64,000 bases of DNA, taken from positions 1-64,000 of the forward strand of contig JAFSDJ010000087.1 of NCBI GenBank assembly GCA_017436305.1, read 5' to 3'. A program made the translations under genes and the position numbers. The notes below the pieces were generated by a model. It searched no databases and was not told the origin of the DNA. It saw nothing but the letters and a program-made list of their open reading frames with translations. Below, in pieces: positions 1-64,000 of the stretch; within the stretch, counting starts at the first letter, position 1, and the number at the start of each line of letters is the position of its first letter. This DNA is from Lachnospiraceae bacterium. GTDB taxonomy: Bacteria > Bacillota > Clostridia > Lachnospirales > Lachnospiraceae.

Positions 1-8
1 AATTATAT

Positions 9-82
9 GGCCCAGTGGCTCAGTTGGTTAGAGCGCCGCCCTGTCACGGCGGAGGTCGAGGGTTCGAGTCCCTTCTGGGTCG
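9..82 (+). tRNA. tRNA-Asp (GTC)
   Basis: Cloverleaf with a 7-bp acceptor stem (9-15 with 75-81), discriminator G82, and an anticodon loop CTGTCAC that gives anticodon GTC. It is the first of three closely spaced tRNAs, probably the tail of a cluster that begins upstream of the window. CCA is not encoded. Confidence 0.97.
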
Positions 83-107
83 CTTATCGTTTTTATTTAT
101 ATCCCAT

Positions 108-180
108 GGGATCTTAGCTCAGCTGGGAGAGCACCTGCCTTACAAGCAGGGGGTCACAGGTTCGAGCCCTGTAGGTCCCA
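108..180 (+). tRNA. tRNA-Val (TAC)
   Basis: Acceptor stem 108-114 pairs with 173-179 (one G-T pair). The anticodon loop CTTACAA gives TAC, and the T-arm GGTTCGAGCC is canonical. It lies 25 bp after tRNA-Asp and is probably co-transcribed with it. Confidence 0.97.
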
Positions 181-201
181 CTTGAACTTATATAGTTCTA
201 A

Positions 202-285
202 GCCGGCGTGGCGGAACTGGCAGACGCGCAGGACTTAAAATCCTGTGGTGGCAACATCGTACCGGTTCGATTCCGGTCGCCGGCA
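202..285 (+). tRNA. tRNA-Leu (TAA)
   Basis: Class II tRNA with a long variable arm. Acceptor stem 202-208 pairs fully with 278-284, and the anticodon loop CTTAAAA gives TAA. It is the last tRNA of the leading cluster; tRNA-Leu 3' ends are frequent targets of tyrosine integrases (see the repeats just downstream). Confidence 0.97.
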
Positions 286-297
286 GTAATTTTTTGT

Positions 298-337
298 AGA
301 GGAAACACTGTATTTATCGGTGTTTTCTCTATTTTTT
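298..337 (+). terminator. Rho-independent terminator of the tRNA cluster
   Basis: Stem AGAGGAAACAC (298-308) pairs with GTGTTTTCTCT (320-330) with one G-U pair, followed by a T-rich tract at 332-337. It sits directly after tRNA-Leu. Confidence 0.8.
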
Positions 338-346
338 ATAAGCTTT

Positions 347-382
347 TTTGGTGCAAAATATTTGGTGCAAAATGGTGCAAAG
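347..382 (+). repeat. Direct repeats TTTGGTGCAAAAT, possible integrase arm sites
   Basis: TTTGGTGCAAAAT occurs at 347-359 and 361-373, with a third partial copy TGGTGCAAA at 373-381. Short direct repeats just downstream of a tRNA 3' end resemble arm-type binding sites of tyrosine integrases. No integrase gene is next to them here, so they may be a scar or an empty site. The function is inferred. Confidence 0.4.
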
Positions 383-452
383 CCTATTTTACGTAGGTTT
401 GAGTGCCTTTGGCGACCGGAATTAAATAAAATGAAAGATTGATAGGAATAGT

Positions 453-1388
453 ATGATGCAAAAAAGAAACTTAATATTAGAATTTTGGAGATTCCTTTTC
501 TGTATGGCTGTATTAGGTCTTCATTTCTTTGCAAAAACAGATTTGAATTATTTTCATGCAGGATATCTTGGGGTGGAATTTTTCTTTATTGTTGCCGGTT
601 ATTTTGTGGGTACTTATTATAGTAAATACCAAAAAGGGAAGGATATAAAGGCAAGATTAAAATCAGTAGGACACTATGCTGTCAGCAGACTAAAAAGATT
701 GTATCCTTTTTATTTGTTGGCACTTCTTATAATCCTTGTTGTGCGAACTATATTAAATCACTATACCATACGGGATTTTATTACAGTTGTTAAAAGCTGT
801 CTTGCAGAGTTTTTCTTATTACAGTGGACACCACTTGGAAATGAAGTGTTAATAAGTGCAGGTTGGTTTGTCCCTGTAGTATTTTTTGGAGGTATTTTCT
901 TTGTACTTCTATTGGCAATTACTGATAAATTTTGTGGGTTTCTTTTAGCTCCGTTCATAAGCTTTTTCATTTATAGGTATTATTTTCTATTAATTGGGAA
1001 AATAGATGTGATTTTTTCTTATCACAGTGTAGTAAGAGGAATTGCAGGTATTGGCTTAGGAGTATTTGTTTATTTTTTGTGTAATGAAATGAAGGGGAGT
1101 TCATTAAAGATTCTAGAGAAAAAAAGGGTTCGGCTTTTTTTCGGTTGTATATCTTTGTTTATTTTTTTAGGTATTTTTATTTATACCAATTATGGAAGGC
1201 GCTCTAAGATTGATTTTTTAGTGATTGGATTATACGCTTTAGGATTAGCATTACTTATGAAGACGAATATAAGAGTGCCACAAAAACTGGAAAGAGTTTT
1301 ATTATTTCTTGGTAAAATAACATACCCAGTTTATATTTTCCAGATGCCTATAATTGAGCTGATTTTTGGAGTATTGCAAAAGCACTGA
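453..1388 (+). CDS. Acyltransferase 3 family membrane protein
   Basis: A 311-residue polytopic membrane protein of the acyltransferase-3 family, which moves acyl groups (often acetyl) onto envelope sugars. The N-terminus has the family layout: a first helix with a His in 'VLGLHFF' (the usual catalytic His position), then 'YLGVEFFFIVAGYF'. About nine further hydrophobic segments follow, and a basic loop lies near residue 65-80. It starts at ATG 453 with an AGGAA-type site upstream. The gene stands alone between the tRNA cluster and a convergent MutS-like gene, so its acceptor sugar cannot be inferred. Its isolated place beside possible integration repeats makes it a candidate accessory gene. 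Confidence 0.8.
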   Translation: MMQKRNLILEFWRFLFCMAVLGLHFFAKTDLNYFHAGYLGVEFFFIVAGYFVGTYYSKYQKGKDIKARLKSVGHYAVSRLKRLYPFYLLALLIILVVRTILNHYTIRDFITVVKSCLAEFFLLQWTPLGNEVLISAGWFVPVVFFGGIFFVLLLAITDKFCGFLLAPFISFFIYRYYFLLIGKIDVIFSYHSVVRGIAGIGLGVFVYFLCNEMKGSSLKILEKKRVRLFFGCISLFIFLGIFIYTNYGRRSKIDFLVIGLYALGLALLMKTNIRVPQKLERVLLFLGKITYPVYIFQMPIIELIFGVLQKH

Positions 1389-1413
1389 GTATAATAATGC
1401 GCAGTGCTTTTGC
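1376..1413 (+). terminator. Hairpin at the end of the acyltransferase gene
   Basis: A perfect 12-bp inverted repeat (GCAAAAGCACTG at 1376-1387 and its complement at 1402-1413) overlaps the stop codon. No clean U-tract follows, though TATTTTTAT lies 15 bp on. It probably separates the two convergent genes. Confidence 0.55.
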
Positions 1414-1437
1414 TGTGAGAAGAATATTTTTATATGC

Positions 1438-3036
1438 TTATGGTTTTTTTATAATACTCTCTAAATCCAGGCCGTAACGTCCTGCAATATCTTTGGCATA
1501 GCTTAAGCCATCAGGAGTGGTGCGGATGATTTTGTAGCTTCGTATGCCGTCTTCTTTATTTTCCATAAGAGCAGATAAATTATCAATTTTGCCTTTGTTA
1601 TCCGGATGGGCGTTATAAGCAGTTATCTGTTGCGGCAAATCATGTATATGAGTAACAAAGATACCGCCGCAGCCGATAACTCCAATGCCGGTCAGTACTT
1701 CAGAGGCAATGTAGCCTGCCTCTAAGCCACTTGTACTGGAAAAGGATTCATCCATTAAAAGCAGGTCGGTATCAGAAAGCTTTTTTAACACTTCTGATAA
1801 ACGTGCACATTCACTTTCCAATCGACCTTTTCCGTAATTGTTTTCGTCAGAAGAAGGAAAATGCGTAAATATACCGGTTACAGGGCTCATAAGGGCTTTT
1901 TTTGCCGGAACAAACAATCCTAATTGAAATAGAGCCTGTGCCATGCCGATAGAATAGGCAAAAATGGATTTACCACCGTGGTTGGGGCCTGTTACCAGAT
2001 AAAAACGTCCATTCTCATCAAAAGTAAAGGAATTTGACACAATTGACTGTTCAATGGATTTTCGTGCCAAAATGGGATTGTAAACGTCTGTAAGGTCACA
2101 TTTTTTTTCTTCAATAGGGACAATTTCAGGGCGACACATAGGAAAGCCCTTTTCTTTCATGGACAAAATGAATTTCACTCCGGCTGTTAAAAAGCGGATA
2201 TCATCTAACAATGCAGTAAAGTAGGAAGTATTAACACTAAAGTATTTTTGTAAGGTTGGTTCAAAATCACGGATGGATTTTGAAAAAATCGTATTAAAGG
2301 AAGATCGGATAGAATAGTTTAGTGCTTTTAAATCTTCACCATGAAGTCCCTTAGTAAGTGGATATAAAGGAGAAATCAGGGAGTTGGTGTCCAAAGGATT
2401 TCTCTTTAAGAGCTTTTCCATTAAGGTTCCGGCATGAAAGGGCTTTTCCTGAATGGAAATGATGCCGGCTTCTTTTACTCTTAAAGTTTCATCCAGATTT
2501 AAACCGATGGTAACGCTTTTAATACCACCAAAATGCACATTCATTTTAGCAAGCTCTTTGCGGAGATTTTCGTAGTCTTCTCCTTTGGAAATGGAAAAGA
2601 CAGTATCACGAAAAGCAATCATGCCTTCGGAATGAAGGGTAAGTCCTTCAAGGCCATTGGCGAATAAATCAATGATTTCCTGATACATTTCCAGATAGCG
2701 AATGGAGCTTAGAGCAGATTCTATGGAAAAGTCGCTATTCATGGCACGACGTAAATCATGGATATTGTGTATCATGTTGATGGATTCACAAAATACCTCA
2801 TATAAAGCAGGATTATTTACCAAATCCTCTACGATAGCCAGACGGTAAGAAAGTACGTCTGTATCTGTTGTAAAGTAATCTTTTAAGGCTAAATCAGAAA
2901 GCCCACGGTGACTTTCTTTGATTAGAATAATCATATCATCAATTTGTAAAGGGTGGATAAAGTGAAAATCCTTTAGTGGAACTTCTTTGCTCCGGTCATA
3001 TTTTGGTGGATATAAAAGGCGTTGATTTGGTCCCAT
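1438..3036 (-). CDS. Orphan MutS-like ATPase (MutS core and ATPase domains only)
   Basis: A 532-residue protein with a C-terminal MutS-type ABC ATPase. The Walker A loop GPNHGGKS lies at about residues 350-357, Walker B is LLLMDES, the signature-like stretch is 'SFSSTSGLEAG', and there is a conserved TH in 'FVTHIHDLP'. The N-terminal 300 residues are helical and look like a MutS core/lever region. The mismatch-reading domain I and connector domain of true MutS (over 800 residues) are absent, so a role in ordinary mismatch repair is unlikely. It begins with ATG 3036, preceded on its own strand by GGGAGG. The gene is monocistronic. Related short MutS-like ATPases of unknown role occur in clostridia. 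Confidence 0.75.
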   Translation of the reverse strand: MGPNQRLLYPPKYDRSKEVPLKDFHFIHPLQIDDMIILIKESHRGLSDLALKDYFTTDTDVLSYRLAIVEDLVNNPALYEVFCESINMIHNIHDLRRAMNSDFSIESALSSIRYLEMYQEIIDLFANGLEGLTLHSEGMIAFRDTVFSISKGEDYENLRKELAKMNVHFGGIKSVTIGLNLDETLRVKEAGIISIQEKPFHAGTLMEKLLKRNPLDTNSLISPLYPLTKGLHGEDLKALNYSIRSSFNTIFSKSIRDFEPTLQKYFSVNTSYFTALLDDIRFLTAGVKFILSMKEKGFPMCRPEIVPIEEKKCDLTDVYNPILARKSIEQSIVSNSFTFDENGRFYLVTGPNHGGKSIFAYSIGMAQALFQLGLFVPAKKALMSPVTGIFTHFPSSDENNYGKGRLESECARLSEVLKKLSDTDLLLMDESFSSTSGLEAGYIASEVLTGIGVIGCGGIFVTHIHDLPQQITAYNAHPDNKGKIDNLSALMENKEDGIRSYKIIRTTPDGLSYAKDIAGRYGLDLESIIKKP

Positions 3037-3357
3037 AGGTAAGCCTCCCGTCTATACAATGTTAGCTTTTTTTTAATTGTATCAAATTGTAAAAAAGAAA
3101 ACCAGTGTTATAAACAGAGATACATGAAATATAAGGAAAAGCCTAAGAAAGCTAGACAATAAGGGCCTTCTCTGATAAAATGAGAAACAGCATGAAAAAC
3201 GCTATTTCTGCGTGAATGACATGAAAAAAGGAAAAAATGAATGAAAAAAGAACTGGAACAGGTCATGTATGGTGATATGTAATATTCCATAATAAATAGG
3301 GAATTTACTATATAGTAAGGGAAATGTGGAAAATATTAACGAAGAAGGAGAAGTAAA
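3037..3357. other. Divergent intergenic region with a 14-bp palindrome
   Basis: This 321-bp stretch lies between two divergent genes. The clearest signal is the perfect palindrome TTACTATATAGTAA at 3305-3318, about 40 bp before the transporter start, which could be an operator or part of a -10 region. The transporter has a good AAGGAG site at 3346-3351. I see no convincing gene or structured RNA. Confidence 0.45.
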
Positions 3358-5298
3358 ATGAACGAAAACAAGGAATTTAAGCCATTTGTACCGGCGGATA
3401 AAACAATGCCGGAGTTTACAGTAACATCTATTGTACTGGGTATTCTACTGGCGGTTATATTTGGAGGGGCAAATGCTTATTTGGGACTGAGAGTAGGTAT
3501 GACTGTATCAGCTTCTATTCCGGCGGCAGTTATTTCTATGGGAATCATTCGCATGATTTTAAAGAAAGAGTCTATTTTGGAAAATAATATGGTGCAGACC
3601 ATCGGTTCAGCAGGTGAATCCGTAGCAGCGGGAGCTATTTTTACGTTGCCGGCTTTATTTTTGTGGGCAAAGGAATGGGGAACAGCAGCACCATCCTTAG
3701 TGGAAATTGCGATTATTGCATTTATTGGTGGTGCACTTGGTATTTTATTTATGGTACCTCTTAGAAAAGCTTTAATTGTGCAAGAGCACGGAACTTTACC
3801 ATATCCGGAAGGAAAAGCCTGTGCGGAAGTATTAGTAGCAGGTGAGGAAGGTGGAGCTAAGGCGTCTACTGTATTTGCAGGTTTGGGAATTGCAGCAGTA
3901 TACAAATTTATTGCTGATGGGTTAAAAGCCTTCCCAAGTGAAGTACATTATGAAATTCCGGCATATAAGGGATCCGGAATTGGTATGGATGTGTTACCGG
4001 CATTATTAGGTGTTGGTTATATTTGTGGACCAAAAATTTCCTCTTACTTATTTTCAGGTGGTATTTTAGGATGGTTTGTACTTATGCCCCTGATTGTATT
4101 ATTTGGAGCAAATATTACATTATTCCCGGCAGATGTAAGCGTTGCAAAATTATATGCAACCGGTGGTTCTTTTGCAATCTGGTCCAATTATATTAAATAT
4201 ATTGGTGCCGGAGCAGTAGCTTGTGGTGGTGTTATCAGCTTAATTAAATCCTTACCACTGATTATTACAACCTTTAGAGATGCATTAAAGGGGTTTGGAA
4301 AAGGTACAGCTACTAACGAAAGAACAAATCAGGATCTGGATATTAAGGTGATTATTGGTGGAATTGTTTTATTAGCATTGGCTATCTGGCTTGTACCGGT
4401 TATTCCGATTAATTTGTTTGGTGCATTTTTAGTTGTTGTTTTTGGTTTCTTCTTTGCAACTGTTTCTTCAAGAATGGTAGGACTTGTTGGAAGTAGTAAT
4501 AACCCGGTTTCCGGTATGACAATTGCGACTTTATTAGTTGCTTCTTTGGCATTAAAGGCAACCGGTATGGTAGGACAGGCCGGAATGACTGCTGCCATTG
4601 CAATTGGTGGCGTTATTTGTATCGTAGCGGCTATTGCCGGAGATACTTCACAGGACTTAAAAACAGGTTATATTTTAGGTGCTACACCAAAGAAACAGCA
4701 GATTGGTGAAATTATTGGTGTATTTGCTTCTTCCATCGCGATCGGTGGTGTATTGTATTTATTAGATATGGCATGGGGGTATGGTTCAGCAGAGCTTCCG
4801 GCACCGCAGGCAACTTTAATGAAAATGATCGTAGAAGGTGTTATGGGTGGAAATCTTCCTTGGACTTTAGTAGGAATTGGAGCATTTATCGCCATTATCG
4901 TAGAAGTTTTAGGAATTCCGGTTCTTCCATTTGCAATCGGATTATATCTGCCGGTTCACTTAAGTACACCAATGATGGTTGGCGGTATTGTGAAATGGGC
5001 CATTGATAAGAAGAAAAACATGGATGAAAAGAGAAAGAAAGACGTTACTGAAAACGGTATTCTTTACAGCTCAGGTCTTATTGCAGGCGAAGGCTTAGTT
5101 GGTATTTTATTAGCAATTCTGGCAATTATCCCAACAGGCAGCGGTTCATCTGTGGGAGATATAGTTGGAAACTTCTTACCGGAAGCACTTCCAATCTTAA
5201 CTGATGCCAATGTAGGAAATATTGTTGGCTTAGTAGCATTTGCATTATTAACTGTTTCACTTTGGAAATTCTGTTTTAGAAAAAGCAAAAAGGTTTAA
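3358..5298 (+). CDS. OPT family oligopeptide transporter
   Basis: A 646-residue protein with about 15 hydrophobic segments and the OPT-family pattern. Features include 'GGANAYLGLRVGMTVSASIPAAV' early on, 'GSAGESVAAG' near residue 83, 'LPYPEGKACAEVL' near 145, and 'AGDTSQDLKTGYILGATPKKQQIG' in the second half. OPT proteins are proton-coupled importers of oligopeptides, or of metal chelates in the YSL branch. The family's bacterial members are usually 550-680 residues, so it is full length. It heads a three-gene unit with a PqqD-like protein (17 bp on) and a methyltransferase, which suggests a cargo that is also processed or modified. The substrate is unknown. Confidence 0.92.
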   Translation: MNENKEFKPFVPADKTMPEFTVTSIVLGILLAVIFGGANAYLGLRVGMTVSASIPAAVISMGIIRMILKKESILENNMVQTIGSAGESVAAGAIFTLPALFLWAKEWGTAAPSLVEIAIIAFIGGALGILFMVPLRKALIVQEHGTLPYPEGKACAEVLVAGEEGGAKASTVFAGLGIAAVYKFIADGLKAFPSEVHYEIPAYKGSGIGMDVLPALLGVGYICGPKISSYLFSGGILGWFVLMPLIVLFGANITLFPADVSVAKLYATGGSFAIWSNYIKYIGAGAVACGGVISLIKSLPLIITTFRDALKGFGKGTATNERTNQDLDIKVIIGGIVLLALAIWLVPVIPINLFGAFLVVVFGFFFATVSSRMVGLVGSSNNPVSGMTIATLLVASLALKATGMVGQAGMTAAIAIGGVICIVAAIAGDTSQDLKTGYILGATPKKQQIGEIIGVFASSIAIGGVLYLLDMAWGYGSAELPAPQATLMKMIVEGVMGGNLPWTLVGIGAFIAIIVEVLGIPVLPFAIGLYLPVHLSTPMMVGGIVKWAIDKKKNMDEKRKKDVTENGILYSSGLIAGEGLVGILLAILAIIPTGSGSSVGDIVGNFLPEALPILTDANVGNIVGLVAFALLTVSLWKFCFRKSKKV

Positions 5299-5315
5299 GC
5301 TTTAGGAGACTAAAA

Positions 5316-5669
5316 GTGAAGAAAGAAAAAAAGAATTTTATGGATTATATTCCTGTCTGTAATCCCGGCTATAGCTGGGATGCAGATAAAAAAGGAATTG
5401 TTACCGTTCATGTAGTAAATAAAGGATTTTATAACTGGCTTGCACAAAAGCTTTTTAAAAAGCCCAGAATCAGTCATATTGCATTAGATGAGTATGGGAG
5501 CTTTGTATGGCGACAAATGGATGGAAAGCGAAGTGTTTATGAGATTTCCAAGCTGGTAGAGGCTCACTTTGGAAAGAAGGCAGAGCCGGTTGTGGAAAGA
5601 CTCGTACAGTTTTTCAGAATTTTATATCAGAATAAATTTATCGGATATGTGAAAGAAAAGAAAGCATGA
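5316..5669 (+). CDS. PqqD-like small protein (RRE-type fold)
   Basis: A 117-residue protein. Its central part ('ISHIALDEYGSFVWRQMDGKRSVYEISKLVEAHFG') matches the PqqD fold, the peptide-binding RiPP recognition element. GTG at 5316 is chosen as start because AGGAG sits 7 bp upstream; the next ATG would drop the basic N-terminus. It overlaps the following methyltransferase by 4 bp (ATGA), so the two are translationally coupled. No precursor peptide or radical SAM enzyme is visible nearby. In PQQ and RiPP pathways such proteins deliver a peptide to a modifying enzyme; here the partner could be the methyltransferase or the OPT transporter, which is inference. Confidence 0.75.
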   Translation: MKKEKKNFMDYIPVCNPGYSWDADKKGIVTVHVVNKGFYNWLAQKLFKKPRISHIALDEYGSFVWRQMDGKRSVYEISKLVEAHFGKKAEPVVERLVQFFRILYQNKFIGYVKEKKA

Positions 5670-6442
5670 CAGAGTTAGAAGAATATTATAATAAATTTAA
5701 TGAAGAAAAACGTCTTACAAGGCGGCATGGACAGGTAGAGTATATTACTTCCATGAAGTATATACACGAATATCTAAAAGTGTTTGAAAGCCCTGCCATT
5801 TTGGATGTGGGTGCCGGAACCGGAAGATATTCTGTTGCCCTTGCGAAAGAAGGATATGATGTAACAGCTGTAGAGCTTGTAAAGTATAATTTGGGGATTT
5901 TAAAGAAAAAAAACAGTACAGTGAAGGCTTATCAGGGAAATGCTTTAAAGCTTTCCAGATTTAAAGACAACAGTTTTCATATGACGTTAGTGTTTGGTCC
6001 CATGTATCATTTGTTTTCATTTGAAGATAAATGTAAGGCTCTTTTGGAGGCAAAACGGGTAACAAAGCCAGGCGGTGTCATATTGGTTGCCTATTGTATG
6101 AATGAATATAGTGTTTTAACCTATGCATTTAAGGAAAACCACATAAAAGAATGTCTGGAGGAAAATAGGCTTACAGAGGATTTTCACACTGTTTCAAAGA
6201 AGGAAAATCTGTATGATTATGTACGGATAGAGGATATAGACAGGTTAAACGAAGCCACAGGTCTTAAACGGATGAAGCTTATATCAGCTGATGGTCCTGC
6301 AAACTATATGCGGCCGGTTTTAAATGCAATGGATGAAGATACCTTTCAAAAATTTGTAGTATATCATCTGGCTACCTGTGAAAGACCGGAACTATTAGGT
6401 GCCGGTGCACATACGGTTGATATTTTAAAAGTTGAAAAGTAA
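5666..6442 (+). CDS. Class I SAM-dependent methyltransferase
   Basis: A 258-residue Rossmann-fold methyltransferase. Motif I is 'ILDVGAGTGRYSVALAKEG' near residues 40-60, the acidic residue after strand 2 is in 'VTAVELV', and motif IV is around 'DNSFHMTLVFGPMYHL'. The substrate is not evident; the sequence looks like the broad Methyltransf_11/25 group acting on small molecules. It starts inside the stop of the PqqD-like gene (ATGA) and closes the transporter operon, ending in a strong terminator. Coupling to a peptide-binding protein makes a peptide or peptide-derived substrate plausible but unproven. Confidence 0.85.
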   Translation: MTELEEYYNKFNEEKRLTRRHGQVEYITSMKYIHEYLKVFESPAILDVGAGTGRYSVALAKEGYDVTAVELVKYNLGILKKKNSTVKAYQGNALKLSRFKDNSFHMTLVFGPMYHLFSFEDKCKALLEAKRVTKPGGVILVAYCMNEYSVLTYAFKENHIKECLEENRLTEDFHTVSKKENLYDYVRIEDIDRLNEATGLKRMKLISADGPANYMRPVLNAMDEDTFQKFVVYHLATCERPELLGAGAHTVDILKVEK

Positions 6443-6447
6443 GTTTA

Positions 6448-6494
6448 AAAAAATAGGAAGAGACAATGATTGGACCACTCTTCCTATTTTTTTG
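6448..6494. terminator. Bidirectional terminator between the methyltransferase gene and bioY
   Basis: AAAAAATAGGAAGAG (6448-6462) pairs with CTCTTCCTATTTTTT (6478 onward). An A-tract on one side and a T-tract on the other serve both convergent genes; the bioY stop lies within it. Confidence 0.9.
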
Positions 6495-7035
6495 TGTTAA
6501 TTTTTACCAAGGCTCGTTGGAGCGGGATGGAAATGGCAGATGCGCCTATACATTTTACAATATCCATAGGAATATAAGGCAGGATAGCGGTAATCACTAA
6601 AGCCTTTAAATTCATTGATGTCTGGAGATACATAAAAAGAGCACCTGGTAAATAGATACAGGGGATGCCAATACCAATTGTAACCAGGCAGTAACGTTTT
6701 AGGCAAATGGATCTACCTTTTAACAGAGAAATCAGATACACAGCTAAAAGAAATCCGAACATATATCCGCCGGTAGGTCCTGCTAACACAAAGAAGCCCC
6801 CTCTGCCTCCTGAAAATACAGGCAGACCACATGTTCCAATGAAAATCCATACAAGAACGGTGGAAATTGCCTGAGTGGGAGTTAAGATTAATGCAATCAG
6901 ATTAATAACAAATGTTTGCGCGGTAAGCCCAATGGAGCTAAGGGGCAGGGGAATGGTAATATAGGAAGAAATGCTAAGTAATGCCGATAAAAGTGCCATT
7001 TTTGTTAGGTCAAAGGTTGTCCATTTTTTTTTCAT
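6484..7035 (-). CDS. bioY: Biotin transporter BioY (ECF S component)
   Basis: A 183-residue integral membrane protein with six hydrophobic segments. It carries BioY signatures: 'PLPLSSIGLTAQTFVINLIALIL' near residues 28-50 and 'GGRGGFFVLAGPTGGYMFGFLLAVYL' near 76-101. BioY is the substrate-binding subunit of energy-coupling-factor biotin uptake; the shared EcfA/EcfT module is not in this window. The gene is monocistronic with its own consensus promoter, and the length is typical. No obvious BirA palindrome was found upstream. Confidence 0.95.
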   Translation of the reverse strand: MKKKWTTFDLTKMALLSALLSISSYITIPLPLSSIGLTAQTFVINLIALILTPTQAISTVLVWIFIGTCGLPVFSGGRGGFFVLAGPTGGYMFGFLLAVYLISLLKGRSICLKRYCLVTIGIGIPCIYLPGALFMYLQTSMNLKALVITAILPYIPMDIVKCIGASAISIPLQRALVKINTKK

Positions 7036-7073
7036 AAGAGAAAATACTCCTTCTTTGATTGGAAATCCATTTT

Positions 7074-7103
7074 ATTATACGAAGAAGTTGTTTAGCATGT
7101 CAA
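7074..7103 (-). promoter_or_regulatory. bioY promoter (SigA type)
   Basis: On the minus strand, TTGACA (7098-7103), an 18-bp spacer and TATAAT (7074-7079) lie about 40 bp before the bioY start. Both hexamers are perfect. Confidence 0.85.
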
Positions 7104-7171
7104 TGAACATTGCTTTTTACTTTGTGTAATCAATAAAAAACATAATAAATGTACCAAAAACATTTCTTTGC

Positions 7172-7200
7172 TTGACAATAAATCCAACAGTTTATTATAC
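7172..7200 (+). promoter_or_regulatory. Promoter of the ABC-F gene
   Basis: TTGACA (7172-7177), a 17-bp spacer and TTATAC (7195-7200), about 31 bp before the start codon. It gives a very short leader, so antibiotic-type leader attenuation is unlikely. Confidence 0.75.
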
Positions 7201-7231
7201 TTGAGAAGTTGATAATTTTAGGAGAGAATGT

Positions 7232-8788
7232 ATGAGTATTTTAAACGTTGAACATTTATCCCATGGATTTGGGGACAGAGCAATTTTTCAGGATGTTTCC
7301 TTTCGATTATTAAAAGGTGAACATATTGGGTTAGTGGGAGCTAACGGAGAAGGAAAATCTACTTTTTTAAACATCGTAACAGGGAAGCTTATGCCTGATG
7401 AAGGAAAAATAGAGTGGGCAAAAAATGTCCGGGTAGGGTACCTTGACCAACATGCAGTATTGGAAAAAGGTATGACAATAAAGAATGTGCTTGATAGTGC
7501 ATTTGCCTATTTATTTGAAATGGAAGCCAGAATGAATGAAGTATGCGATGCTATGGGAAGTGCTTCTGAACAGGAACTTGAGAACCTTATGGAAGAACTG
7601 GCTGTAATACAGGATACTTTAACATTACATGATTTTTATGTAATTGATGCTAAAGTAGAGGAAGTGGCACGTGCTCTAGGATTGGACGGAATTGGACTGG
7701 ATAAGGACGTAACGGAATTAAGCGGTGGACAGAGAACAAAGGTGCTGTTAGGAAAGTTACTTTTGGAGAAACCGGATATCCTTCTTTTGGACGAGCCTAC
7801 AAACTATTTGGATGAACAGCATATTACGTGGCTTACCAGATATCTTCAGGAATATGAAAATGCCTTTATATTAATATCCCATGATATTCCTTTTTTAAAC
7901 AGTGTTATTAACTTGATTTATCATATGGAGAATCAGGAATTAAACCGCTATGTGGGCGATTATAGTAAGTTTGAAGAAGTTTATGCCATGAAAAAAGCCC
8001 AGCAGGAAGCTGCTTATAAGAGACAGCAGCAGGAGATTAGGGATTTAGAGGACTTTGTAGCAAGAAATAAGGCAAGAGTTTCCACCAGGAACATGGCAAT
8101 GTCAAGACAGAAGAAGCTTGATAAAATGGAGAAAATTGAAAAGGTTTATGAAAAACCAAAGCCGGAATTTTATTTTAAAGAAGCAAGAGTATCCGGTAAA
8201 TGTGTATTTGAAACAACCGACCTGGTTATTGGTTATGAGGAGCCTTTAAGTAAAGAGTTAAATCTTAGAATGGAAAGAGGAGAAAAAATTGCATTAATTG
8301 GTGCTAACGGAATTGGAAAAACCACCCTTTTAAAAAGTATTTTAGGATTACAGAAGCCACTTTCAGGAAAGGCACAGTTAGGGGACTATTTGGAAATTGG
8401 ATACTTTGAGCAGGAAGGGGATTATGCTAATAAAACAACCTGTATTGAAGAAATCTGGAAAGAATATCCTTCCTTTTCCCAGTACGAGGTTCGTTCTGCC
8501 TTGGCAAAATGCGGACTTACTACCAAGCATATTGAAAGTCAGGTAAGAGTGTTAAGTGGTGGAGAACAGGCGAAAGTGAGATTATGTAAACTAATCAATA
8601 GAGAAACCAATTTACTACTTTTAGATGAGCCTACCAATCATTTGGATCAGGATGCCAAAGATGAGCTAAAAAGAGCACTGAAAGAGTATAAAGGAAGTAT
8701 TTTATTAATCTGTCATGAGCCGGAATTTTATCAGGATATTGTTACAGATGTATGGGATTGTAGCAGATGGACAACTAAAATACTATAG
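7232..8788 (+). CDS. ABC-F family ATPase
   Basis: A 518-residue protein with two ABC domains and no membrane segment. Domain 1 has Walker A GANGEGKS (36-43), LSGGQ and LLLDEPTN; domain 2 has GANGIGKTT, LSGGEQ and LLLDEPTNHLD. Between them is a charged interdomain linker ('KKAQQEAAYKRQQQEIRDLEDF...') of the P-site tRNA-interaction type. ABC-F proteins act on the ribosome, as translation factors or as ribosome-protection resistance proteins. The sequence looks closest to the YbiT/YkpA-like housekeeping group, but this is by eye. It is monocistronic with its own promoter and the AGGAGA site at 7221. Confidence 0.9.
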   Translation: MSILNVEHLSHGFGDRAIFQDVSFRLLKGEHIGLVGANGEGKSTFLNIVTGKLMPDEGKIEWAKNVRVGYLDQHAVLEKGMTIKNVLDSAFAYLFEMEARMNEVCDAMGSASEQELENLMEELAVIQDTLTLHDFYVIDAKVEEVARALGLDGIGLDKDVTELSGGQRTKVLLGKLLLEKPDILLLDEPTNYLDEQHITWLTRYLQEYENAFILISHDIPFLNSVINLIYHMENQELNRYVGDYSKFEEVYAMKKAQQEAAYKRQQQEIRDLEDFVARNKARVSTRNMAMSRQKKLDKMEKIEKVYEKPKPEFYFKEARVSGKCVFETTDLVIGYEEPLSKELNLRMERGEKIALIGANGIGKTTLLKSILGLQKPLSGKAQLGDYLEIGYFEQEGDYANKTTCIEEIWKEYPSFSQYEVRSALAKCGLTTKHIESQVRVLSGGEQAKVRLCKLINRETNLLLLDEPTNHLDQDAKDELKRALKEYKGSILLICHEPEFYQDIVTDVWDCSRWTTKIL

Positions 8789-8795
8789 AATTTAC

Positions 8796-8825
8796 TTGTA
8801 ATTTATATGTAAATTGGATTATAAT
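8796..8825 (+). promoter_or_regulatory. Promoter upstream of the DUF3006 gene
   Basis: TTGTAA (8796-8801), an 18-bp spacer and TATAAT (8820-8825). The predicted leader to the start at 8988 is about 155 nt, long for a 72-residue protein; I see no recognisable riboswitch fold in it. Confidence 0.6.
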
Positions 8826-8987
8826 AGAGAAGGAAAAGCAAAAGGGCTTTGTGAACTTAGGGGATAGGTTTACAGAGTTCTTTGTTTGTGTAAATGGCTT
8901 TTAAAGCAAAAATTCAATATGTAGTCTACATAACATTAATATTATTGGGGAAACAAAAGGGATAGGCTAGAAAGGAAGATTAGAAAC

Positions 8988-9206
8988 ATGTTAGTAATAG
9001 ACCGCTTTGAAGAAAATATAGCAATTTGCCAAAAGGAAGATAAAACCTTAGTGAAAATTCCAAAGTACAAATTACCATTACAGATAAAAGAAGGAGATTT
9101 TATCACAACAGATTCTAAAGGTGTTTATGTAATTGCAAAAGAAAAAACAGAGGAAAAGAAGCAGGAAATCCATGAACGATTTCATAGGCTGTTTAAAAAT
9201 ACATAA
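8988..9206 (+). CDS. DUF3006 domain protein
   Basis: A 72-residue protein beginning 'MLVIDRFEENIAICQ' and continuing with 'VKIPKYKLPLQIKEGDFI', the pattern of the small DUF3006 family, a mini beta-barrel-like protein of unknown function in Firmicutes. It has a good AAAGGAAG site and its own terminator, so it is a single-gene unit. In other clostridia DUF3006 genes often sit beside secreted hydrolases or signal-peptide proteins; here the neighbours give no clear clue. Confidence 0.8.
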   Translation: MLVIDRFEENIAICQKEDKTLVKIPKYKLPLQIKEGDFITTDSKGVYVIAKEKTEEKKQEIHERFHRLFKNT

Positions 9207-9243
9207 TAAGAAATAGCAAATTTATGAATATTTATAGTGCGGG

Positions 9244-9297
9244 AAAGCTCATACTCAGGTTAGAAAATCCAGGTATGAGCTTTTATATTTTTTTTTA
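9244..9297 (+). terminator. Terminator of the DUF3006 gene
   Basis: Stem AAAGCTCATAC (9244-9254) pairs with GTATGAGCTTT (9273-9283), followed by a long T-tract to 9297. Confidence 0.92.
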
Positions 9298-9322
9298 TTT
9301 AAACCTTACAAAAAGAAAATAG

Positions 9323-9351
9323 TTGTAGCAAAGGAAAGAATTGCTTATAAT
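9323..9351 (+). promoter_or_regulatory. Promoter of the DUF1266/PAP2/amidase unit
   Basis: TTGTAG (9323-9328), a 17-bp spacer and TATAAT (9346-9351), 42 bp before the start codon. Confidence 0.7.
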
Positions 9352-9392
9352 GTAAGGGCGAAAAATAATTATAAAAAGTGATAGGAGATGCT

Positions 9393-10523
9393 ATGGGAAT
9401 TTTTAATAAAAAAGGGGAAAGCTGTTTCGAAGCTGAAAATATAGTGAAAGATATGGAAAAACTTTTCGCAGCACTTAAAAACCAGACGGAAGCCGCTTCC
9501 AAAAGGAAAATTGATAAAGTACAGTTTGTACTGTTGCTGGGAGGAGTATCTGTTTGTAGAAAAATTCCTGGAATTCATAAACATATGGGCTATGAGGAAT
9601 TATATGTATGTGAAAGTGAAGAAGACAAGGCAAATGTAAAAGCACATTTACAGAGAATGTATGGAATTGAAAATAAAGATGACTTATTGGCAGTCTGTAA
9701 CAGAATGTATTCTTCTGATGAAGATTATTTACAGTTTGAAACATTCTGGGAAGGAAAGCCTGCTTTTGATGTAAAGCAGTTAAATGACCAGGGACGGGAA
9801 ACCTTTGAAGCCTGTAAAAGCTTTGCAAAGCTGTTTGAACCTCTTGTTAAACATGGTGGTTTTTTCGCATGGGACTGCAATGAAAGAATCGGGCTTTTAA
9901 GGGCAGCCCATGCCTGCGATATTTTATCAGAGGAGGATTTTTGGGAGCTTACGGTACCTCTTAGCGTAGAAGCTGCAACCAGGTACGATTCCTGGATGGA
10001 ATTTGCCATAAGTTGTTTGTGTGGTTCCGTATATTTTATGTTCTGCCAATGTGGCATGAAGGAAGATGGAACGAAACAGTTTTATGAAATAAACAGACAG
10101 CTAATTGTACATCTTCTTGATAAAGATGGTGCATGGGGACGAAATGAATGGTTTACCTATGAGACAAAGAAGTTTTTAAAGGGAAAAGATGATATTGTAG
10201 AGCTTTTGAAAAACTGGGAAGGTCCGGAAGGCTGTATTGCTACAGACAGAATTGTGGTGGATGGCTGTAAGGTTGGCTATATGTACAGAGAACAGACGGA
10301 AAATGAATGGGACAGCGGCTGGCGTTTTATGGCTGGAGACGAAAGCGAAGAATATATGAATAATGCAGACAATTCAGGCATTTATGCTTTAAATACTATA
10401 TGCAATTATGATAAGGACATTATGAATTTCCTAAGCTCGCCATATGGAAATGCATTTTTCAGAGATGATGATGGAGAGTTTAAATGGGAACAATTAGGAA
10501 GGGAAGAAAAAAATAAAAAGTAG
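9393..10523 (+). CDS. DUF1266 - DUF2185 (Imm33-like) two-domain protein
   Basis: A 376-residue cytosolic protein. The middle ('WDCNERIGLLRAAHACDILSEEDFWEL...AATRYDSWMEFAISCLCG') matches DUF1266, a family named from Enterobacteria. The C-terminal 100 residues ('ATDRIVVDGCKVGYMYREQ...WDSGWRFMAGDESEEYM') match DUF2185, which includes immunity protein 33. I chose ATG 9393 over the upstream GTG 9378 because AGGAG (9383-9387) lies between them at the right distance. Both domains occur with polymorphic-toxin immunity genes, but no toxin is nearby, so the role is open. It is followed 9 bp on by the PAP2 gene. Confidence 0.75.
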   Translation: MGIFNKKGESCFEAENIVKDMEKLFAALKNQTEAASKRKIDKVQFVLLLGGVSVCRKIPGIHKHMGYEELYVCESEEDKANVKAHLQRMYGIENKDDLLAVCNRMYSSDEDYLQFETFWEGKPAFDVKQLNDQGRETFEACKSFAKLFEPLVKHGGFFAWDCNERIGLLRAAHACDILSEEDFWELTVPLSVEAATRYDSWMEFAISCLCGSVYFMFCQCGMKEDGTKQFYEINRQLIVHLLDKDGAWGRNEWFTYETKKFLKGKDDIVELLKNWEGPEGCIATDRIVVDGCKVGYMYREQTENEWDSGWRFMAGDESEEYMNNADNSGIYALNTICNYDKDIMNFLSSPYGNAFFRDDDGEFKWEQLGREEKNKK

Positions 10524-10531
10524 GTGGATTT

Positions 10532-11086
10532 ATGATAAATAGCATTACGGAGTGGGAAATCAATGTGTTATTGTGGATTCAGGAGCATATAAGAGTCTCT
10601 TTCCTGACTCCTGTCATGCAGTTTATTACATCTCTTGGGGATAAGGGATTTATTTGGATTATGGTTTGTGTCTTTCTAATTTTATTTAGAAAAACAAGAA
10701 AGATTGGAATCGTGGCAGCCGTTTCCCTGGCACTGAATGGGCTGATTGTCAATCTGGTGCTAAAAACAAGAATAATGCGCATAAGACCTTTTATTTTAGA
10801 GGAGCAATTAGAGCTTATTACTCAAATTCCAAATGATTATTCTTTTCCTTCAGGGCATACAAGCGCAGCTTTTGCAACAGCTGTAATTTTGTTTATGGGG
10901 CTACCAAAAAGGATTGGAATTCCGGCAATGGTGTTAGCTGTTTTTATGGGATTGTCCAGATTGTATGTAGGGGTGCATTTTCCCACAGATGTGCTGGCAG
11001 GGGCTTTGATAGGTATTTTGGCGGCTATGTTTACATGGTATTTTTTTAAAAAATATATTTTTAAGGATTTACAAAAATTACAATAA
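10532..11086 (+). CDS. PAP2 family phosphatase, membrane-bound
   Basis: A 184-residue membrane protein with the three phosphatase motifs: K-x6-RP in '[10 protein letters not shown]', PSGH in '[12 protein letters not shown]', and SR-x5-H-x3-D in '[16 protein letters not shown]'. It fits undecaprenyl-pyrophosphate or phosphatidylglycerol-phosphate phosphatases, with the active site facing outside. About five transmembrane segments are visible. AGGTGG precedes the start. It lies 16 bp before a cell-wall amidase gene, consistent with an envelope role; the exact substrate cannot be read from sequence. Confidence 0.88.
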
Positions 11087-11102
11087 GAAAAAGGAGAAAG
11101 TT

Positions 11103-11975
11103 ATGAAAAAGAGAACAATTATGAAAGTATTTGTGATAATGCTGATGCTAATGCTTGTACTGGTAACAGGTTGTGGAAAGAAGGAAACAGAAGTTATAGA
11201 AGAAACCAGTGAAGAATTAGAAGCAGATAAGGGCAATCAGGAAGAAGGTGGATTGGATATGGCAGATGATCAGGACTTAGAGGTGCCTTCAATAGCAGAA
11301 AGGGATCAAAGCATTGTTTTATTAGATGAAGATGCAGTGAGTGAAAACGGTTACTTGGTTGTAATTGATGCAGGGCATCAGCAAAAAGGCAATAGTGAAA
11401 AAGAACCTATAGGACCGGGAGCAACAGAGCAAAAAGCCAAGGTTACAGGCGGTACTACAGGTACTACTTCCGGTTTAAAGGAATATGAATTGAATTTGCA
11501 GGTAGCATTTAAATTGCAGGCAGAATTGGAAAACAGAGGCTATCAGGTAATTATGGTACGTACTTCCCATGATGTAAATATTAGCAATAGCGAAAGAGCT
11601 GCTGTGGCAAATGAAGCAAATGCAGACGCTTTTATAAGAATCCATGCTAACGGTTCTGAGGATTCCGGTGTAAATGGTATGATGACTATTTGTCAAACAG
11701 CAAGTAATCCATATAACGGCAATTTATATGAACAAAGTAAAAGTTTATCTGAAAAAGTACTGGATGCAACAGTGAGTGCAACCGGTGCAAAAAAACAGTA
11801 TGTTTGGGAAACAGATACAATGAGTGGTATTAACTGGGCAACAGTGCCGACTACCATTATCGAAATGGGATATATGACAAATGCAGACGAAGATTTAAAG
11901 ATGGCATCAGAAGAATACCAGTATAAGATTGCCAAAGGTATCGCTGATGGAATTGATACTTATTTGGCAAGATAA
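11103..11975 (+). CDS. N-acetylmuramoyl-L-alanine amidase (Amidase_3), lipoprotein
   Basis: A 290-residue zinc amidase that would cleave the lactyl-peptide bond of peptidoglycan. It has a lipoprotein signal with lipobox VTGC (Cys at about 24), an acidic linker of about 65 residues, and an Amidase_3 domain from about residue 85. Zinc ligands are visible as His in 'VIDAGHQ', Glu in '[12 protein letters not shown]' and His in 'RIHANGS'; the catalytic Glu is in '[14 protein letters not shown]'. It ends the three-gene unit and has a strong terminator. It probably remodels the wall from the outer membrane-anchored face. Confidence 0.92.
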
Positions 11976-11987
11976 AAAACGGCAATA

Positions 11988-12017
11988 AAAAAACTGCTTT
12001 GAAAAAGCAGTTTTTTT
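11988..12017 (+). terminator. Terminator of the amidase unit
   Basis: AAAAAACTGCTT pairs with AAAGCAGTTTTTTT around a TGAA loop, with the T-tract in the 3' arm. Confidence 0.92.
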
Positions 12018-12026
12018 ATTAAGTAG

Positions 12027-12100
12027 CGTGGGCGAGAGGATTCGAACCCCCGACCTTTTGGTCCGTAGCCAAACGCTCTATCCAGCTGAGCTACGCCCAC
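12027..12100 (-). tRNA. tRNA-Arg (ACG)
   Basis: On the minus strand, acceptor GTGGGCG pairs fully with CGCCCAC; the anticodon loop CTACGGA gives ACG, so A34 is normally modified to inosine. It stands alone, convergent with the amidase unit. Confidence 0.97.
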
Positions 12101-12138
12101 AAAGTTGTTTTTGACATATACCACAAACAACAGAATTC

Positions 12139-12167
12139 ATTTTACATTAATTTTTTATAGTTGTCAA
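12139..12167 (-). promoter_or_regulatory. tRNA-Arg promoter
   Basis: Minus strand: TTGACA (12162-12167), a 17-bp spacer and TAAAAT (12139-12144), about 39 bp before the tRNA. Confidence 0.85.
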
Positions 12168-12246
12168 GAGAAAAGTTATTCTTCTTTAAAAAATTATAAA
12201 TCATGTGTTTATTTTTGTTTTACAGAGACAATTGATTACAGGTCAC

Positions 12247-12275
12247 TTGTGAATAATTACAAATTTTGATAAAAT
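12247..12275 (+). promoter_or_regulatory. Promoter of the CPBP gene
   Basis: TTGTGA (12247-12252), a 17-bp spacer and TAAAAT (12270-12275). The predicted transcript start near 12282 is compatible with the ATG at 12327. Confidence 0.65.
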
Positions 12276-12326
12276 GATTGGAATAAATATTTTTAAGTGA
12301 AAATATTAGAAAGTGGGAAATTGTAT

Positions 12327-13175
12327 ATGGAAAAGATGAAAAAAATAGGCAAAGGATGCCTCCCTTTTTTAGCCGCTATTGCTTTTATGTATTTGTTTTC
12401 AATTATTTTTTTGATGGCAAGTGGGTATATTTGGGGATTTTTTCACTATGAACAGGTATTAAAGGACAGTAGTATAATTGCTAATTTGTATTTGGATGAA
12501 GCTTGGATAAGCAGTGTAAGTATTGGAATTAGTATTGCTATTTATCTGGCATTTATTATTATTTTTGGTCTTTGGTATAAAAAAGCCTTTGGAAGAGACA
12601 CACAAAAGTACGCAAGTAAGAAAGCTTTTTCGGGACCTGTTATTATAAATTGCATTGTATTTGGGATTTCTGTACAGTGTTTTTTCTCATGTGCCTTGAA
12701 CCTGATTCTTCCACTGTTTCCCAAAACCCATGAAAACTATAAGGAACTATTAAATTCTATGGGAATGGGCCAGGGACTTATGCCTTTTGTTTATACGGCA
12801 CTGTTAGCCCCTGTTGCAGAAGAGTTGATTTTTAGAGGACTTACTTTAAAGTATCAGGAAAAAGTATTGCCGTATTTTACAGCTAATTTTATGCAGGCAT
12901 TTCTGTTTGGAATTTATCATCAGAACATAGTCCAGTTTGTGTATGCATTTTTTGTTGGAATTCTTTTGGGATATTTGTGTAAAAAATACAATTCTCTTGT
13001 ACTTGTTATGGTAGTACATGGTATTGTAAATGCCAGCGGAAATCTTTTTTCTTATTTTCACATATTTAGCCGGATTGACAAGCTGGAAGAAAATGTAGTA
13101 ACAGTATTCGTAAGCATGATTTGTATGGTAGCTTCTTTTTGGTTTCTTATGAGAAGTGAGCAAAAGAAAAGTTAA
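12327..13175 (+). CDS. CPBP family intramembrane glutamic endopeptidase
   Basis: A 282-residue polytopic protein with all three CPBP/Abi motifs: EELIFR (Glu165-Glu166, Arg170), FxxxH in 'FGIYH' (Phe194, His198), and HxxxN in 'HGIVN' (His231, Asn235). The family includes CAAX-type proteases, bacteriocin-immunity proteins and regulators of membrane-protein cleavage. ATG 12327 is preferred to a GTG 30 bp upstream, though neither has a strong ribosome site. The gene is followed 50 bp on by a large membrane protein gene. No bacteriocin gene is visible, so an immunity role is not supported by context. Confidence 0.88.
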   Translation: MEKMKKIGKGCLPFLAAIAFMYLFSIIFLMASGYIWGFFHYEQVLKDSSIIANLYLDEAWISSVSIGISIAIYLAFIIIFGLWYKKAFGRDTQKYASKKAFSGPVIINCIVFGISVQCFFSCALNLILPLFPKTHENYKELLNSMGMGQGLMPFVYTALLAPVAEELIFRGLTLKYQEKVLPYFTANFMQAFLFGIYHQNIVQFVYAFFVGILLGYLCKKYNSLVLVMVVHGIVNASGNLFSYFHIFSRIDKLEENVVTVFVSMICMVASFWFLMRSEQKKS

Positions 13176-13225
13176 AGTTACCGGTTAAGTGTGAAAAGTA
13201 ACAAGTTAAGTAGCAGGAGGAGAAT

Positions 13226-15379
13226 ATGAAAGCAATAGAAAGGGGAAAAACAGTTGCATGGAAAGCAACACTCATAATACTTGCAGCATTACTTCTTTAC
13301 GTTTTTTATTTTTCCATGTATGACTGGAATAGTGCATTGTTTTTTATGACGAAGCTTTCTGCGCCTATGCGAATTGCTATAACAGTAGCTTCCATAGGGC
13401 TTTTACTTTCTGTTTTTTTGCTGATTTGGAAGCTTCTGGGGACAAAAAATGACAGATTTCTTGCAAAATTAGCATATTTTTTGCTTGGTGTATTTTTTAT
13501 CCTTCAAATTTTTTATTTATTTTCTATGAAAGTAGGTCTTCGTTACGATGCTTTGAAAATTGTAGACGAGGCAGTAAGTCTATTAAAAACAGGGGCTGTG
13601 TCCGGAGAACATTTAGATGGTTATTTTGCCAGGTATACAAATAATTACGGAATTTTATTTCTTACGGCAGGGCTTTTAAAGCTGTTTGATTTGTGGGGAA
13701 TATTAGGAGACCGGTTTCAAAATGCAGTCCCTATTCTTGGTATTATCAATATTTTTATGATAGATATGGGGATTTTCTTTGGGTGGAAGTTGGCCTTTAG
13801 GTGTAAAGGGGCAAAGACTGCTTTTATATGCTTATTATGGGCTGTTTTAAATCCGGTATTTTTAATATGGACACCATTTTATTATACAAATACAGTTTCC
13901 ATGGGGCTTATGATGATGGCGATTTATGGAATCTACCGGTTGTTTGAAGAAAGTGATGGAAACAACACAAATGGAACAGGACTGACAAAAGCTGTGTTTT
14001 GCGGCATGGTGCTAATGGCAGGCTGTAGTATAAGGGCAACAGTATATATTACAATTATTGCAGCTTTCTGTTATTTTCTTTTTAGGGAAAAAAGAAGAGG
14101 GGAATTTGCCGAGAGTATACTTTTGAAGTTAGCTTGTATTCTTATGGGAATGGTGCTTGTAATAGGAATTCAGAAAATAGTGGAAGAAAAAGCAATTCCA
14201 TTTGATACAACGGATACCGCCTTTCCGGCCATGCACTGGATTGCCATGGGGGCCGGTGGACAAGGGGTATATAACATTTTGGATGAATATTATACAATGG
14301 GATTTGCCACAAAGGAAGAAAAGAACTTAAAGGATAGGGAGCTTTTTGTAGAAAGGGTAAAAGGACTCGGTGCCAAAGGCTATGGAAAGCTTATGCTTGA
14401 TAAGCTCAGGCTAACCTGGTCAGATGGAAGCGGAGGTTATTTGTCAGAGCTTGGAGTTAGTCAAAGCTACCTGCCTGTACACAAATATTTCTTAGGTAGT
14501 AAATCAGATTTTACGGCTGCTTACGGTGCTGTTTTTTATAGCTTCAGTCTGTTTCTAATATTTATTGGTGTTTTGGCAGATTTAAAAAAGAAACATCCCG
14601 ATTTTCTTTATGTAATAAAGCTGAATCTTTTGGGAGGATTTTTGTTTCATATGCTGTGGGAAGCAGGAACTATTTATAGTATAGGTTTTATGACACTACT
14701 ACCACTTGGAATGATAGATGGCTTTTCTGTTTTTGAAATAGTGGCAGAAAAAACAGTAAAGGGAAGAGGAAAATATGTATGTGCTTTCCCGGCAGTTGTT
14801 TTGGTAGTTCTGTTTTGGGTAAAAAGCCATGTGTTTTTCGAAGAAATGTATATTACCAATGAAGCCTGTGTAAATCAGTTTTTATACCAGTGTGACGAAA
14901 GTGAACTACTGTTAAACGATGAATTGTACGTACAGACCTTTGTGGGCGATAAAGAATTTAACCGACTGGGAGTGCAGGTGAAAAATCAGTCAGGACCAGA
15001 TAACCAAAGCAACTATCACATTGTTCTTTTAGATAGTGAAAAAAGGCTGGTGGCAGAAGAAACGGTCTTGGCAGCAGACATTTCCGGTTATGGTTTTATT
15101 ACACTTTCCTTTGATACCATTGATGGCAGGGAAAATGAAGGTTGTTATTATGTGGTAGTAGAGAAAGCAGGCGGAAGGGCGGAAGAAGGATTAGCCTTTT
15201 TGTCCTACAATACAGGGAATTACGATGCTTACCAGAAGGGAAATATGCAGGTATATGAAAATATTTCCATTGAAGAATTTGCAGTGTCGGGTAATAATTT
15301 AGAAGAATCAGATAATATAGATAATTTAAGAGATCTGGCATTTTGCGTTTATAATCAGAAAGAAGCTCCCTACTTTTAA
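13226..15379 (+). CDS. Putative GT-C-like membrane glycosyltransferase
   Basis: A 717-residue protein with about 12-13 hydrophobic segments in the first 520 residues and a soluble, beta-rich C-terminal part (about 540-717). 'HLDGYFARYTNNYGILFLTAGLLKLF' and 'NPVFLIWTPFYYTNTVSMGLMMMAIYGIYRLFE' are reminiscent of lipid-sugar-dependent GT-C enzymes (PMT/glycosyltransferase 39 type), though I do not see the classic DE motif in its usual place. It would act at the membrane with a polyprenyl-sugar donor. AGGAGG precedes the start. The substrate is unknown and the family call is only moderately sure. Confidence 0.6.
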   Translation: MKAIERGKTVAWKATLIILAALLLYVFYFSMYDWNSALFFMTKLSAPMRIAITVASIGLLLSVFLLIWKLLGTKNDRFLAKLAYFLLGVFFILQIFYLFSMKVGLRYDALKIVDEAVSLLKTGAVSGEHLDGYFARYTNNYGILFLTAGLLKLFDLWGILGDRFQNAVPILGIINIFMIDMGIFFGWKLAFRCKGAKTAFICLLWAVLNPVFLIWTPFYYTNTVSMGLMMMAIYGIYRLFEESDGNNTNGTGLTKAVFCGMVLMAGCSIRATVYITIIAAFCYFLFREKRRGEFAESILLKLACILMGMVLVIGIQKIVEEKAIPFDTTDTAFPAMHWIAMGAGGQGVYNILDEYYTMGFATKEEKNLKDRELFVERVKGLGAKGYGKLMLDKLRLTWSDGSGGYLSELGVSQSYLPVHKYFLGSKSDFTAAYGAVFYSFSLFLIFIGVLADLKKKHPDFLYVIKLNLLGGFLFHMLWEAGTIYSIGFMTLLPLGMIDGFSVFEIVAEKTVKGRGKYVCAFPAVVLVVLFWVKSHVFFEEMYITNEACVNQFLYQCDESELLLNDELYVQTFVGDKEFNRLGVQVKNQSGPDNQSNYHIVLLDSEKRLVAEETVLAADISGYGFITLSFDTIDGRENEGCYYVVVEKAGGRAEEGLAFLSYNTGNYDAYQKGNMQVYENISIEEFAVSGNNLEESDNIDNLRDLAFCVYNQKEAPYF

Positions 15380-15389
15380 AGTGGGAGCT
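15364..15389. terminator. Hairpin shared by two convergent genes
   Basis: AGCTCCC (15364-15370) pairs with GGGAGCT (15383-15389). The two convergent stop codons lie inside the loop, whose stretch TACTTTTAAAGT adds further pairing. Confidence 0.6.
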
Positions 15390-16236
15390 GCAATTCAAAT
15401 AGAGAGGAAAGGGGCTTTCCCTTTTCTTCAATATTTTTTTGTTCTACCAAAGTATAGGAAGTTTTTTCTAAAAGAAATTCGTTAAAAAATTCTTTTCCCT
15501 GTTCAATGGATGATTCGTTACATTCATAACAGGCATAATCCATTGCTTCAAAATGTTTTATCCGGCAGTTACCAAGAATATTTTTTTCTAAAGCTAATAT
15601 GTTTAATAAGTCATCTTTGTCTTTGCATAATATGTGTAGAAATACAAATTTTTTGATAGAACCGGATGAGTACTCATAAAGAACCCCGGAAGGGTAGCTG
15701 GAAGAAAGCCCTGCCTTCTGGGCAGTAACCAATAGCTCTAACAACTTCTGGCTGCTTTGGTTGGCAGTTGTAAATTCATCAAAAGGAGTCAGGAGTAAAG
15801 TACGCTCAGGCAGTGTTTTTATAGTTGTGAAAATATTCTGAGAAAGCTGTCTGTGTGTGGCTTGGCAGACGGATGCAGGAAGGCGGTCTTCTTTTGCTTC
15901 TAATATGGAAATAGTCTGTTGTAAAGTTTCTAACCGGGTGCTCATTGCTTTAATTTTCTTTTCTGCCTGAAGCTTCCCGTCAATAAGTAAATCAGAAAGG
16001 CGAAGTGTACCGGAGGGATCCTTATATTTTTCAAATTCCTTTAAGGGGATACCAAGCTCGATGCAGAGCGTAATAGCATCAATAATCATAAGCTGTTCTT
16101 GTTTGTAATAACGGTAATTGGTCTGTGTGTTAATATAAGCAGGCTTTAATATACCAATTTCGTCATAATATCGTAAGGATTTAATGCTTACATTTTTTAA
16201 TTTTGCAACCTTTCCAATGGATAAATAGCCTTTCAT
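15376..16236 (-). CDS. MerR family transcriptional regulator
   Basis: A 286-residue protein. The N-terminus is a MerR winged helix ('YLSIGKVAKLKNVSIKSLRYYDEIGILKPAYINTQTNYRYY'), followed by a coiled coil near residues 85-115 and a C-terminal 150-residue domain that resembles GyrI-like/BmrR ligand-binding domains. Such proteins usually activate efflux or stress genes on binding a small molecule by twisting a 19-bp promoter spacer. A GGAGG site precedes ATG 16236. It is divergent from the cardiolipin synthase gene, and the shared intergenic region holds an 8-bp inverted repeat (ATTTTCTA...TAGAAAAT) that may be its operator. Confidence 0.87.
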   Translation of the reverse strand: MKGYLSIGKVAKLKNVSIKSLRYYDEIGILKPAYINTQTNYRYYKQEQLMIIDAITLCIELGIPLKEFEKYKDPSGTLRLSDLLIDGKLQAEKKIKAMSTRLETLQQTISILEAKEDRLPASVCQATHRQLSQNIFTTIKTLPERTLLLTPFDEFTTANQSSQKLLELLVTAQKAGLSSSYPSGVLYEYSSGSIKKFVFLHILCKDKDDLLNILALEKNILGNCRIKHFEAMDYACYECNESSIEQGKEFFNEFLLEKTSYTLVEQKNIEEKGKPLSSLFELQLPL

Positions 16237-16394
16237 CTGAAGCCTCCGTAAAAAATAAAAAAGTTATAATTTAACTATGCCATAAAAAAGAAAAATTTTC
16301 TATAATATTCCTAAATTATTTAGAAAATATATGGTGTTTCTTGGGAAAACTGTATATTATGATATAGGTAAAGAAAGAACAACAAGGAAAATCT

Positions 16395-17993
16395 ATGAAT
16401 AGAAAAGAATTTCGCGAAAATGTAAAAGTGCATGGAAAAAGAGCAAAAGAAAAAGGAATTGTGATTTTAGCCCGTCTGTTGTTTGGGCGGACTATGGTAA
16501 CAATTCTTTTATTGCTGTTGCAAATTATTACATTAGTTGTGGCATTTAAATGGTTTCAAAACTATACCGACTGGTTTTATCACATTATGGTGGTATTATC
16601 TGCAGCTTTTGTAATTTATATTGTAAACAGCAAGGAAAATCCTGCCTTTAAATTATCTTGGATGTTTCCACTCTGTGCATTTCCTGTATTTGGAGCTGCT
16701 TTATTTTTATTTGTGTGGATTAATCCGGGAAGCTTTGGCTTACAGCAAAAGCTAAGACGCCGGATTGAAGAAACCAGGGACTTATTAAAAACAAGCAAAA
16801 GGGTACAGGAAAAGTTAAGAAATGAGTCGGCAGATTTAAGAGGGATTTCTCATTATATTGAAACCATGAACGGTTTCCCTACTTTAGATGGCACAGAGGC
16901 TGAGTATTTTCCACTTGGGGAGGAAAAGTACGAAGACCTTTTAGTGGAGTTAAAAAAAGCGGAAAAATTTATTTTTTTAGAATACTTCATTATAGGGCGG
17001 GGAATTATGTGGGATTCCATTTTAGATATTTTGAAGGAAAAGGCAAAAGAGGGCGTAGAAGTAAGAGTTATGTATGATGGTATGTGTGCTCTTGTTAATT
17101 TGCCTTATCATTATCCGAAAGAATTAGAAACATATGGAATTAAGGCAAAGGCCTTTTCCCCTATAAAACCTCTTTTGTCTACCAGACAAAATAACAGGGA
17201 CCACAGAAAGATTTTTATTATAGATGGAAAAACAGCATACACAGGTGGTATTAATCTGGCAGATGAATACATTAATGAAAAGGTCCGTTATGGGCATTGG
17301 AAGGATGCTTCAATCCGGCTAAAAGGAGACGCAGTGCGCAGTTTTACGGTTATGTTTCTGCAAATGTGGAATTTGGATGAGTCAGGAAAGGAGGATTACA
17401 AAAGGTATGTATTTGCAGATTGTGAATCAAAGCAGGAAGAATGCAACGGTTATGTCATTCCTTATAATGATGACCCTACCAATCGTTTGGATATTGCGAA
17501 AAATGTGTATCTGGATATTTTAAACAGGGCGGAAAAATATGTGTATATTATGACACCTTATTTAATATTAGATAACGAGACTGTAGTTGCCCTGACTTTT
17601 GCTGCCGGGCGAGGAGTGGATGTAAAAATTTTGATGCCTCACGTGCCCGATAAAAAAGTGGCTTTTTATATTGCAAGAACTTATTACACACAGCTTTTGG
17701 GAGCAGGTGTGAAAATTTATGAATACGTACCTGGGTTTTTACATTCCAAGGTCTGGGTATCAGATGATGTAAAAGCGGTAGTTGGCAGCATTAACCTGGA
17801 TTATAGAAGTTTATATGAGCATTTTGAATGTGCGGTATATTTGTATAAAAGCAAAGAAGTGGAACAGATTAAAGAAGATTTTGCTAAAACTTTGGAAAAG
17901 TGTATGGAAATTACCTTAGGTGATTATAAGCGATTTTCTCTGATTACAAGAGTTATAGGAAGAATATTCAGGCTTGTTGGTCCTTTAATGTAG
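16395..17993 (+). CDS. cls: Cardiolipin synthase (PLD type)
   Basis: A 532-residue membrane enzyme that joins two phosphatidylglycerol molecules into cardiolipin. Two or three N-terminal hydrophobic segments (about 25-110) are followed by two phospholipase-D HKD motifs: 'HRKIFIIDGKTAYTGGIN' at His270 and 'HSKVWVSDDVKAVVGSIN' at His450. The length is typical of bacterial Cls with a PLDc_N region. AAGGAA lies 8 bp before the ATG. It is divergent from the MerR regulator and may be its target. A confusion with other PLD-type enzymes is unlikely, given the N-terminal membrane part. Confidence 0.93.
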   Translation: MNRKEFRENVKVHGKRAKEKGIVILARLLFGRTMVTILLLLLQIITLVVAFKWFQNYTDWFYHIMVVLSAAFVIYIVNSKENPAFKLSWMFPLCAFPVFGAALFLFVWINPGSFGLQQKLRRRIEETRDLLKTSKRVQEKLRNESADLRGISHYIETMNGFPTLDGTEAEYFPLGEEKYEDLLVELKKAEKFIFLEYFIIGRGIMWDSILDILKEKAKEGVEVRVMYDGMCALVNLPYHYPKELETYGIKAKAFSPIKPLLSTRQNNRDHRKIFIIDGKTAYTGGINLADEYINEKVRYGHWKDASIRLKGDAVRSFTVMFLQMWNLDESGKEDYKRYVFADCESKQEECNGYVIPYNDDPTNRLDIAKNVYLDILNRAEKYVYIMTPYLILDNETVVALTFAAGRGVDVKILMPHVPDKKVAFYIARTYYTQLLGAGVKIYEYVPGFLHSKVWVSDDVKAVVGSINLDYRSLYEHFECAVYLYKSKEVEQIKEDFAKTLEKCMEITLGDYKRFSLITRVIGRIFRLVGPLM

Positions 17994-18049
17994 AAGTTTA
18001 GCAACTATTCATAAATTACGAATTTTATAAAATTTTAAGAGATCCATCA

Positions 18050-18078
18050 TTGTAAAGAAGAGAAAAGATATGTAATAT
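18050..18078 (+). promoter_or_regulatory. Promoter of the HAAS-domain gene
   Basis: TTGTAA (18050-18055), a 17-bp spacer and TAATAT (18073-18078), 48 bp before the start codon. Confidence 0.6.
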
Positions 18079-18126
18079 AAGAAAAAGACAATTTGTGGAA
18101 GGAAAAGAAAAGGGAAAGGGCAGTTT

Positions 18127-18558
18127 ATGAATAAATACCAATTCGTACAAAGTCTTAGAAGGGCACTAACAGGAAAAATTGATGGAAGAGAATTAGAAGA
18201 TACTATCCGCTATTATGAAGACTATATTGATACGGAAATAAAAAAAGGAAAAATAGAAAGCCAGGTGCTTACAGAATTAGGCGATCCAAGACTGATTGCC
18301 AAAAGCATTATTTCGGTAAAAGGTGTTTCTTATACGGAAACAGAAGATAGTGGATATAGCAGGCAGGTATGGCGGGAAGAGGATTTCAAGAAAAGCAAAG
18401 AAAAAAAAATACCAGGGTGGCTTATTGCATTACTGGTTATTTTAGCAATTATTGTTATTTTTGGAATTGCATTTTCCGTAATTTGGTCTTTGTTACCAAT
18501 TATTATTCCAATATTTGTAATTGTTTCCATATGCAGGTTTTTATTTAACCGGAGATAG
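18127..18558 (+). CDS. DUF1700/HAAS-domain membrane protein
   Basis: A 143-residue protein. Residues 1-65 ('FVQSLRRALTGKIDGRELEDTIRYYEDYIDTEI...VLTELGDPRLIAKSII') match the HAAS helical domain of the DUF1700 family, and a Lys-rich linker leads to two hydrophobic segments (about 95-140). HAAS proteins in Firmicutes commonly pair with a PadR-type regulator or DUF4097 adhesin-like protein as membrane-linked sensors. Neither partner is adjacent here, which makes this copy an orphan. The promoter and SD are good. Confidence 0.8.
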   Translation: MNKYQFVQSLRRALTGKIDGRELEDTIRYYEDYIDTEIKKGKIESQVLTELGDPRLIAKSIISVKGVSYTETEDSGYSRQVWREEDFKKSKEKKIPGWLIALLVILAIIVIFGIAFSVIWSLLPIIIPIFVIVSICRFLFNRR

Positions 18559-18590
18559 CAGGAAATAAAATGCAGTAGCAGCCAAAAAAA

Positions 18591-18618
18591 GAAGGATTAT
18601 CCGGGAAGATAATCCTTC
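18591..18618. terminator. 11-bp hairpin preceded by an A-tract
   Basis: GAAGGATTATC (18591-18601) pairs perfectly with GATAATCCTTC (18608-18618). The A7 run lies on the 5' side, so the U-tract would serve a minus-strand transcript; on the plus strand it is an imperfect terminator. The 300 bp between 18559 and 18858 hold only this hairpin and the promoter below. Confidence 0.5.
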
Positions 18619-18769
18619 ATGAGGGGAGTATAAATAATTATATAAGGGTTGAACAAGAAGTATTTCTTGTTACAAGTTTATTATAGTACAAATTTACTAA
18701 TTTGGCAAGAGAAAATTTTTAAAAAATAGTACTTTGGAACTAAATGGAAATAAAAAAAGAAAAAAGAAC

Positions 18770-18798
18770 GTATAAAGGTAAATTTTCTTCACATACTA
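18770..18798 (+). promoter_or_regulatory. SigG/SigF-like (forespore) promoter candidate
   Basis: GTATA (18770-18774), a 17-bp spacer and CATACTA (18792-18798) fit the Bacillus/Clostridium SigG pattern (GHATR, N17-18, CATnnTA), about 60 bp before the Asn-rich mini-gene. No SigA-type promoter is evident there. Confidence 0.4.
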
Positions 18799-18858
18799 TT
18801 TGTGTATTAAAAAGCAACTGCCTTTTAATAACATTATTTGTAATAGGAGAAAACAGAT

Positions 18859-19056
18859 ATGTCAAAGAATGATTACAGCAACGACAGCACACAGAACAAA
18901 GCATCAAACACTACACAGCAGAAAAACAGCCAGAATGCAGATAGCACAAATTGCTATGGCAAAGATAAAACAAGCAATGCAAACAATGCAAACAATGCAA
19001 ATAATGCAAACAATGCAAATAACGCAAACAATGCAAACAGCACAAATAAGAGATAA
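18859..19056 (+). CDS. Asn-rich low-complexity small protein, possibly spore-associated
   Basis: A 65-residue hydrophilic protein rich in Asn, Ser, Thr, Gln and Lys. It ends in seven Ala-Asn-Asn triplets (residues 41-61) encoded by a 9-bp tandem repeat, and it contains a single Cys. AGGAG lies 10 bp before ATG 18859, and a strong terminator follows, so it is a bona fide transcription unit. The SigG-like promoter and the composition recall small forespore or coat proteins of clostridia, but I recognise no family. The same DNA read in the +1 frame gives a Met-Gln-Thr repeat that lacks a ribosome site. Confidence 0.6.
   Translation: MSKNDYSNDSTQNKASNTTQQKNSQNADSTNCYGKDKTSNANNANNANNANNANNANNANSTNKR
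18976..19041 (+). repeat. 9-bp tandem repeat (GCAAACAAT type, about 7 units)
   Basis: Units GCAAACAAT/GCAAATAAT/GCAAATAAC encode Ala-Asn-Asn. The few differences are silent third-position changes, which points to selection on the peptide or to recent slippage. Confidence 0.9.
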
Positions 19057-19074
19057 GGAATAAGCAGAATCAGG

Positions 19075-19101
19075 AAAGAGGAGTGTATGCTCCTCTTTTT
19101 T
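19075..19101 (+). terminator. Terminator of the Asn-rich gene
   Basis: AAAGAGGAG (19075-19083) pairs with CTCCTCTTT around TGTATG, followed by T6. Confidence 0.92.
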
Positions 19102-19238
19102 GTGTTATTAATTTCCGGTATGATGGTTAAAGTTCGCATTGTTTCAGGTAACTTATACTGTTGTTCGTACAGAACCGGCATCAGAACCGGCAGAAAGAAA
19201 TGCTTGCCCACATGATAATTTCTTGTTAAGATATAATT

Positions 19239-20381
19239 ATGAAAACATATGAATTAATAGCACCATGCCATTTTGGCTTGGAGGCAGTATTAAAAAGAGA
19301 AATTATTGATTTAGGATATGATATTTTACAGGTAGAAGATGGTCGTGTAACGTTTCTTGGAGATGCAGACGCAATTTGCAGAGCCAATATTTTTTTGCGT
19401 ACAGCAGAGAGAATCTTATTAAAGGTTGGTAGCTTTCATGCCGAAACCTTTGAAGAGTTGTTTCAGGGAACGAAAAGCCTGCCCTGGGAGGAGTATATAC
19501 CAAAAGATGGAAGATTTTGGGTGGCGAAGGCGGCCAGTGTAAAAAGTAAGCTTTTTAGTCCTTCTGATATACAATCTATCATGAAAAAAGCAATGGTAGA
19601 GCGCATGAAACAGAAATATCAGCTATCCTGGTTTGAAGAAACAGGAGAATCTTACCCTGTGAGAGTGTTTTTGAAAAAAGATGATGTAACAGTGGCATTA
19701 GATACTACGGGAGAATCCCTTCATAAGAGAGGATATCGCAAATTCACTGCCAAAGCACCTATTGCGGAAAATCTGGCAGCAGCCCTGATTATGTTAAGTC
19801 CCTGGAATAAAGAGAGGATTTTGGTAGATCCATTTTGTGGTAGTGGTACCATACCTATTGAGGCAGCCTTAATGGCGGCTGGTGTTGCACCGGGGATGAA
19901 CCGTAGCTTTTTAAGTGAAGAGTGGGGGCATCTTATTTCAAGAAAAGATTGGTACGATACCGTTGATGAGGCTAATGAACTGGTAGACTTTTCAGTGCAG
20001 GTAGACATACAGGGCTATGACTTATCAGAAGATATGGTAAAGATAGCAAGGGCTAATGCAAAGTTAGCAGGGGTAGAGCATCTTATTCATTTCCAAAGAA
20101 GAGATGTGGCAGCACTCAGTCATCCGAAAAAGTACGGATTTGTTATTACAAACCCGCCTTATGGAGAAAGACTGGAGGAGAAGCAGGCACTTCCCCCATT
20201 GTATACTACCATTGGGGAACGGTTTATGAGTCTGGATTCCTGGTCCATGTATTTGATTACATCTTATGAGGAAGCGGAAAAATATATTGGCAGGAAAGCA
20301 GATAAAAACAGAAAAATATACAATGGCATGATGAAAACCTATTTATATCAGTTTATGGGACCGAGACCACCGAAAAAATAA
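19239..20381 (+). CDS. THUMP-domain RNA (guanine-N2) methyltransferase, RlmL/YpsC family
   Basis: A 380-residue enzyme. An N-terminal THUMP/ferredoxin-like RNA-binding part ('MKTYELIAPCHFGLEAVLKREI...', about 1-160) precedes a Rossmann methyltransferase with 'LVDPFCGSGTIPIEAALMAAG' and the NPPY catalytic motif in 'ITNPPYGERL' (about residue 305). The family methylates 23S rRNA guanine (N2). The start is fixed by the conserved N-terminus, although no clear ribosome site precedes ATG 19239. It is the first gene of a four-gene operon with an amidase, rdgB and a phosphodiesterase. Confidence 0.92.
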   Translation: MKTYELIAPCHFGLEAVLKREIIDLGYDILQVEDGRVTFLGDADAICRANIFLRTAERILLKVGSFHAETFEELFQGTKSLPWEEYIPKDGRFWVAKAASVKSKLFSPSDIQSIMKKAMVERMKQKYQLSWFEETGESYPVRVFLKKDDVTVALDTTGESLHKRGYRKFTAKAPIAENLAAALIMLSPWNKERILVDPFCGSGTIPIEAALMAAGVAPGMNRSFLSEEWGHLISRKDWYDTVDEANELVDFSVQVDIQGYDLSEDMVKIARANAKLAGVEHLIHFQRRDVAALSHPKKYGFVITNPPYGERLEEKQALPPLYTTIGERFMSLDSWSMYLITSYEEAEKYIGRKADKNRKIYNGMMKTYLYQFMGPRPPKK

Positions 20382-20394
20382 AAGCAGGGATACG

Positions 20395-21462
20395 ATGACA
20401 AAGAAATATAACAGACTTCTTTTTGTTTATAGCAGTATTTTAGGAATTGTGGCTATGGTAGTTATGATTGCATACTGTATACAAAGAGGCGGCAAAAATG
20501 TGGAAGAAGTAAGCCAGAATCAGGCAGACGTTTTGAGAGAAGACAGTTTGAAAACTATAGTAGAGTTAGATGCTATTTATGAAAGAAAACAGACAAATAG
20601 CGAGTATTTGTGCATTCCTTTAGGGGATGAGACAAAGGAAAACCAGATTTCAGTGGAAAATAATCTGATGAAGCAGACTCTGACTATCAATATTGAGAAG
20701 CTTAAACCGGATTACTTTTATGAGCATAAGCTATCTGGAAATATAGAAAAAGTTCAGGAAATTGCCTATGATAGCAATTCCAGAGATACATGCCTTGTAA
20801 TCAAATATAAGGAAATTTTAGAATATGAAAGCACCTTTGAAAATGGCTGTTTATACATCGGTTTTATGTCTCCAAGAGAAAAATATGATAAAATATTAGT
20901 AATCGATCCGGCACATGGAGGGGATGAAAGTGGTATTTGCATAGAAAACCTGGTGGAAAAGGATTTAACGCTGGATATTGCGTTAAGACTTAAAAAGCTT
21001 TTGGATGAGACTGATATAAAAGTGTATTACACAAGACTTTCTGATGAAAATAAAACAATGGAACAGATAATCAATCTGGCAAATAGCACAAAAGCAGATA
21101 TGTTTTTAAGTATTCATGGAGCATTGGAAGAAACGGACACCAGTATATATGGTATTACCTCCTACTACAATGAAACCTTTTTTATTCCTAATTTCAGTAG
21201 TTCGGATTTTGCCTATCTGGTAGAAGAGAAAGTTACCCAAAATGCTTCTGCAAAAGCTCTGGGTCTTGTGGCAGGAGATGAGAATATGTATCTGGTAAGA
21301 GGTGCCCAGGTACCGGTTGCTTTGGTAGAAGTAGGCTATTTTAGTAACAAACAGGAAAGAATCTTATTGTCAAGAGAGGACTATAAAGATAAAATAGCAA
21401 AAGGACTTTATGAGGCGATTTTAGCCTCTTATGAAGAATTAGAAATGGAAGTAGAGAAATAA
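20395..21462 (+). CDS. N-acetylmuramoyl-L-alanine amidase (Amidase_3), membrane-anchored
   Basis: A 355-residue protein with an N-terminal signal-anchor (about 8-28), an all-beta middle region that resembles an AMIN-like wall-targeting domain (about 50-155), and an Amidase_3 domain from about 160. Zinc-site residues are His in 'VIDPAHGGDESG', Glu in 'LVEKDLTLDIALRL' and His in 'LSIHGA'; the catalytic Glu is in 'ALVEVGYFSN'. It hydrolyses the amide bond between muramic acid and the stem peptide. It follows the RNA methyltransferase by 13 bp and precedes rdgB by 1 bp, so it is operonic. It differs from the lipoprotein amidase at 11.1 kb. Confidence 0.88.
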   Translation: MTKKYNRLLFVYSSILGIVAMVVMIAYCIQRGGKNVEEVSQNQADVLREDSLKTIVELDAIYERKQTNSEYLCIPLGDETKENQISVENNLMKQTLTINIEKLKPDYFYEHKLSGNIEKVQEIAYDSNSRDTCLVIKYKEILEYESTFENGCLYIGFMSPREKYDKILVIDPAHGGDESGICIENLVEKDLTLDIALRLKKLLDETDIKVYYTRLSDENKTMEQIINLANSTKADMFLSIHGALEETDTSIYGITSYYNETFFIPNFSSSDFAYLVEEKVTQNASAKALGLVAGDENMYLVRGAQVPVALVEVGYFSNKQERILLSREDYKDKIAKGLYEAILASYEELEMEVEK

Positions 21463-21463
21463 T

Positions 21464-22060
21464 ATGAGACAGATTATTTTTGCAACGGGAAATCAGGGAA
21501 AAGTAAAAGAAGTACAGGCGATTATGGCAGATATGGATGTGGAAGTACTTTCTTTAAAGCAGGCTGGCATTTCAGTGGACATAGAAGAAAATGGCACAAC
21601 CTTTGAAGAAAATGCCGTTATTAAAGCAAAAGAAATTGCCAAGCTCACGGATGCAGTAGTGCTTGCAGATGACTCAGGATTAGAAATTGATTATTTAAAC
21701 AAGGAGCCGGGGATATATTCTGCCAGATACTTGGGAGAAGATACTCCTTATACAGAAAAAAACAGGATTATTTTAGAACGTATGTCAGGTGTAGAAACAG
21801 AAAAAAGAACAGCCAGATTCATTTGTGCCATGGCGGCGGTTTTTCCTGATGGCAGTGTGATTACAACGACAGGTATTATGGAAGGTGTAATTGCATACGA
21901 AATAAAAGGTGAAAATGGCTTTGGCTATGATCCCATTTTTTATTTGCCGGAATATAGTATGACTTCTGCCCAAATTAGCAGTGAAGAAAAAAATAAAATC
22001 AGTCATAGAGGCAAAGCTTTGCAGCTTATGAAAGCGGAATTTTTAAAGAAATGGCAGTAA
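21464..22060 (+). CDS. rdgB: XTP/dITP diphosphatase (RdgB/HAM1 family)
   Basis: A 198-residue house-cleaning enzyme that hydrolyses non-canonical purine NTPs (XTP, dITP) to the monophosphate. Family motifs are visible in order: 'IFATGNQGKVKEVQAIM' at the N-terminus, 'TFEENAVIKAKEIA', 'VVLADDSGLEIDYLNKEPGIYSARYLGE', 'GENGFGYDPIFYLPE' and 'KNKISHRGKALQLM'. It is full length and starts 1 bp after the amidase stop, probably by translational coupling. Confidence 0.96.
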   Translation: MRQIIFATGNQGKVKEVQAIMADMDVEVLSLKQAGISVDIEENGTTFEENAVIKAKEIAKLTDAVVLADDSGLEIDYLNKEPGIYSARYLGEDTPYTEKNRIILERMSGVETEKRTARFICAMAAVFPDGSVITTTGIMEGVIAYEIKGENGFGYDPIFYLPEYSMTSAQISSEEKNKISHRGKALQLMKAEFLKKWQ

Positions 22061-22091
22061 AGAAAAGGAAAGAAAACGGAGCAGAGTTCAT

Positions 22092-22571
22092 ATGAGAGTG
22101 CTTATTGTTAGCGATACACACAGACAAAATGATAATTTTTTGCGCGTAGTGGAAAGAGAGCGTCCTATCGATTTGGTAATTCATTGCGGCGATTCAGAAG
22201 GAAGTGAATATTTAATTTGTGAAAGTTCGGGGTGTCCTGTTCATATTGTTTGTGGCAATAATGATTTTTTTTCTGAACTGCCAAGGGAAATTGAATTGGA
22301 AATAGGAAAATACAAAGCTTTAATTACCCATGGGCACAATTATTATGTTTCTATGGACAATGAAACCTTAAAAAAGTATGCTATGTCAAAGGATAAGAAT
22401 TTAGTTTTTTATGGTCATACTCACCGGCCGGTGATTGATATTAAAAAAAATATTATTGCAATTAATCCGGGAAGTCTTTCCTATCCAAGACAGGATGGGA
22501 AGCGCCCTACCTACATTATTATGGATATAAGTGAAGATGGCGAAGCTCATTTTGAAATAAAATTTGTATAG
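22092..22571 (+). CDS. YfcE/MJ0936 family metallophosphoesterase
   Basis: A 159-residue calcineurin-like phosphoesterase of the small YfcE group. Metal-binding motifs are 'SDTH' near residue 7-10, 'HCGDSEG', 'GNND', 'THGH' and 'YGHTHRP'. Such proteins hydrolyse phosphodiesters in vitro; the physiological substrate is usually unknown. It closes the operon with rdgB, a frequent pairing in Firmicutes. The start ATG follows a GGAGCAG site. Confidence 0.93.
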   Translation: MRVLIVSDTHRQNDNFLRVVERERPIDLVIHCGDSEGSEYLICESSGCPVHIVCGNNDFFSELPREIELEIGKYKALITHGHNYYVSMDNETLKKYAMSKDKNLVFYGHTHRPVIDIKKNIIAINPGSLSYPRQDGKRPTYIIMDISEDGEAHFEIKFV

Positions 22572-22641
22572 GCGAAAAATCCCTAAAATACGGGAAAAAA
22601 TACCGATTGAAAATTTTCTTAAAAAAAATTTAAAAAATGTG

Positions 22642-22670
22642 TTGACAAGTAAGAATAGGTATTGTATACT
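22642..22670 (+). promoter_or_regulatory. Promoter of the six-tRNA operon
   Basis: TTGACA (22642-22647), a 17-bp spacer and TATACT (22665-22670), 40 bp before tRNA-Pro: near-consensus, as expected for stable RNA. Confidence 0.9.
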
Positions 22671-22709
22671 AGGTCTTGCGTTAAGGCAATGAGCTGAAAC
22701 GAAAAGCAA

Positions 22710-22784
22710 CGGGGTGTGGCTCAGCTTGGCTAGAGCGCCTGGTTTGGGACCAGGAGGTCGCAGGTTCGAATCCTGTCACCCCGA
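22710..22784 (+). tRNA. tRNA-Pro (TGG)
   Basis: Acceptor CGGGGTG pairs with CACCCCG (22777-22783); the anticodon loop TTTGGGA gives TGG. First tRNA of the operon. Confidence 0.97.
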
Positions 22785-22816
22785 CTGGTTATAACCTAAA
22801 GTTCATATTTAAATTT

Positions 22817-22887
22817 GCGGGTGTAGTTCAATGGTAGAACACTAGCCTTCCAAGCTAGATACGTGGGTTCGATTCCCATCACCCGCT
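22817..22887 (+). tRNA. tRNA-Gly (TCC)
   Basis: Acceptor GCGGGTG pairs with CACCCGC (22880-22886); the anticodon loop CTTCCAA gives TCC. Confidence 0.97.
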
Positions 22888-22893
22888 TTGTGT

Positions 22894-22967
<74 letters not shown>

Positions 22968-22992
22968 TTCAGGGTGAGAACTTGCCCAATAT

Positions 22993-23067
22993 GGTGGGTA
23001 TAGCGCAGTTGGTTAGCGCGCCAGATTGTGGCTCTGGAGGCCAAGGGTTCGAATCCCTTTATCCACC
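22993..23067 (+). tRNA. tRNA-His (GTG)
   Basis: Acceptor GTGGGTA (22994-23000) pairs with TATCCAC, with the extra G at -1 (22993) opposite C73, diagnostic of tRNA-His. The anticodon loop TTGTGGC gives GTG. Confidence 0.97.
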
Positions 23068-23121
23068 TTTTGTATATATTTTATATAATATGGGTATAAA
23101 ATATAGCAGGAAAGATGATAA

Positions 23122-23193
23122 TGGGCTATCGCCAAGCGGTAAGGCACAGGACTTTGACTCCTGCATTCGCAAGTTCGAATCTTGCTAGCCCAG
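23122..23193 (+). tRNA. tRNA-Gln (TTG)
   Basis: Acceptor TGGGCTA pairs with TAGCCCA (23186-23192); the anticodon loop CTTTGAC gives TTG. Confidence 0.97.
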
Positions 23194-23202
23194 TTATAAT
23201 AT

Positions 23203-23275
23203 GGGCCACTAGCTCAGGTGGTAGAGCACTTGACTTTTAATCAAGTTGTCCGGGGTTCGAGTCCCCGGTGGCTCA
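23203..23275 (+). tRNA. tRNA-Lys (TTT)
   Basis: Acceptor GGGCCAC pairs with GTGGCTC (23268-23274) with one G-U pair; the anticodon loop CTTTTAA gives TTT. Last of the operon. Confidence 0.97.
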
Positions 23276-23278
23276 CGA

Positions 23279-23316
23279 AATGTCTTTTGTGTAAAGATAC
23301 GCAAAAGACATTTTTT
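23279..23316 (+). terminator. Terminator of the six-tRNA operon
   Basis: AATGTCTTTTG pairs with CAAAAGACATT around a 12-nt loop, then T6. Confidence 0.93.
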
Positions 23317-23421
23317 ATGTGTAGGAAATGTTTTTTATATTTGCAGGGTATAGTGTGGTGCATGGGAAAATGTTTGGTTTTGAAAGCGTCTGGCTGACTT
23401 TTTCTATTGCAATTAATATGG

Positions 23422-23450
23422 TTGACAGCATATATTACATTTTTTATACT
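23422..23450 (+). promoter_or_regulatory. Promoter of the DUF4178/DUF350/aminopropyltransferase unit
   Basis: TTGACA (23422-23427), a 17-bp spacer and TATACT (23445-23450), with the same hexamers as the tRNA operon promoter, 55 bp before the first gene. Confidence 0.85.
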
Positions 23451-23505
23451 AATAGATAATGTGAACATAAGACATGTTGGAGAAAACAGGGAAACGGCTT
23501 AAGCT

Positions 23506-23952
23506 ATGACAGAAGAGTTATTGAATTTAAGGCAATATCAAACTATTAAAATTGGATGGAAAACATATACTGTCTGGGCAATGGTGAAGTTTACAGAGGG
23601 GAATTCCTATTGGCAGGAGTATGTGTTAAGGAGTACCAAAGGCGACAACGTTTATTATTTAGACGTAGAGCCTGCGGGAAAAGTGGCACTTCATGAAATG
23701 GTTCAGGAAAAGCTTGTACCGGATATGTTTATACAGTATGGGAGAAAGAAATATGAGCTTTTTCAAAAGGGTACAGCCAAAGTAGATTATTATTTTGGAT
23801 TTTCAGACGTGTATCAGTGGGAAAAGGTTTCTTATTATGAATATTTAGATGTAAAGAAGGAAAAAGAACTGTTTACCATTGAAGTATGGCATGATACTAC
23901 AGAATGTAGCATAGGGCGTTATATTCCCATTGATAAGATAAGTATTATATAA
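23506..23952 (+). CDS. DUF4178 protein
   Basis: A 148-residue soluble protein that consists of a single DUF4178 domain: 'IKIGWKTYTVWAMVKFTEGNSYWQEYVLRS...VYYLDVE', 'GTAKVDYYFGFSDVYQWEKVSYYEYLD', 'IEVWHD'. DUF4178 is a beta-rich domain of unknown function that recurs beside DUF350 membrane proteins and spermidine-synthase-like enzymes. It is the first of five co-directional genes that start after a tRNA terminator. The ribosome site is weak (AGGGA). The function is unknown; the context suggests an envelope or polyamine-linked role. Confidence 0.8.
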   Translation: MTEELLNLRQYQTIKIGWKTYTVWAMVKFTEGNSYWQEYVLRSTKGDNVYYLDVEPAGKVALHEMVQEKLVPDMFIQYGRKKYELFQKGTAKVDYYFGFSDVYQWEKVSYYEYLDVKKEKELFTIEVWHDTTECSIGRYIPIDKISII

Positions 23953-23994
23953 ATTTGTTGAATTTTGTAATGAGAAGATTGTAGAGGGAAGGAT

Positions 23995-25071
23995 ATGCAT
24001 TTAAGACAAGGTCAGGTTATTTATGTAACCGGCACTGAGTATACTGTTTGCGGAATGATTGCATTCAAAGAGGATACTTGGAGCTGGGAAGAGTATAAGT
24101 TAAAAAGCAACATAGGGCAGACGGAATGGCTTAGTGTTGAGGAGGATGATGGAGTTCTTATTTATTCTATCTACAGAGAAAGATATGACATACCAAATAG
24201 CAGCAGTATGAATATTATGATAGATGGAGAAAATTTTGAACTTTATGAAAAGGGTAAGGCAACCGTTACAGATTATTTTGGCCAGGTTGATGTGGACCGA
24301 TACGAGCGATGTGCCTATACCGAATATGCCAACGCTACGAAGGACAGATTTGTATCTTTTGAAAGCTGGGATGGCGAGATAGAAAAATCTACAGGAGTTC
24401 TTTTGAGAGCAGAACAGGTGCAGATTACGGAGGAAATAAGACAGGTTTCTTCTTTCGGAGGCTCAGGTTTTTCTTTTTCCGGTGGCGAAGGAAGTGGCAG
24501 TGGTTTAGGAAACAGTGTGAGCAAAATAGTGGGAATTGGTATTCTTCTCATATTTTTATTACCTATGATGTCAACGATACTTAACGGTTTAAAGAGCAAC
24601 CAGTTATCCTCTTATTTGGAAAACAGCAGTTACTTTACATACGTTACTTCGGTGACAAATTCCACCAACAATAAAAAGGCAAAGGTTTATGAAACCACAT
24701 TGTCCATTGAAGAAGCTGTAAAGATGATTATAGATGGAGTACCGGAGAATATTGAAACGGTATCTGAGGTTGCAAAAGAGGAAGGCGAAGAGGGAGACAA
24801 TAGTGTAGGGCTTAGTACTTCAAAAGAATATGCTTATGTATACCTTTCAGAAGACGGTAAAACTTACGTTCAGGTTTCCAGTAAATCATTTGTTTCGCAA
24901 AATCAAAATCCTTATCGCAGTCGTTACAGACGAAACAGATACTATCGTACATATTCCATGGGAAGCTATGGAAACACCAATTCGTCTTATACAAGTTATT
25001 TAAATTCTGCAAGACAAAGCAGTGTTAGTTCCAGAACATCTTCCGGTGGCGGAACAAGTTATGGAAAGTAA
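23995..25071 (+). CDS. DUF4178 protein with a transmembrane segment and low-complexity tail
   Basis: A 358-residue protein. Residues 1-145 repeat the DUF4178 domain of its neighbour ('YVTGTEYTVCGMIAFKEDTWSWEEYKL', 'GKATVTDYFGQVDVDRYERCAYTEY'). A Ser/Gly-rich linker follows (about 150-175), then one transmembrane segment (about 180-200), a soluble region, and a Ser/Tyr/Arg-rich tail ('RSRYRRNRYYRTYSMG...SSGGGTSYGK'). It probably anchors the DUF4178 module at the membrane. GGAAGG precedes the start. Its partners are the two DUF350 proteins and the membrane aminopropyltransferase downstream. Confidence 0.78.
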   Translation: MHLRQGQVIYVTGTEYTVCGMIAFKEDTWSWEEYKLKSNIGQTEWLSVEEDDGVLIYSIYRERYDIPNSSSMNIMIDGENFELYEKGKATVTDYFGQVDVDRYERCAYTEYANATKDRFVSFESWDGEIEKSTGVLLRAEQVQITEEIRQVSSFGGSGFSFSGGEGSGSGLGNSVSKIVGIGILLIFLLPMMSTILNGLKSNQLSSYLENSSYFTYVTSVTNSTNNKKAKVYETTLSIEEAVKMIIDGVPENIETVSEVAKEEGEEGDNSVGLSTSKEYAYVYLSEDGKTYVQVSSKSFVSQNQNPYRSRYRRNRYYRTYSMGSYGNTNSSYTSYLNSARQSSVSSRTSSGGGTSYGK

Positions 25072-25097
25072 GGGATTATAAAGGAGGAGAAAAGAGT

Positions 25098-25295
25098 ATG
25101 TGGATGGAGTTGTTAGAAACAATCATTTTTGGTGTCTTTGGACTTGTTATGCTGTTCTTAGGGAAATTCATTATTGATTTATTTGTTCCCTATGATTTTC
25201 CTAAGGAAATCAAAGAGAAAAATGCAGCAGCCGGATATATGATAGCAGGCATTTTTATTTCTATTGCACTTATTATCAGAACAGTAATTATTTAA
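25098..25295 (+). CDS. DUF350 membrane protein (copy 1)
   Basis: A 65-residue protein with two hydrophobic segments (about 5-30 and 44-65) separated by 'VPYDFPKEIKEKNAAAGYMIAG', the conserved loop of DUF350. In most bacteria DUF350 proteins are about 130-140 residues with two such repeats, so each of the two small genes here looks like a half-length unit. They may assemble as a heterodimer. An AAAGGAGG site precedes ATG 25098. Function unknown. Confidence 0.8.
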   Translation: MWMELLETIIFGVFGLVMLFLGKFIIDLFVPYDFPKEIKEKNAAAGYMIAGIFISIALIIRTVII

Positions 25296-25307
25296 AAGGA
25301 GGCCAAT

Positions 25308-25511
25308 ATGACAGCAATATTATTTGAATTATTAGAAGGTGTTTTATATGTAGCAATTGGTATTGTATTTTGCTTAATTGGCTACAAAATATTAGCCGCA
25401 GATAAACATTATGATTTAAACTATGAAATTGACAATCACAATAAGGCAGCAGGTATTATGGTGGCAGGTTTATTTATTGCCATTGCTATTATTATGAGTG
25501 GTACATTATAA
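25308..25511 (+). CDS. DUF350 membrane protein (copy 2)
   Basis: A 67-residue sister of the preceding gene with the same layout: hydrophobic segment, loop 'YDLNYEIDNHNKAAGIMVAG', hydrophobic segment. The spacing is 12 bp and the ribosome site AAAAGGAGG is strong. The paired half-length arrangement, against the usual fused double-repeat DUF350, suggests that the ancestral gene was split or not yet fused. It lies 16 bp before the aminopropyltransferase gene. Confidence 0.8.
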   Translation: MTAILFELLEGVLYVAIGIVFCLIGYKILAADKHYDLNYEIDNHNKAAGIMVAGLFIAIAIIMSGTL

Positions 25512-25527
25512 GAAAGTGTAAGTAAAA

Positions 25528-27042
25528 ATGAAAAAAGAAGAATTTGACGGTCGTTTATTGTTAGTTACCACACTTTTTATTTCCATATGTTCTATTGTTT
25601 ATGAATTAATGATAAGCAGTATAAGTACTTATTTAAATGGTGACAGCATTAAACAGTTTTCCATTACCATTGGCCTTTATATGAGTGCTATGGGAATCGG
25701 TTCTTATTTGTCAAAATATGTGAAGAAAAATTTATTTCTTAAATTCATAGGAGTCGAAATATTTACAGGAATATTAGGAGGGTTTTCCGCCTTCCTTTTA
25801 TTTATGGTAAATATTTATACGGACATATATGATTTGATTATGTACATCATCATTTTGGCAATTGGTATATTAGTAGGACTTGAAATTCCACTTTTAACAA
25901 GAATTATTGAGGAAAATGACAGCAATATCCGAGTAAATCTTGCCAATATTTTTACCTTTGATTATATTGGAGGACTGGTTGGGTCTTTGGCATTTCCGCT
26001 TCTTTTATTCCCTAAGCTTGGATTTGTCACCACGGCTTTTTTGGTGGGAACCATTAATATATGTGCGGCACTGCTTATTTTAGTTCGTTACAATAAGTAT
26101 ATTGAAAAAAGCAAACAGGCTTTTTCTTTTGCCTTTATCGCATTTTTTATTTTGGGTTTCTTTTTAATTTTAGGAGGTAAGATTACAACAGAAATTGAGG
26201 AAGGGTTGTATAGAGATGATGTGATTTATTCTGAGCAGACTTTATATCAGAAAATAGTTATGACAAAGCATAAGGATGATTTACGTCTGTTTTTAGATGG
26301 AAATATACAGTTTTCTTCCAAGGACGAATACCGTTACCATGAAGCGTTGGTACAGATTCCATTTTTGTACAGTGAAAATCATAAAAGAGTATTGATTTTA
26401 GGTGGTGGTGATGGTCTGGCGGTCAGAGAAGTTTTGAAATATGAGGATGTGGAGGAAATTGTATTAGTAGACATTGATCCTGCAATGACAGAGCTTTGTA
26501 GCACGGATCCTCAGATTATTGCATTAAATGAAAATGCGCTGACTAATGAAAAAGTAACTGTTTTAAATGAAGACGGATACCAGTTTGTGGAAAATAACAC
26601 AGAGCCTTTTGATGTGATTATTGTGGATTTTCCGGACCCGAATACGGAATCCTTAAATAAACTGTATACCAATGTATTTTACAATTATGTAAAAGCAAAC
26701 CTGGCACCGGGAGGCGTGGTGGCAGTACAGTCTACCAGTCCATATTATGCAACCAATTCTTTTTGGTGTATTCATAAAACAATAAAAACCCAGTTTGAAA
26801 ATGTAATTCCTTACCATGTGCAGGTTCCGGCTTTTGGAGATTGGGGATTTAATCTTGCTTTCAATGGGGAGCGTGCCAGGAAAGAACTGACTGTGGAAAC
26901 AAAATATCTTACAGAGGAAAATATGGATGGTTTATTTGCTTTCGGTAAGGATGAAATGGCTGTGCTCGATACAGTAGAAATCAACGCCATGTTTAAACCG
27001 CAGCTTATTACTTATTACAATGAAGATGTGGAAAACTGGTAA
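25528..27042 (+). CDS. Membrane-embedded spermidine-synthase-like aminopropyltransferase
   Basis: A 504-residue protein with six or seven N-terminal transmembrane segments (about 10-220) and a C-terminal spermidine synthase domain (about 235-500). The domain shows 'LILGGGDGLAVREVLKYEDVEEIVLVDIDP' (decarboxylated-SAM site) and 'IIVDFPDPNTESLNKLYTNVFYNYVKANLAPGG' (the D-x2-D-P motif with the catalytic Asp position). Soluble SpeE is about 280 residues; the fused membrane form is a distinct group. No S-adenosylmethionine decarboxylase gene is visible nearby. It would transfer an aminopropyl or related group at the membrane; the acceptor is unknown. It completes the DUF4178/DUF350 unit. Confidence 0.85.
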   Translation: MKKEEFDGRLLLVTTLFISICSIVYELMISSISTYLNGDSIKQFSITIGLYMSAMGIGSYLSKYVKKNLFLKFIGVEIFTGILGGFSAFLLFMVNIYTDIYDLIMYIIILAIGILVGLEIPLLTRIIEENDSNIRVNLANIFTFDYIGGLVGSLAFPLLLFPKLGFVTTAFLVGTINICAALLILVRYNKYIEKSKQAFSFAFIAFFILGFFLILGGKITTEIEEGLYRDDVIYSEQTLYQKIVMTKHKDDLRLFLDGNIQFSSKDEYRYHEALVQIPFLYSENHKRVLILGGGDGLAVREVLKYEDVEEIVLVDIDPAMTELCSTDPQIIALNENALTNEKVTVLNEDGYQFVENNTEPFDVIIVDFPDPNTESLNKLYTNVFYNYVKANLAPGGVVAVQSTSPYYATNSFWCIHKTIKTQFENVIPYHVQVPAFGDWGFNLAFNGERARKELTVETKYLTEENMDGLFAFGKDEMAVLDTVEINAMFKPQLITYYNEDVENW

Positions 27043-27049
27043 AAATTTG

Positions 27050-27078
27050 TTGACAGAGTAAAATAATTACAGTATAAT
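27050..27078 (+). promoter_or_regulatory. tRNA-Leu(TAG) promoter, perfect consensus
   Basis: TTGACA (27050-27055), a 17-bp spacer and TATAAT (27073-27078), 50 bp before the tRNA. Confidence 0.9.
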
Positions 27079-27128
27079 TACAATGTTGTGTGCGGTTTTC
27101 AAAATAGGTAGCCGCATATCTCATAAAC

Positions 27129-27208
27129 GCGGGTGTGGCGGAATTGGCAGACGCGCCAGATTTAGGTTCTGGTGGGCGACCGTGCAGGTTCAAGTCCTGT
27201 CACCCGCA
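27129..27208 (+). tRNA. tRNA-Leu (TAG)
   Basis: Acceptor GCGGGTG pairs with CACCCGC (27201-27207); the anticodon loop TTTAGGT gives TAG, and a long variable arm marks a class II tRNA. It has its own promoter and terminator. Confidence 0.96.
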
Positions 27209-27215
27209 GGAAATG

Positions 27216-27254
27216 AAGGTTTTCAAGAGGCTTATGTATCTTGAAAACCTTTAT
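27216..27254 (+). terminator. Terminator of tRNA-Leu(TAG)
   Basis: A perfect 12-bp stem, AAGGTTTTCAAG with CTTGAAAACCTT (27240-27251), followed by a short T-rich stretch. Confidence 0.8.
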
Positions 27255-27345
27255 TAATGTATAAAAATAAAAGTAATTTTTGGTTATTGTTTGATCGTGA
27301 TTGTATCCTGCAAAATAAAAATAGAAATTTTAATGGAGAGACAGA

Positions 27346-28866
27346 ATGAAAAAGAAACTATGGTTTTTGATCATTATGGTTATATGCATATTTTCCAGAA
27401 TTTATCAGTTTGGACTTGTTCCGGGAGGTGTAAATCAGGATGAAGCACTTGCAGGATATGAGGCATACTGTATTTTGCAAGATGGAAAGGACATTCATGG
27501 ATATACGTATCCTGTGTATTTAACTGCATGGGGAAGTGGCATGAATGCATTAAACTCATATTTGATGATTCCATTTATTGCCCTATTTGGGTTGCATACA
27601 TGGGTAATACGAATCCCACAGGTGATAGTAGCCTGCCTTACAGTTTTTTGTGTTTACGGGATTATGAAGGAAATTACAGATGAAAAAAATGCATTATTTT
27701 CCACATTTCTTTTGGCAATTGCACCATGGCATATTATGCTGGCGAGATGGGGATTGGAGTCTAATCTGGCACCGGGATTTTTAACCTTTGGCCTTTACTT
27801 TTTTATAAAAGGGCTTAAGAAAAAACAGTGGTTTTATGTATCTGCCTGTATGTATGGATTAGCCCTTTATTGCTATGCTACTATCTGGCCTATAGTACCT
27901 GTGATTCTTTGTTTGCAGGTAGGCTATTGCATGGGGTATAAAAAAGTAAAACTTCAAAAAGAGATAATTATTTCGGGAATAATTGTATTTGCAATGGCGG
28001 CTCCACTTATTTTGTTTATGTTGGTAAATAATGGAACAATAGAAGAAATAAGACTATCCTTTTTGTCTATCCCCAGACTTCTCTATATGCGCTCGGGGGA
28101 AATTTCTGTGAAAAATATTCCGGATAATTTTATAAACCTTTTGAAAATAATAAAAAATCAACAGGACGGACTCTTGTGGAACGCAACAGAAAAATATGGT
28201 ATTTGCTATCATAGCACACTTGTCTTTTTTACATTAGGTCTATTTTTTGCCATAAAAGAAACCATTTATGGAATTAAGAAAAAAGAATTTTCTATGGTAA
28301 CACTTTTGTTAATACAATTATGTGCGGCATTTTTACTTGGAATTTTGGTTTCAGTAAATATTAACCGTATTAATTGTTTATTTGTACCTATGATATTGAC
28401 AGCTGCATATGGAATTGGAAAATTGTGTGATTGTACAAAGCCAAAAGCTATTTGGATCTTTATATGTTTTTATCTGATATGTTTTATTTCTTTTGAAAAG
28501 TATTATTTTGCTGAGTACAAACAGCAAATAAATGTATGTTTTTGCGAAGGTCTGGAAGATGCGGTAGACAGAGTGCAGGAGCTTGAAGGGAAAGTTTACA
28601 TAACGCCTGGGGCCAGCTGGGCCAGAGTGTTGTTTTTAAGTGAGCAGTCACCGGAAGGATTTAGGAAAACAGTTGCTTATAGCAATTATCCGGATGCTTT
28701 TTTAAATGCAGAAAAATATGGAAGGTTTTCTACTTCTTTTGATGTATTACTCCCTGAAAAAGATGCAGTATATCTGTTGGAAGAGCCTTATGATTTAAGC
28801 GTATTAAAAAAGGAAGGGTTCTGTTTGGAACAATATGGACCATATACAGTTGCCTGGTATGAGTAA
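27346..28866 (+). CDS. GT-C (PMT/ArnT-like, family 39) glycosyltransferase
   Basis: A 506-residue polytopic protein. After the first membrane helix comes 'GGVNQDEALAGYEAY', the DE motif of GT-C enzymes in the first extracytoplasmic loop. Further support comes from 'FSTFLLAIAPWHIMLARWGLESNLAPGFLTFGLYFFIKGLKKKQWFYVSACMYGLALYCYATIWP', typical of the family, and about 10 more helices with a small C-terminal soluble part. It would transfer a sugar from a polyprenyl donor to an envelope acceptor. GGAGAG precedes the start. It is monocistronic, so no pathway partner is evident. Confidence 0.8.
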   Translation: MKKKLWFLIIMVICIFSRIYQFGLVPGGVNQDEALAGYEAYCILQDGKDIHGYTYPVYLTAWGSGMNALNSYLMIPFIALFGLHTWVIRIPQVIVACLTVFCVYGIMKEITDEKNALFSTFLLAIAPWHIMLARWGLESNLAPGFLTFGLYFFIKGLKKKQWFYVSACMYGLALYCYATIWPIVPVILCLQVGYCMGYKKVKLQKEIIISGIIVFAMAAPLILFMLVNNGTIEEIRLSFLSIPRLLYMRSGEISVKNIPDNFINLLKIIKNQQDGLLWNATEKYGICYHSTLVFFTLGLFFAIKETIYGIKKKEFSMVTLLLIQLCAAFLLGILVSVNINRINCLFVPMILTAAYGIGKLCDCTKPKAIWIFICFYLICFISFEKYYFAEYKQQINVCFCEGLEDAVDRVQELEGKVYITPGASWARVLFLSEQSPEGFRKTVAYSNYPDAFLNAEKYGRFSTSFDVLLPEKDAVYLLEEPYDLSVLKKEGFCLEQYGPYTVAWYE

Positions 28867-28884
28867 AGTTACTATTAACACAGC

Positions 28885-28925
28885 AGTCGGACATTTGATG
28901 TCTCGCTGTATAATAATAGTATGAT
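28885..28925 (+). repeat. Dispersed intergenic element, copy A (short)
   Basis: The core AGTCGGACATTTGATGTCT and the following 'CGCTGTATAATAATAGTATGAT' align with the copies at 46906 and 52060. The GACAT/ATGTC arms form a small hairpin. Only the first 40 bp of the element are recognisable here. Confidence 0.55.
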
Positions 28926-29016
28926 ATATTAGATTTTATTACGATATTTTTTTAGTCACACCGGACAAAAGTTTGAAAGAACTGTTATTTTTTTGAAAGT
29001 TGATTTTAGAAAATTC

Positions 29017-29045
29017 TTTACAAGGAAAAAAAACAGGTGTATGAT
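29017..29045 (+). promoter_or_regulatory. Promoter of the LacI-family gene
   Basis: TTTACA (29017-29022), a 17-bp spacer and TATGAT (29040-29045). The operator at 29050-29061 covers the predicted start site. Confidence 0.7.
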
Positions 29046-29049
29046 TTAG

Positions 29050-29061
29050 GAAAACGTTTTC
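29050..29061 (+). promoter_or_regulatory. LacI-type operator O1 (GAAAACGTTTTC)
   Basis: A perfect 12-bp palindrome centred on CG, the hallmark of LacI/GalR operators, placed just after the -10 box of the regulator's own promoter, so autorepression is likely. The same sequence occurs twice before the phosphorylase gene. CcpA cre sites are similar and cannot be excluded. Confidence 0.8.
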
Positions 29062-29118
29062 TTAAATGATAGTATAGTGGAACAAATATGAAAGAAATAA
29101 AGGATAAGGCGGAATGTT

Positions 29119-30108
29119 ATGGTTTCAATTAAGGATGTGGCAAAGCATGCCGGAGTGGCTATTTCAACTGTTTCAAAGGTTTTAAATAATTATCCAAATG
29201 TTAGTAGTGACACAAGAGACAAGGTAAATAGAGCCATTGAAGAATTGGGCTTTGTACCAAATGCAGTAGCGGCTGCCCTTTCCAGCAAACAGGCCGGAAG
29301 AGTAGCTATTTTAATTGATCTAAATACCCGGACACAGGCAATTGATGAAATTAGCATGCAGCTTATATCAGGTGCGATTAATCAAGCGGTACTTATGAAT
29401 CTGGATATTATTACTGTGTTTTTTTCTATGATACGGGATAAGAGTGTGGAAGAACTGATACGATATTTTAAATCCCAGAATATTTCCGGTATTATAATAA
29501 GCGGTATGAACAGGGAGAGCAAACAATTGCTTGAGCTGATTGCTTCCAAGGAATTCAAAATTGTTGTAATTGATGCGCCTGTATACAATGAATCTACATC
29601 ATCAGTATGGATCGATAATGAAAAGGCTCAGTATGATGTGGCAAAAAAAACAACCGAGAACATAGATTGTAAAAAGATTCTTTACATCGCCGGCAGAACG
29701 GATGACTATATATCAGGAGAACGCAGACGAGGTGTGGAAAGACTGGCAAGAGAGTTTAAATTAAAGCTTACTGTAAAACAGGGTGAGTTTAATGAAAAAA
29801 AGGCAAGAGAGATTACATTACAATATGGAAAATACAATGATTTAATTGTATGTGCTTCTGATTTAATGGCAATTGGTGCCATGAAGGCGCTGATTGAAAT
29901 GGATATATTTCGTCCCATTTGCGGTTTTGACGGTCTAGCATTAATGGGGTATGTTGGCAAGCAAATGAATACAGTAAAACAGGATTTTTACAGGATATCC
30001 TCAGAAGCAGTCAGAGAACTGAATTATCTGATGAATGGCGGATGTGGAAGAAATATTAAGTTGGATTACCGACTGGTAAGAATGAAATATGAGGATATTA
30101 TTTGTTAA
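29119..30108 (+). CDS. LacI family transcriptional regulator of the glucan locus
   Basis: A 329-residue regulator: the HTH and hinge at 'VSIKDVAKHAGVAISTVSKVLNNYPNVSSDTRDKVNRAIEELGFVPNAVAAALSS', then a periplasmic-binding-protein-like effector domain (about 60-329). The identical palindromes at its own promoter and at the phosphorylase promoter make it the likely local repressor, probably relieved by maltodextrin or a related sugar. It is upstream of and co-directional with the phosphorylase gene but has a separate promoter. A second LacI-family gene closes the locus, so division of labour between the two is possible. Confidence 0.93.
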   Translation: MVSIKDVAKHAGVAISTVSKVLNNYPNVSSDTRDKVNRAIEELGFVPNAVAAALSSKQAGRVAILIDLNTRTQAIDEISMQLISGAINQAVLMNLDIITVFFSMIRDKSVEELIRYFKSQNISGIIISGMNRESKQLLELIASKEFKIVVIDAPVYNESTSSVWIDNEKAQYDVAKKTTENIDCKKILYIAGRTDDYISGERRRGVERLAREFKLKLTVKQGEFNEKKAREITLQYGKYNDLIVCASDLMAIGAMKALIEMDIFRPICGFDGLALMGYVGKQMNTVKQDFYRISSEAVRELNYLMNGGCGRNIKLDYRLVRMKYEDIIC

Positions 30109-30172
30109 AGTATTTCATATTCCGGGTGTAAAAAAATGAAAAAAAATGTTGGAAATTTTTGAAAAAAAATAC

Positions 30173-30201
30173 TTGCGGAAAACGTTTTCTTGTGATAAAG
30201 T
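30173..30201 (+). promoter_or_regulatory. Phosphorylase promoter with operator in its spacer
   Basis: TTGCGG (30173-30178), a 17-bp spacer and TAAAGT (30196-30201); operator O2 fills the spacer, so repressor and polymerase would compete. A second candidate, TTTACA (30254-30259), 18 bp, TATAAC (30278-30283), lies downstream. Confidence 0.6.
30178..30189 (+). promoter_or_regulatory. LacI-type operator O2
   Basis: A second perfect GAAAACGTTTTC, located between the -35 and -10 boxes of the phosphorylase promoter. Confidence 0.8.
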
Positions 30202-30217
30202 AATTTATGATGACGTA

Positions 30218-30229
30218 GAAAACGTTTTC
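30218..30229 (+). promoter_or_regulatory. LacI-type operator O3
   Basis: A third perfect GAAAACGTTTTC, exactly 40 bp (about four helical turns) after O2, on the same face of the helix. This suits cooperative or looping repression. Confidence 0.8.
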
Positions 30230-30370
30230 CATTAAAAAAAGCTAAGTATTTTGTTTACACAGACACTCAATACATGATATAACATATGAAGAGACTGTGT
30301 AAAATATAACAGCCCGTATTAACATTGTACAGACTAGTTAAGCTTAAGTTTAGCTAAGGAGGTAAATAAA

Positions 30371-32680
30371 ATGAGTTTGCAACTGAAAATGCAAAGGGAG
30401 GTATTACAAATGAATTTGGAACAACAGTTACAGGACCTGACACAGGATATGTACGGAAAGGCAATCAAAGACTGCAGCGACAGTGAGATTTACTATGCTG
30501 TACTTCAATTATCCAAAGGTCTCATGGATGCAACTGCACCAATCAGCGGAGATAAGAAAATCTACTACATTTCAGCTGAATTCTTAATTGGTAAGTTATT
30601 ATCCAACAATTTAATCAACTTAGGTGTATACGAGAAGTTGGATGAAATCTTAAAAGCAAATGGTAAAGAATTATCTAAGATTGAAGAAATCGAGCCAGAA
30701 CCATCTTTAGGAAACGGTGGTCTCGGAAGACTTGCTGCATGTTTCATCGATTCTATCGCAACACTTGGTCTTCCAGGTGATGGTATTGGTTTAAATTATC
30801 ACTTCGGTTTATTCAAACAGGTATTTGAAGATAGAAAACAGAAAGCTGTTAAAAATGACTGGATTGAAGAAAAATCATGGTTAAACAAAACAGATGTTAC
30901 TTTCGATGTTAAGTTTGGTGACAGAACTGTTAAATCCAGACTTTATGATATCGACGTTGTAGGTTACGAAAATGGTGTTAACAAATTAAGATTATTTGAT
31001 ATTGAATCTCTTGATGAAAGCATCGTTGAAGATGGTATCAGCTTTGATAAAGAAGCAATCGAAAAGAACTTAACATTATTCTTATATCCGGACGATTCTG
31101 ATGAAGCAGGTAACTTACTTCGTATTTATCAGCAGTACTTTATGGTAAGCAGTGGTGCACAGCTTATTTTAAAAGAAATGAAAGAAAAACAGTATGATCT
31201 TCGTAAAATGTATGAACATGCTGTAATTCAGATTAACGATACACACCCAACAATGGTTATTCCGGAACTTATCCGTATTTTAGTAGATGAAAAAGCATTT
31301 ACTATGGATGAGGCTATCGAAGTAGTAAGCAAGACTTGTGCATATACAAACCACACAATCCTTGCAGAAGCTCTTGAAAAATGGCCATTACATTACTTAG
31401 AGAAAGTAGTTCCACAGTTAGTACCAATTATCAAAGAACTTGATAAGAGAGTTGCAGCTAAATATGATGATCCTGCTGTACAGATCATTGACAAAGATAA
31501 CAGAGTACACATGGCACACATTGATATCCACTACGGATTCTCTGTAAATGGTGTTGCTGCTATCCATACAGAAATTTTAAAAGATACTGAGTTAAATCAT
31601 TTCTACAAGATTTACCCAGAGAAATTCAACAACAAGACAAACGGTATCACATTCCGTCGTTGGTTATTATCATGCAACAAGCCACTTGCTAATTTCTTAA
31701 CAGAAACAATTGGCGATGGCTACAAGAAAAATGCAGATGAGTTAGAAAAATTATTAGAAAAGATTGATGATCAGGGCGTTCTTGATGAACTTATGAATAT
31801 TAAGAACATTAAGAAACAGGAATTAGTAGATTATGTAAAAGAAGCAGAAGGCATTACATTAAATCCTGATTCTATCTTCGATATCCAGATTAAGAGACTT
31901 CATGAGTATAAACGTCAGCAGATGAATGCGCTTTACATCATTCATAAATATCTGGAAATTAAATCAGGCAAGAAACCTACTACACCACTTACATTTATTT
32001 TTGGTGCAAAGGCTGCTCCTGCTTATATTATCGCTCAGGATATTATCCATCTGTTATTATGCTTACAGGAAATTGTAAAGAACGATCCAGACGTAAGCCC
32101 ATACATGACAGTTCTTATGGTAGAAAACTACAATGTAAGCTATGCAGAAAAATTAATTCCTGCATGTAACATTTCTGAGCAGATTTCCTTAGCTTCTAAA
32201 GAAGCTTCTGGAACAGGTAACATGAAGTTCATGTTAAATGGTGCTGTTACACTTGGTACATCTGACGGTGCTAACGTTGAAATTAACGAATTAGTAGGCG
32301 ATGATAACATTTATATCTTCGGTGAAAAATCTGAACAGGTTATCGAACACTACGCAAAAGCTGATTATGTATCCAAAAAATTCTACGATAACGATCCGGT
32401 TATCAAAGAAGCTGTTGACTTTATCGTAAGTGATGCAGTTATGAAAGTTGGATGCAAAGAAAACTTAGAAAGACTTTACAATGAACTTTTAAATAAAGAC
32501 TGGTTTATGACTCTTCTTGACTTAAAAGATTACATTGCTACAAAAGACAGAATGTTTGCTGATTACGAAGACAAACAGAAATGGAAAAAGATGATGCTTA
32601 CCAACATCGCAAAAGCTGGTTTCTTTTCATCAGACAGAACAATCGCTGAATACAACAGAGATATTTGGAAATTAAAATAA
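30371..32680 (+). CDS. glgP: Glycogen/starch/maltodextrin phosphorylase
   Basis: A 769-residue GT35 enzyme that releases glucose-1-phosphate from alpha-1,4-glucans. Recognisable blocks are '[17 protein letters not shown]', '[18 protein letters not shown]', '[17 protein letters not shown]', '[18 protein letters not shown]', and the PLP-lysine motif '[28 protein letters not shown]'. Two in-frame starts are possible: ATG 30371 behind AAGGAGG, and ATG 30410 behind GGGAGG. The second gives a protein beginning '[10 protein letters not shown]'. Codon use is strongly biased, which suggests high expression. It is controlled by operators O2 and O3. The role in catabolism, as opposed to glycogen storage, is inferred from the adjacent transporter; malP is an equally fair name. 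Confidence 0.95.
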
Positions 32681-32690
32681 GAAGTATGAA

Positions 32691-32726
32691 AAAGAGCACT
32701 GTGTAATATACACAGTGCTCTTTTTT
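32691..32726 (+). terminator. Terminator of the phosphorylase gene
   Basis: AAAGAGCACTGTGT pairs perfectly with ACACAGTGCTCTTT, followed by a T-tract. The 320 bp up to the next gene hold the malE-type promoter and operators; I see no gene there. Confidence 0.95.
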
Positions 32727-32875
32727 GTACAAGTTATTTATAGGGAAAATAATCCAAAACAATCAAAAATTATACAAAATATGTATTAGAAATTTACATG
32801 TAAAAAAAAACATGAAAAATTGCACAAAAAAACTGATAAAAATTTGGCAAGAAAAGCAAAAATGCAAAAAACAGG

Positions 32876-32904
32876 TTGCAAATAGGATAACCCTGTGCTA
32901 TATT
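32876..32904 (+). promoter_or_regulatory. Promoter of the maltodextrin transporter operon
   Basis: TTGCAA (32876-32881), a 17-bp spacer and TATATT (32899-32904). Transcription would start near 32911, right before tandem operators. Confidence 0.65.
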
Positions 32905-32916
32905 ATCCATGTAAGC

Positions 32917-32940
32917 GGAAACGTTACCGAAAACGGTACC
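32917..32940 (+). promoter_or_regulatory. Tandem LacI-type operators, degenerate form
   Basis: GGAAACGTTACC (32917-32928) and GAAAACGGTACC (32929-32940) abut directly, each centred on CG but not palindromic like O1-O3. Their place just after the start site suits roadblock repression. They may be read by the second LacI-family protein (37874-38905) or by CcpA. Confidence 0.65.
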
Positions 32941-33046
32941 GAAAGAAAATCTACAGTCCGCATCTATGTAAGAGAAATCATAAAGGGAGAAGGATTTCTA
33001 CATATAGAATTGTAGGTTAACAAAGAAAAGGAGAGGTAAAAGAGTT

Positions 33047-34495
33047 ATGAAAAAGAAACTTATTAGCACTTTACTTTGTGTATCAATGGTTGCAACTATG
33101 TTAGTTGGTTGTGGCGGCGGTTCAGAAGAAGCTGATACATCAGGTGAAACAACAACAGAAGAAACAGAAATAGAAACAGAAGAAGCAGGCGATGACGCTG
33201 CAGCAGAAGAATCAACAGAAGAAGGCGATGCAGCAGCAAGCGCAGAAGGCGGAAAAGTTTATTACTTAAACTTCAAACCAGAAGCGGATGAAACATGGCA
33301 GGCAATCGCAGCTGAATACACAGAATTAACAGGTACAGAAGTTAAAGTTGTAACAGCAGCTTCAGGTAGCTACGAAGAAACATTAAAATCAGAAATCGCT
33401 AAGACAGATGCTCCTACATTATTCCAGATTAACGGACCAGTTGGATATCAGTCATGGAAAGATTACTGCTTAGATTTAAAAGATACAGATTTCTACAGCT
33501 GGTTACTTGACCCAACATTAGCAATCGAAGGTGAAGATGGCGGTGTTTATGGTATTCCTTACGTAGTTGAAGGTTACGGTATTATTTACAACAATGCTAT
33601 CATGGACAAATACTTCGCATTAGAAGGCGCTAAAGCAGCTTCTATGGATGAAGTTAACAACTTTGCTAAATTAAAAGAAGTTGTTGAAGATATGCAGGCT
33701 AGAAAAGATGAATTAGGAATCGATGGTGTATTCGCTTCTACATCTTTACTTCCAGGTGAAGACTGGAGATGGCAGACACACTTAGCAAACCTTCCAGTTT
33801 ACTATGAATTAAAAGACAAAAACGCAACAGACGTTGATGCTTTAGATTTCACATATGCTGAAAACTTCAAAAACATTTTTGACTTATACATCAACAACTC
33901 TTGTACAGCTCCTGGATTATTAACATCTAAAGATGTTACATCTTCTATGGCTGAATTCGCTTTAGGACAGGTTGCAATGGTACAGAACGGTAACTGGGGA
34001 TGGGGACAGATCTCAGGCGTTGATGGAAACACTGTAGCAGAAACAGATGTTAAATTCTTACCTATCTACACAGGTGTTGAAGGTGAAGAAAGCCAGGGAT
34101 TATGTACAGGTACAGAAAACTTCTTCTGTGTAAACAGCCAGGCTAACGAAGCTGATCAGGCAGCTACAATTGCATTCCTTGAGTGGTTATACAGCTCAGA
34201 AGAAGGTAAAGCTCATGTAACAAATGATTTAGGATTTATCGCTCCATTCAATACATTTGAAGATGATGAAAAACCTACAGATCCATTAGCACAGGAAGTA
34301 CTTCGTTACATGGAAGATTCTTCTAAGACAAGTGTATCTTGGAACTTCACAATCTTCCCAAGCCAGCAGTTTAAAGATGACTTTGGTGCAGCTCTTGGTG
34401 AATATTGCAACGGTTCTATGACATGGGAAGATGTTGTAAACACAGTAAAAACAAGATGGGCTGAAGAAAAAGCAGCAGTAGCAGCTGCTGAATAA
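33047..34495 (+). CDS. Extracellular solute-binding lipoprotein, MalE-like
   Basis: A 482-residue binding protein of an ABC sugar importer. It has a lipoprotein signal with lipobox LVGC (Cys22), an acidic low-complexity linker of about 45 residues that would hold the domain off the membrane, and a family-1 extracellular solute-binding fold ('FKPEADETWQAIAAEYTELTGTEVKVVTAASGSYEETLKSEIAKTDAPTLFQINGPVGYQSW'). The context (phosphorylase, MalQ, GH31) points to maltodextrin. The AAGGAGAGG site and biased codons suggest very high expression. The ATPase subunit is not in the locus, so a shared MsmX-like ATPase encoded elsewhere is likely. Confidence 0.9.
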   Translation: MKKKLISTLLCVSMVATMLVGCGGGSEEADTSGETTTEETEIETEEAGDDAAAEESTEEGDAAASAEGGKVYYLNFKPEADETWQAIAAEYTELTGTEVKVVTAASGSYEETLKSEIAKTDAPTLFQINGPVGYQSWKDYCLDLKDTDFYSWLLDPTLAIEGEDGGVYGIPYVVEGYGIIYNNAIMDKYFALEGAKAASMDEVNNFAKLKEVVEDMQARKDELGIDGVFASTSLLPGEDWRWQTHLANLPVYYELKDKNATDVDALDFTYAENFKNIFDLYINNSCTAPGLLTSKDVTSSMAEFALGQVAMVQNGNWGWGQISGVDGNTVAETDVKFLPIYTGVEGEESQGLCTGTENFFCVNSQANEADQAATIAFLEWLYSSEEGKAHVTNDLGFIAPFNTFEDDEKPTDPLAQEVLRYMEDSSKTSVSWNFTIFPSQQFKDDFGAALGEYCNGSMTWEDVVNTVKTRWAEEKAAVAAAE

Positions 34496-34562
34496 GCAGA
34501 TTTTATCTATGGGTATTTAATACGAATTCCAAGTGAATAAGTGTTAAAAAAGTGTAAATAGG

Positions 34563-34594
34563 TGGCAAGGGTGTTAACCGCCCTTGCCATTTTT
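34563..34594 (+). terminator. Intercistronic terminator between binding protein and permease genes
   Basis: TGGCAAGGG pairs with CCCTTGCCA, then T5, placed 70 bp before the permease gene. Partial read-through would give the usual excess of binding protein over permease. Confidence 0.85.
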
Positions 34595-34663
34595 AGAGAA
34601 ATGGAAATATCATTTTAAGGAATTTCTCCGATTTATAATCTGGGAAAAGCAAGGAGAGAACAT

Positions 34664-35509
34664 ATGCAGAAAACATTAAAAAAATATTTTTTAGTTTTTA
34701 CATTGCCAACATTGATTGCATTTTCTTTAGCTTTTGTTATTCCTTTTATTTTAGGTGTTTATCTGTCATTTTGTAAATTTACAACAGTTGATAATGCAAC
34801 CTTTAATGGAATTCAGAACTATATTAATGCATTTAGTTCAACCAGTGGATTTATTTCTTCACTTGGTTTTACAGTAAAATTTGTAGTTGTAGCAATTGTT
34901 ACTATTAACGTATTTGCTTTTTGTCTGGCACTTCTTTTAACAAAGAAGATCAAAGGTACAAACGTATTCAGAACTGTATTTTTTATGCCAAACTTAATCG
35001 GTGGTATCGTACTTGGTTATACATGGCAACAAATGTTAAATGCAGTTTTACTTCACTATGAAAAAACTTTAATTTCCAGTCCTACTTTTGGTTACTGGGG
35101 CTTAGTTCTTCTTATGAACTGGCAGATGATTGGTTACATGATGATTATCTATATAGCAGGTCTTCAGAATGTTCCAACCGACTTACTCGAGGCAGCGAAA
35201 ATTGACGGTGCATCAAGATCACAGACATTATTTAAAGTAACAATACCAATGGTAATGCCATCCATTACAATTTGTACATTCCTTACTTTATCTAACAGCT
35301 TTAAGCTTTATGACCAAAACTTAGCTTTAACAGCTGGTGCGCCAAGTCACAAAACTGAAATGGTTGCTCTTAATATTGTAAACTCATTTTATGGTAAAGC
35401 AGGATATGAAGGTGTAGGTCAGGCCAAAGCTTTAATGTTCTTTATCGTTGTAGGTGCCGTAGGTTTATTGCAGCTGGTATTCACTAGAAAGCAGGAGGTA
35501 GATCAATAA
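34664..35509 (+). CDS. Sugar ABC transporter permease, MalF/UgpA-like
   Basis: A 281-residue inner-membrane permease with six hydrophobic segments and the EAA loop 'DLLEAAKIDGASRSQTLFKVTIPMVMPSI' (about 178-206), which docks the ATPase. It is shorter than E. coli MalF (514), as in Gram-positive homologues. AAGGAG precedes the ATG. Its stop overlaps the next permease start by one base (TAATG), so the pair is translationally coupled and forms a heterodimeric channel for maltodextrin by context. Confidence 0.92.
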   Translation: MQKTLKKYFLVFTLPTLIAFSLAFVIPFILGVYLSFCKFTTVDNATFNGIQNYINAFSSTSGFISSLGFTVKFVVVAIVTINVFAFCLALLLTKKIKGTNVFRTVFFMPNLIGGIVLGYTWQQMLNAVLLHYEKTLISSPTFGYWGLVLLMNWQMIGYMMIIYIAGLQNVPTDLLEAAKIDGASRSQTLFKVTIPMVMPSITICTFLTLSNSFKLYDQNLALTAGAPSHKTEMVALNIVNSFYGKAGYEGVGQAKALMFFIVVGAVGLLQLVFTRKQEVDQ

Positions 35510-36366
35510 TGGCAAGTAAAAAATCAAAACAGAAAATGTCCGCTGGACAATGGGCTATATTTGCATTTTTATGCGTATTAGTAGTAGTGTTTTTATATCC
35601 AATTGCATTTATTTTTATTAACTCCTTTAAAGGTAAGTTCTTCATTAGTAATGATCCATTCTCGCTTCCGGATGGAGAAACTTTTGTAGGTATTGATAAC
35701 TATATTAATGGATTAACAAAAACAGGATTTTTGGGTGCTATTGGATGGTCTTTCTTTATTACAATTATCTCTGTTGCATTAATTGTATTTTTTACATCTA
35801 TGACAGCTTATTACATTACCAGAGTAAAAGGAAAATTAACAAACGGAATCTATTTTATGTTTGCATTCTCCATGGTAGTACCATTCCAGATGGTAATGTT
35901 TACTATGGTAAGTTTAGCTGATAAGTTAAAATTAAATAACCCAATTGGTATGTGTTTCCTGTATTTAGGATTTGGTGCCGGTTTAGCTGTATTTATGTTT
36001 AGTGGTTTTGTAAAATCTATTCCACTTGAAATTGAAGAAGCAGCTATGATTGATGGATGTAACCCACTTCAGAATTATTTTGGAGTAGTATTTCCAATTT
36101 TAAAACCAACTGCAATCACTGTTGCTATTTTGCAGGCAATGTGGGTATGGAATGACTATTTATTACCATACCTGGTAATTGGTTTATCTACAAATTATAA
36201 GACGATACCTGTAGTAGTTCAGATGCTGGTAGGTTCCAACGGTAACAAAGATATGGGTGCTATGATGGCTATGTTAGTACTTGCTATCGTTCCAATCGTT
36301 ATCTTCTACCTGTCTTGCCAGAAATATATCATCGAAGGCGTTGTTGCCGGAGCTGTTAAGGGTTAA
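35509..36366 (+). CDS. Sugar ABC transporter permease, MalG-like
   Basis: A 285-residue permease with about six transmembrane segments and the EAA loop 'EIEEAAMIDGCNPLQNYFGVVFPILKPTA' (about 180-208). It is the second half of the transporter channel. The start overlaps the preceding stop by one base, and AGGAGG lies upstream inside the malF-like gene. The gene ends 11 bp before the start of the glucanotransferase gene, which fits one operon from the binding-protein promoter. Confidence 0.92.
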   Translation: MASKKSKQKMSAGQWAIFAFLCVLVVVFLYPIAFIFINSFKGKFFISNDPFSLPDGETFVGIDNYINGLTKTGFLGAIGWSFFITIISVALIVFFTSMTAYYITRVKGKLTNGIYFMFAFSMVVPFQMVMFTMVSLADKLKLNNPIGMCFLYLGFGAGLAVFMFSGFVKSIPLEIEEAAMIDGCNPLQNYFGVVFPILKPTAITVAILQAMWVWNDYLLPYLVIGLSTNYKTIPVVVQMLVGSNGNKDMGAMMAMLVLAIVPIVIFYLSCQKYIIEGVVAGAVKG

Positions 36367-36377
36367 TGGAGGAAAAC

Positions 36378-37850
36378 ATGAGAAAGAGCGGTGTTTTATT
36401 ACCAATTTCCAGTATTCCGTCAAAGTACGGAATTGGTACCTTTGGTGCAAAGGCATATGAATTTGTTGATTTATTAGAAAAAGGTGGTCAGGGCTATTGG
36501 CAGATATTACCTTTAGGCCCAACAGGATATGGAGATTCTCCATATCAGTCATTTTCCACATTTGCAGGAAATCCTTATTACATTGATTTAGAGGAGTTAA
36601 TTAGGGAAGGACTTCTCACGGAAAAGGATTGTGATAAGTATGATTTTGGAGATAATGATGCTTATGTAGATTATGAAAAGATTTACAATGCAAGATTTGA
36701 AGTATTAAGAAAAGCATTTTCAAAATTTGATATAACTAATACACTTTACAATAAGTTTGTAAGTGAAAACAGCTACTGGTTAGAGGATTATGCATTGTTT
36801 ATGGCAGTGAAAAATTCCTTTGGTGGAGCTGGATACAACGAGTGGGACGAAGATATTAAAACTCGTCAGCCGGCTGCAATGCAGGCTTATAGAGAAAAAT
36901 ATCAGGATGAAGTAAACTTTTATAAATTCCAGCAATATTATTTTGCAAAACAGTGGAAAGAATTAAAAGAGTATGCCAATGAAAAAGATATTGAGATTAT
37001 TGGAGATATTCCGATTTATGTAGCATTTGATAGTGCTGATACATGGGCAAATCCGGAGTTATTCCAGTTTGATGATACTCTCACACCTGTTGCAGTAGCA
37101 GGTTGTCCTCCCGATGCTTTCTCAGCAACAGGACAATTATGGGGTAACCCTCTTTACAAATGGCCTTATCACAAAGAAACAGGCTATGAATGGTGGGTAA
37201 AACGTATTGCATATTGCTATGAGTTGTATGATGTAGTGCGTATTGACCACTTTAGGGGATTTGATGAGTATTATGCGATTCCTTACGGCGACGAAACAGC
37301 TGAGTTTGGGCATTGGGAACCAGGTCCGGGATATGATTTATTTCAGACTCTAAAGGAAAGATTGGGAGAAAAGAAAGTAATTGCAGAAGACTTAGGATTT
37401 TTAACAGATACTGTTATTGAACTGGTGAAAAAAACAGGATATCCGGGTATGAAGATTTTGCAGTTTGCTTTTGATTCCAGAGAAGAAAGTGATTATTTAC
37501 CACATAATTACGAAAAAAATTCTATTGTTTATACAGGCACTCATGATAATGATACAATTATGGGCTGGTGGAAAACCTGTGATAAGAATGACAAGGCTTT
37601 TGCGAAAAAGTACTTAGATATTCGTTCCAATAAGGATATTCACAAAGCATTCATCAGAGCTTGTATGTCAAGCGTATCTGATACAGCAATTATTCCGATG
37701 CAGGATTATTTAGGATTAGGTTCTGAAGCAAGAATTAACATTCCTTCTACATTAGGCATAAATTGGAAATGGCGTTTAGTAGATGGACAGTTTACAGAGG
37801 AATTGGCTGAACAAATGTATGATTTAACAAAATTGTATTATCGTTTGTAA
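36378..37850 (+). CDS. malQ: 4-alpha-glucanotransferase (amylomaltase, GH77)
   Basis: A 490-residue enzyme that transfers alpha-1,4-glucan segments between maltodextrins and releases glucose. GH77 markers include 'RKSGVLLPISSIPSKYGIGTFG', 'WQILPLGPTGYGDSPYQSFSTFAGNPYYIDL', the nucleophile in 'VVRIDHFRGFDEYY', the acid/base Glu in 'VIAEDLGFLT', and 'YTGTHDNDTIMGWW'. I chose ATG 36378 over the upstream ATG 36366 because GGAGG lies between them. The enzyme works with the phosphorylase to degrade imported maltodextrins. Confidence 0.96.
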   Translation: MRKSGVLLPISSIPSKYGIGTFGAKAYEFVDLLEKGGQGYWQILPLGPTGYGDSPYQSFSTFAGNPYYIDLEELIREGLLTEKDCDKYDFGDNDAYVDYEKIYNARFEVLRKAFSKFDITNTLYNKFVSENSYWLEDYALFMAVKNSFGGAGYNEWDEDIKTRQPAAMQAYREKYQDEVNFYKFQQYYFAKQWKELKEYANEKDIEIIGDIPIYVAFDSADTWANPELFQFDDTLTPVAVAGCPPDAFSATGQLWGNPLYKWPYHKETGYEWWVKRIAYCYELYDVVRIDHFRGFDEYYAIPYGDETAEFGHWEPGPGYDLFQTLKERLGEKKVIAEDLGFLTDTVIELVKKTGYPGMKILQFAFDSREESDYLPHNYEKNSIVYTGTHDNDTIMGWWKTCDKNDKAFAKKYLDIRSNKDIHKAFIRACMSSVSDTAIIPMQDYLGLGSEARINIPSTLGINWKWRLVDGQFTEELAEQMYDLTKLYYRL

Positions 37851-37873
37851 AAAGTTGATGGCAGGAAGGGATT

Positions 37874-38905
37874 ATGGAGCAAGTTACAATTAAGGATATT
37901 GCAAAAATGTGCGGTGTAGGCGTTAGTACAGTATCCCGTGCTATAAATGATCATCCGGATATTAATCCGGAGACAAAAAGCATGATTAATCAGGTAATCC
38001 GCGAACAGGGCTATGTGCCTAATAATAGTGCCAGAAATTTAAAGAGAACAGAAGCAAAGACTATTGCTGTACTGGTAAAAGGGATGAATAATCCATTCTT
38101 TACCAGTATGGTGAAGTCCATAGAAAAGGAAATTAAAAAAAAGAAATATGCCATGGTTTTGCATCATGTTGAATTTGATGAAGATGAACTAGATGCAGCA
38201 TTAGAGCTTGTGAAGGAAAAGAGACTGAAGGGAATTATATTTCTTGGTGGCAATTTTAACCATTCAGAGGAAAAGTTAGGACACTTAAAGGTACCATTTA
38301 TCTTAAGCACGGTAGGTTGTATTTCTGATGTAATAAGTAAAAATACATACTCAACAGTGTCGGTGGATGATGTAAAAGAAAGCTATCGAATGGTAGATTA
38401 TCTGATACAGTCAGGTCATAAAAAAATCGCAATGATTACTGCTTCTGTAGGAGACGGAAGTATTGGGAAATTAAGACTGACAGGATATAAGCAGGCATTG
38501 CAAGCCAATCAGATTTCATTCAGACAGGAATTAATAAGACCCATGAAAGATACTCTTGAACCTTATTCCATGGAAAATGGATATCAGGTAACCAAAGAGT
38601 TGTTAGAATCAGGAGAAGAATTTACAGCACTTTATGTAATTTCGGATATGATGGCAGTTGGTGCCTTAAGAGCAATTCATGAAGCAGGAAAAAAGGTTCC
38701 GGAGGATTATTCTTTAGCAGGCTATGATGGAATTGAGTTAGGCAGGTATATTACCCCTACGATTACGACGATTAATCAACCCATAGAAGAAATGGCAAAA
38801 GAAACAATTGGACTGCTATTTGATATTTTAGCAGGAAAAAAACAACATCAACATAAGGTATTTCCAGGTAAGATAGTTGTTCGTGAGTCCACGAAAAAAA
38901 TATAA
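37874..38905 (+). CDS. LacI family transcriptional regulator (second)
   Basis: A 343-residue regulator: HTH and hinge 'VTIKDIAKMCGVGVSTVSRAINDHPDINPETKSMINQVIREQGYVPNNSARNLKR', then an effector-binding domain. It follows malQ by 23 bp and is probably in the same operon, so its own operators would be the tandem sites before the binding-protein gene. It is clearly different in sequence from the 29.1-kb regulator, which fits the two different operator forms in the locus. An AGGAAGGG site precedes the start, and a strong terminator follows. Confidence 0.93.
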   Translation: MEQVTIKDIAKMCGVGVSTVSRAINDHPDINPETKSMINQVIREQGYVPNNSARNLKRTEAKTIAVLVKGMNNPFFTSMVKSIEKEIKKKKYAMVLHHVEFDEDELDAALELVKEKRLKGIIFLGGNFNHSEEKLGHLKVPFILSTVGCISDVISKNTYSTVSVDDVKESYRMVDYLIQSGHKKIAMITASVGDGSIGKLRLTGYKQALQANQISFRQELIRPMKDTLEPYSMENGYQVTKELLESGEEFTALYVISDMMAVGALRAIHEAGKKVPEDYSLAGYDGIELGRYITPTITTINQPIEEMAKETIGLLFDILAGKKQHQHKVFPGKIVVRESTKKI

Positions 38906-38909
38906 AAGT

Positions 38910-38936
38910 GAGAGGCGCATATGCGCCTCTCCTTTT
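38910..38936 (+). terminator. Terminator of the glucan operon
   Basis: GAGAGGCGCAT pairs perfectly with ATGCGCCTCTC, then CTTTT. Confidence 0.85.
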
Positions 38937-38965
38937 CTGTGTGAAGGAAATATATATGTTTAATT

Positions 38966-39403
38966 TTAAGTCATATTTGAATTATGGTAGGAGGGATTAT
39001 TTGTCACTTCCTCGCCGAACCATTCCGGTGCTATATAGTTAGTGGCAGCTTTTTCATTTGGAAATTCTACTTCTGCCATAATTAAGGGGGCATGGACTCC
39101 TTCAAAAACATCCAATTCAATAGTAAGTCCGTCTTTCTCAGGAATAAAATATCGTGTCTTGGAAATAATGTTGCCATCTGCTTTCGCTCTTAAGTGAAGA
39201 TAGGCATCTTGGGTAAGGGGAAGGTTGTATTCTTCCCGAACCATAAGCCCTTTTCCTTTGTAAGTTAAAATATATTCTTCTCCTTCTTCTCTGACACGGA
39301 TTACAGGGGCAGTGCATAAATACGCCTGTTCCAAATGTTTTTTTTCGTAAGTATTCAGATTAGAAGGGAGTGTTTTAATTAAAAATTTTCGTTCAATTTC
39401 CAT
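38966..39403 (-). CDS. CYTH domain protein
   Basis: A 145-residue protein that starts with the ExExK signature in 'MEIERKFLIKTLP', followed by alternating charged beta strands ('VIRVREEGEEYILTYKGKG', 'GLTIELDVFEG', 'LIMAEVEFPNEKAA') of the triphosphate tunnel. CYTH proteins hydrolyse inorganic or organic triphosphates (triphosphatase, thiamine triphosphatase) or make cAMP; bacterial short forms are mostly tripolyphosphatases. It is monocistronic, opposite in direction to its neighbours, with AAGGAG upstream. Confidence 0.92.
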   Translation of the reverse strand: MEIERKFLIKTLPSNLNTYEKKHLEQAYLCTAPVIRVREEGEEYILTYKGKGLMVREEYNLPLTQDAYLHLRAKADGNIISKTRYFIPEKDGLTIELDVFEGVHAPLIMAEVEFPNEKAATNYIAPEWFGEEVTNNPSYHNSNMT

Positions 39404-39609
39404 GATTAGTATAACTCCTTTTTCTTTTATAGTAATAGTATAGCCTATTTTACCAGTTTCAGCTATAGTTTTTCAGAACAGTTAAACATATTGTTTAAAG
39501 TTAAGAAGAGTCATTGAAAATCTTCTTTTAAAACAGTATAATGAGAAAAATCAATTAAAAAAAAACAATTTATAAAAAAATAGCAATATGTATAAGCAAG
39601 GAGGTAAAA

Positions 39610-40158
39610 ATGAGCAAAGTATGTGTTTTTTTTGGAACAGGATTTGAAGAAATTGAAGCGTTAACAGTGGTGGATTTGTTAAGAAGGGCTTCTGTTGATG
39701 TAGCGATGGTATCCATCACAGGAGAAAAGCAGGTAACAAGTTCTCATAAGGTAACAGTAGAGATGGATATGTTATTAGAAGAAGTAGATTTTTCTAAGGT
39801 AGATATGATTGTGCTGCCGGGAGGAATGCCTGGTACTACTAACTTAGAGGAATGTAAGCCACTTATGGAACAGGTTGAGATTTTTTATAAAGAAGGAAAA
39901 TATCTTTCGGCTATTTGTGCAGCGCCTAGCATTTTTGGTCACAAGGGTATGTTAAAAGGTAGGAATGCCTGCTCTTATCCGGACTTTGAGAGCCATTTGG
40001 AAGGTGCCGGTGTAACCAAAAATCCGGTAGAAATTTCAGACAATATTATTACTAGCAGAGGAATGGGAACTGCTATAGATTTTGGCCTTGCTATTGTGGC
40101 AAGAATGACAGATGAGCAGACAGCTCAGGATTTATCCGAAAAAATTATATATAAATAA
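39610..40158 (+). CDS. DJ-1/PfpI family protein (YajL/ThiJ-like)
   Basis: A 182-residue protein of the DJ-1 superfamily. The conserved elements are the Glu in 'GTGFEEIEALTVVDLLRR', 'VLPGGMPGTTNL', and the nucleophile elbow Cys in 'LSAICAAPSIFG'. A His/Asp partner region is less obvious, as in DJ-1 proper. Members act as protein/nucleotide deglycases or glyoxalases, or as chaperones; the activity is debated. AAGGAGG precedes the start. It lies 60 bp before the alpha-glucosidase, but a functional link is not clear. Confidence 0.92.
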   Translation: MSKVCVFFGTGFEEIEALTVVDLLRRASVDVAMVSITGEKQVTSSHKVTVEMDMLLEEVDFSKVDMIVLPGGMPGTTNLEECKPLMEQVEIFYKEGKYLSAICAAPSIFGHKGMLKGRNACSYPDFESHLEGAGVTKNPVEISDNIITSRGMGTAIDFGLAIVARMTDEQTAQDLSEKIIYK

Positions 40159-40220
40159 TAGAATTGATTAGTAGATGAACAACGATACACAATATTATTT
40201 TACAGACAAGGAGCGGACAC

Positions 40221-42224
40221 ATGATTTTAAAGTATGTATATGGAACACCTATTGAAACAGATGCCGTTGTAAAAGAGGTTGACGGGGCAGAAAAAAACAT
40301 TCCTTTTTTCAATGTAGAAAAAACAGAAGAAACGGTAACATTTTCTTACCAAATGGAAGAAGATGATATTGTATATGGTTTAGGCGAAAATGTAAGAGGC
40401 ATTAATAAAAGAGGATTTCTTTATGTTAGCAATTGCAGTGATGACCCGTGTCACAGAGAAGATACCAATTCCCTTTATGGTGCCCACAACTTTATTTTAG
40501 TAGATGGAAAAGAGTTATTTGGCGTTTTTGTTGATTTTCCGGAAAAAGTCACCTTTGACATTGGGTATACGAAAAGAACAGAAATGGATATTACTGTAAA
40601 TGATGTAAATTTTGTTATTTATGTGATTACAGGAGAAGATGAAAAGGACATTGTAAAACAGTTCCGTCAAATGATTGGACAAAGCTATATTGCGCCAAAG
40701 TGGGCATTAGGATATGGACAGAGCCGCTGGAGCTACATGAATGAAGGGGAAATCAGAGAAGTTGTAAAGAATTATCGCGATAATCAGATTCCACTTGATA
40801 TGGTTTATCTGGATATTGATTATATGGAACGGTATAAGGATTTTACAGTAAATAAAGAAGCCTTTCCGGATTTGGAAGCTTTAGCAAAAGAAATGAAGGA
40901 GCAGGGAATTCGTTTAGTGCCGATTATTGATGCCGGTGTAAAAATTGAAGAAGGCTATGATATATATGAAGAAGGTTTAGAAAAAGGATATTTTTGTAAG
41001 AAAGAAGACGGTACAGAATTCGTAGCCGGAGTATGGCCGGGAAAAGTTCATTTTCCGGATATGTTAAACGATGAGGCAAGAAACTGGTTTGGAAAAAAAT
41101 ATAAAGTGCTGTTAGATAAAGGAATTGAAGGCTTTTGGAATGATATGAATGAACCGGCTATTTTCTATTCCGAGGACAGGTTGAAAAAAGCATTTGAAGA
41201 GTTAGCAAAACTTCAGGGAGAAAATCTGGATATATACAAATTTTTCCATATGAAGGATTTGGTGTTAGAACTTGCTAATAACAAAGAGGATTACGCCTCC
41301 TTCTACCATGAATACAAAGGGCAGCGTATAAGACATGATAAAGTTCATAATTTATATGGATACTATATGACAAGAGCAGCAGGAGAAGCTTTTGATGAAT
41401 TAGAGCCGGATAAGAGAATCTTAATGTTTTCAAGGGCTTCTTATATTGGTATGCACCGTTATGGCGGTATCTGGACCGGAGATAATATGTCATGGTGGTC
41501 ACACCTTTTATTAAACATCCGTATGATGCCTGCTTTAAATATGTGTGGATTTTTATATACAGGTGCAGACTTAGGTGGATTTGGTGCTCATGTTACAGAG
41601 GATTTGATGTTACGTTGGTTGGAATTTGGTATTTTCACACCGCTTATGAGAAATCATTCTGCTCTTGGCACAAGAAGACAGGAAGCATACCAGTTTGAGG
41701 ATAAAAAAGTATTTGCGAATATTATCGGAATCCGTTATGGCATACTTCCATATATTTACAGCGAATATATGAAGTCTTCCATTAGAGACGAAATGATGTT
41801 CAGACCTCTGGCATTTGATTATAGAGAGGATTCTTTTGCAAAGAGGGTGGAGGATCAGCTGTTAGTAGGTGACAGTATTATGATTGCACCGGTTTATGAA
41901 CAAAATGCAAAAGGAAGATATGTATATCTTCCAGAAAAAATGAAAATGGTAAAAATGAAAAGCCTTACTGAAAGAACTTATGAAATTCTGGAAAAAGGTC
42001 ATCACTACATTGATGTGGACTTAGATGAAGTAATATTCTTTATCCGTCCTGATAAACTGATTCCTTTATCTAAGGGTGGGCAGTTTGTAGAGGAAGTAGA
42101 TTTTGAAGATTTAGAGCTTTTAAGCTTTGTGGAAACAGAAGCGACTTATGAATTATATACAGATGATGGTTTTACAAAAGAATATGATAAGCCGGAACAT
42201 TTTAAACATCTTATTTCAAAATAG
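40221..42224 (+). CDS. Alpha-glucosidase, GH31 family
   Basis: A 667-residue cytosolic enzyme (no signal peptide) that removes terminal alpha-glucose from oligosaccharides. GH31 markers are 'WALGYGQSRWSYMNEGEIREVVKNYRDNQIPLDMVYLDIDYM', the nucleophile Asp in 'GFWNDMNEPAIF', the acid/base Asp in 'RYGGIWTGDNMSWW', and 'TGADLGGFGAHVTEDLMLRWLEFGIFTPLMRNHS'. The last 100 residues are beta-rich, as usual. AAGGAG precedes the start. It fits the maltodextrin locus just upstream, though it lies outside that operon and no LacI-type operator is visible before it. Confidence 0.95.
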   Translation: MILKYVYGTPIETDAVVKEVDGAEKNIPFFNVEKTEETVTFSYQMEEDDIVYGLGENVRGINKRGFLYVSNCSDDPCHREDTNSLYGAHNFILVDGKELFGVFVDFPEKVTFDIGYTKRTEMDITVNDVNFVIYVITGEDEKDIVKQFRQMIGQSYIAPKWALGYGQSRWSYMNEGEIREVVKNYRDNQIPLDMVYLDIDYMERYKDFTVNKEAFPDLEALAKEMKEQGIRLVPIIDAGVKIEEGYDIYEEGLEKGYFCKKEDGTEFVAGVWPGKVHFPDMLNDEARNWFGKKYKVLLDKGIEGFWNDMNEPAIFYSEDRLKKAFEELAKLQGENLDIYKFFHMKDLVLELANNKEDYASFYHEYKGQRIRHDKVHNLYGYYMTRAAGEAFDELEPDKRILMFSRASYIGMHRYGGIWTGDNMSWWSHLLLNIRMMPALNMCGFLYTGADLGGFGAHVTEDLMLRWLEFGIFTPLMRNHSALGTRRQEAYQFEDKKVFANIIGIRYGILPYIYSEYMKSSIRDEMMFRPLAFDYREDSFAKRVEDQLLVGDSIMIAPVYEQNAKGRYVYLPEKMKMVKMKSLTERTYEILEKGHHYIDVDLDEVIFFIRPDKLIPLSKGGQFVEEVDFEDLELLSFVETEATYELYTDDGFTKEYDKPEHFKHLISK

Positions 42225-42380
42225 CAGCCAGAAATAAAATGTCAGTAAAGGCTCCACATGCATGGACTTTAGGATACGTAAACAACGCAACTTTTGTTAA
42301 AAAATCATAACAAAAATTACCAACATAAAAACATTCTATCCGTAAATAATAATACCAAGATAAGTGATAAACATTCAGCA

Positions 42381-42426
42381 AAGGACATCATTCCAAGTGA
42401 ATATGTCGGATGCGAATGATGTCCTT
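42381..42426 (+). other. 13-bp hairpin upstream of the SASP gene
   Basis: AAGGACATCATTC (42381-42393) pairs perfectly with GAATGATGTCCTT (42414-42426) around a 20-nt loop. It lies 47 bp before the SASP start and 157 bp after the GH31 stop. No U-tract follows, so it may be an mRNA leader structure as well as a weak terminator. Confidence 0.6.
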
Positions 42427-42472
42427 ATCTGAAAATAGATAAAAGAAAGAAAATTTACGGAGGTGAATTACA

Positions 42473-42673
42473 ATGACAACAAACAGTTCAAATTCTATGC
42501 AGGTACCAGAAGCTAAGGCAGCAATGGATCGTTTTAAAACAGAGGTTGCTTCTGAACTTGGTGTAAACTTAAAAGAAGGTTACAATGGTGACTTAACTTC
42601 TAAAGAAGCAGGAAGCATTGGTGGCGAAATGGTTCGTAGAATGATCAAAAAACAAGAAGAACAGATGAAATAA
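42473..42673 (+). CDS. Small acid-soluble spore protein, alpha/beta type
   Basis: A 66-residue DNA-coating protein of the forespore. It has the family's two conserved blocks, 'MDRFKTEVASELGV' with the GPR protease site (E-x-A-S-E) and 'YNGDLTSKEAGSIGGEMVRRMI'. This protein protects spore DNA from UV and is degraded on germination, so it shows that the host forms spores or descends from a spore former. A GGAGG site precedes ATG 42473. I could not find a clear SigG promoter upstream. Confidence 0.96.
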   Translation: MTTNSSNSMQVPEAKAAMDRFKTEVASELGVNLKEGYNGDLTSKEAGSIGGEMVRRMIKKQEEQMK

Positions 42674-42689
42674 ATATAGTTCTAAGAAT

Positions 42690-42722
42690 GGGACAGCTTC
42701 AATAGAAGCTGTCCTGTTTTTA
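42690..42722 (+). terminator. Terminator of the SASP gene
   Basis: GGGACAGCTTC pairs with GAAGCTGTCCTG around AATA, followed by T5. Confidence 0.92.
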
Positions 42723-42838
42723 ATGAAAAATATAATCAACATAAAAGACTGTCATTGTCAATTAAAACAAAAAGGTGTAAGATAGCAATGGCAGTAAAAA
42801 GAAAAGGATTACTATAATCTTTAGAAGGGGAGTATATT

Positions 42839-43936
42839 ATGAAGAAAAAATTATTATCTATATTTATGGCAGCTTCTTTAATTGTCATGTCATTAACCGG
42901 TTGCGGTAAAATAAGTGAACAGACAGATCCTGAAGTTACAGTTACAGAAGAAACAAAACAAATGGAAACCGAGGAAATAGAAGAAGTAGCAGGAGAAAGC
43001 GTAAGCGAAAATACAAGTGCAGAAAAAAAACGTGATGTTTATACAGTAGCTGCATTAAAAGGCCCTACTTCCATGGGACTTGTAGGTATGATGTACATGG
43101 CAGAAGGAAATGATACAGAAGCGGCTTATGAATTTGTTATGGAAACATCTGCAGAAACATTGCTTCCTATGGTGTTAAAAAATGAAGCAGACATTGCGTT
43201 AGTCCCGGCTAACGTAGCAAGTGTACTTTATAATAAAACACTGGCTTTAGAAGGTGAGGATAATGATGTAGTAGTTCTTGATATTAATACATTAGGAGTG
43301 CTTTATATGGTAACCGGTGATACTTCCATTTCTACTATGAAAGATTTGGAAGGAAAAACCATTTACTTAACAGGTAAAGGAACCACACCTGATTATGTAT
43401 TAAATTATTTATTAGCGGCAAATGATGTAAAAGATGTAACGTTAGAATATAAATCAGAGGCAACGGAAGTGGCAGCTGTTTTAGCAGAGAATCCGGATGC
43501 AATCGGACTTTTACCACAGCCATTTGTTACCGTGGCATGTATTCAGAATGAAGCACTTTCCATTGTAATTGATATGAATAAGGAATGGGCCGCAGTGCAG
43601 GGAGAAGGCGGCAGCAGTCTTGTTACCGGTGTAACCATTACAACAAAAGGATTTATAAAAGAGCATAGTCACGTAGTGGAGCAGTTTATGGCAAAGCATA
43701 AATCCAGCATCGAATATGTAAATGCAAATCCGGATCAGGCGGCAGCACTTGTTGTACAGGCTGGTATTGTTGAAAAAGAGCCGGTTGCCAAAAAAGCAAT
43801 TCCAAACTGCAATTTATCTTATCTGGATAAAGCTAATATGAAACAGGCACTATCAGGATATCTGGAAGTTCTTTACAATCAGAATCCGGAATCTGTAGGC
43901 GGTGCACTTCCACAGGATGATTTTTATTACGAATAG
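42839..43936 (+). CDS. ABC transporter substrate-binding lipoprotein (SsuA/TauA/NMT1-like)
   Basis: A 365-residue lipoprotein with lipobox LTGC (Cys22), an acidic linker, and a two-lobed binding fold of the nitrate/sulfonate/thiamine-precursor group ('YTVAALKGPTSMGLVGMMYMAEG...AETLLPMVLKNEADIALVPANVASVLYNKT', 'LYMVTGDTSISTMKDLEGKTIYLTGKGTTPDYVLNYLL'). The ligand cannot be fixed from sequence. It lies 8 bp before a fused permease-ATPase gene, with which it forms a complete importer. AGGGGAG precedes the start. Confidence 0.88.
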   Translation: MKKKLLSIFMAASLIVMSLTGCGKISEQTDPEVTVTEETKQMETEEIEEVAGESVSENTSAEKKRDVYTVAALKGPTSMGLVGMMYMAEGNDTEAAYEFVMETSAETLLPMVLKNEADIALVPANVASVLYNKTLALEGEDNDVVVLDINTLGVLYMVTGDTSISTMKDLEGKTIYLTGKGTTPDYVLNYLLAANDVKDVTLEYKSEATEVAAVLAENPDAIGLLPQPFVTVACIQNEALSIVIDMNKEWAAVQGEGGSSLVTGVTITTKGFIKEHSHVVEQFMAKHKSSIEYVNANPDQAAALVVQAGIVEKEPVAKKAIPNCNLSYLDKANMKQALSGYLEVLYNQNPESVGGALPQDDFYYE

Positions 43937-43944
43937 GAGTTTTT

Positions 43945-45402
43945 ATGAAACAAACAGAAGCCACGAAAAAGAAAAATGTATGTAAAAAAGCAGGAATTAT
44001 TTTATTCTGGCTTTTTGTATGGCAGTTGGCACAGTTAGCAGTTGCTAACGAGGTTTTGCTGGCAGGTCCAATGCAGGTTATAAAGTATCTGGCTTCTCAA
44101 ATAGGAAAGAAAGAGTTTTGGCAAGTGATATTGTCGTCTGTTATGAGGATAGGGCTGGGATTTTTCCTGGCCTTTTTCACTGGAATTGTATTAGGTGCAG
44201 TTAGCCATCGCTACTCTTTTGTAAAAGAACTGTTAGAACCGGTTATCAGTGTTTTTAAATCCATTCCCGTAGCTTCTTTTGTAGTACTTATTTTAATCTG
44301 GTTTGGGTCGAAGCAGCTTTCTTTTTTCTGTAGCTTTCTTGTGGCATTTCCAAACGTGTATGAGAGCATTTTAACAGGACTTGCTCATGTGGATAGAGAA
44401 ATGAAGGAGCTTATGGATGTTTATCAGGTGCCTTGTTCTAAAAAGATTATGTACTTGTATGTGCCGGCCATTTTTCCTTATTTAACAAATAGTTTAAGAA
44501 CCTGCCTTGGTATGAGTATGAAGTCGGGTGTGGCGGCAGAAGTGATCGGAACGCCGGAATTTTCCATTGGAGAGCGGATTTATATGTCTAAAGTATATTT
44601 AGATACGTCGGGAATACTTGGATGGACAATTGTTTTAATTACAGTGAGTTTTCTTCTGGAAAAAGGAATTTTATGGGTATTTTTTAAGTTTGGAGAATTG
44701 AAACCTTTTCTAAAAGGTGGAAAAGTTGCATATGATAAAAATAAGAAGAAACAGCCAGAGGCAAAGCCATGGCTGTTTATAGATAAGGTAAGCAAAAGCT
44801 ATGGAAAACATCAGATACTAAAAGATTTTGAACTTACCTGTCAGTTAGCAACCACTTACTGTATTAAGGGACCTTCCGGAATTGGTAAAACTACTTTATT
44901 GAAAATTCTGGCAGGATTAGAGCCTGTTGATGCAGGAAAAATTTATTTTGTAAATTCACAAAAAAAACCAGAATATCATGTATCTGAACAAGGAAAGAAA
45001 GATAAAAAATATAAGCTAAAGGCTGCTATGGTATTTCAAAACAGCCGTCTAAATGAAAGACTTTCTGCTGTTGACAACGTTATGTTAACTGCAGAGTCCG
45101 GAGGCAGCATAACAAGAAATATGGCAGAGAAGGAGCTTGTGAGGCTTTTACCAAAGGATTGTATAAACATGCCGGTAAGCCAGCTAAGTGGTGGTATGAG
45201 GCGACGGGTAGAAATTGTACGTGCCATGAATGCAGAATGTCAACTTGTTTTGTTAGATGAGCCTTTTATGGGACTTGATAAGGAAAATAAAGAAAAGGCA
45301 GCAGCTTATATTCAGGAAAAAAGAGCAGAGAAAACCATTTTTGTGTCTGTTCATTCTGAGGAAGAGTGCAGAATGCTTCATGGAATTTTAGTAGAAATAT
45401 AG
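43945..45402 (+). CDS. Fused ABC permease-ATPase (SsuC-SsuB-like)
   Basis: A 485-residue single polypeptide. The N-terminal 260 residues form a permease of the TauC/SsuC type (five or six membrane segments, with the loop 'ELMDVYQVPCSKKIMYLYVPAIFPYLTNSLR'). A short charged linker ('KKKQPEAKPW') joins it to an ABC ATPase from about residue 270: Walker A GPSGIGKTT, Q-loop 'VFQNSRLNERLSAVDNV', signature LSGGM, Walker B LVLLDEPF, and His in 'VSVHSEEEC'. In most importers of this class these are two genes. The reading frame is continuous, so the fusion is real unless a sequencing error joined the frames. Two copies would form the transporter. Confidence 0.88.
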   Translation: MKQTEATKKKNVCKKAGIILFWLFVWQLAQLAVANEVLLAGPMQVIKYLASQIGKKEFWQVILSSVMRIGLGFFLAFFTGIVLGAVSHRYSFVKELLEPVISVFKSIPVASFVVLILIWFGSKQLSFFCSFLVAFPNVYESILTGLAHVDREMKELMDVYQVPCSKKIMYLYVPAIFPYLTNSLRTCLGMSMKSGVAAEVIGTPEFSIGERIYMSKVYLDTSGILGWTIVLITVSFLLEKGILWVFFKFGELKPFLKGGKVAYDKNKKKQPEAKPWLFIDKVSKSYGKHQILKDFELTCQLATTYCIKGPSGIGKTTLLKILAGLEPVDAGKIYFVNSQKKPEYHVSEQGKKDKKYKLKAAMVFQNSRLNERLSAVDNVMLTAESGGSITRNMAEKELVRLLPKDCINMPVSQLSGGMRRRVEIVRAMNAECQLVLLDEPFMGLDKENKEKAAAYIQEKRAEKTIFVSVHSEEECRMLHGILVEI

Positions 45403-45514
45403 TGGTTGTTTGAATTTTTCACATATTTTCTAATGAAAAAATATTAAAAAACATTAAATTTCTAGAATTTTGCGAAGAAAAAAAGACTTTTCACTTTTAT
45501 TTTTTCAGTGTATG

Positions 45515-45523
45515 TGCTATAAT
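45515..45523 (+). promoter_or_regulatory. Extended -10 promoter of tig
   Basis: TGCTATAAT (45515-45523) is a perfect extended -10 element, 77 bp before the tig start. No good -35 box is placed at 17 bp. No CtsR or HrcA operator is evident nearby. Confidence 0.6.
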
Positions 45524-45599
45524 CGTAAAATGACTGTGATTATGTATAAGTAGATATCTCTTTAAGAGATGGTCTTAAAATAAGGAGGAAACAATAGAA

Positions 45600-46886
45600 A
45601 TGAGTTTACAGGTAGAAAAATTGGAAAAGAACATGGCGAAGATTACTGTGGAAGTTTCTGCAGAAGAAATGGAAAAAGCAGTAGAAAAAGCTTATCAGAA
45701 AAATAAAGGACAAATCAGTGTTCCTGGTTTCCGTAAAGGCAAAGTGCCACGTGCAATGGTAGAAAAAATGTACGGAAAAGGAATCTTCCTTGAGGAGGCT
45801 GCAAATTCCGTAATTCCTTCCGCTTACGAAAAAGCGTTAGCTGAATGTGAAGAAGAAATCGTTTCTTCCCCTGAAATCGAAGTTGTAGAATTAGTACCGG
45901 GAAAACCATTTATCTTTAAAGCACTTGTAGCTTTAAAACCGGAAATCGAACTTGGAAAATACAAAGGTGTAAAAGTTGAAAAAACAGATGCAGAAGTAAC
46001 CGAAGAAGAAATTACAGCAGAAATTGACCGTGAAAGAGAAAGCAATGCAAGAACTATTACTGTTGAAGACAGAGCTGTTAAAGATGGCGATATGACAGTG
46101 ATTGACTTTGAAGGTTTCGTAGATGGCGAAGCTTTTGAAGGCGGTAAGGGAGAAAATTATCCACTTACAATCGGTTCCGGTGCATTTATTCCAGGATTTG
46201 AAGAACAGGTAGTTGGTGCTAACTTAAATACAGAAATAGATGTAAACGTTACATTCCCGGAAGATTACCATGCAGAAGACCTTGCAGGAAAACCAGCAGT
46301 ATTTAAAGTGACTGTAAAAGAAATTAAAGAAAAACAGTTACCGGAATTAGACGATGAATTCGCAGCAGAAGTTTCTGAATTTGACACATTAGCTGAGTAC
46401 AAGGAAGATGTGAAAAAGAAATTAACTGAGAAAAAAGAAGCAGAAGCAAAGAGTGCAAAAGAATCTAAAGTAATCGAAGCAATCGTAGAAGATTCCAAGA
46501 TGGAAATCCCGGATGCTATGGTTTCTACAACACAGAGACAGATGGTTGATGAATTTGCACAGCGTATCCAGATGCAGGGATTATCTATTGATCAGTACTT
46601 CCAGTTTACAGGCTTAACACCTGAGAAAATGTTAGAACAGGTAAAACCACAGGCTGAAGCAAGAATCAAATCCCGTCTTGTATTAGAAGCAGTTGTAAAA
46701 GCTGAAAATATTGAAGTAACAGAAGAAGACTTCCAGAAAGAATTAGAAAGAATGGCTGATGTATATCAGATGGAAGCTGATAAGATTAAAGAGATGGTTG
46801 GAGAAAACGGCAAGAAAGAAATTATGAAAGACTTAGCAGTAGGAAAAGCAGCAGAATTTGTTGTTGAAAATGCGGTTGAAGAATAG
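45600..46886 (+). CDS. tig: Trigger factor (ribosome-associated chaperone, peptidyl-prolyl isomerase)
   Basis: A 428-residue protein with the three canonical parts: the N-terminal ribosome-binding domain with the signature 'GFRKGKVPRAMVEKMYG' (about residue 42-58), an FKBP-type PPIase domain (about 150-245, 'DGDMTVIDFEGFVDGEAFEGGKGENYPLTIGSGAFIPGFEEQVVG'), and a C-terminal helical chaperone region. It binds the ribosomal exit tunnel and nascent chains. An AAGGAGG site lies 11 bp upstream of the ATG. It heads the tig-clpP-clpX-lon cluster conserved in Firmicutes. Confidence 0.97.
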   Translation: MSLQVEKLEKNMAKITVEVSAEEMEKAVEKAYQKNKGQISVPGFRKGKVPRAMVEKMYGKGIFLEEAANSVIPSAYEKALAECEEEIVSSPEIEVVELVPGKPFIFKALVALKPEIELGKYKGVKVEKTDAEVTEEEITAEIDRERESNARTITVEDRAVKDGDMTVIDFEGFVDGEAFEGGKGENYPLTIGSGAFIPGFEEQVVGANLNTEIDVNVTFPEDYHAEDLAGKPAVFKVTVKEIKEKQLPELDDEFAAEVSEFDTLAEYKEDVKKKLTEKKEAEAKSAKESKVIEAIVEDSKMEIPDAMVSTTQRQMVDEFAQRIQMQGLSIDQYFQFTGLTPEKMLEQVKPQAEARIKSRLVLEAVVKAENIEVTEEDFQKELERMADVYQMEADKIKEMVGENGKKEIMKDLAVGKAAEFVVENAVEE

Positions 46887-46905
46887 TTGTTATTATTCGC
46901 ACAAT

Positions 46906-46991
46906 AGCCGGACACTTGCTGTCAGGCTGTGAAATAGCATGAGTCAGGCATTGGTTTCTGCCTGATGAAGTTAATTGGCATGCAGAAACCA
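46906..46991 (+). repeat. Dispersed intergenic element, copy B, with alternative hairpins
   Basis: About 80 bp (46906-46985) align with copy C at 52060-52139: shared blocks are CGGACACTTGCTGTC, TTGGTTTCTGCC and GCATGCAG. Within it, TGGTTTCTGC (46952-46961) pairs perfectly with GCAGAAACCA (46982-46991). CAGGCA (46945-46950) can instead pair with TGCCTG (46959-46964). The two folds exclude each other. Confidence 0.65.
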
Positions 46992-47063
46992 TTGGTATGG
47001 TCAGGTAATGAACTGTAACCAAGTGTTTTACTGCTAACTAAAAATGTGTCAGGAGGATTGAAT

Positions 47064-47663
47064 ATGAGTTTAGTACCAGTAGTCATTGAACAAACAAGCC
47101 GTGGAGAAAGATCCTACGACATTTATTCCAGACTTTTAAAAGAAAGAATTATTTTTCTTGGAGAAGAAGTTAATGAAGTAACAGCAAGCTTAATCGTAGC
47201 TCAGATGTTATATTTGGAATCAGAAGATACTAGTAAGGATATCCAGTTTTATATTAACAGTCCTGGTGGTTCCGTTACTGCCGGAATGGCAATTTATGAT
47301 ACAATGCAGTATATCAAATGTGATGTTTCTACAATCTGCATTGGTATGGCAGCAAGTATGGGTGCTTTTTTATTAGCAGGTGGTACAAAAGGAAAGCGTA
47401 TGGCACTGCCTAACGCAGAAATTATGATTCACCAGCCACTTGGCGGTGCTCAGGGACAAGCAACTGAAATCGAAATTGCGGCAAAGCATATTTTACACAC
47501 AAAGGAAAAGTTAAATAAGATTTTAGCGGCTAATACCGGACAGGATTATGAAGTAATTGCAGCAGATACAGAAAGAGATAACTGGAAATCTGCTGAAGAA
47601 GCAAAAGCATACGGGTTAATCGATGTTGTAATCGAGAAACGTGTGGACAAAGAAGCAAAATAA
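47064..47663 (+). CDS. clpP: ATP-dependent Clp protease proteolytic subunit
   Basis: A 199-residue serine peptidase that forms a 14-mer barrel with ClpX. The catalytic triad is visible: Ser98 in 'GMAASMGAF', His123 in 'MIHQPLGG' and Asp172 in 'ERDNW'. ATG 47064 is chosen over the in-frame GTG 47046 because AGGAGG (47051-47056) lies between them, and the resulting N-terminus '[31 protein letters not shown]' is standard. The axial loop region is intact. It precedes clpX by 57 bp. Confidence 0.98.
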
Positions 47664-47665
47664 GT

Positions 47666-47692
47666 GTTACTGTTTGGGAGATAAACAGTAAC
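47666..47692 (+). terminator. Intercistronic hairpin clpP-clpX
   Basis: GTTACTGTTT (47666-47675) pairs perfectly with AAACAGTAAC (47683-47692) around a 7-nt loop. There is no U-tract, so it may be a processing or mRNA-stability element as much as a terminator. Confidence 0.6.
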
Positions 47693-47720
47693 AAAATAAG
47701 AAATTTCGAGGGAGTAAAAG

Positions 47721-48974
47721 ATGGCAGGAAAGAATGCTGATGATAAAGTAAGATGTTCCTTCTGCAATAAGACACAGGATCAGGTTCGCAAATTAATTGC
47801 AGGACCTGCAGGTGTTTATATCTGTGATGAATGCGTAGAGCTTTGTTCAGATATTATTGAGGAAGAGTACGAGGACGATGAAATCTGTGACGAATTAGAC
47901 ATCAATCTTTTAAAACCAGTGGAAATTAAGGAATTTTTAGATGAATATGTCATTGGTCAGGAAGAAGCAAAAAAGGTATTATCGGTAGCCGTATACAACC
48001 ATTACAAGAGGGTAACTGCTCCAAAGGATTTAGATGTAGAACTTCAGAAAAGTAATATTATTATGATTGGGCCAACCGGTTGTGGAAAAACATTTCTGGC
48101 TCAAACTTTAGCAAAGATTATTAATGTGCCATTTGCCATTGCAGATGCTACAACTTTAACAGAAGCAGGTTATGTAGGCGAGGACGTGGAAAATATTCTC
48201 TTAAAGCTCATTCAGGCTGCTGATTACGATATTGAGAGAGCAGAGCACGGTATTATCTATATTGATGAAATTGATAAGATTACCAAAAAAGGAGAAAATG
48301 TATCCATTACCCGAGATGTTTCCGGTGAAGGTGTTCAACAGGCACTTTTAAAAATTGTGGAAGGAACAGTTGCAAGTGTACCGCCACAGGGCGGAAGAAA
48401 GCACCCACATCAGGAACTTTTACAGATTGATACGTCTAATATTCTGTTTATTTGCAGTGGTGCATTTGATGGTCTTGAAAAAATTATTGAAACAAGAATG
48501 GACAAAAAGTCCATTGGATTTAATGCGGATGTAGCGTCCAAATCCAGCAGAGAGTTAGGAGAAATTTTAAAAGAGGTAACACCACAGGATCTGATTAAGT
48601 TTGGCTTAATTCCTGAATTTGTAGGTCGTGTGCCGATTAACGTTTCTTTAGATGGATTAGACGAAAAAGCATTAATCCGTATTTTAACAGAGCCAAAGAG
48701 TGCCTTAATTAAGCAGTATCAGAAGCTTTTTGAATTAGATGATGTACAGTTAAGCTTTGAGCCGGAAGCAGTGGAGCTTGTGGCTAAACAGGCATTAGAA
48801 AGAAAGACAGGAGCCAGAGGTCTTAGATCCATTCTGGAGAACATTATGACAGACATTATGTACCAGATTCCATCGGATGAGACTATTGAAAGTTGTCTGA
48901 TTACAAAAGAAACAGTACTTGGAGAAAGTGAACCTCTGATTGTTCGCAGAGAGACATTAAAGAAAGCAAGATAA
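47721..48974 (+). CDS. clpX: ATP-dependent Clp protease ATP-binding subunit
   Basis: A 417-residue AAA+ unfoldase. The N-terminal zinc-binding domain has four Cys ('CSFCNKTQ...[11 protein letters not shown]'); Walker A is 'IGPTGCGKT', Walker B '[10 protein letters not shown]', the pore loop 'GYVGEDV', and the ClpP-docking IGF-type loop is seen as 'KSIGFNAD'. It recognises substrates and feeds ClpP, encoded just upstream. GAGGGAG precedes the start. The length and motifs are standard. Confidence 0.98.
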
Positions 48975-48983
48975 AGAGAGTAA

Positions 48984-49015
48984 AGAGGGTGTTGTGTATT
49001 TCCACGACACCCTCT
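48984..49015 (+). terminator. Hairpin between clpX and lon
   Basis: AGAGGGTGT (48984-48992) pairs perfectly with ACACCCTCT (49007-49015) around a 14-nt loop. No U-tract follows; lon begins 22 bp on. Confidence 0.5.
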
Positions 49016-49036
49016 GATATTAGGAGAGTGAAAAAC

Positions 49037-51346
49037 ATGGAAGAACTGAAAAAAGTGCCGGCAGTGGCACTACGGGGACTTACCATTTTTCCGGATATGG
49101 TGATACATTTCGATTTAAGCAGAGATAAATCCAAAGCAGCCATTGAGCGTGCCATGACAGAAGACCAGACGGTTTTCTTAGTAACTCAGAAAGATTCTGA
49201 GGCTAAGGAAAGCGATTTTGGGACAGTTTATCATGTAGGGTGTGTTGCTAAAATTAAGCAAGTATTAAAAATGCCCAATCAGATTGTTCGCGTGCTGGCA
49301 GAAGGATTGGAAAGAGGCCGACTAGAAGCACTTTATCAGGAAGAGAATTTTTTACAGGCAGAGTATTCTTCCATTATTGAAAATGATTCTTTGGATTATG
49401 AAGTAAAAGAAGCCATGCTTCGTAGAATTGAAGAACTGTTTAAAGAATACTCTACTTTTTATCAAAAGAGCGGAAAAAGTGTGTTAGAAAGCCTTACTCA
49501 TATGAAAAAACTTGGTAAGGTGTTAGACCAGATTGCCATGAATGCGCCAATTTCCTATGATAAGAAGCAACGTGTTTTAGAAACGATTTTGTTAGATGAA
49601 CGCTATGAAGTATTGGCAGGAATTTTAGCACAGGAAATTGAAATTGCAAAGATTAAAACAGAGCTTGCATCCGGGATTAAAGAAAGAGTGGATAAAAACC
49701 AGAAAAATTATATTTTACGGGAGCAGTTAAATTATATAAAGGGAGAACTAGGAGAAAAAGAGGACACCGATTCCGAAGCTAACCGGTTCCGCAAACAGCT
49801 AGGCAAGCTAAAAGCATCCAAAGAAGTAAAAGAAAAAATCGAAAAAGAAATCAGACGGTTTGAAAATATATCTGCAAGCAGTTCTGAAAGTGTTGTAGAA
49901 AGAAGCTACATAGAAACTCTTTTAGAAATGCCATGGGATAAGGTTTCCAAAGACAGACTGGATCTGGATAAGGCAGAAAAGGTTCTAAATGCAGACCATT
50001 ATGGCCTTGAAAAGGTGAAAGAGCGTATTTTAGAATTTTTAGCGGTACGGGCATTAACAAAAAAGGGAACAAGCCCTATTATTTGTCTTGCAGGACCACC
50101 GGGAACAGGAAAAACATCTATTGCAAAAAGCGTAGCAAGGGCTTTAAATAAAAAGTATGTACGCATCAGCTTAGGCGGTATTCATGATGAAGCAGAAATC
50201 AGAGGACATAGAAAGACCTACGTAGGTGCCATGCCGGGCAGAATTGCTATGGGATTAAAAGAGGCAGGGGTGAAAAATCCATTGATTCTTCTTGATGAAA
50301 TTGACAAAATCAGCAAGGATTATAAGGGAGACACTTCCGCCGCTTTATTGGAGGTTTTAGATGGAGAACAGAATAAGAAATTCAGAGACCATTATATAGA
50401 GCTTCCAATGGATTTATCTGAGGTATTATTTATTACTACGGCAAATGATTTATCCGATATTAAAGGACCGTTAAGAGACCGTATGGAAATTATTCAGGTA
50501 ACAAGCTATACTTCCAATGAAAAGTTCCATATTGCCAAAGAGCATCTGGTGAAAAAGCAGAAAAGGAAAAATGGTATCCCATCTAAACAGCTTCAGTTTA
50601 CAGATGAAGCATTAGAAAACATTATTTCCTTATACACAAGAGAAGCCGGTGTAAGGGAGTTAGAAAGAAAGTTAGGACAGGTGTGCAGGAAGGCAGCAAG
50701 AGAAATTGTAAAAGATAAAAGTGCTGTGATGAAAGTAACAACTGGTAATTTAGAGGAATATCTTGGAAAACCAAAATATACTAAGGATAGAATTAACCAA
50801 AAAGACCAGATCGGTATTGTAAGAGGGCTGGCATGGACAAGTGTTGGCGGTGATACTTTGGAAATTGAAGTAAACATTATGCCGGGTAAAGGTAAGCTTG
50901 AGCTAACCGGACAGTTAGGCGATGTGATGAAGGAATCAGCAAAAACCGGTCTTAGCTATATCAGGTCTGTTAGCAGAGAGTATGAAATTTCGGAGGATTT
51001 CTTTGAAAAGCATGATTTTCATATTCATATACCGGAAGGAGCTGTGCCAAAAGATGGACCCAGCGCAGGTATTACAATGGCTCTGGCACTTCTTTCTGCT
51101 ATTATAGAGAAAAAGGTAAGAAGGGATATTGCCATGACCGGTGAAATTACCCTTAGAGGCAGAGTTTTACCAATTGGTGGGCTGAAGGAAAAGACACTGG
51201 CAGCAAAAGAAGCTGGAGTAAAAACCGTTTTAGTACCAAAGGAAAACGAAAAGGATATAGATGAAATCTCTGCGGAAATTAAGGAAGGGCTGGAAATCAT
51301 TTTAGTAGAGAACATGGAAGAAGTGATTAGGGTTGCATTTGTGTAA
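49037..51346 (+). CDS. lon: ATP-dependent protease La
   Basis: A 769-residue LonA protease with an N-terminal substrate-recognition domain (about 1-200), a helical segment, an AAA+ module (GPPGTGKTS Walker A, 'PLILLDEIDKI' Walker B) and a C-terminal Ser-Lys protease domain (Ser in 'PKDGPSAGITM', Lys in 'IGGLKEKTLAAKEAG'). ATG 49037 is the start, since AGGAGAG lies 9 bp upstream and the N-terminus 'LKKVPAVALRGLTIFPDMVIHFDLSR' is conserved there; an upstream in-frame GTG falls inside the hairpin. The gene is part of the tig-clp-lon-engB cluster. Confidence 0.97.
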   Translation: MEELKKVPAVALRGLTIFPDMVIHFDLSRDKSKAAIERAMTEDQTVFLVTQKDSEAKESDFGTVYHVGCVAKIKQVLKMPNQIVRVLAEGLERGRLEALYQEENFLQAEYSSIIENDSLDYEVKEAMLRRIEELFKEYSTFYQKSGKSVLESLTHMKKLGKVLDQIAMNAPISYDKKQRVLETILLDERYEVLAGILAQEIEIAKIKTELASGIKERVDKNQKNYILREQLNYIKGELGEKEDTDSEANRFRKQLGKLKASKEVKEKIEKEIRRFENISASSSESVVERSYIETLLEMPWDKVSKDRLDLDKAEKVLNADHYGLEKVKERILEFLAVRALTKKGTSPIICLAGPPGTGKTSIAKSVARALNKKYVRISLGGIHDEAEIRGHRKTYVGAMPGRIAMGLKEAGVKNPLILLDEIDKISKDYKGDTSAALLEVLDGEQNKKFRDHYIELPMDLSEVLFITTANDLSDIKGPLRDRMEIIQVTSYTSNEKFHIAKEHLVKKQKRKNGIPSKQLQFTDEALENIISLYTREAGVRELERKLGQVCRKAAREIVKDKSAVMKVTTGNLEEYLGKPKYTKDRINQKDQIGIVRGLAWTSVGGDTLEIEVNIMPGKGKLELTGQLGDVMKESAKTGLSYIRSVSREYEISEDFFEKHDFHIHIPEGAVPKDGPSAGITMALALLSAIIEKKVRRDIAMTGEITLRGRVLPIGGLKEKTLAAKEAGVKTVLVPKENEKDIDEISAEIKEGLEIILVENMEEVIRVAFV

Positions 51347-51376
51347 CATTTTAGAAAATAATAATGTTACATTTTT
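51343..51376 (+). terminator. Terminator of lon
   Basis: GTAACATT (51343-51350, with the stop codon) pairs with AATGTTAC (51363-51370), then T5. Some read-through to engB is likely. Confidence 0.75.
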
Positions 51377-51439
51377 ATGGTAAATTTATGAATACAAGCT
51401 GGGAAAAGATTTAGCAGGCGAAAGGAAAAGGAGAAAATT

Positions 51440-52033
51440 ATGGTAATTAAAAGTATAAATCTGGAGACGGTATGTGGTATTACCAGTACCATTCCTCAAA
51501 ATGACAAGCCGGAAATTGCATTTGCAGGGAAAAGTAACGTTGGAAAATCTTCTTTGATTAATGCACTTATGAACAGGAAATCTTATGCAAGAACTTCTGC
51601 ACAGCCGGGAAAAACTCAGACCATTAATTTTTACAACATTAATGAGGAGTTATACTTTGTAGACTTACCAGGCTATGGCTATGCTAAGGTTTCCCAGGAA
51701 ATAAAGGCAAAATGGGGTAAAATGATTGAAAGATATTTGCAAAAATCCAAGAAATTACAGGCAGTGTTTTTATTAATTGACATTCGCCATGAGCCATCTG
51801 CTAATGATAAGCAAATGTATGACTGGATTTTAAGTAATGGTTTTCATCCCATTATTATTGCCACAAAAGCAGATAAAATTAATCGTTCACAAATCCAAAA
51901 ACATGTTAAAATGATAAAGACAGGTCTTAACGTAGAAAAGGATACTATACTGATTCCTTTTTCTGCGCAGACAAAACAAGGCAGAGAGGAAATTTATCAA
52001 TTAATTGATGAAATGTTAAAAAATGAGGAATAG
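51440..52033 (+). CDS. engB: Ribosome biogenesis GTPase YihA/YsxC
   Basis: A 197-residue TRAFAC GTPase needed for late 50S assembly. G1 is 'GKSNVGKSSLINALMNR', G2 includes the conserved 'ARTSAQPGKTQTINFYNI', G3 is 'DLPGYGYAKV', G4 'TKADKI' and G5 'FSAQTKQG'. The length is standard, and an AAGGAG site precedes ATG 51440. The lon-engB order is conserved in many Firmicutes. Confidence 0.97.
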   Translation: MVIKSINLETVCGITSTIPQNDKPEIAFAGKSNVGKSSLINALMNRKSYARTSAQPGKTQTINFYNINEELYFVDLPGYGYAKVSQEIKAKWGKMIERYLQKSKKLQAVFLLIDIRHEPSANDKQMYDWILSNGFHPIIIATKADKINRSQIQKHVKMIKTGLNVEKDTILIPFSAQTKQGREEIYQLIDEMLKNEE

Positions 52034-52059
52034 CAATCAAGTGTTACTGTTCGTAAAAA

Positions 52060-52139
52060 AGTCGGACACTTGCTGTCTGGTTGCGTAATAATATGATTCA
52101 AGATTTGGTTTCTGCCTTACAAAGGGAATTAGCATGCAG
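52060..52139 (+). repeat. Dispersed intergenic element, copy C
   Basis: An 80-bp stretch homologous to copy B before clpP (shared CGGACACTTGCTGTC, TTGGTTTCTGCC, GAATTAGCATGCAG) and, in its first 40 bp, to copy A at 28885. It starts 27 bp after the engB stop. The first half folds as GGACA/TGTCT-type hairpin; the long B-type stem is not preserved here. Confidence 0.6.
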
Positions 52140-52172
52140 TAGTATAACTGTTGATAGAAAAGAGTGAGAGTT

Positions 52173-53414
52173 ATGAAAGAGGGCTTGTGGCATTACGGAA
52201 AAATCTGTTTGAACTTTTTAATTGCAATTCTTAGTATTGTAATTGTTGTATTTGTTGTTCCAAAGGTACTGATATTTTTTATTCCATTTGTAATTGGGTG
52301 GATTATTGCATGGGTGTCCAATCCTTTAATTGCATTTTTTGAAAAGAAAATGAAAATCAGGAGAAAAGCTGCCTCTGCAACGCTCATTGTTGTAGTAATT
52401 GCATTGGTGTTTCTGGCAATTTATGGCGTGGTTTACTATTTAATTCATGAATTGTCCGGTTTTTTAAACAGCTTACCGGAAACATGGTTATTAATACAGC
52501 AGACCTTTGATGAGGTAGGGAATAAAGCTTCCATTATTTATGAAAGGTTACCTTTGGAAATAAAACAGGGTGGAAAAGATTTTTTTGAATCCTTATCTAA
52601 CGGAATTGGAAATTTTATAAGTAGATTAAGCGAACCTACGGTAGATGCTGTTGGGAATTTTGCCAAAAATCTACCATCTGTGTTGGTAAGTATTATTATG
52701 TGTTTGTTATCCGCCTATTTCTTTATTGCTGAACGGGAAAGTGTTTTAGAGTTTATTAAAAAGATTACTCCTGCTTTTATTCAGAAAAAATGGAGCATTG
52801 TATATGACAGTCTGGCAAATGCAGTAGGGGGCTATGTTAAGGCTCAAGTTAAGATAGAAGCCAGAATTTATATTATTTTATTTGTAGGACTTTGGATTTT
52901 AAGAGTCAGATATTTTGCTTTAATTGCGTTGCTTATTGCTATTATTGATATTTTCCCTATTTTTGGAATGGGAGCAATATTAGTACCATGGGCAATCATA
53001 GAACTGTTTCAGAGTCACTATGCAACTGCCATAGGACTTATGGTGTTATGGTGTGTGGGAAATCTGGTAAGGCAGATTATACAGCCTAAAATAGTGGGAG
53101 ACTCTATGGGAATGTCTACTATCCCTACTTTATTTTTAATTTATATTGGATGGCGTTTTGGCGGTGTCATGGGGATGATTATTGCAGTTCCACTTGGTAT
53201 GTTGTTTGTAAATCTTGTAAAAGCCGGAGTATTTGATACCATAGTTGAAAGCTTAAATATTCTTGGAAAAGATATTGCAGCCTTTCGGGTTTATACAAAA
53301 AGAGACAGGGAATATTATAAACGTTATCTGGCTGGTGACGAAGAAGCAAAAAGAATTGTAGAAGAAGCCTTAAAAGAAGATAATAAGAAATCTGAGCAGG
53401 AAAGAGGGAAATAG
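52173..53414 (+). CDS. AI-2E family transporter-like membrane protein
   Basis: A 413-residue polytopic protein of the AI-2E/YtvI/PerM family: paired N-terminal helices ('IVIVVFVVPKVLIFFIPFVIGWIIAWVSNPLIAFFEKKMKIRRKAAS'), an extracytoplasmic middle section and the conserved C-terminal core ('GLWILRVRYFALIALLIAIIDIFPIFGMGAILVPWAIIELF', 'QPKIVGDSMGMSTIPTLFLIYIGWRFGGVMGMIIAVPLGMLFVNLVKAG'). Family members include ion antiporters and a sporulation protein (YtvI); the name AI-2E is historical. I preferred ATG 52173 over GTG 52164; both ribosome sites are weak. It is followed 4 bp on by a dehydrogenase gene. Confidence 0.88.
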   Translation: MKEGLWHYGKICLNFLIAILSIVIVVFVVPKVLIFFIPFVIGWIIAWVSNPLIAFFEKKMKIRRKAASATLIVVVIALVFLAIYGVVYYLIHELSGFLNSLPETWLLIQQTFDEVGNKASIIYERLPLEIKQGGKDFFESLSNGIGNFISRLSEPTVDAVGNFAKNLPSVLVSIIMCLLSAYFFIAERESVLEFIKKITPAFIQKKWSIVYDSLANAVGGYVKAQVKIEARIYIILFVGLWILRVRYFALIALLIAIIDIFPIFGMGAILVPWAIIELFQSHYATAIGLMVLWCVGNLVRQIIQPKIVGDSMGMSTIPTLFLIYIGWRFGGVMGMIIAVPLGMLFVNLVKAGVFDTIVESLNILGKDIAAFRVYTKRDREYYKRYLAGDEEAKRIVEEALKEDNKKSEQERGK

Positions 53415-53418
53415 GAAG

Positions 53419-54405
53419 ATGCAGGTAACAGTTTTTAGCTGTAGAGAATTTGACGAAAAGGAATTGTTTTTATCCTATGGAAAACAATATGGTCTTAAGC
53501 TTGTATTGTGTAACGAAGCTCCTTCTCTAGAAAATGTAGAATTAGTAACAGGAAGTGAATGCGTAGATATTTTAACGTCAAAAATTGACAGAAATCTTGC
53601 AAAAGCATTTGCTGACAGAGGGGTAAAATACTTAATTACCAGAACAATCGGTTATGACCATATTGATGTAAAGTCATGTAGAGAATTTGAAATTACCGTG
53701 GGAAATGCCCCATATGGGCCAAATGGAGTGGCTGATTATACCATTATGTTGCTCCTAATGAGCATCCGTAAGGCCAAAAGAATTATTGAGCGTACCAATA
53801 TTCAGGATTATACTCTTGCAGGAAATCTTGGAAAAGAATTAAAAGATTTAACAGTTGGCATAATAGGAACAGGACGGATAGGAAGAACGGTTATAAGCAA
53901 TCTGTCAGGATTTGGTTGCAAGATTTTAGCTTATGACTTATACCAGTCGGAGCAGGTAAAAGAAAAGGCCACATATGTATCTTTAGAGGAAATGTGGAAG
54001 GAAGCAGATGTGATTTCATTGCATACACCGTTAACAGAGGATAACTTTCATTTAATCAATGAAGATACTCTTTCGAAAATGAAATTCGGTGTGGTATTAA
54101 TTAATACGGCAAGAGGCGGTCTAATCGATTCAGAAGCCCTTATTTCGGCCATTGAAACAGGAAAGGTAGGGGCAGCCGGATTAGACGTTGTAGAGGACGA
54201 ATTTGGGCTTTATTATTATGACCATAAGTCAGATGTGTTAAATAACAGAGCACTTTCTGTTTTAAGAGGATTTCCAAATGTGACAGTTACTCATCACATG
54301 GCATTTTATACAGACAACTGTGTCAGAACGGTAGTAGAGGATTCCTTAAAAAGCTGTAAATGTTTTATGGAAGGAAAGGAAAATCCTTGGGAGATAAAAT
54401 CTTGA
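53419..54405 (+). CDS. D-2-hydroxyacid dehydrogenase (D-lactate dehydrogenase-like)
   Basis: A 328-residue NAD-dependent enzyme. It has the Rossmann motif 'VGIIGTGRIGRTV' (about residue 147), catalytic Arg in 'INTARGGLID', Glu in 'DVVEDE' and His in 'VTHHMAFYTD', in the order typical for D-lactate dehydrogenases and VanH-like proteins. It would interconvert pyruvate and D-lactate or a related pair. The 'NAPYGPNGVADYTIMLLL' segment is close to the D-LDH group. The gene is coupled to the AI-2E-like gene (4-bp gap), and its stop overlaps the truA start. Confidence 0.92.
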   Translation: MQVTVFSCREFDEKELFLSYGKQYGLKLVLCNEAPSLENVELVTGSECVDILTSKIDRNLAKAFADRGVKYLITRTIGYDHIDVKSCREFEITVGNAPYGPNGVADYTIMLLLMSIRKAKRIIERTNIQDYTLAGNLGKELKDLTVGIIGTGRIGRTVISNLSGFGCKILAYDLYQSEQVKEKATYVSLEEMWKEADVISLHTPLTEDNFHLINEDTLSKMKFGVVLINTARGGLIDSEALISAIETGKVGAAGLDVVEDEFGLYYYDHKSDVLNNRALSVLRGFPNVTVTHHMAFYTDNCVRTVVEDSLKSCKCFMEGKENPWEIKS

Positions 54406-55151
54406 AAAATTATAAATTAGTAATACAGTATGAAGGAACCAGATATAAGGGCTGGCAAAGACAGGATACAACAGACAATACCATACAGGGAAAATTTGAA
54501 CAGATTTTTTCTAAAATGGAAAATCGTAAGGTAGAAATTGCCGGTTCAGGAAGAACTGATGCAGGAGTTCATGCATTAGGGCAGGTAGCAAATGTTCATT
54601 TGGAAACTACAATGTCCCCAAAAGAAATCATGGATTATGTAAACCGATATTTACCGGAAGATATTGCAGTAATATCTGTGACAGAGGTGTCAGAAAGATT
54701 CCACAGTCGGTTAAACGCAAGAAAGAAAACTTATTTGTACCGGGTATTAAATACGGATGTTCCGAATGTATTTCACCGCAGATATGTGCATGTGGTGCCG
54801 GAAAAGCTGGATATTCAGGCTATGAGAAAAGGGGCGGACTATTTAAAGGGCTCTCATGATTTTAAAGCCTTTTGTACAAAGAAAAAGATGAAAAAAAGTA
54901 CTGTGCGTCACATTGACAGCATTGACATAAAAATGGTAGGTGAGGAAATACAGTTTCTGTATGTAGGAAATGGGTTTTTATACCATATGGTAAGGATTAT
55001 GACAGGTACCTTATTAGAAATTGGTCTTGGAAAGAGAAAGCCGGAGGAAATACTAGAGATTTTGGCCTCCTGCAAGCGGGAAAATGCCGGTGAACTTGTG
55101 CCGGGATGTGGTCTTACTTTAGTCAGTGTGGAATATGATGAAAGGGAATGA
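54402..55151 (+). CDS. truA: tRNA pseudouridine(38-40) synthase
   Basis: A 249-residue enzyme that makes pseudouridine in the tRNA anticodon stem. The catalytic Asp53 lies in 'GSGRTDAGVHALGQVANVH'; other TruA blocks are 'NYKLVIQYEGTRYKGWQRQ' and 'FLYHMVRIMTGTLLEIG'. TTG 54402 is chosen as start because it gives the standard N-terminus and GGGAG lies 8 bp upstream; an in-frame ATG 42 bp earlier adds 14 residues not seen in TruA proteins. The TTG overlaps the TGA of the dehydrogenase gene, so translation is coupled. Confidence 0.95.
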   Translation: MKNYKLVIQYEGTRYKGWQRQDTTDNTIQGKFEQIFSKMENRKVEIAGSGRTDAGVHALGQVANVHLETTMSPKEIMDYVNRYLPEDIAVISVTEVSERFHSRLNARKKTYLYRVLNTDVPNVFHRRYVHVVPEKLDIQAMRKGADYLKGSHDFKAFCTKKKMKKSTVRHIDSIDIKMVGEEIQFLYVGNGFLYHMVRIMTGTLLEIGLGKRKPEEILEILASCKRENAGELVPGCGLTLVSVEYDERE

Positions 55152-55645
55152 AAAGAGAAAAAACAATGAGGTATGCCATGAAAAAGAAAATATTAATTGC
55201 GGCATTTATAGGCTATATCCTCTTATTAATGAGATTAATTATTTTTAAATATCCGGTGCCCATACTTCGGGGGATTATGGATGAATGGGATGTAGATATG
55301 GTAAAAAGGGGTGTTTATACTGCAAATCTTGTGCCCTTTAAAACAATAAAAATGTATATCAAATATTATCATACCATAAATGGATTTGATAATCTGTTTG
55401 GAAATATTCTGGCATTTGTTCCTTTTGGAATCTTTGTTCCAGCCATATTTTCTAAAATGAGCAAAAGTTGGTTTGTCCTTCTTCATTCATTTTGGCTTTC
55501 CTTATGTATAGAGCTGTTTCAGTTAGTGACGCATTTTGGGGAGTTTGATGTGGATGATATACTGCTAAATTGCTTTGGAGCAATATTAGGTTATTTGGTG
55601 TTTCGAATTTTTAAGTGGATGATTTGTTCGTGGAAGAGCTGCTAA
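55148..55645 (+). CDS. VanZ-like family membrane protein
   Basis: A 165-residue protein with about four hydrophobic segments and the VanZ-like pattern: 'NLVPFKTI', 'NLFGNILAFVPFGIFVPAIF', 'ELFQLVTHFGEFDVDDILLNCFGAILGYLVFRI'. The namesake confers low-level teicoplanin resistance in vanA operons; most homologues have unknown function in the envelope. It overlaps truA by 4 bp (ATGA). It is the last chromosomal gene before the integrated element. Confidence 0.88.
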   Translation: MKREKTMRYAMKKKILIAAFIGYILLLMRLIIFKYPVPILRGIMDEWDVDMVKRGVYTANLVPFKTIKMYIKYYHTINGFDNLFGNILAFVPFGIFVPAIFSKMSKSWFVLLHSFWLSLCIELFQLVTHFGEFDVDDILLNCFGAILGYLVFRIFKWMICSWKSC

Positions 55646-55766
55646 GAAAAAGTTTATTAGGAGAAGAGTTCACATAAAAAACACATTCTGAACAATTTTT
55701 AAACACAAATGATCTGTATATTATAATTGTATAATATGTTTCATATTATTTTCCTTTTAATTGAGG

Positions 55767-55790
55767 CGGCACCCTTTACGGGTGTCGTTT
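55767..55790 (+). terminator. Terminator near the mobile-element boundary
   Basis: CGGCACCC pairs with GGGTGTCG around TTTAC, then TTTCGTGTTT. It lies between the VanZ-like gene and the integrase, in the 237-bp region where the element's attachment site is expected. I found no duplicated tRNA end here, so the site appears to be intergenic. Confidence 0.65.
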
Positions 55791-55882
55791 CGTGTTTATG
55801 GGTGAAAGTGGCTTAAATACTGGATATTTTAGAAAATTTACTTATAATCCCCAAAACGATAAATTGATATAAAAATGAAACA

Positions 55883-56980
55883 TTATACCGTTTTTTGAGA
55901 CGGTAAGGAACAAATAAGTAACAAATTTTCTTCAACAAAATCGTCAAATAGTTTAATTGCTTTCATTAAATCGTCATAGTCTGTGTCTGTATAAACCTTG
56001 TCTGTAAAGTCTTTAATTGAATGTCCAAGCATGCGCTTTCTGGTAAGTTCATCAACACCACATTTTTTGCACCATGTTGCAAATGTATGTCGGCAGTCAT
56101 GAGGTGTATTCTCATAATTATTTACCTTTCGGAATTCATTGAAGTAGTATTTGTAAAAGCTTCCTTCGGAAATAGGTTTTCCGGTCCTTGTTTCCAAAAC
56201 AAAGTTTTTATCTCCATAAAGCTCATAGAGTAACCTGGATATATGTTTTGAGATTGGAACATAGCGAATACCGGATTTCGTTTTGGATTTTACTACATGG
56301 ATTAATCGCTTCTTAAAGTCAACATTTACCCTGTTAAGATTGAACAGCTCATCAATCCTTAGTCCTGTGAAAGTCATTACAATAAAAATTTTCGCACAGA
56401 TACTATCAGACTGAAAAAAAGATTTCACAGTATCAATGTCAAGAGCCATTGGGGGCTTTCGTCTTTGAGTAGGTGCATCACTTGCAACCTCTATAAATTT
56501 AGAATAATCTTTTTGAACAATATCGTGCTTAAGAGCTTCAGCATATAACTGGGAGAGAAAGATTTTCATGCTGTTTTTTTGAGGTTGTGTCGGGCAGCAG
56601 GCATCAATAAAGCTTTGGAGTGTTATAGCTGTTTCATTTCGTGGAATACGTCTGTCAAATCTTAAAGCCTTCAGTTTATTCCACTGGCTTCTATAATTGT
56701 TAAAGGTTCCGGTGGATATTTTTTTCTTTGCCTTTTCTTCCCATAGCAAGTAAACACCTTCCCAAGTCATTTTGGCATGATCCAGATTGTAGGGATTGGC
56801 ATTGTACTTGGCAAGAGCCAGATTAGCTTCTTTTTGAGTAGGATAGTAGCCCAATGGTGTTTGAATCTGCCTTGCCTTGCCGTTTACAATTTTATAGCCG
56901 GTAGTGACAAGAACTGCATAGGGGTTACGTCTTTTCCCTGATAGTTTTTTTACGGTGCCATATCCGTTTGCGTTTTTCAT
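55883..56980 (-). CDS. Tyrosine integrase of the mobile element
   Basis: A 366-residue tyrosine recombinase. An N-terminal AP2-like arm-binding region ('GYGTVKKLSGKRRNPYAVLVTTGY', about 6-60) and a SAM-like core-binding domain (about 70-165) precede the catalytic domain with Arg208 ('TGLRIDEL'), His294 and Arg297 ('HDCRHTFA'), His320 ('MLGHS') and nucleophile Tyr330. ATG 56980 is the start because AAGGAGG lies 8 bp upstream; a longer reading frame adds 18 residues without a site. It points outward toward the presumed attachment site, as in many ICEs and prophages. It closely resembles integrases of Firmicute ICEs such as the Tn916 type in architecture. Confidence 0.95.
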   Translation of the reverse strand: MKNANGYGTVKKLSGKRRNPYAVLVTTGYKIVNGKARQIQTPLGYYPTQKEANLALAKYNANPYNLDHAKMTWEGVYLLWEEKAKKKISTGTFNNYRSQWNKLKALRFDRRIPRNETAITLQSFIDACCPTQPQKNSMKIFLSQLYAEALKHDIVQKDYSKFIEVASDAPTQRRKPPMALDIDTVKSFFQSDSICAKIFIVMTFTGLRIDELFNLNRVNVDFKKRLIHVVKSKTKSGIRYVPISKHISRLLYELYGDKNFVLETRTGKPISEGSFYKYYFNEFRKVNNYENTPHDCRHTFATWCKKCGVDELTRKRMLGHSIKDFTDKVYTDTDYDDLMKAIKLFDDFVEENLLLICSLPSQKTV

Positions 56981-57028
56981 AGTATCATCCTCCTTCATAG
57001 TAAAAATGGGTATAAAAATGCCCGGTAC

Positions 57029-57141
57029 TTGCAAATATACCGGGAGAATGATACAATCTACTTGTTGAGGGCAGTTGTATCATTTTGGTATATCTGCATT
57101 GCCGTCCCGGTGTTGGTAGCACTGGGGCGGTGTTTTTTTAA
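57029..57141 (+). ncRNA. Candidate small RNA with strong terminator, divergent from the integrase
   Basis: A promoter-like TTGCAA (57029-57034), 17 bp, TACAAT (57052-57057) is followed by an 11-bp GC-rich hairpin (CCGTCCCGGTG with CACTGGGGCGG, two G-U pairs) and T7 at 57133-57139. The region between also contains the 10-bp inverted repeat AATGATACAA/TTGTATCATT (57047-57084) next to the integrase ribosome site. No convincing protein gene is encoded. It may be a small RNA or the divergent control region of the integrase. Confidence 0.45.
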
Positions 57142-57148
57142 AGCTAAT

Positions 57149-57177
57149 TTGACATTTCGCAGTGTTTTTCATATAAT
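57149..57177 (+). promoter_or_regulatory. Consensus promoter of the antisense (antitoxin) RNA
   Basis: TTGACA (57149-57154), a 17-bp spacer and TATAAT (57172-57177): a perfect SigA promoter pointing at the toxin gene's 3' end. Confidence 0.85.
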
Positions 57178-57183
57178 ATACTT

Positions 57184-57288
57184 AACAGGACAGCCGGAAG
57201 GTGAGTGCACTTCACCCGTCCCGGCGAAATAACAACATTAAGAAATAGTCGTCAGCTTACCAGGGCAGGACGGCTATTTCTTATTTTT
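57184..57288 (+). ncRNA. Predicted type I antitoxin RNA
   Basis: A transcript from the consensus promoter to the hairpin at 57240-57282 (AAGAAATAGTCGTC with GACGGCTATTTCTT, then a T-tract). Length is about 105 nt. It is convergent with and complementary to the 3' end of the toxin mRNA. It also contains CTTCACCC (57210-57217), a near-copy of CTCCACCC (57361-57368) that complements the toxin's ribosome site (GGGUGGAG, seven Watson-Crick pairs and one G-U). This is the layout of the par/Fst and TxpA/RatA systems. Confidence 0.7.
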
Positions 57289-57357
57289 CACATTTAGAAT
57301 GGAGACTATCAACATTGCAGTTGTTAATATAATCATAAATTCTTCATATGTACTCAT
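57274..57357 (-). CDS. Putative holin-like type I toxin
   Basis: A 27-residue peptide starting MSTYEEFMII and ending in SILNVKNKK: a single hydrophobic helix with a charged tail, the pattern of the Firmicute putative holin-like toxins and of Fst/TxpA-type toxins. ATG 57357 is preceded by GGGTGGAG 6 bp upstream. The stop lies inside the shared bidirectional terminator hairpin. A minus-strand TATAAT (57427-57432) could serve its promoter, though the -35 box is poor. It would depolarise or damage the membrane unless repressed by the convergent RNA. Such loci stabilise mobile elements. Confidence 0.75.
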   Translation of the reverse strand: MSTYEEFMIILTTAMLIVSILNVKNKK

Positions 57358-57474
57358 AAGCTCCACCCCCTTCCAACAGGCTAGGAACGGATGGAGAGCA
57401 CGTCCCCCGGCTATCCGGGTATGTATATTATATTGTCAGTGTGCGAAAATTGGGAAACCAAACCTTATTAGTTG

Positions 57475-58098
57475 CTATTCAATAAATACAGCTGGTGAAC
57501 TATCTAACATAACAGAACAACTCCCGGTTTCCCTGTTTAAAATTTCATAATATCCTGTAACATCATTAATGTAAAATGACACACCGCTTCCAACAAAATC
57601 AATTTTCTCGTAAATCTCAGATTGAATTGTGTCATCCATTATTGTTGGGTCATATATTTTAATGGTTAATCTCAATACTTTTTGTAATTCTTCATATGAG
57701 TCTGCAAGGACATAAATTCTAAAGCCATGTGAATATTGTATTAAGTCCATACTGACATTCTCGCCTGCAATACCGTGTTTTGCGATAGCATCGTTGTATG
57801 CATATGTTCTAAATTCTGTTCTGTAATAGCCGCTTGACTTATCCTGAATATCAATGTCAATTAAATCAGTAATAGGAGATTCTGCATTTTCATTATATAA
57901 TTCTACAAATTTATCTACGGCACTAACATCTTCTATATCTTCTTCAGATGTCGGCTCGCTCTCTTTATCTTCTTTTTGAGGTTCAGCAACTAGTTCTTCA
58001 GATATCAATTTATCAGTACTTCGTGACGATGTACTTGAACTGCAGCCAGTAAATACTGACATAGAAACTAGTGCTAATAAAACAAGTTTTCTCTTCAT
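57475..58098 (-). CDS. Putative lipoprotein of the mobile element
   Basis: A 207-residue protein with a lipoprotein signal (lipobox FTGC, Cys19), a Ser-rich then Asp/Glu-rich linker (about 20-60), and a globular region that I do not recognise ('FRTYAYNDAIAKHGIAGENVSMDLIQYSHGFRIYVLADSYEEL'). AAAGG precedes the start. It lies directly downstream of the repressor gene on the same strand, so it is probably expressed in the integrated state. Lipoproteins in this place in temperate elements sometimes exclude related elements at the cell surface, which is only a suggestion here. Confidence 0.7.
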   Translation of the reverse strand: MKRKLVLLALVSMSVFTGCSSSTSSRSTDKLISEELVAEPQKEDKESEPTSEEDIEDVSAVDKFVELYNENAESPITDLIDIDIQDKSSGYYRTEFRTYAYNDAIAKHGIAGENVSMDLIQYSHGFRIYVLADSYEELQKVLRLTIKIYDPTIMDDTIQSEIYEKIDFVGSGVSFYINDVTGYYEILNRETGSCSVMLDSSPAVFIE

Positions 58099-58123
58099 AT
58101 TAAGTACCTTTCTTTTCGTATGG

Positions 58124-58762
58124 TTATATTTTTCCTCTTAATTCTATCACTTTTCCAATAATTTTAACTGGCTTGTCTATAATATCTTGGTTGGAGAACA
58201 TCATAGGTTCGTATTTTGAATTGAGGGAGAGAAGCTGAATGCCACCAGCGTATTTCATAAGTCGTTTGCAAGTAGCATCATTTCCATTTACCATAGCAAT
58301 CACAATATCACCACTTTCAGCATCGTCCTGTTGGCGAACAATAACGACATCTCCTTCATACATTCGAGGCTCCATGCTGTCACCATGTATTTTAAGTCCA
58401 AAAAACTCTCCGGATTTTGCCAATTCCTCAGAGATTTCTTCCGTATCTATAATGTCCGTGACGGCTTCGATTGGAATACCGGCAGCCACGCGCCCCAAAA
58501 CATTAATAACTACCCCCTTTTTCGTTTTTTTACCAGCTAAGAAAGTTTTATCATCCAAGAGGTCTGATTTGCCAATTTTAAAATAATCAGCAATTTTTTG
58601 TATCTTTCCTGCACTGGGAATTATTTTACCAACACACCATGTATTAAAAGTAGTAGGATTATAGCCTAAAGCCTTTGCTACGTCTTTTTGTTGCATCCCA
58701 CTTTGCAAAATATAGTAATTAAGATTCTTAGAAAAAATTTTTTTTTGTTCTTCGTCGGTCAT
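58124..58762 (-). CDS. CI-type repressor (XRE HTH with S24 LexA-like peptidase)
   Basis: A 212-residue repressor. The HTH is at about 13-65 ('LNYYILQSGMQQKDVAKALGYNPTTFNTWCVGKIIPSAGKIQKIADYF'), followed by a LexA-type self-cleavage domain with the scissile Ala94-Gly95 ('RVAAGIP'), Ser129 in 'GDSMEP' and Lys166 in 'ATCKRL'. The Ser-Lys spacing of 37 equals that of LexA. ATG 58762 behind GGGAGG is preferred to an upstream in-frame ATG. It should keep the element quiescent and be inactivated during SOS. Its operators are the palindromes at 58850 and 59121. Confidence 0.93.
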   Translation of the reverse strand: MTDEEQKKIFSKNLNYYILQSGMQQKDVAKALGYNPTTFNTWCVGKIIPSAGKIQKIADYFKIGKSDLLDDKTFLAGKKTKKGVVINVLGRVAAGIPIEAVTDIIDTEEISEELAKSGEFFGLKIHGDSMEPRMYEGDVVIVRQQDDAESGDIVIAMVNGNDATCKRLMKYAGGIQLLSLNSKYEPMMFSNQDIIDKPVKIIGKVIELRGKI

Positions 58763-58786
58763 TAAAACACCTCCCTTGATAATTGG

Positions 58787-58815
58787 ATTATATAATAAAA
58801 GTGGATAAAATTCAA
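58787..58815 (-). promoter_or_regulatory. Repressor promoter
   Basis: Minus strand: TTGAAT (58810-58815), a 17-bp spacer and TATAAT (58787-58792). A half-operator (AATCCTA, 58820-58826) lies just behind its -35 box. Confidence 0.75.
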
Positions 58816-58844
58816 CATAAATCCTAAAAAATTCAATTTCCATA

Positions 58845-58873
58845 TTGACAATCCTAAAAAATAGGATTAGAAT
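58845..58873 (+). promoter_or_regulatory. Early (cro) promoter with embedded operator
   Basis: TTGACA (58845-58850), a 17-bp spacer and TAGAAT (58868-58873). The spacer is entirely occupied by the repressor palindrome. Confidence 0.85.
58850..58868. promoter_or_regulatory. Repressor operator O1 (AATCCTA-N5-TAGGATT)
   Basis: A perfect 7-bp-arm palindrome AATCCTAAAAAATAGGATT with an A-rich 5-bp centre, inside the early promoter. Bound repressor would block polymerase. Confidence 0.88.
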
Positions 58874-58912
58874 GCAAATAAATAAAAATGAAAGGAGAAG
58901 ATAAAAAACAAA

Positions 58913-59128
58913 ATGAACTTAATAGAAAAACCCAAAATTTCTTTAGCGGCAGCAAGAACAAATGCACAATTAAAACAAAAGGAAATGGCTGATTTACTAG
59001 GAGTAGATGTATCTACAATTATAAACTGGGAAAAGGGAAAGTCAGAACCGAGTGCAAGCCAATTGAGAAAAATTAGTGAAATTTCAGGCATACCCATGGA
59101 TTTTATTTTTGTGCAAGAACAATCCTAA
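58913..59128 (+). CDS. Cro-like XRE-family regulator
   Basis: A 71-residue protein that is almost wholly one HTH_3 domain ('ISLAAARTNAQLKQKEMADLLGVDVSTIINWEKGKSEPSASQLRKISEISGIPMDFI'). Divergent from the CI-type repressor and driven by the operator-containing promoter, it takes the Cro position of a lysogeny-type switch. The only good ribosome site (AAAGGAG) lies 15 bp before the ATG, longer than usual, so translation may be modest. A second operator copy follows its stop codon. Confidence 0.88.
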   Translation: MNLIEKPKISLAAARTNAQLKQKEMADLLGVDVSTIINWEKGKSEPSASQLRKISEISGIPMDFIFVQEQS

Positions 59129-59139
59129 AAAATAGGATT
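59121..59139. promoter_or_regulatory. Repressor operator O2
   Basis: An exact second copy of AATCCTAAAAAATAGGATT, overlapping the last bases of the cro-like gene. The flanking hexamers are poor promoter boxes (AGAACA, TAAGGA), so it may act as a distal operator or as a road block. Confidence 0.85.
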
Positions 59140-59177
59140 AAGGATACAAAAAATGAAATGAGAGGTGATTATAGAAG

Positions 59178-59405
59178 ATGTTTTTAGATTTTATGTAATT
59201 AAAAAAATACATTGATAAATCTGGATTGAAGCAGAAAGCTATAGCGGAGAAATCCGGAATTCCAGAGGTTCAATTATGCTTGATCCTTCAGGGAAAAAGA
59301 AAATGTGAGGTTGGAGAATACGCGAGCATTTGCGAAGCACTAGGGGTCAAGGTTGATAGGTTTATCAAAAAAAAGTCAAGATTACCGGAGAAAACAGAAG
59401 ACTAG
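59178..59405 (+). pseudogene. HTH regulator gene interrupted by a nonsense codon
   Basis: From ATG 59178 the frame reads six codons (MFLDFM), a TAA at 59196-59198, and then 68 open codons to TAG 59403. The part after the stop is a clear helix-turn-helix ('IDKSGLKQKAIAEKSGIPEVQLCLILQGKRKCEVGEYASICEALGV'). A GAGAGGTG site precedes the ATG. The gene is a small XRE regulator inactivated by one point change, unless translation re-initiates at a downstream TTG or ATT codon. Its place after cro fits an early regulatory gene. Confidence 0.65.
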
Positions 59406-59441
59406 AATAATTACTTATTTTGAAATGATAAATGCAAGAAA

Positions 59442-59464
59442 CGACACCGTCAATGACGATGCCG
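59442..59464 (-). terminator. Terminator-like hairpin of the minus-strand mini-gene
   Basis: On the minus strand CGGCATCGTC pairs with GACGGTGTCG (two G-U pairs), followed by TTTCTTG. It ends the unit 22 bp after the 35-residue frame. Confidence 0.55.
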
Positions 59465-59486
59465 CTTCAGGTTTTGAGGAGTTGCC

Positions 59487-59594
59487 TTATTCAGACAACA
59501 ATTTGTCGATTATTTCGCATAATGCATAAACATTTACTAATAAGTCGACTAAATCGCCGATTAAGGCAAAAATCTCCAAAGATGTCCTTTGCAT
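59487..59594 (-). CDS. 35-residue acidic amphipathic mini-protein of unknown function
   Basis: A minus-strand frame starting MQRTSLEIFALIGDLVDLLV and ending in CEIIDKLLSE, with a very strong ribosome site (GGAAGGAGG, 4 bp before ATG 59594). A minus-strand TTGACA (59688-59693) and TATATT (59667-59672) at 15-bp spacing could drive it, with a leader hairpin near 59615-59630. A terminator-like hairpin follows. The peptide looks like a single amphipathic helix. It is opposite to the early operon and matches no family I know; a toxin or a regulator peptide are possibilities. Confidence 0.55.
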   Translation of the reverse strand: MQRTSLEIFALIGDLVDLLVNVYALCEIIDKLLSE

Positions 59595-59732
59595 GCACCT
59601 CCTTCCTTTTGGGAGTGGTGCTGCAAAGCACAAATAAAAATGTTATTCCTTAGCAAATTCCTTTCAAATATAAAGCCCTAAAGTGGTTGTCAAAATGCTA
59701 CATCAAAAAATTCTATTTATGGAGGAAAAACA

Positions 59733-59957
59733 ATGAGAAAAAAATCAGTAGAAGAAATAAAGGAGCTGTGTGCACCAGTAATCAATTATTTAAGAGATAA
59801 TTACGACCCATATACTGAAATCTCAATCACTAATGATGGAATAAGAGTAAAACAAACAATCTTAGGAATACCCGATGACAGGGCGGGTAATCAAGAAAAA
59901 TTAACCGCCCATGCATCATTAGACAAGATTATAAGGATGAATTTTATCCAATCGTGA
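59733..59957 (+). CDS. Small hypothetical protein of the mobile element
   Basis: A 74-residue soluble protein ('VEEIKELCAPVINYLRDNYDPYTEISITNDGIRVKQTILGIPDD'), alpha then beta, which I do not recognise with confidence; such short proteins recur in Firmicute prophages and ICEs. GGAGG lies 8 bp before ATG 59733, so the gene is well supported. Its 3' end overlaps the convergent KTSC gene by 39 bp, so the two transcripts are antisense to each other there. Confidence 0.65.
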   Translation: MRKKSVEEIKELCAPVINYLRDNYDPYTEISITNDGIRVKQTILGIPDDRAGNQEKLTAHASLDKIIRMNFIQS

Positions 59958-60128
59958 AAGTGCAGAACCAAGTGACGGGGAATTTAAAAAGGACTGATAT
60001 TCAGATTGACTTACATTGTAATACTGATATACAGCGCCATTATGAAATTCTACTTCCAGTGTGTTATTTTCCCAGCCAACACTTGAAATTCTGCTGGATG
60101 ATACAGAATGTCGGATCACTGTTTTCAT
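59919..60128 (-). CDS. KTSC domain protein
   Basis: A protein of 69 residues, or 66 if it starts at GTG 60119. It consists of one KTSC domain: 'SSRISSVGWENNTLEVEFHNGAVYQYYNVSQSEYQSFLNSPSLGSALSRLDKIHPY'. The AAGGAG site abuts the ATG at 60128 but is 9 bp from the GTG, which favours the shorter form. KTSC domains occur in phage and plasmid proteins, often beside lysyl-tRNA-synthetase-like or nucleic-acid-binding domains; the role is unknown. It is transcribed against the early genes. Confidence 0.78.
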   Translation of the reverse strand: MKTVIRHSVSSSRISSVGWENNTLEVEFHNGAVYQYYNVSQSEYQSFLNSPSLGSALSRLDKIHPYNLV

Positions 60129-60225
60129 CTCCTTCCATATTTTACTCAGGCATGGCAGTGCCTTGTAATTTGATTATAGGAGATTGAGCAGTAAATGACA
60201 ATATTAAAAAGGAAAGGAGAACAAT

Positions 60226-60507
60226 ATGGCAAGAATAACAACTCATGAAGCCGCCGAAAGACTTGGGATACCGGAACAGACCATAAGGATATTAATGCAA
60301 CGTGGCCTGCTTCCAATAGGAATATGCACCAAGTTAAGCGAAGGTAGCGAAAGATATACATACATCATCATAAGTGAGCAACTGGAGAAGTGGCAGCAGA
60401 ACGGCTCACTTATAGGAAATACAGAGGAAAGGACCGGAGAAGATGCTGGCAAAGATATATGCAGTAGTAGCAATCATATGCCTCTTGGGAGCGATGGTTG
60501 CTATTGA
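60226..60507 (+). CDS. HTH (excisionase-like) DNA-binding protein
   Basis: A 93-residue protein. The first 55 residues ('ITTHEAAERLGIPEQTIRILMQRGLLPIGICTKLSEGSERYTYIIISEQLEKW') form a MerR/excisionase-type winged HTH. The tail is polar and overlaps the start of the next mini-gene in another frame. AAAGGAG lies 7 bp before the ATG. It could be the excisionase that directs the integrase, although the gene is 3 kb from it; a regulator of the early operon is equally possible. Confidence 0.75.
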   Translation: MARITTHEAAERLGIPEQTIRILMQRGLLPIGICTKLSEGSERYTYIIISEQLEKWQQNGSLIGNTEERTGEDAGKDICSSSNHMPLGSDGCY

Positions 60508-60598
60508 AAATGAACTATATTTAACCACCATAGCATTGGGGATTGCATTTTATGCTTTTGGCAGGTGGGCAGTTAGTGAAGAAGAAGGAACCGCTTAA
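60443..60598 (+). CDS. 51-residue two-helix membrane mini-protein
   Basis: A frame from ATG 60443 (GGAG 7 bp upstream) beginning MLAKIYAVVAIICLLGAMVA and ending in VSEEEGTA. It has two hydrophobic segments separated by 'IENELYL' and an acidic tail. It overlaps the end of the HTH gene by 65 bp in a different frame, typical of compressed mobile-element operons. I do not recognise the family. The next gene encodes a second membrane mini-protein that begins in the same way (MLAKI). Confidence 0.55.
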   Translation: MLAKIYAVVAIICLLGAMVAIENELYLTTIALGIAFYAFGRWAVSEEEGTA

Positions 60599-60623
60599 AA
60601 GTGGTTGGAAAGGACAAGCTGAA

Positions 60624-60755
60624 ATGTTAGCAAAAATAGGATTTTTATTATTCCTCATCGGAGCAGGTGCATTTGATTCTAACCAGCTCATTGGAGGAGC
60701 GATGGCCTTTGGAGGCTTAGGTATTATTGCACTGGAAGAGAAAAGGGGGATGTAG
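60624..60755 (+). CDS. 43-residue membrane mini-protein
   Basis: A frame from ATG 60624 (AAAGGA 9 bp upstream), beginning MLAKIGFLLFLIGAGAF and ending in EEKRGM, with two Gly-rich hydrophobic segments. An upstream in-frame ATG exists at 60543, but it lacks a ribosome site and would overlap the preceding gene. Function unknown. It is co-directional with its neighbours and lies 5 bp before the repeat-protein gene. Confidence 0.55.
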   Translation: MLAKIGFLLFLIGAGAFDSNQLIGGAMAFGGLGIIALEEKRGM

Positions 60756-60760
60756 AAATA

Positions 60761-61798
60761 ATGAGCAAGACAATAAACTATGAAAATTTAACAGAAATAA
60801 CCGTAAAAACGCAGAACGAACTGGACCAGATACCGGATGACTTCAAAGGTAGAATATACATTGAGTTCGGTACATATTTTATCCCTGCAGTTGTAAAAAA
60901 CAAATATCATCGCTCCGTAGTAGCTCTGGGAAACAGCTCCGTAGAAGCTCGGGGAAACAGCTCCGTAGAAGCTCTGGGAAACAGCTCCGTAGTAGCTCGG
61001 GAAAACAGCTCCGTAGTAGCTCGGGGAAACAGCTCCGTAGTAGCTCGGGAAAACAGCTCCGTAGTAGCTCTGGGAAACAGCTCCGTAGTAGCTCGGGAAA
61101 ACAGCTCCGTAGAAGCTCGGGGAAACAGCTCCGTAGAAGCTCGGGGAAACAGCTCCGTAGAAGCTCGGGGAAACAGCTCCGTAGAAGCTCGGGGAAACAG
61201 CTCCGTAGAAGCTCGGGGAAACAGCTCCGTAGTAGCTTGGGGAAACAGCTCCGTAGTAGCTTGGGAAAAAAGCTCCGTAACAGGGCAAGGCAACGTGCAG
61301 ATAGTAGACAACCTGAGAGGTGGAAGAATTGAAATAACTGGAAACGCAAGGGTTGTTTGCAATCCAAAAACCGCTATGGAATATTTGGATTTCTACGGAT
61401 TAAAACATGACAAGAAGAAGTGTATTCTTTATAAAGCTGTGAGGAAGTTATGCGATGGAAGACTCGTATCGGATAGAGATAGCAGTTTTGAATACGTGAT
61501 AGGAACTAAAATAGCATGCGAAAAAGAGTTGAATACAGATACATACGAGGATTGCGGAAGCGGGATTCATCTTGCACATTTAGATTGGTGTTTAAATTAT
61601 GGGGCAGAATGGAGAAATCTCTGCATATTGGAATGTGAAGCCGACATTGAAAATATTATCGTTCCTGTTCCCGGATGTGGAAAAGTAAGAACAGATAAAG
61701 TAAAGGTTATCCGGGAAGTTCCTCTTTCAGAATGTGGTCTTTATGGAACAATCTTAGAAAAGAGACGTAAGCAAAAGGAGGACAGGAATGAACAATAA
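60761..61798 (+). CDS. Repeat (beta-solenoid-like) protein with a DUF7666-like C-terminal domain
   Basis: A 345-residue protein. Residues 1-50 are a leader ('LTEITVKTQNELDQIPDDFKGRIYIEFG'); residues about 51-177 are some fifteen 8-residue repeats of the type NSSVEARG/NSSVVARE; 178-200 continue a beta-helix-like rhythm ('NVQIVDNLRGGRIEITGNARVV'). The C-terminal 140 residues ('LYKAVRKLCDGRLVSDRDSSFEYVIGTKI...CGSGIHLAHLDWCLNYG') resemble the DUF7666 domain. The repeats should stack as a small parallel beta-solenoid. Proteins like this are common in Firmicute phages, with unknown role. AGGGGG lies upstream of the start. Confidence 0.75.
   Translation: MSKTINYENLTEITVKTQNELDQIPDDFKGRIYIEFGTYFIPAVVKNKYHRSVVALGNSSVEARGNSSVEALGNSSVVARENSSVVARGNSSVVARENSSVVALGNSSVVARENSSVEARGNSSVEARGNSSVEARGNSSVEARGNSSVEARGNSSVVAWGNSSVVAWEKSSVTGQGNVQIVDNLRGGRIEITGNARVVCNPKTAMEYLDFYGLKHDKKKCILYKAVRKLCDGRLVSDRDSSFEYVIGTKIACEKELNTDTYEDCGSGIHLAHLDWCLNYGAEWRNLCILECEADIENIIVPVPGCGKVRTDKVKVIREVPLSECGLYGTILEKRRKQKEDRNEQ
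60911..61280 (+). repeat. 24-bp tandem repeat array, about 15 units
   Basis: Units of the type AACAGCTCCGTAGTAGCTCG plus GGGA encode NSSVxAxx. They vary almost only at two codons (GTA/GAA at position 5; CGG/CTG/TGG at 7) and at the GGA/GAA step. The near identity at the DNA level, silent sites included, points to recent expansion or homogenisation. No spacers are present, so it is not CRISPR. Confidence 0.95.
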
Positions 61799-61955
61799 GA
61801 AAGCAATCCGGCAAAAGAAGCCGACCAGGGAGCAGAAAAAAATTATTGTGGCAGCAGGCTTAGACTGGCACACATGGAACGTTACCGGAGAGGACAATAT
61901 TTCTTTGGATTTAATCAGTAAAAAATCCAACAGAAGAAGGTCGGTACTCAAATGA
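61788..61955 (+). CDS. DUF6906-type small protein
   Basis: A 55-residue protein from ATG 61788 with AAAGGAGG 7-8 bp upstream. It has the small-protein pattern 'KKPTREQKKIIVAAGLDWHTWNV', which I associate with the DUF6906 family of Firmicute prophages and ICEs, and a basic tail. It overlaps the repeat-protein gene by 11 bp and the next gene by 4 bp (ATGA), so the three are one coupled operon. Function unknown. Confidence 0.7.
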   Translation: MNNKKAIRQKKPTREQKKIIVAAGLDWHTWNVTGEDNISLDLISKKSNRRRSVLK

Positions 61956-62140
61956 GGAACAAGCTACAGGAAGCATGGGAAAATGCCCACAGTCTGGAGA
62001 GCAGGGATAAGGAGGAAGACAGATATGAGGATTTGAATTACATAGGCGCAATTACAACTAAATACAAAACATACCACTTTTATCAGGGAGAGGAGACAGG
62101 AAATTACTGGTATACAAGTGGAGATAAAAAAAGGACTTAG
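61952..62140 (+). CDS. Small hypothetical protein
   Basis: A 62-residue acidic protein ('LQEAWENAHSLESRDKEEDRYEDLNYIGAITTKYKTYHFYQGEETGNYW'), helical then beta, coupled to the preceding gene by an ATGA overlap. No family recognised. Its stop region is overlapped by a convergent minus-strand small RNA candidate. Confidence 0.6.
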   Translation: MRNKLQEAWENAHSLESRDKEEDRYEDLNYIGAITTKYKTYHFYQGEETGNYWYTSGDKKRT

Positions 62141-62188
62141 CAAAATAATCTGCTAAGTCCAACTGACATTGCATGCCATAAATAACCT
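62126..62188 (-). ncRNA. Candidate minus-strand small RNA
   Basis: On the minus strand, TTGCTT (62218-62223), a 17-bp spacer and extended -10 TGC-TATACT (62195-62200) precede a perfect 10-bp hairpin (62133-62142 with 62151-62160) and a seven-U tract (62126-62132). The predicted RNA is about 63 nt, has no meaningful protein frame, and is antisense to the last 15 bases of the plus-strand gene that ends at 62140. Confidence 0.55.
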
Positions 62189-62225
62189 AAGACAAGTATA
62201 GCATGCAGTGTTCAGGAAAGCAAGA

Positions 62226-62252
62226 AAAAACGGTAATTTAAGGACCGTTTTT
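62226..62252. terminator. Bidirectional terminator between early modules
   Basis: AAAAACGGT (62226-62234) pairs with ACCGTTTTT (62244-62252); A- and T-tracts on both sides. It separates the mini-gene operon from the replication genes. Confidence 0.8.
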
Positions 62253-62292
62253 GACTTGATATAGAATATTAACTTTAGAACAGGAGAAGGAC

Positions 62293-63030
62293 ATGCCATA
62301 CATACAATACGAGTACATTTGTGGTGACACCATAGAGGTAGAGAAAAAACATACCGGGAGATATGGAGCACCAGGACAGAAAAGGCAGAAAAGACAGAGA
62401 GCGACCCCGGAAGAGATAGTAAGACAGAATGAAAGAAACGCGATCAAAAAACTCCGGCGGAAGATTAACTGCAATTATAAACAAAATGATTTCCATCTGG
62501 TACTCACCTACAGAAAAGAAATCAGACCGGAACCGGAAGAGGCAAGGAAGCAGATTTCACAATTTCTAAAAAAGCTAAGAGCAATTTATAAGAAGCAGGA
62601 TGGATTACTAAAATATATATTAACCACAGAATACAAAAACAAAGCAATTCACCATCACCTTATCATCAACAATTTGGAAAACTTTAATGTTCCGGCAGCA
62701 GTACGGAGCCTTTGGGAACATGGACGCCCTAAATTTGTATTACTGGATGATACAGGAGATTATGAAAAGCTGGCCGAGTATTTCGTGAAAGAAACCGGAC
62801 AAAGCTTCCGGGAACCGGATAACCCGAACAAAACAAGGTATACCTGCTCCCGGAATTTAAAAGAGCCGGAAGTCAGAAAAAAGACCATAAAAGCAAAAAG
62901 CTGGAAAGAAGACCCGAAACCAAAGAAAGGCTGGTACATAGCCAAAGAAACACTGGTTGAGGGTATCAATCCGGTCACAGGGTACCGTTATCAGTATTAC
63001 ACAATGCGGAAGATAAAAAGGAGGAAGTAA
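62293..63030 (+). CDS. HUH-type replication initiator-like protein (REP ORF2/G2P-like)
   Basis: A 245-residue protein with the three motifs of rolling-circle initiators in order: motif I 'FHLVLTYRKE' (about residue 74), motif II HUH in 'AIHHHLIINN' (about 116-125), and a motif III Tyr in 'YEKLAEYFVKETGQ' (about 162). The N- and C-terminal arms are very basic. It resembles the REP_ORF2/G2P group found in Firmicute prophages and ICEs and would nick DNA at an origin through a tyrosine-5'-phosphate link. GGAGAAGG precedes ATG 62293. No origin stem-loop was found nearby. Confidence 0.78.
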   Translation: MPYIQYEYICGDTIEVEKKHTGRYGAPGQKRQKRQRATPEEIVRQNERNAIKKLRRKINCNYKQNDFHLVLTYRKEIRPEPEEARKQISQFLKKLRAIYKKQDGLLKYILTTEYKNKAIHHHLIINNLENFNVPAAVRSLWEHGRPKFVLLDDTGDYEKLAEYFVKETGQSFREPDNPNKTRYTCSRNLKEPEVRKKTIKAKSWKEDPKPKKGWYIAKETLVEGINPVTGYRYQYYTMRKIKRRK

Positions 63031-63032
63031 AG

Positions 63033-63470
63033 GTGCATGTAGATTTGTATGTAGAAACCTCCATTCGTGGACCAAGAAGACAGAACGGAACCTTCGGCTA
63101 TATTCTGGTCTATATCACAAAAAGTGGAGAAGAAGCTACTCTTTGTGATTTTGTAAATAAAAAGGACGTTACTCCACATGAAATAGAGCTGGAAGCCATA
63201 ATAAAGGCACTAGGACGGTTAAATAAAAAATGTGATGTATCTGTAATAGCCGGAAACCCATACGTGGCAGACATGACAAGTAATTTACAGAAGTGGAAGG
63301 GAAACGGATGGATAACAGCTAAAGGAGAGGACATAAAAAACAAGGAACTCTGGCAGCAGTTAGAAGAATTATTAGAAAAACACCAAGTAACGTTTGGTGG
63401 AGACGATACCGGCTATCAAAAATGGCTGATAAACGAAGTGAAAAGGAAGGGAGAACAACAACATGTTTGA
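63033..63470 (+). CDS. RNase H-like protein, catalytic site degenerate
   Basis: A 145-residue protein that aligns well by eye with bacterial RNase HI: 'YVETSIRGPRRQNGTFGYILVY' against FTDGS...GGYGAIL, 'EIELEAIIKAL' against MELMAAIVAL, and 'SVIAGNPYVADMTSNLQKWKGNGWITAKGEDIKNKELWQQLEELLEKHQVTF' against the DSQYV...W..LD block. The first Asp is Glu and the Asp of DSQYV is replaced (AGNPYV), while the central Glu is kept. Activity is therefore doubtful. GTG 63033 follows AGGAGG. It sits between the replication protein and the PcfK-like gene. Confidence 0.72.
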   Translation: MHVDLYVETSIRGPRRQNGTFGYILVYITKSGEEATLCDFVNKKDVTPHEIELEAIIKALGRLNKKCDVSVIAGNPYVADMTSNLQKWKGNGWITAKGEDIKNKELWQQLEELLEKHQVTFGGDDTGYQKWLINEVKRKGEQQHV

Positions 63471-63954
63471 TAAATTTGGAGAATTTAACTCAGCAGAGGA
63501 ACTGAATAAAGCAGCAGAAGGACTAAAAGAGGAAGGAGATACAAAAAGTCTTTTAGAACTGGCAAAAGAAAACGGAATTGATGAAGAAGATGCACAGGAT
63601 TACATAGATGACTGTGTAGAAGAGTTATGTAATACAAAAATGGCAGCACTTGGAAAATTGAAGGTGGAAAATCAGGAACTGAAGCTTAAAGGCATCATGG
63701 AAGACTGGATTTCTTATATTGAGAATCAGATTGCAGAGAATGAAGCAGTTGCGGCAGCAGTCCGTAAAAAAGGAAAAAGTCTGGAAGGCTGCATAGCGGA
63801 GCTGTTAAAGTGGTCCTTTAAAAACCAGAAGCCGGTACCGCAAAAAGTAATGAAGGCAGCAGGAGTATCAGCAAATAAGTGTACTTTAGGTATTCCGGGA
63901 ATGGGACAGGCAAAGAAAATAATTAAAGAGTACTATCTCGGAAAGCAGGTGTAG
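63463..63954 (+). CDS. PcfK-like protein, AcrIIA9-family candidate
   Basis: A 163-residue acidic helical protein ('FGEFNSAEELNKAAEGLKEEGDTKSLLELAKENGIDEEDAQDYIDDCVEEL'). The C-terminal half ('KLKGIMEDWISYIENQIAENEAVAAAVRKKGKSLEGCIAELLKWSFKNQKPVPQKVMKAAGVSANKCTLGIPGMGQAKKIIKEYYLG') matches from memory the PcfK-like family, whose members in gut Firmicutes are annotated as Cas9 inhibitors of the AcrIIA9 family. The match is by recall only. It overlaps the RNase H-like gene by 8 bp and is followed by the start of another gene. Confidence 0.65.
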   Translation: MFDKFGEFNSAEELNKAAEGLKEEGDTKSLLELAKENGIDEEDAQDYIDDCVEELCNTKMAALGKLKVENQELKLKGIMEDWISYIENQIAENEAVAAAVRKKGKSLEGCIAELLKWSFKNQKPVPQKVMKAAGVSANKCTLGIPGMGQAKKIIKEYYLGKQV

Positions 63955-63955
63955 T

Positions 63956-64000
63956 ATGAGAAAAATGCAATTTGCGCCAAAGAACAGTATGCCAATATAT
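63956..64000 (+). CDS. Partial gene at the window end
   Basis: ATG 63956 opens a frame of 15 codons (MRKMQFAPKNSMPIY) that runs off the window, 1 bp after the preceding stop, with a weak GCAGGTG site. In related elements a PcfJ-like gene often follows the PcfK-like gene, but too little is visible to assign it. Confidence 0.45.
   Translation, partial: MRKMQFAPKNSMPIY

What the first reader, a model, noticed from the sequence alone, without database searches (positions are those of the whole stretch)
23506..27042. Five-gene DUF4178/DUF350/membrane aminopropyltransferase module
The sequence shows two DUF4178 proteins (one membrane-anchored), two half-length DUF350 proteins and a seven-helix spermidine-synthase-like enzyme in one unit under a consensus promoter. 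These families co-occur in many bacteria as I recall, but their joint function is not established. No SAM decarboxylase is near, so the donor is unclear. A membrane polyamine-modification or envelope-stress system is a fair inference.
Basis: partly seen in the sequence, partly recalled or inferred. Interest (0 to 1): 0.7.

Follow-up and report, generated by a model that had tools for sequence, protein, structure and literature searches.

The report
Membrane aminopropyltransferase with lysine-tail partner
This is a small gene cluster around a membrane enzyme related to spermidine synthase; in nearly every relative examined the cluster also encodes a surface protein whose loose tail ends in lysine, which suggests that the enzyme may attach an aminopropyl group to that protein rather than make spermidine.

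Summary
In detail: five co-directional genes at 23506-27042 encode two DUF4178 proteins, two half-length DUF350 proteins and a 7-helix SpeE-like enzyme. The gene association is conserved and already in print (Ravi 2024, passages; Li 2019, recalled). New here: (1) The donor question largely dissolves: SpeD lies beside the enzyme in 36 of 51 carrier genomes and elsewhere in 11, this genome included; none was found in 4. (2) The larger DUF4178 protein is a DUF4178-TM-DUF4247-like fusion. (3) All 72 loci with DUF4178 upstream of the enzyme encode a membrane or exported protein ending in Gly-Lys or His-Lys (63 by a fixed rule, 9 by eye; 0 of 208 control windows). Its scaffold differs: DUF4247-like, or an unannotated 45-73 aa one-helix protein. 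In a later set from a phylum that seems to be Actinomycetota, 11 of 11 modules have a tail ending in lysine (8 GK, 3 TK). (4) Positive-inside charge puts the catalytic domain outside, where the tail should lie. Best explanation: dcAdoMet-dependent aminopropylation of the tail's C-terminal lysine at the outer membrane face. Donor export is unexplained and no chemistry was shown.

The parts
23422..23450 (+). sigma-70-type promoter-like site, TTGACA-17-TATACT
   Evidence: 11 of 12 consensus matches; consensus only, not evidence of function
23506..23952 (+). gene 1: soluble DUF4178 protein, 148 aa (P0001)
   Evidence: Pfam PF13785, 52.5 bits
23995..25071 (+). gene 2: DUF4178-TM-DUF4247-like fusion with a lysine-ending tail, 358 aa (P0002)
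   Evidence: Pfam DUF4178 70.8 bits over residues 6-135; AF2 model: beta domain, helix 175-197, alpha/beta region 204-301, low-confidence stretches in the tail, mean pLDDT 78.9; DUF4247 link
24592..24894 (+). DUF4247-like domain of gene 2 (residues 200-300), predicted extracytoplasmic
   Evidence: profile-profile match to 9 Pfam-positive DUF4247 proteins: 83% for the core alone, 96% with the tail; reversed controls 0.3%, best of 30 column shuffles 1.3%
25033..25068 (+). C-terminal tail RTSSGGGTSYGK of gene 2, ending in Gly-Lys
   Evidence: 46 of 47 proteins of this type (window included) end in GK, control ORFs 7 of 870
25098..25295 (+). gene 3: half-length DUF350, 65 aa, resembles the N half
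   Evidence: Pfam PF03994 56.8 bits; N-half resemblance
25308..25511 (+). gene 4: half-length DUF350, 67 aa, resembles the C half, in frame with gene 3
   Evidence: Pfam PF03994 37.8 bits; one TAA between the two
25528..27042 (+). gene 5: membrane SpeE-like aminopropyltransferase, 504 aa (P0005)
   Evidence: NCBIfam PRK03612 610.5 bits; AF2 mean pLDDT 93.6; best Foldseek match 1uir, T. thermophilus polyamine aminopropyltransferase
25555..26181 (+). seven-helix membrane domain of gene 5 (residues 10-218)
   Evidence: hydropathy and alternating K/R pattern over 62 sequences
26218..27039 (+). catalytic domain of gene 5 (residues 231-504), with GGGDG 292-296, D367 and D370 (DFPDP), VPAFGDWGF 433-441
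   Evidence: invariant and nearly invariant columns of A1; motif counts
23203..23276 (+). tRNA-Lys, upstream border of the slot that holds the module
   Evidence: ARAGORN; same-genus G367 has tRNA-Lys and tRNA-Leu 338 bp apart and no membrane-SpeE match
27129..27208 (+). tRNA-Leu, downstream border of the slot
   Evidence: ARAGORN

Best explanation
The module is a membrane-bound protein-modification unit. A SAM decarboxylase (in trans in this genome) makes decarboxylated AdoMet. The membrane SpeE-like enzyme transfers its aminopropyl group to the side-chain amine of a C-terminal lysine, which carries the same aminobutyl amine as putrescine. That lysine ends a flexible tail on an anchored partner: here the DUF4178-TM-DUF4247-like protein, elsewhere a DUF4247 lipoprotein or a 45-73 aa one-helix protein. 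Enzyme and tail are both predicted on the outer face. DUF350 and DUF4178 are taken as membrane and cytoplasmic partners of the complex. Shown by computation: gene content and order, SpeD supply, conserved donor and catalytic residues, an acceptor-side motif unlike that of soluble SpeE, the lysine ending, and the charge pattern. Inferred: the reaction, the acceptor, the side of the membrane, donor export, and any envelope role.
For: Donor: SpeD within 6 kb of the enzyme in 36 of 51 carrier genomes, only in trans in 11, none found in 4, both in none; in 28 of the 36 no soluble SpeE was found. In Lachnospiraceae, SpeD in 7 of 8 carriers against 5 of 41 non-carriers (Fisher p 7e-5). Catalysis: D349, D367, D370 and Q401 invariant, D295 of GGGDG nearly so. 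Acceptor side: DxPDP as DFPDP or DLPDP in 62 and VP[STA]FGxWGF in 48 of 62, against DSTDP and [IV]PTYPxG in the 5 soluble enzymes parsed of 8 loci tried. Tail: GK or HK ending in 63 of 72 loci by a fixed rule, the other 9 by eye, 0 of 208 control windows. Fetched afterwards: 11 of 11 modules in a phylum that seems to be Actinomycetota end in Lys (8 GK, 3 TK), against 115 of 706 control genes ending in Lys. The ending survives a change of scaffold and fusion to DUF4178. DUF4247 with an adjacent membrane SpeE ends in GK in 21 of 21; without one seen, in 1 of 54. Side: K+R in predicted inside loops exceeds outside loops in 62 of 62, mean 9.5 against 0.55; every inside loop exceeds every outside loop in 43 of 62. 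Exported partners: lipobox-like motif in 7 of 9 DUF4247 proteins, one of them loose; downstream FAD oxidases with an N-terminal RR motif in 17 of 18, against 23 of 317 other ORFs.
Against: No aminopropylated tail has been seen. A donor outside the membrane would need export of dcAdoMet, for which no transporter is shown. The AF2 secondary structure lists residues 134-187 as one helix; if that is a single crossing and not a hairpin, the catalytic domain would be inside and could not meet an outside tail. The with/without-SpeE contrast in DUF4247 tails is about one evolutionary switch (1 change of tail, 2 of SpeE, 2 independent pairs, too few for a test; few columns and long branches). GK/HK was chosen after seeing the first loci; in the later set 3 of 11 end in TK. 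Four of 51 carriers, and C. glutamicum by the control rows, show no SpeD by Pfam. DUF4247-DUF350 clusters, in scanned cases with DUF4178 and PspA, exist without SpeE in Bacilli, so the partners have some role without it. Nine of 20 enzymes in the later set have no DUF350 or DUF4178 beside them. The lysine may be conserved for docking and not as a substrate.
Confidence: 0.36

Rival explanations
1. The enzyme aminopropylates a small amine or an envelope lipid or polymer, and the lysine tail only docks or positions a partner.
For: Donor-site residues are conserved and the acceptor motif differs from soluble SpeE. [quoted passage not shown] The best structural match is the T. thermophilus enzyme, titled triamine/agmatine aminopropyltransferase in entry 3anx.
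Against: It does not by itself explain why unlike scaffolds and fusions keep a C-terminal lysine.
Confidence: 0.3
2. The lysine tail is a pseudo-substrate: it sits in the acceptor pocket and holds the enzyme idle until the surface domain senses envelope stress.
For: The tail's end is predicted with low confidence, as disordered stretches are, yet holds invariant residues; PspA or Band-7 genes accompany some modules.
Against: No data here separate a substrate from an inhibitor; SpeE-less clusters lack the GK ending, which fits both.
Confidence: 0.14
3. It is an ordinary, membrane-tethered spermidine synthase.
For: NCBIfam calls the family polyamine aminopropyltransferase.
Against: This genome already has a canonical speD-speE-agmatinase cluster; the acceptor motif differs. 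PMC12803844 (passage seen) says that the bacterial homologues of a fungal membrane-APT fusion were shown experimentally to be uninvolved in spermidine or spermine synthesis, citing Li 2019.
Confidence: 0.05
4. The enzyme takes AdoMet itself and methylates, as METTL13 does with a spermidine-synthase-like domain.
For: PMC6109062 (passages seen, title): the METTL13 C-terminal domain is related to spermidine synthase and is an N-terminal methyltransferase. C. glutamicum and 4 of 51 carriers show no SpeD.
Against: SpeD lies beside the enzyme in 36 of 51 carriers and is enriched in carriers.
Confidence: 0.08

Closest known systems
7TM-SpeE / DUF350 / DUF4178 operons of Ravi et al. 2024 (PMC11237479; passages seen)
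   Same: same three families in one operon; DUF4247, DUF2617, PspA, AdoMet decarboxylase and an oxidase are named in the same section, partly for a sister group of operons with an ATP-grasp enzyme
   Different: here DUF350 is split in two, a DUF4247-like domain is fused to DUF4178, and there is no PspA and no cis SpeD; the word 'lysine' was not found in that main text
MFS-SpdSyn fusion with AdoMet decarboxylase and DUF350, Li et al. 2019, Biochem J (not held; abstract recalled; seen only as a citation)
   Same: membrane-SpeE fusion, SpeD and DUF350 together; acceptor thought not to be putrescine
   Different: no acceptor was named, as I recall; this report proposes one
Soluble spermidine synthase SpeE, e.g. 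the window genome's own copy on contig C59
   Same: catalytic fold and dcAdoMet-site residues
   Different: no membrane domain; acceptor motifs DSTDP and PTYPSG in place of D[FL]PDP and P[STA]FGxWGF
Deoxyhypusine formation and silaffin lysine-polyamine side chains (recalled, no call)
   Same: polyamine-type extension of a protein lysine
   Different: other enzymes and other proteins; no homology is claimed

Membership tests
PRK03612 polyamine aminopropyltransferase (NF002956) | score over the curated cut-off across the whole length | tested here: met
   610.5 bits against 472, residues 4-503
PRK03612 polyamine aminopropyltransferase (NF002956) | aminopropyltransferase catalytic and donor residues | tested here: met
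   invariant Y240, Q241, D266, E267, GGGxG, D349, D367, D370, Q401 in 62 aligned; their roles are recalled from soluble enzymes
PRK03612 polyamine aminopropyltransferase (NF002956) | polyamine product | not testable with these tools
   no biochemistry; PMC12803844 passage speaks against spermidine or spermine
7TM-SpeE/DUF350/DUF4178 operon of Ravi 2024 | the three families adjacent in one direction | tested here: met
7TM-SpeE/DUF350/DUF4178 operon of Ravi 2024 | CesT/Tir-PspA dyad | tested here: not met
   no PspA found in the genome (84% complete); CesT/Tir was not searched. The DUF4247-like domain may stand in for it, as the paper says of a sister group
Pfam DUF4247 (PF14042) | Pfam gathering score | tested here: not met
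   P0002 shows no PF14042 hit at E up to 1 and G000 none; the link rests on profile-profile comparison and synteny, so it is called DUF4247-like
Pfam DUF350 | gathering score and repeat length | tested here: met
   both over 26 bits, each half-length; together they span 3-132 of 133 in one frame with a stop
MADS defence component mad2 | full-length PADLOC match within a MADS cluster | tested here: not met
   match only over the SpeE-like core, 270-436 of 504, and none of the other four proteins matches PADLOC

The most novel reading that the evidence does not exclude
A widespread bacterial protein modification: an outward-facing membrane aminopropyltransferase extends the C-terminal lysine of a dedicated surface tail (DUF4247 lipoprotein, DUF4178-TM fusion, or an unannotated one-helix mini-protein) with aminopropyl units from exported decarboxylated AdoMet, making a surface-displayed protein-polyamine; in some lineages an exported FAD amine oxidase may then act on it.
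Probability: 0.22. Interest if true: 0.93.

Novelty: new variant of a known kind. Interest (0 to 1): 0.72.

Why it matters
The acceptor of the membrane SpeE fusion is unknown in what I could read: PMC12803844 says only that such bacterial proteins are not involved in spermidine or spermine synthesis (passage). A lysine ending kept in loci whose record titles name seven or more phyla, on two unlike scaffolds, gives a concrete acceptor to test with one mass measurement. If true, it would be a new post-translational modification, and extracytoplasmic use of a nucleoside donor, in many bacteria.

Tried and rejected
Random assortment: rejected. A missing donor: rejected. Defence system: only the SpeE-like core matches one PADLOC model. 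Plain spermidine synthase: disfavoured. PspA dependence: 14 of 30 carriers examined have PspA over the cut-off, G000 has none. A fold for DUF4178: Foldseek gave nothing at E <= 0.001 for P0002. The with/without-SpeE tail contrast as independent evidence: weakened, because the tree needs one tail change. Cysteine depletion as a sign of an outside domain: 0.94 against 1.45 per 100 residues, only 5 soluble enzymes, so not used. The fixed tail rule missed 9 of 72: L049 and L099 (enzyme ORF start read too far upstream), L064 (gene split by a frameshift; described, not mended), and L069, L077, L088, L091, L096, L098 (below the hydrophobicity cut). All nine have a GK or HK ending by eye (L064 in its second fragment). 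In L079 the rule caught the mini-protein as an over-long reading of 377 aa. Loci with no DUF4178 upstream were not counted (9 of 81: L029, L051, L060, L065, L068, L075, L086, L087, L089); L029, L051 and L089 also have GK endings, and for the other six none was found or 114 where looked for. Rows dropped: I left out the 18 weakest of the rows (E 6e-22 and weaker). Of the 66 genomes with DUF4247, 62 were read for tails (G813, G877, G909 and G930 were not fetched), and some stretches are cut by contig ends, which could hide a SpeE.
Full report
WHAT IS THERE. The window lies on contig C83 of a 2.6 Mb, 84% complete genome; the nearest named relatives are Robinsoniella, Lachnospiraceae and other Clostridia by record title. 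Five genes run head to tail at 23506-27042: DUF4178 (148 aa), DUF4178-TM-x (358 aa), two half DUF350 (65 and 67 aa), and a 504-aa membrane SpeE. A good promoter match precedes them. They sit between tRNA-Lys and tRNA-Leu. In a same-genus genome with no membrane-SpeE match (G367, 98% complete) these two tRNA genes are 338 bp apart, so the module is a gain or loss at that slot. It is rare in the neighbourhood: 8 of 298 family genomes and 5 of 147 class genomes, the window's own included in both, have a match over the NF002956 cut-off.

THE SPLIT DUF350. The two DUF350 ORFs are in one frame with one TAA between them. Over the 81 loci, 22 have such a pair, 19 a fused 130-170 aa form and 23 a single shorter one. 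The first gene is nearer the N half (37% against 32% mean identity) and the second nearer the C half (37% against 29%). A split shared by 22 loci is not a sequencing error.

THE SECOND DUF4178 PROTEIN IS A FUSION. Its AF2 model has a confident beta domain, one long helix at the predicted membrane segment, a smaller alpha/beta region and low-confidence stretches at the end (mean pLDDT 78.9). Frackibacter (L063) carries DUF4178, PspA, DUF2617 and DUF4247 as separate genes before SpeE (DUF4178 by my profile; the others by Pfam). DUF4247 was found in 9 of 249 phylum genomes; the membrane SpeE lies beside it in 7 of those 9 loci, with DUF350 in 6 of the 7. One of the 7, L122, appears to be the same contig as L063. 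In L128-L130 the DUF4178 and DUF4247-like parts are separate neighbouring genes. Profile comparison of the C-terminal core of gene 2 with the nine DUF4247 proteins gives 83% (E 9e-6), and 96% with the tail included; DUF4178 against DUF4247 gives 0.1%, reversed controls 0.3%, the best of 30 column shuffles 1.3%. Pfam itself does not call DUF4247 in gene 2, so I write DUF4247-like.

DONOR. SpeD (PF02675) was sought in 51 carrier genomes, the window's and 50 of the 80 found. I combined its places with those of PF01564 (its 18 weakest rows left out): SpeD within 6 kb of the membrane enzyme in 36, only elsewhere in 11, none in 4, both in none. One of the 11 (L065) is cut by its contig end. In 28 of the 36 no soluble SpeE was found. 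In the window genome a class 1a-type SpeD (TIGR03331, 395 bits, cut-off 256), a soluble SpeE, an agmatinase and NspC lie together on C59. Base rate in Lachnospiraceae: 6 of 7 carriers, plus the window genome, against 5 of 41 non-carriers. Some carriers seem to be the same contigs as loci, so the two sets overlap. Against: 4 of 51 carriers show no SpeD, and C. glutamicum matches NF002956, DUF4178, DUF350 and DUF4247 but not PF02675 in the control rows.

THE ENZYME. AF2 gives pLDDT 93.6. The best Foldseek match is the T. thermophilus polyamine aminopropyltransferase 1uir, TM 0.78 over the target. Catalytic and donor-type residues are invariant or nearly so across 62 aligned enzymes. Acceptor-side motifs differ from soluble enzymes. 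In the later phylum set, 10 of 11 module-linked enzymes keep VPxFGxWGF (L265 reads WGY), against 1 of 9 without DUF350 or DUF4178; in two of the nine the DxxDP motif is broken. This contrast may be one split of a tree; I did not test that.

SIDE OF THE MEMBRANE. Mean K+R per loop over the family runs 2.40, 0.02, 2.37, 0.10, 2.05, 0.44, 2.81 from the N-terminus, with 1.42 after helix 7. Summed inside loops exceed outside loops in 62 of 62 sequences, every inside loop exceeds every outside loop in 43 of 62, and the seventh helix has a 19-residue mean above 1.6 in 60 of 62. With seven crossings and the N-terminus inside, the catalytic domain is outside. The caveat: the model lists residues 134-187 as one helix, and I had no coordinates. 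A 54-residue stretch is too long for one crossing and has invariant P157, P162 and G165 in its middle, so I read a hairpin. Independent pointers to the outer face: a lipobox-like motif in 7 of 9 DUF4247 proteins, that of L124 loose, and downstream FAD oxidases (Pfam Amino_oxidase in the one scanned, L072) with an N-terminal RR motif in 17 of 18. In one search the control was 40 of 335 other ORFs, a set that still held the oxidases; without them it is 23 of 317.

THE LYSINE TAIL. Gene 2 ends RTSSGGGTSYGK. Forty-six of 47 proteins of its type end in GK, against 7 of 870 control ORFs; the one exception is the first fragment of a split gene, L064, whose second fragment ends in GK. In 75 DUF4247 proteins from 72 loci, those with an adjacent membrane SpeE end in GK in 21 of 21; those with none seen, in 1 of 54. 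The exception, L233, lies in a genome whose other copy, L232, has SpeE. The tree, built on few columns with long branches, makes this one switch of tail, so it counts once. The stronger fact is that the ending is unchanged across very long branches. In the distant loci (L067-L100) no DUF4247 or related profile matches, and between DUF4178 and DUF350 lies a small ORF with one hydrophobic helix that ends HK or GGK; 21 are listed, 45 to 73 aa. Seven such ORFs, and the 247-aa protein of L089, were scanned against Pfam and none reached a cut-off. In Sphingobacterium, L074 and L100 an HK ending stands at the end of an extended DUF4178 protein. A fixed rule (a stop between DUF4178 and SpeE, or DUF4178 itself; a hydrophobic stretch; ending GK or HK) is met in 63 of 72 loci with DUF4178 upstream and in 0 of 208 control windows. 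The nine misses also have the ending when read by eye. More than half of the 81 loci are Bacillota by record title, many of them close kin, so the counts are not independent.

A LATER SET. I chose GK/HK after seeing the data, so I then took membrane-SpeE places from 18 of 296 genomes of the phylum of G479, a genome whose record title says Atopobiaceae (L060); that this phylum is Actinomycetota is my inference from that title and was not stated by the tool. Three records named as Actinomycetota had been in the first set. Of the 20 places, the 11 with DUF350 or DUF4178 all have a protein ending in lysine: GK in L256-L259, L262, L263, L265 and L266, TK in L260, L261 and L264. L256, L258 and L265 were found only by reading frames by eye. 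L266 comes from G479 itself, so 10 of the 11 are new genomes. Against 115 of 706 control genes ending in K the binomial p for 10 of 11 is 1e-7. For the nine places without DUF350 or DUF4178 the script looked for GK/HK endings upstream and printed none.

MECHANISM. The lysine side chain offers the aminobutyl amine that many aminopropyltransferases favour; PMC11107197 (passages seen) says that most spermine synthases seem strict for N-aminobutyl groups. A disordered tail could reach an acceptor channel. A spermidine-synthase-like domain that modifies a protein terminus is known: METTL13 (PMC6109062, passages seen). The proposal is therefore aminopropylation of the C-terminal lysine. What is missing is any chemistry, and a route for the donor to the outside.

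KNOWN OR NEW. The gene association is in print: Ravi 2024 (passages seen) and, as I recall its abstract, Li 2019 (not held). DUF4178 occurs in one paper of the held library. 'Lysine' was not found in the main text of Ravi 2024. Its lipoprotein 'Ctha_1186 domain' could be one of the tail proteins; I could not check. The searches gave no paper, in the listings seen, that reports this tail or this topology; only titles and abstract starts were seen there, apart from the papers named above, and one search listed 10 of 32 and 30 of 35.

Noticed in passing
L119, L120, L176-L221, L234, L235: Bacilli carry DUF350-DUF4247 clusters without a membrane SpeE, with DUF4178 and PspA in the cases scanned; their DUF4247 tails mostly end in basic runs such as GRITKRR instead of GK.
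   Followed up: partly
L267-L275: Membrane SpeE places without DUF350 or DUF4178 in the later phylum set; 8 of 9 lack the VPxFGxWGF motif and in two the DxxDP motif is broken, so some may be inactive.
   Followed up: partly
L072:10072-11091 and genes of similar size after the oxidase in distant loci: A membrane protein of about 340 aa follows the FAD oxidase in several distant modules; the L072 one has no Pfam or NCBIfam match.
   Followed up: no
window 60761-61798: A 345-aa ORF with many repeats of GNSSVEAR/GNSSVVAR, next to genes at 55883-63954 that look element-like by eye (integrase-like, repressor-like).
   Followed up: no
window 27050-27078: A perfect TTGACA-17-TATAAT site just upstream of tRNA-Leu, in the space after the module.
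   Followed up: no
L021: In the nearest named relative (Robinsoniella sp. MAG, 84% identical enzyme) two further ORFs of 489 and 149 aa lie between tRNA-Lys and the module, so this tRNA slot holds variable content.
   Followed up: partly
L109 (G000 contig C59:1-9000): The genome has a SpeD/SpeE spermidine route side by side with an NspC gene and a carboxynorspermidine synthase-like gene (433 bits, below that model's cut-off of 800).
   Followed up: no
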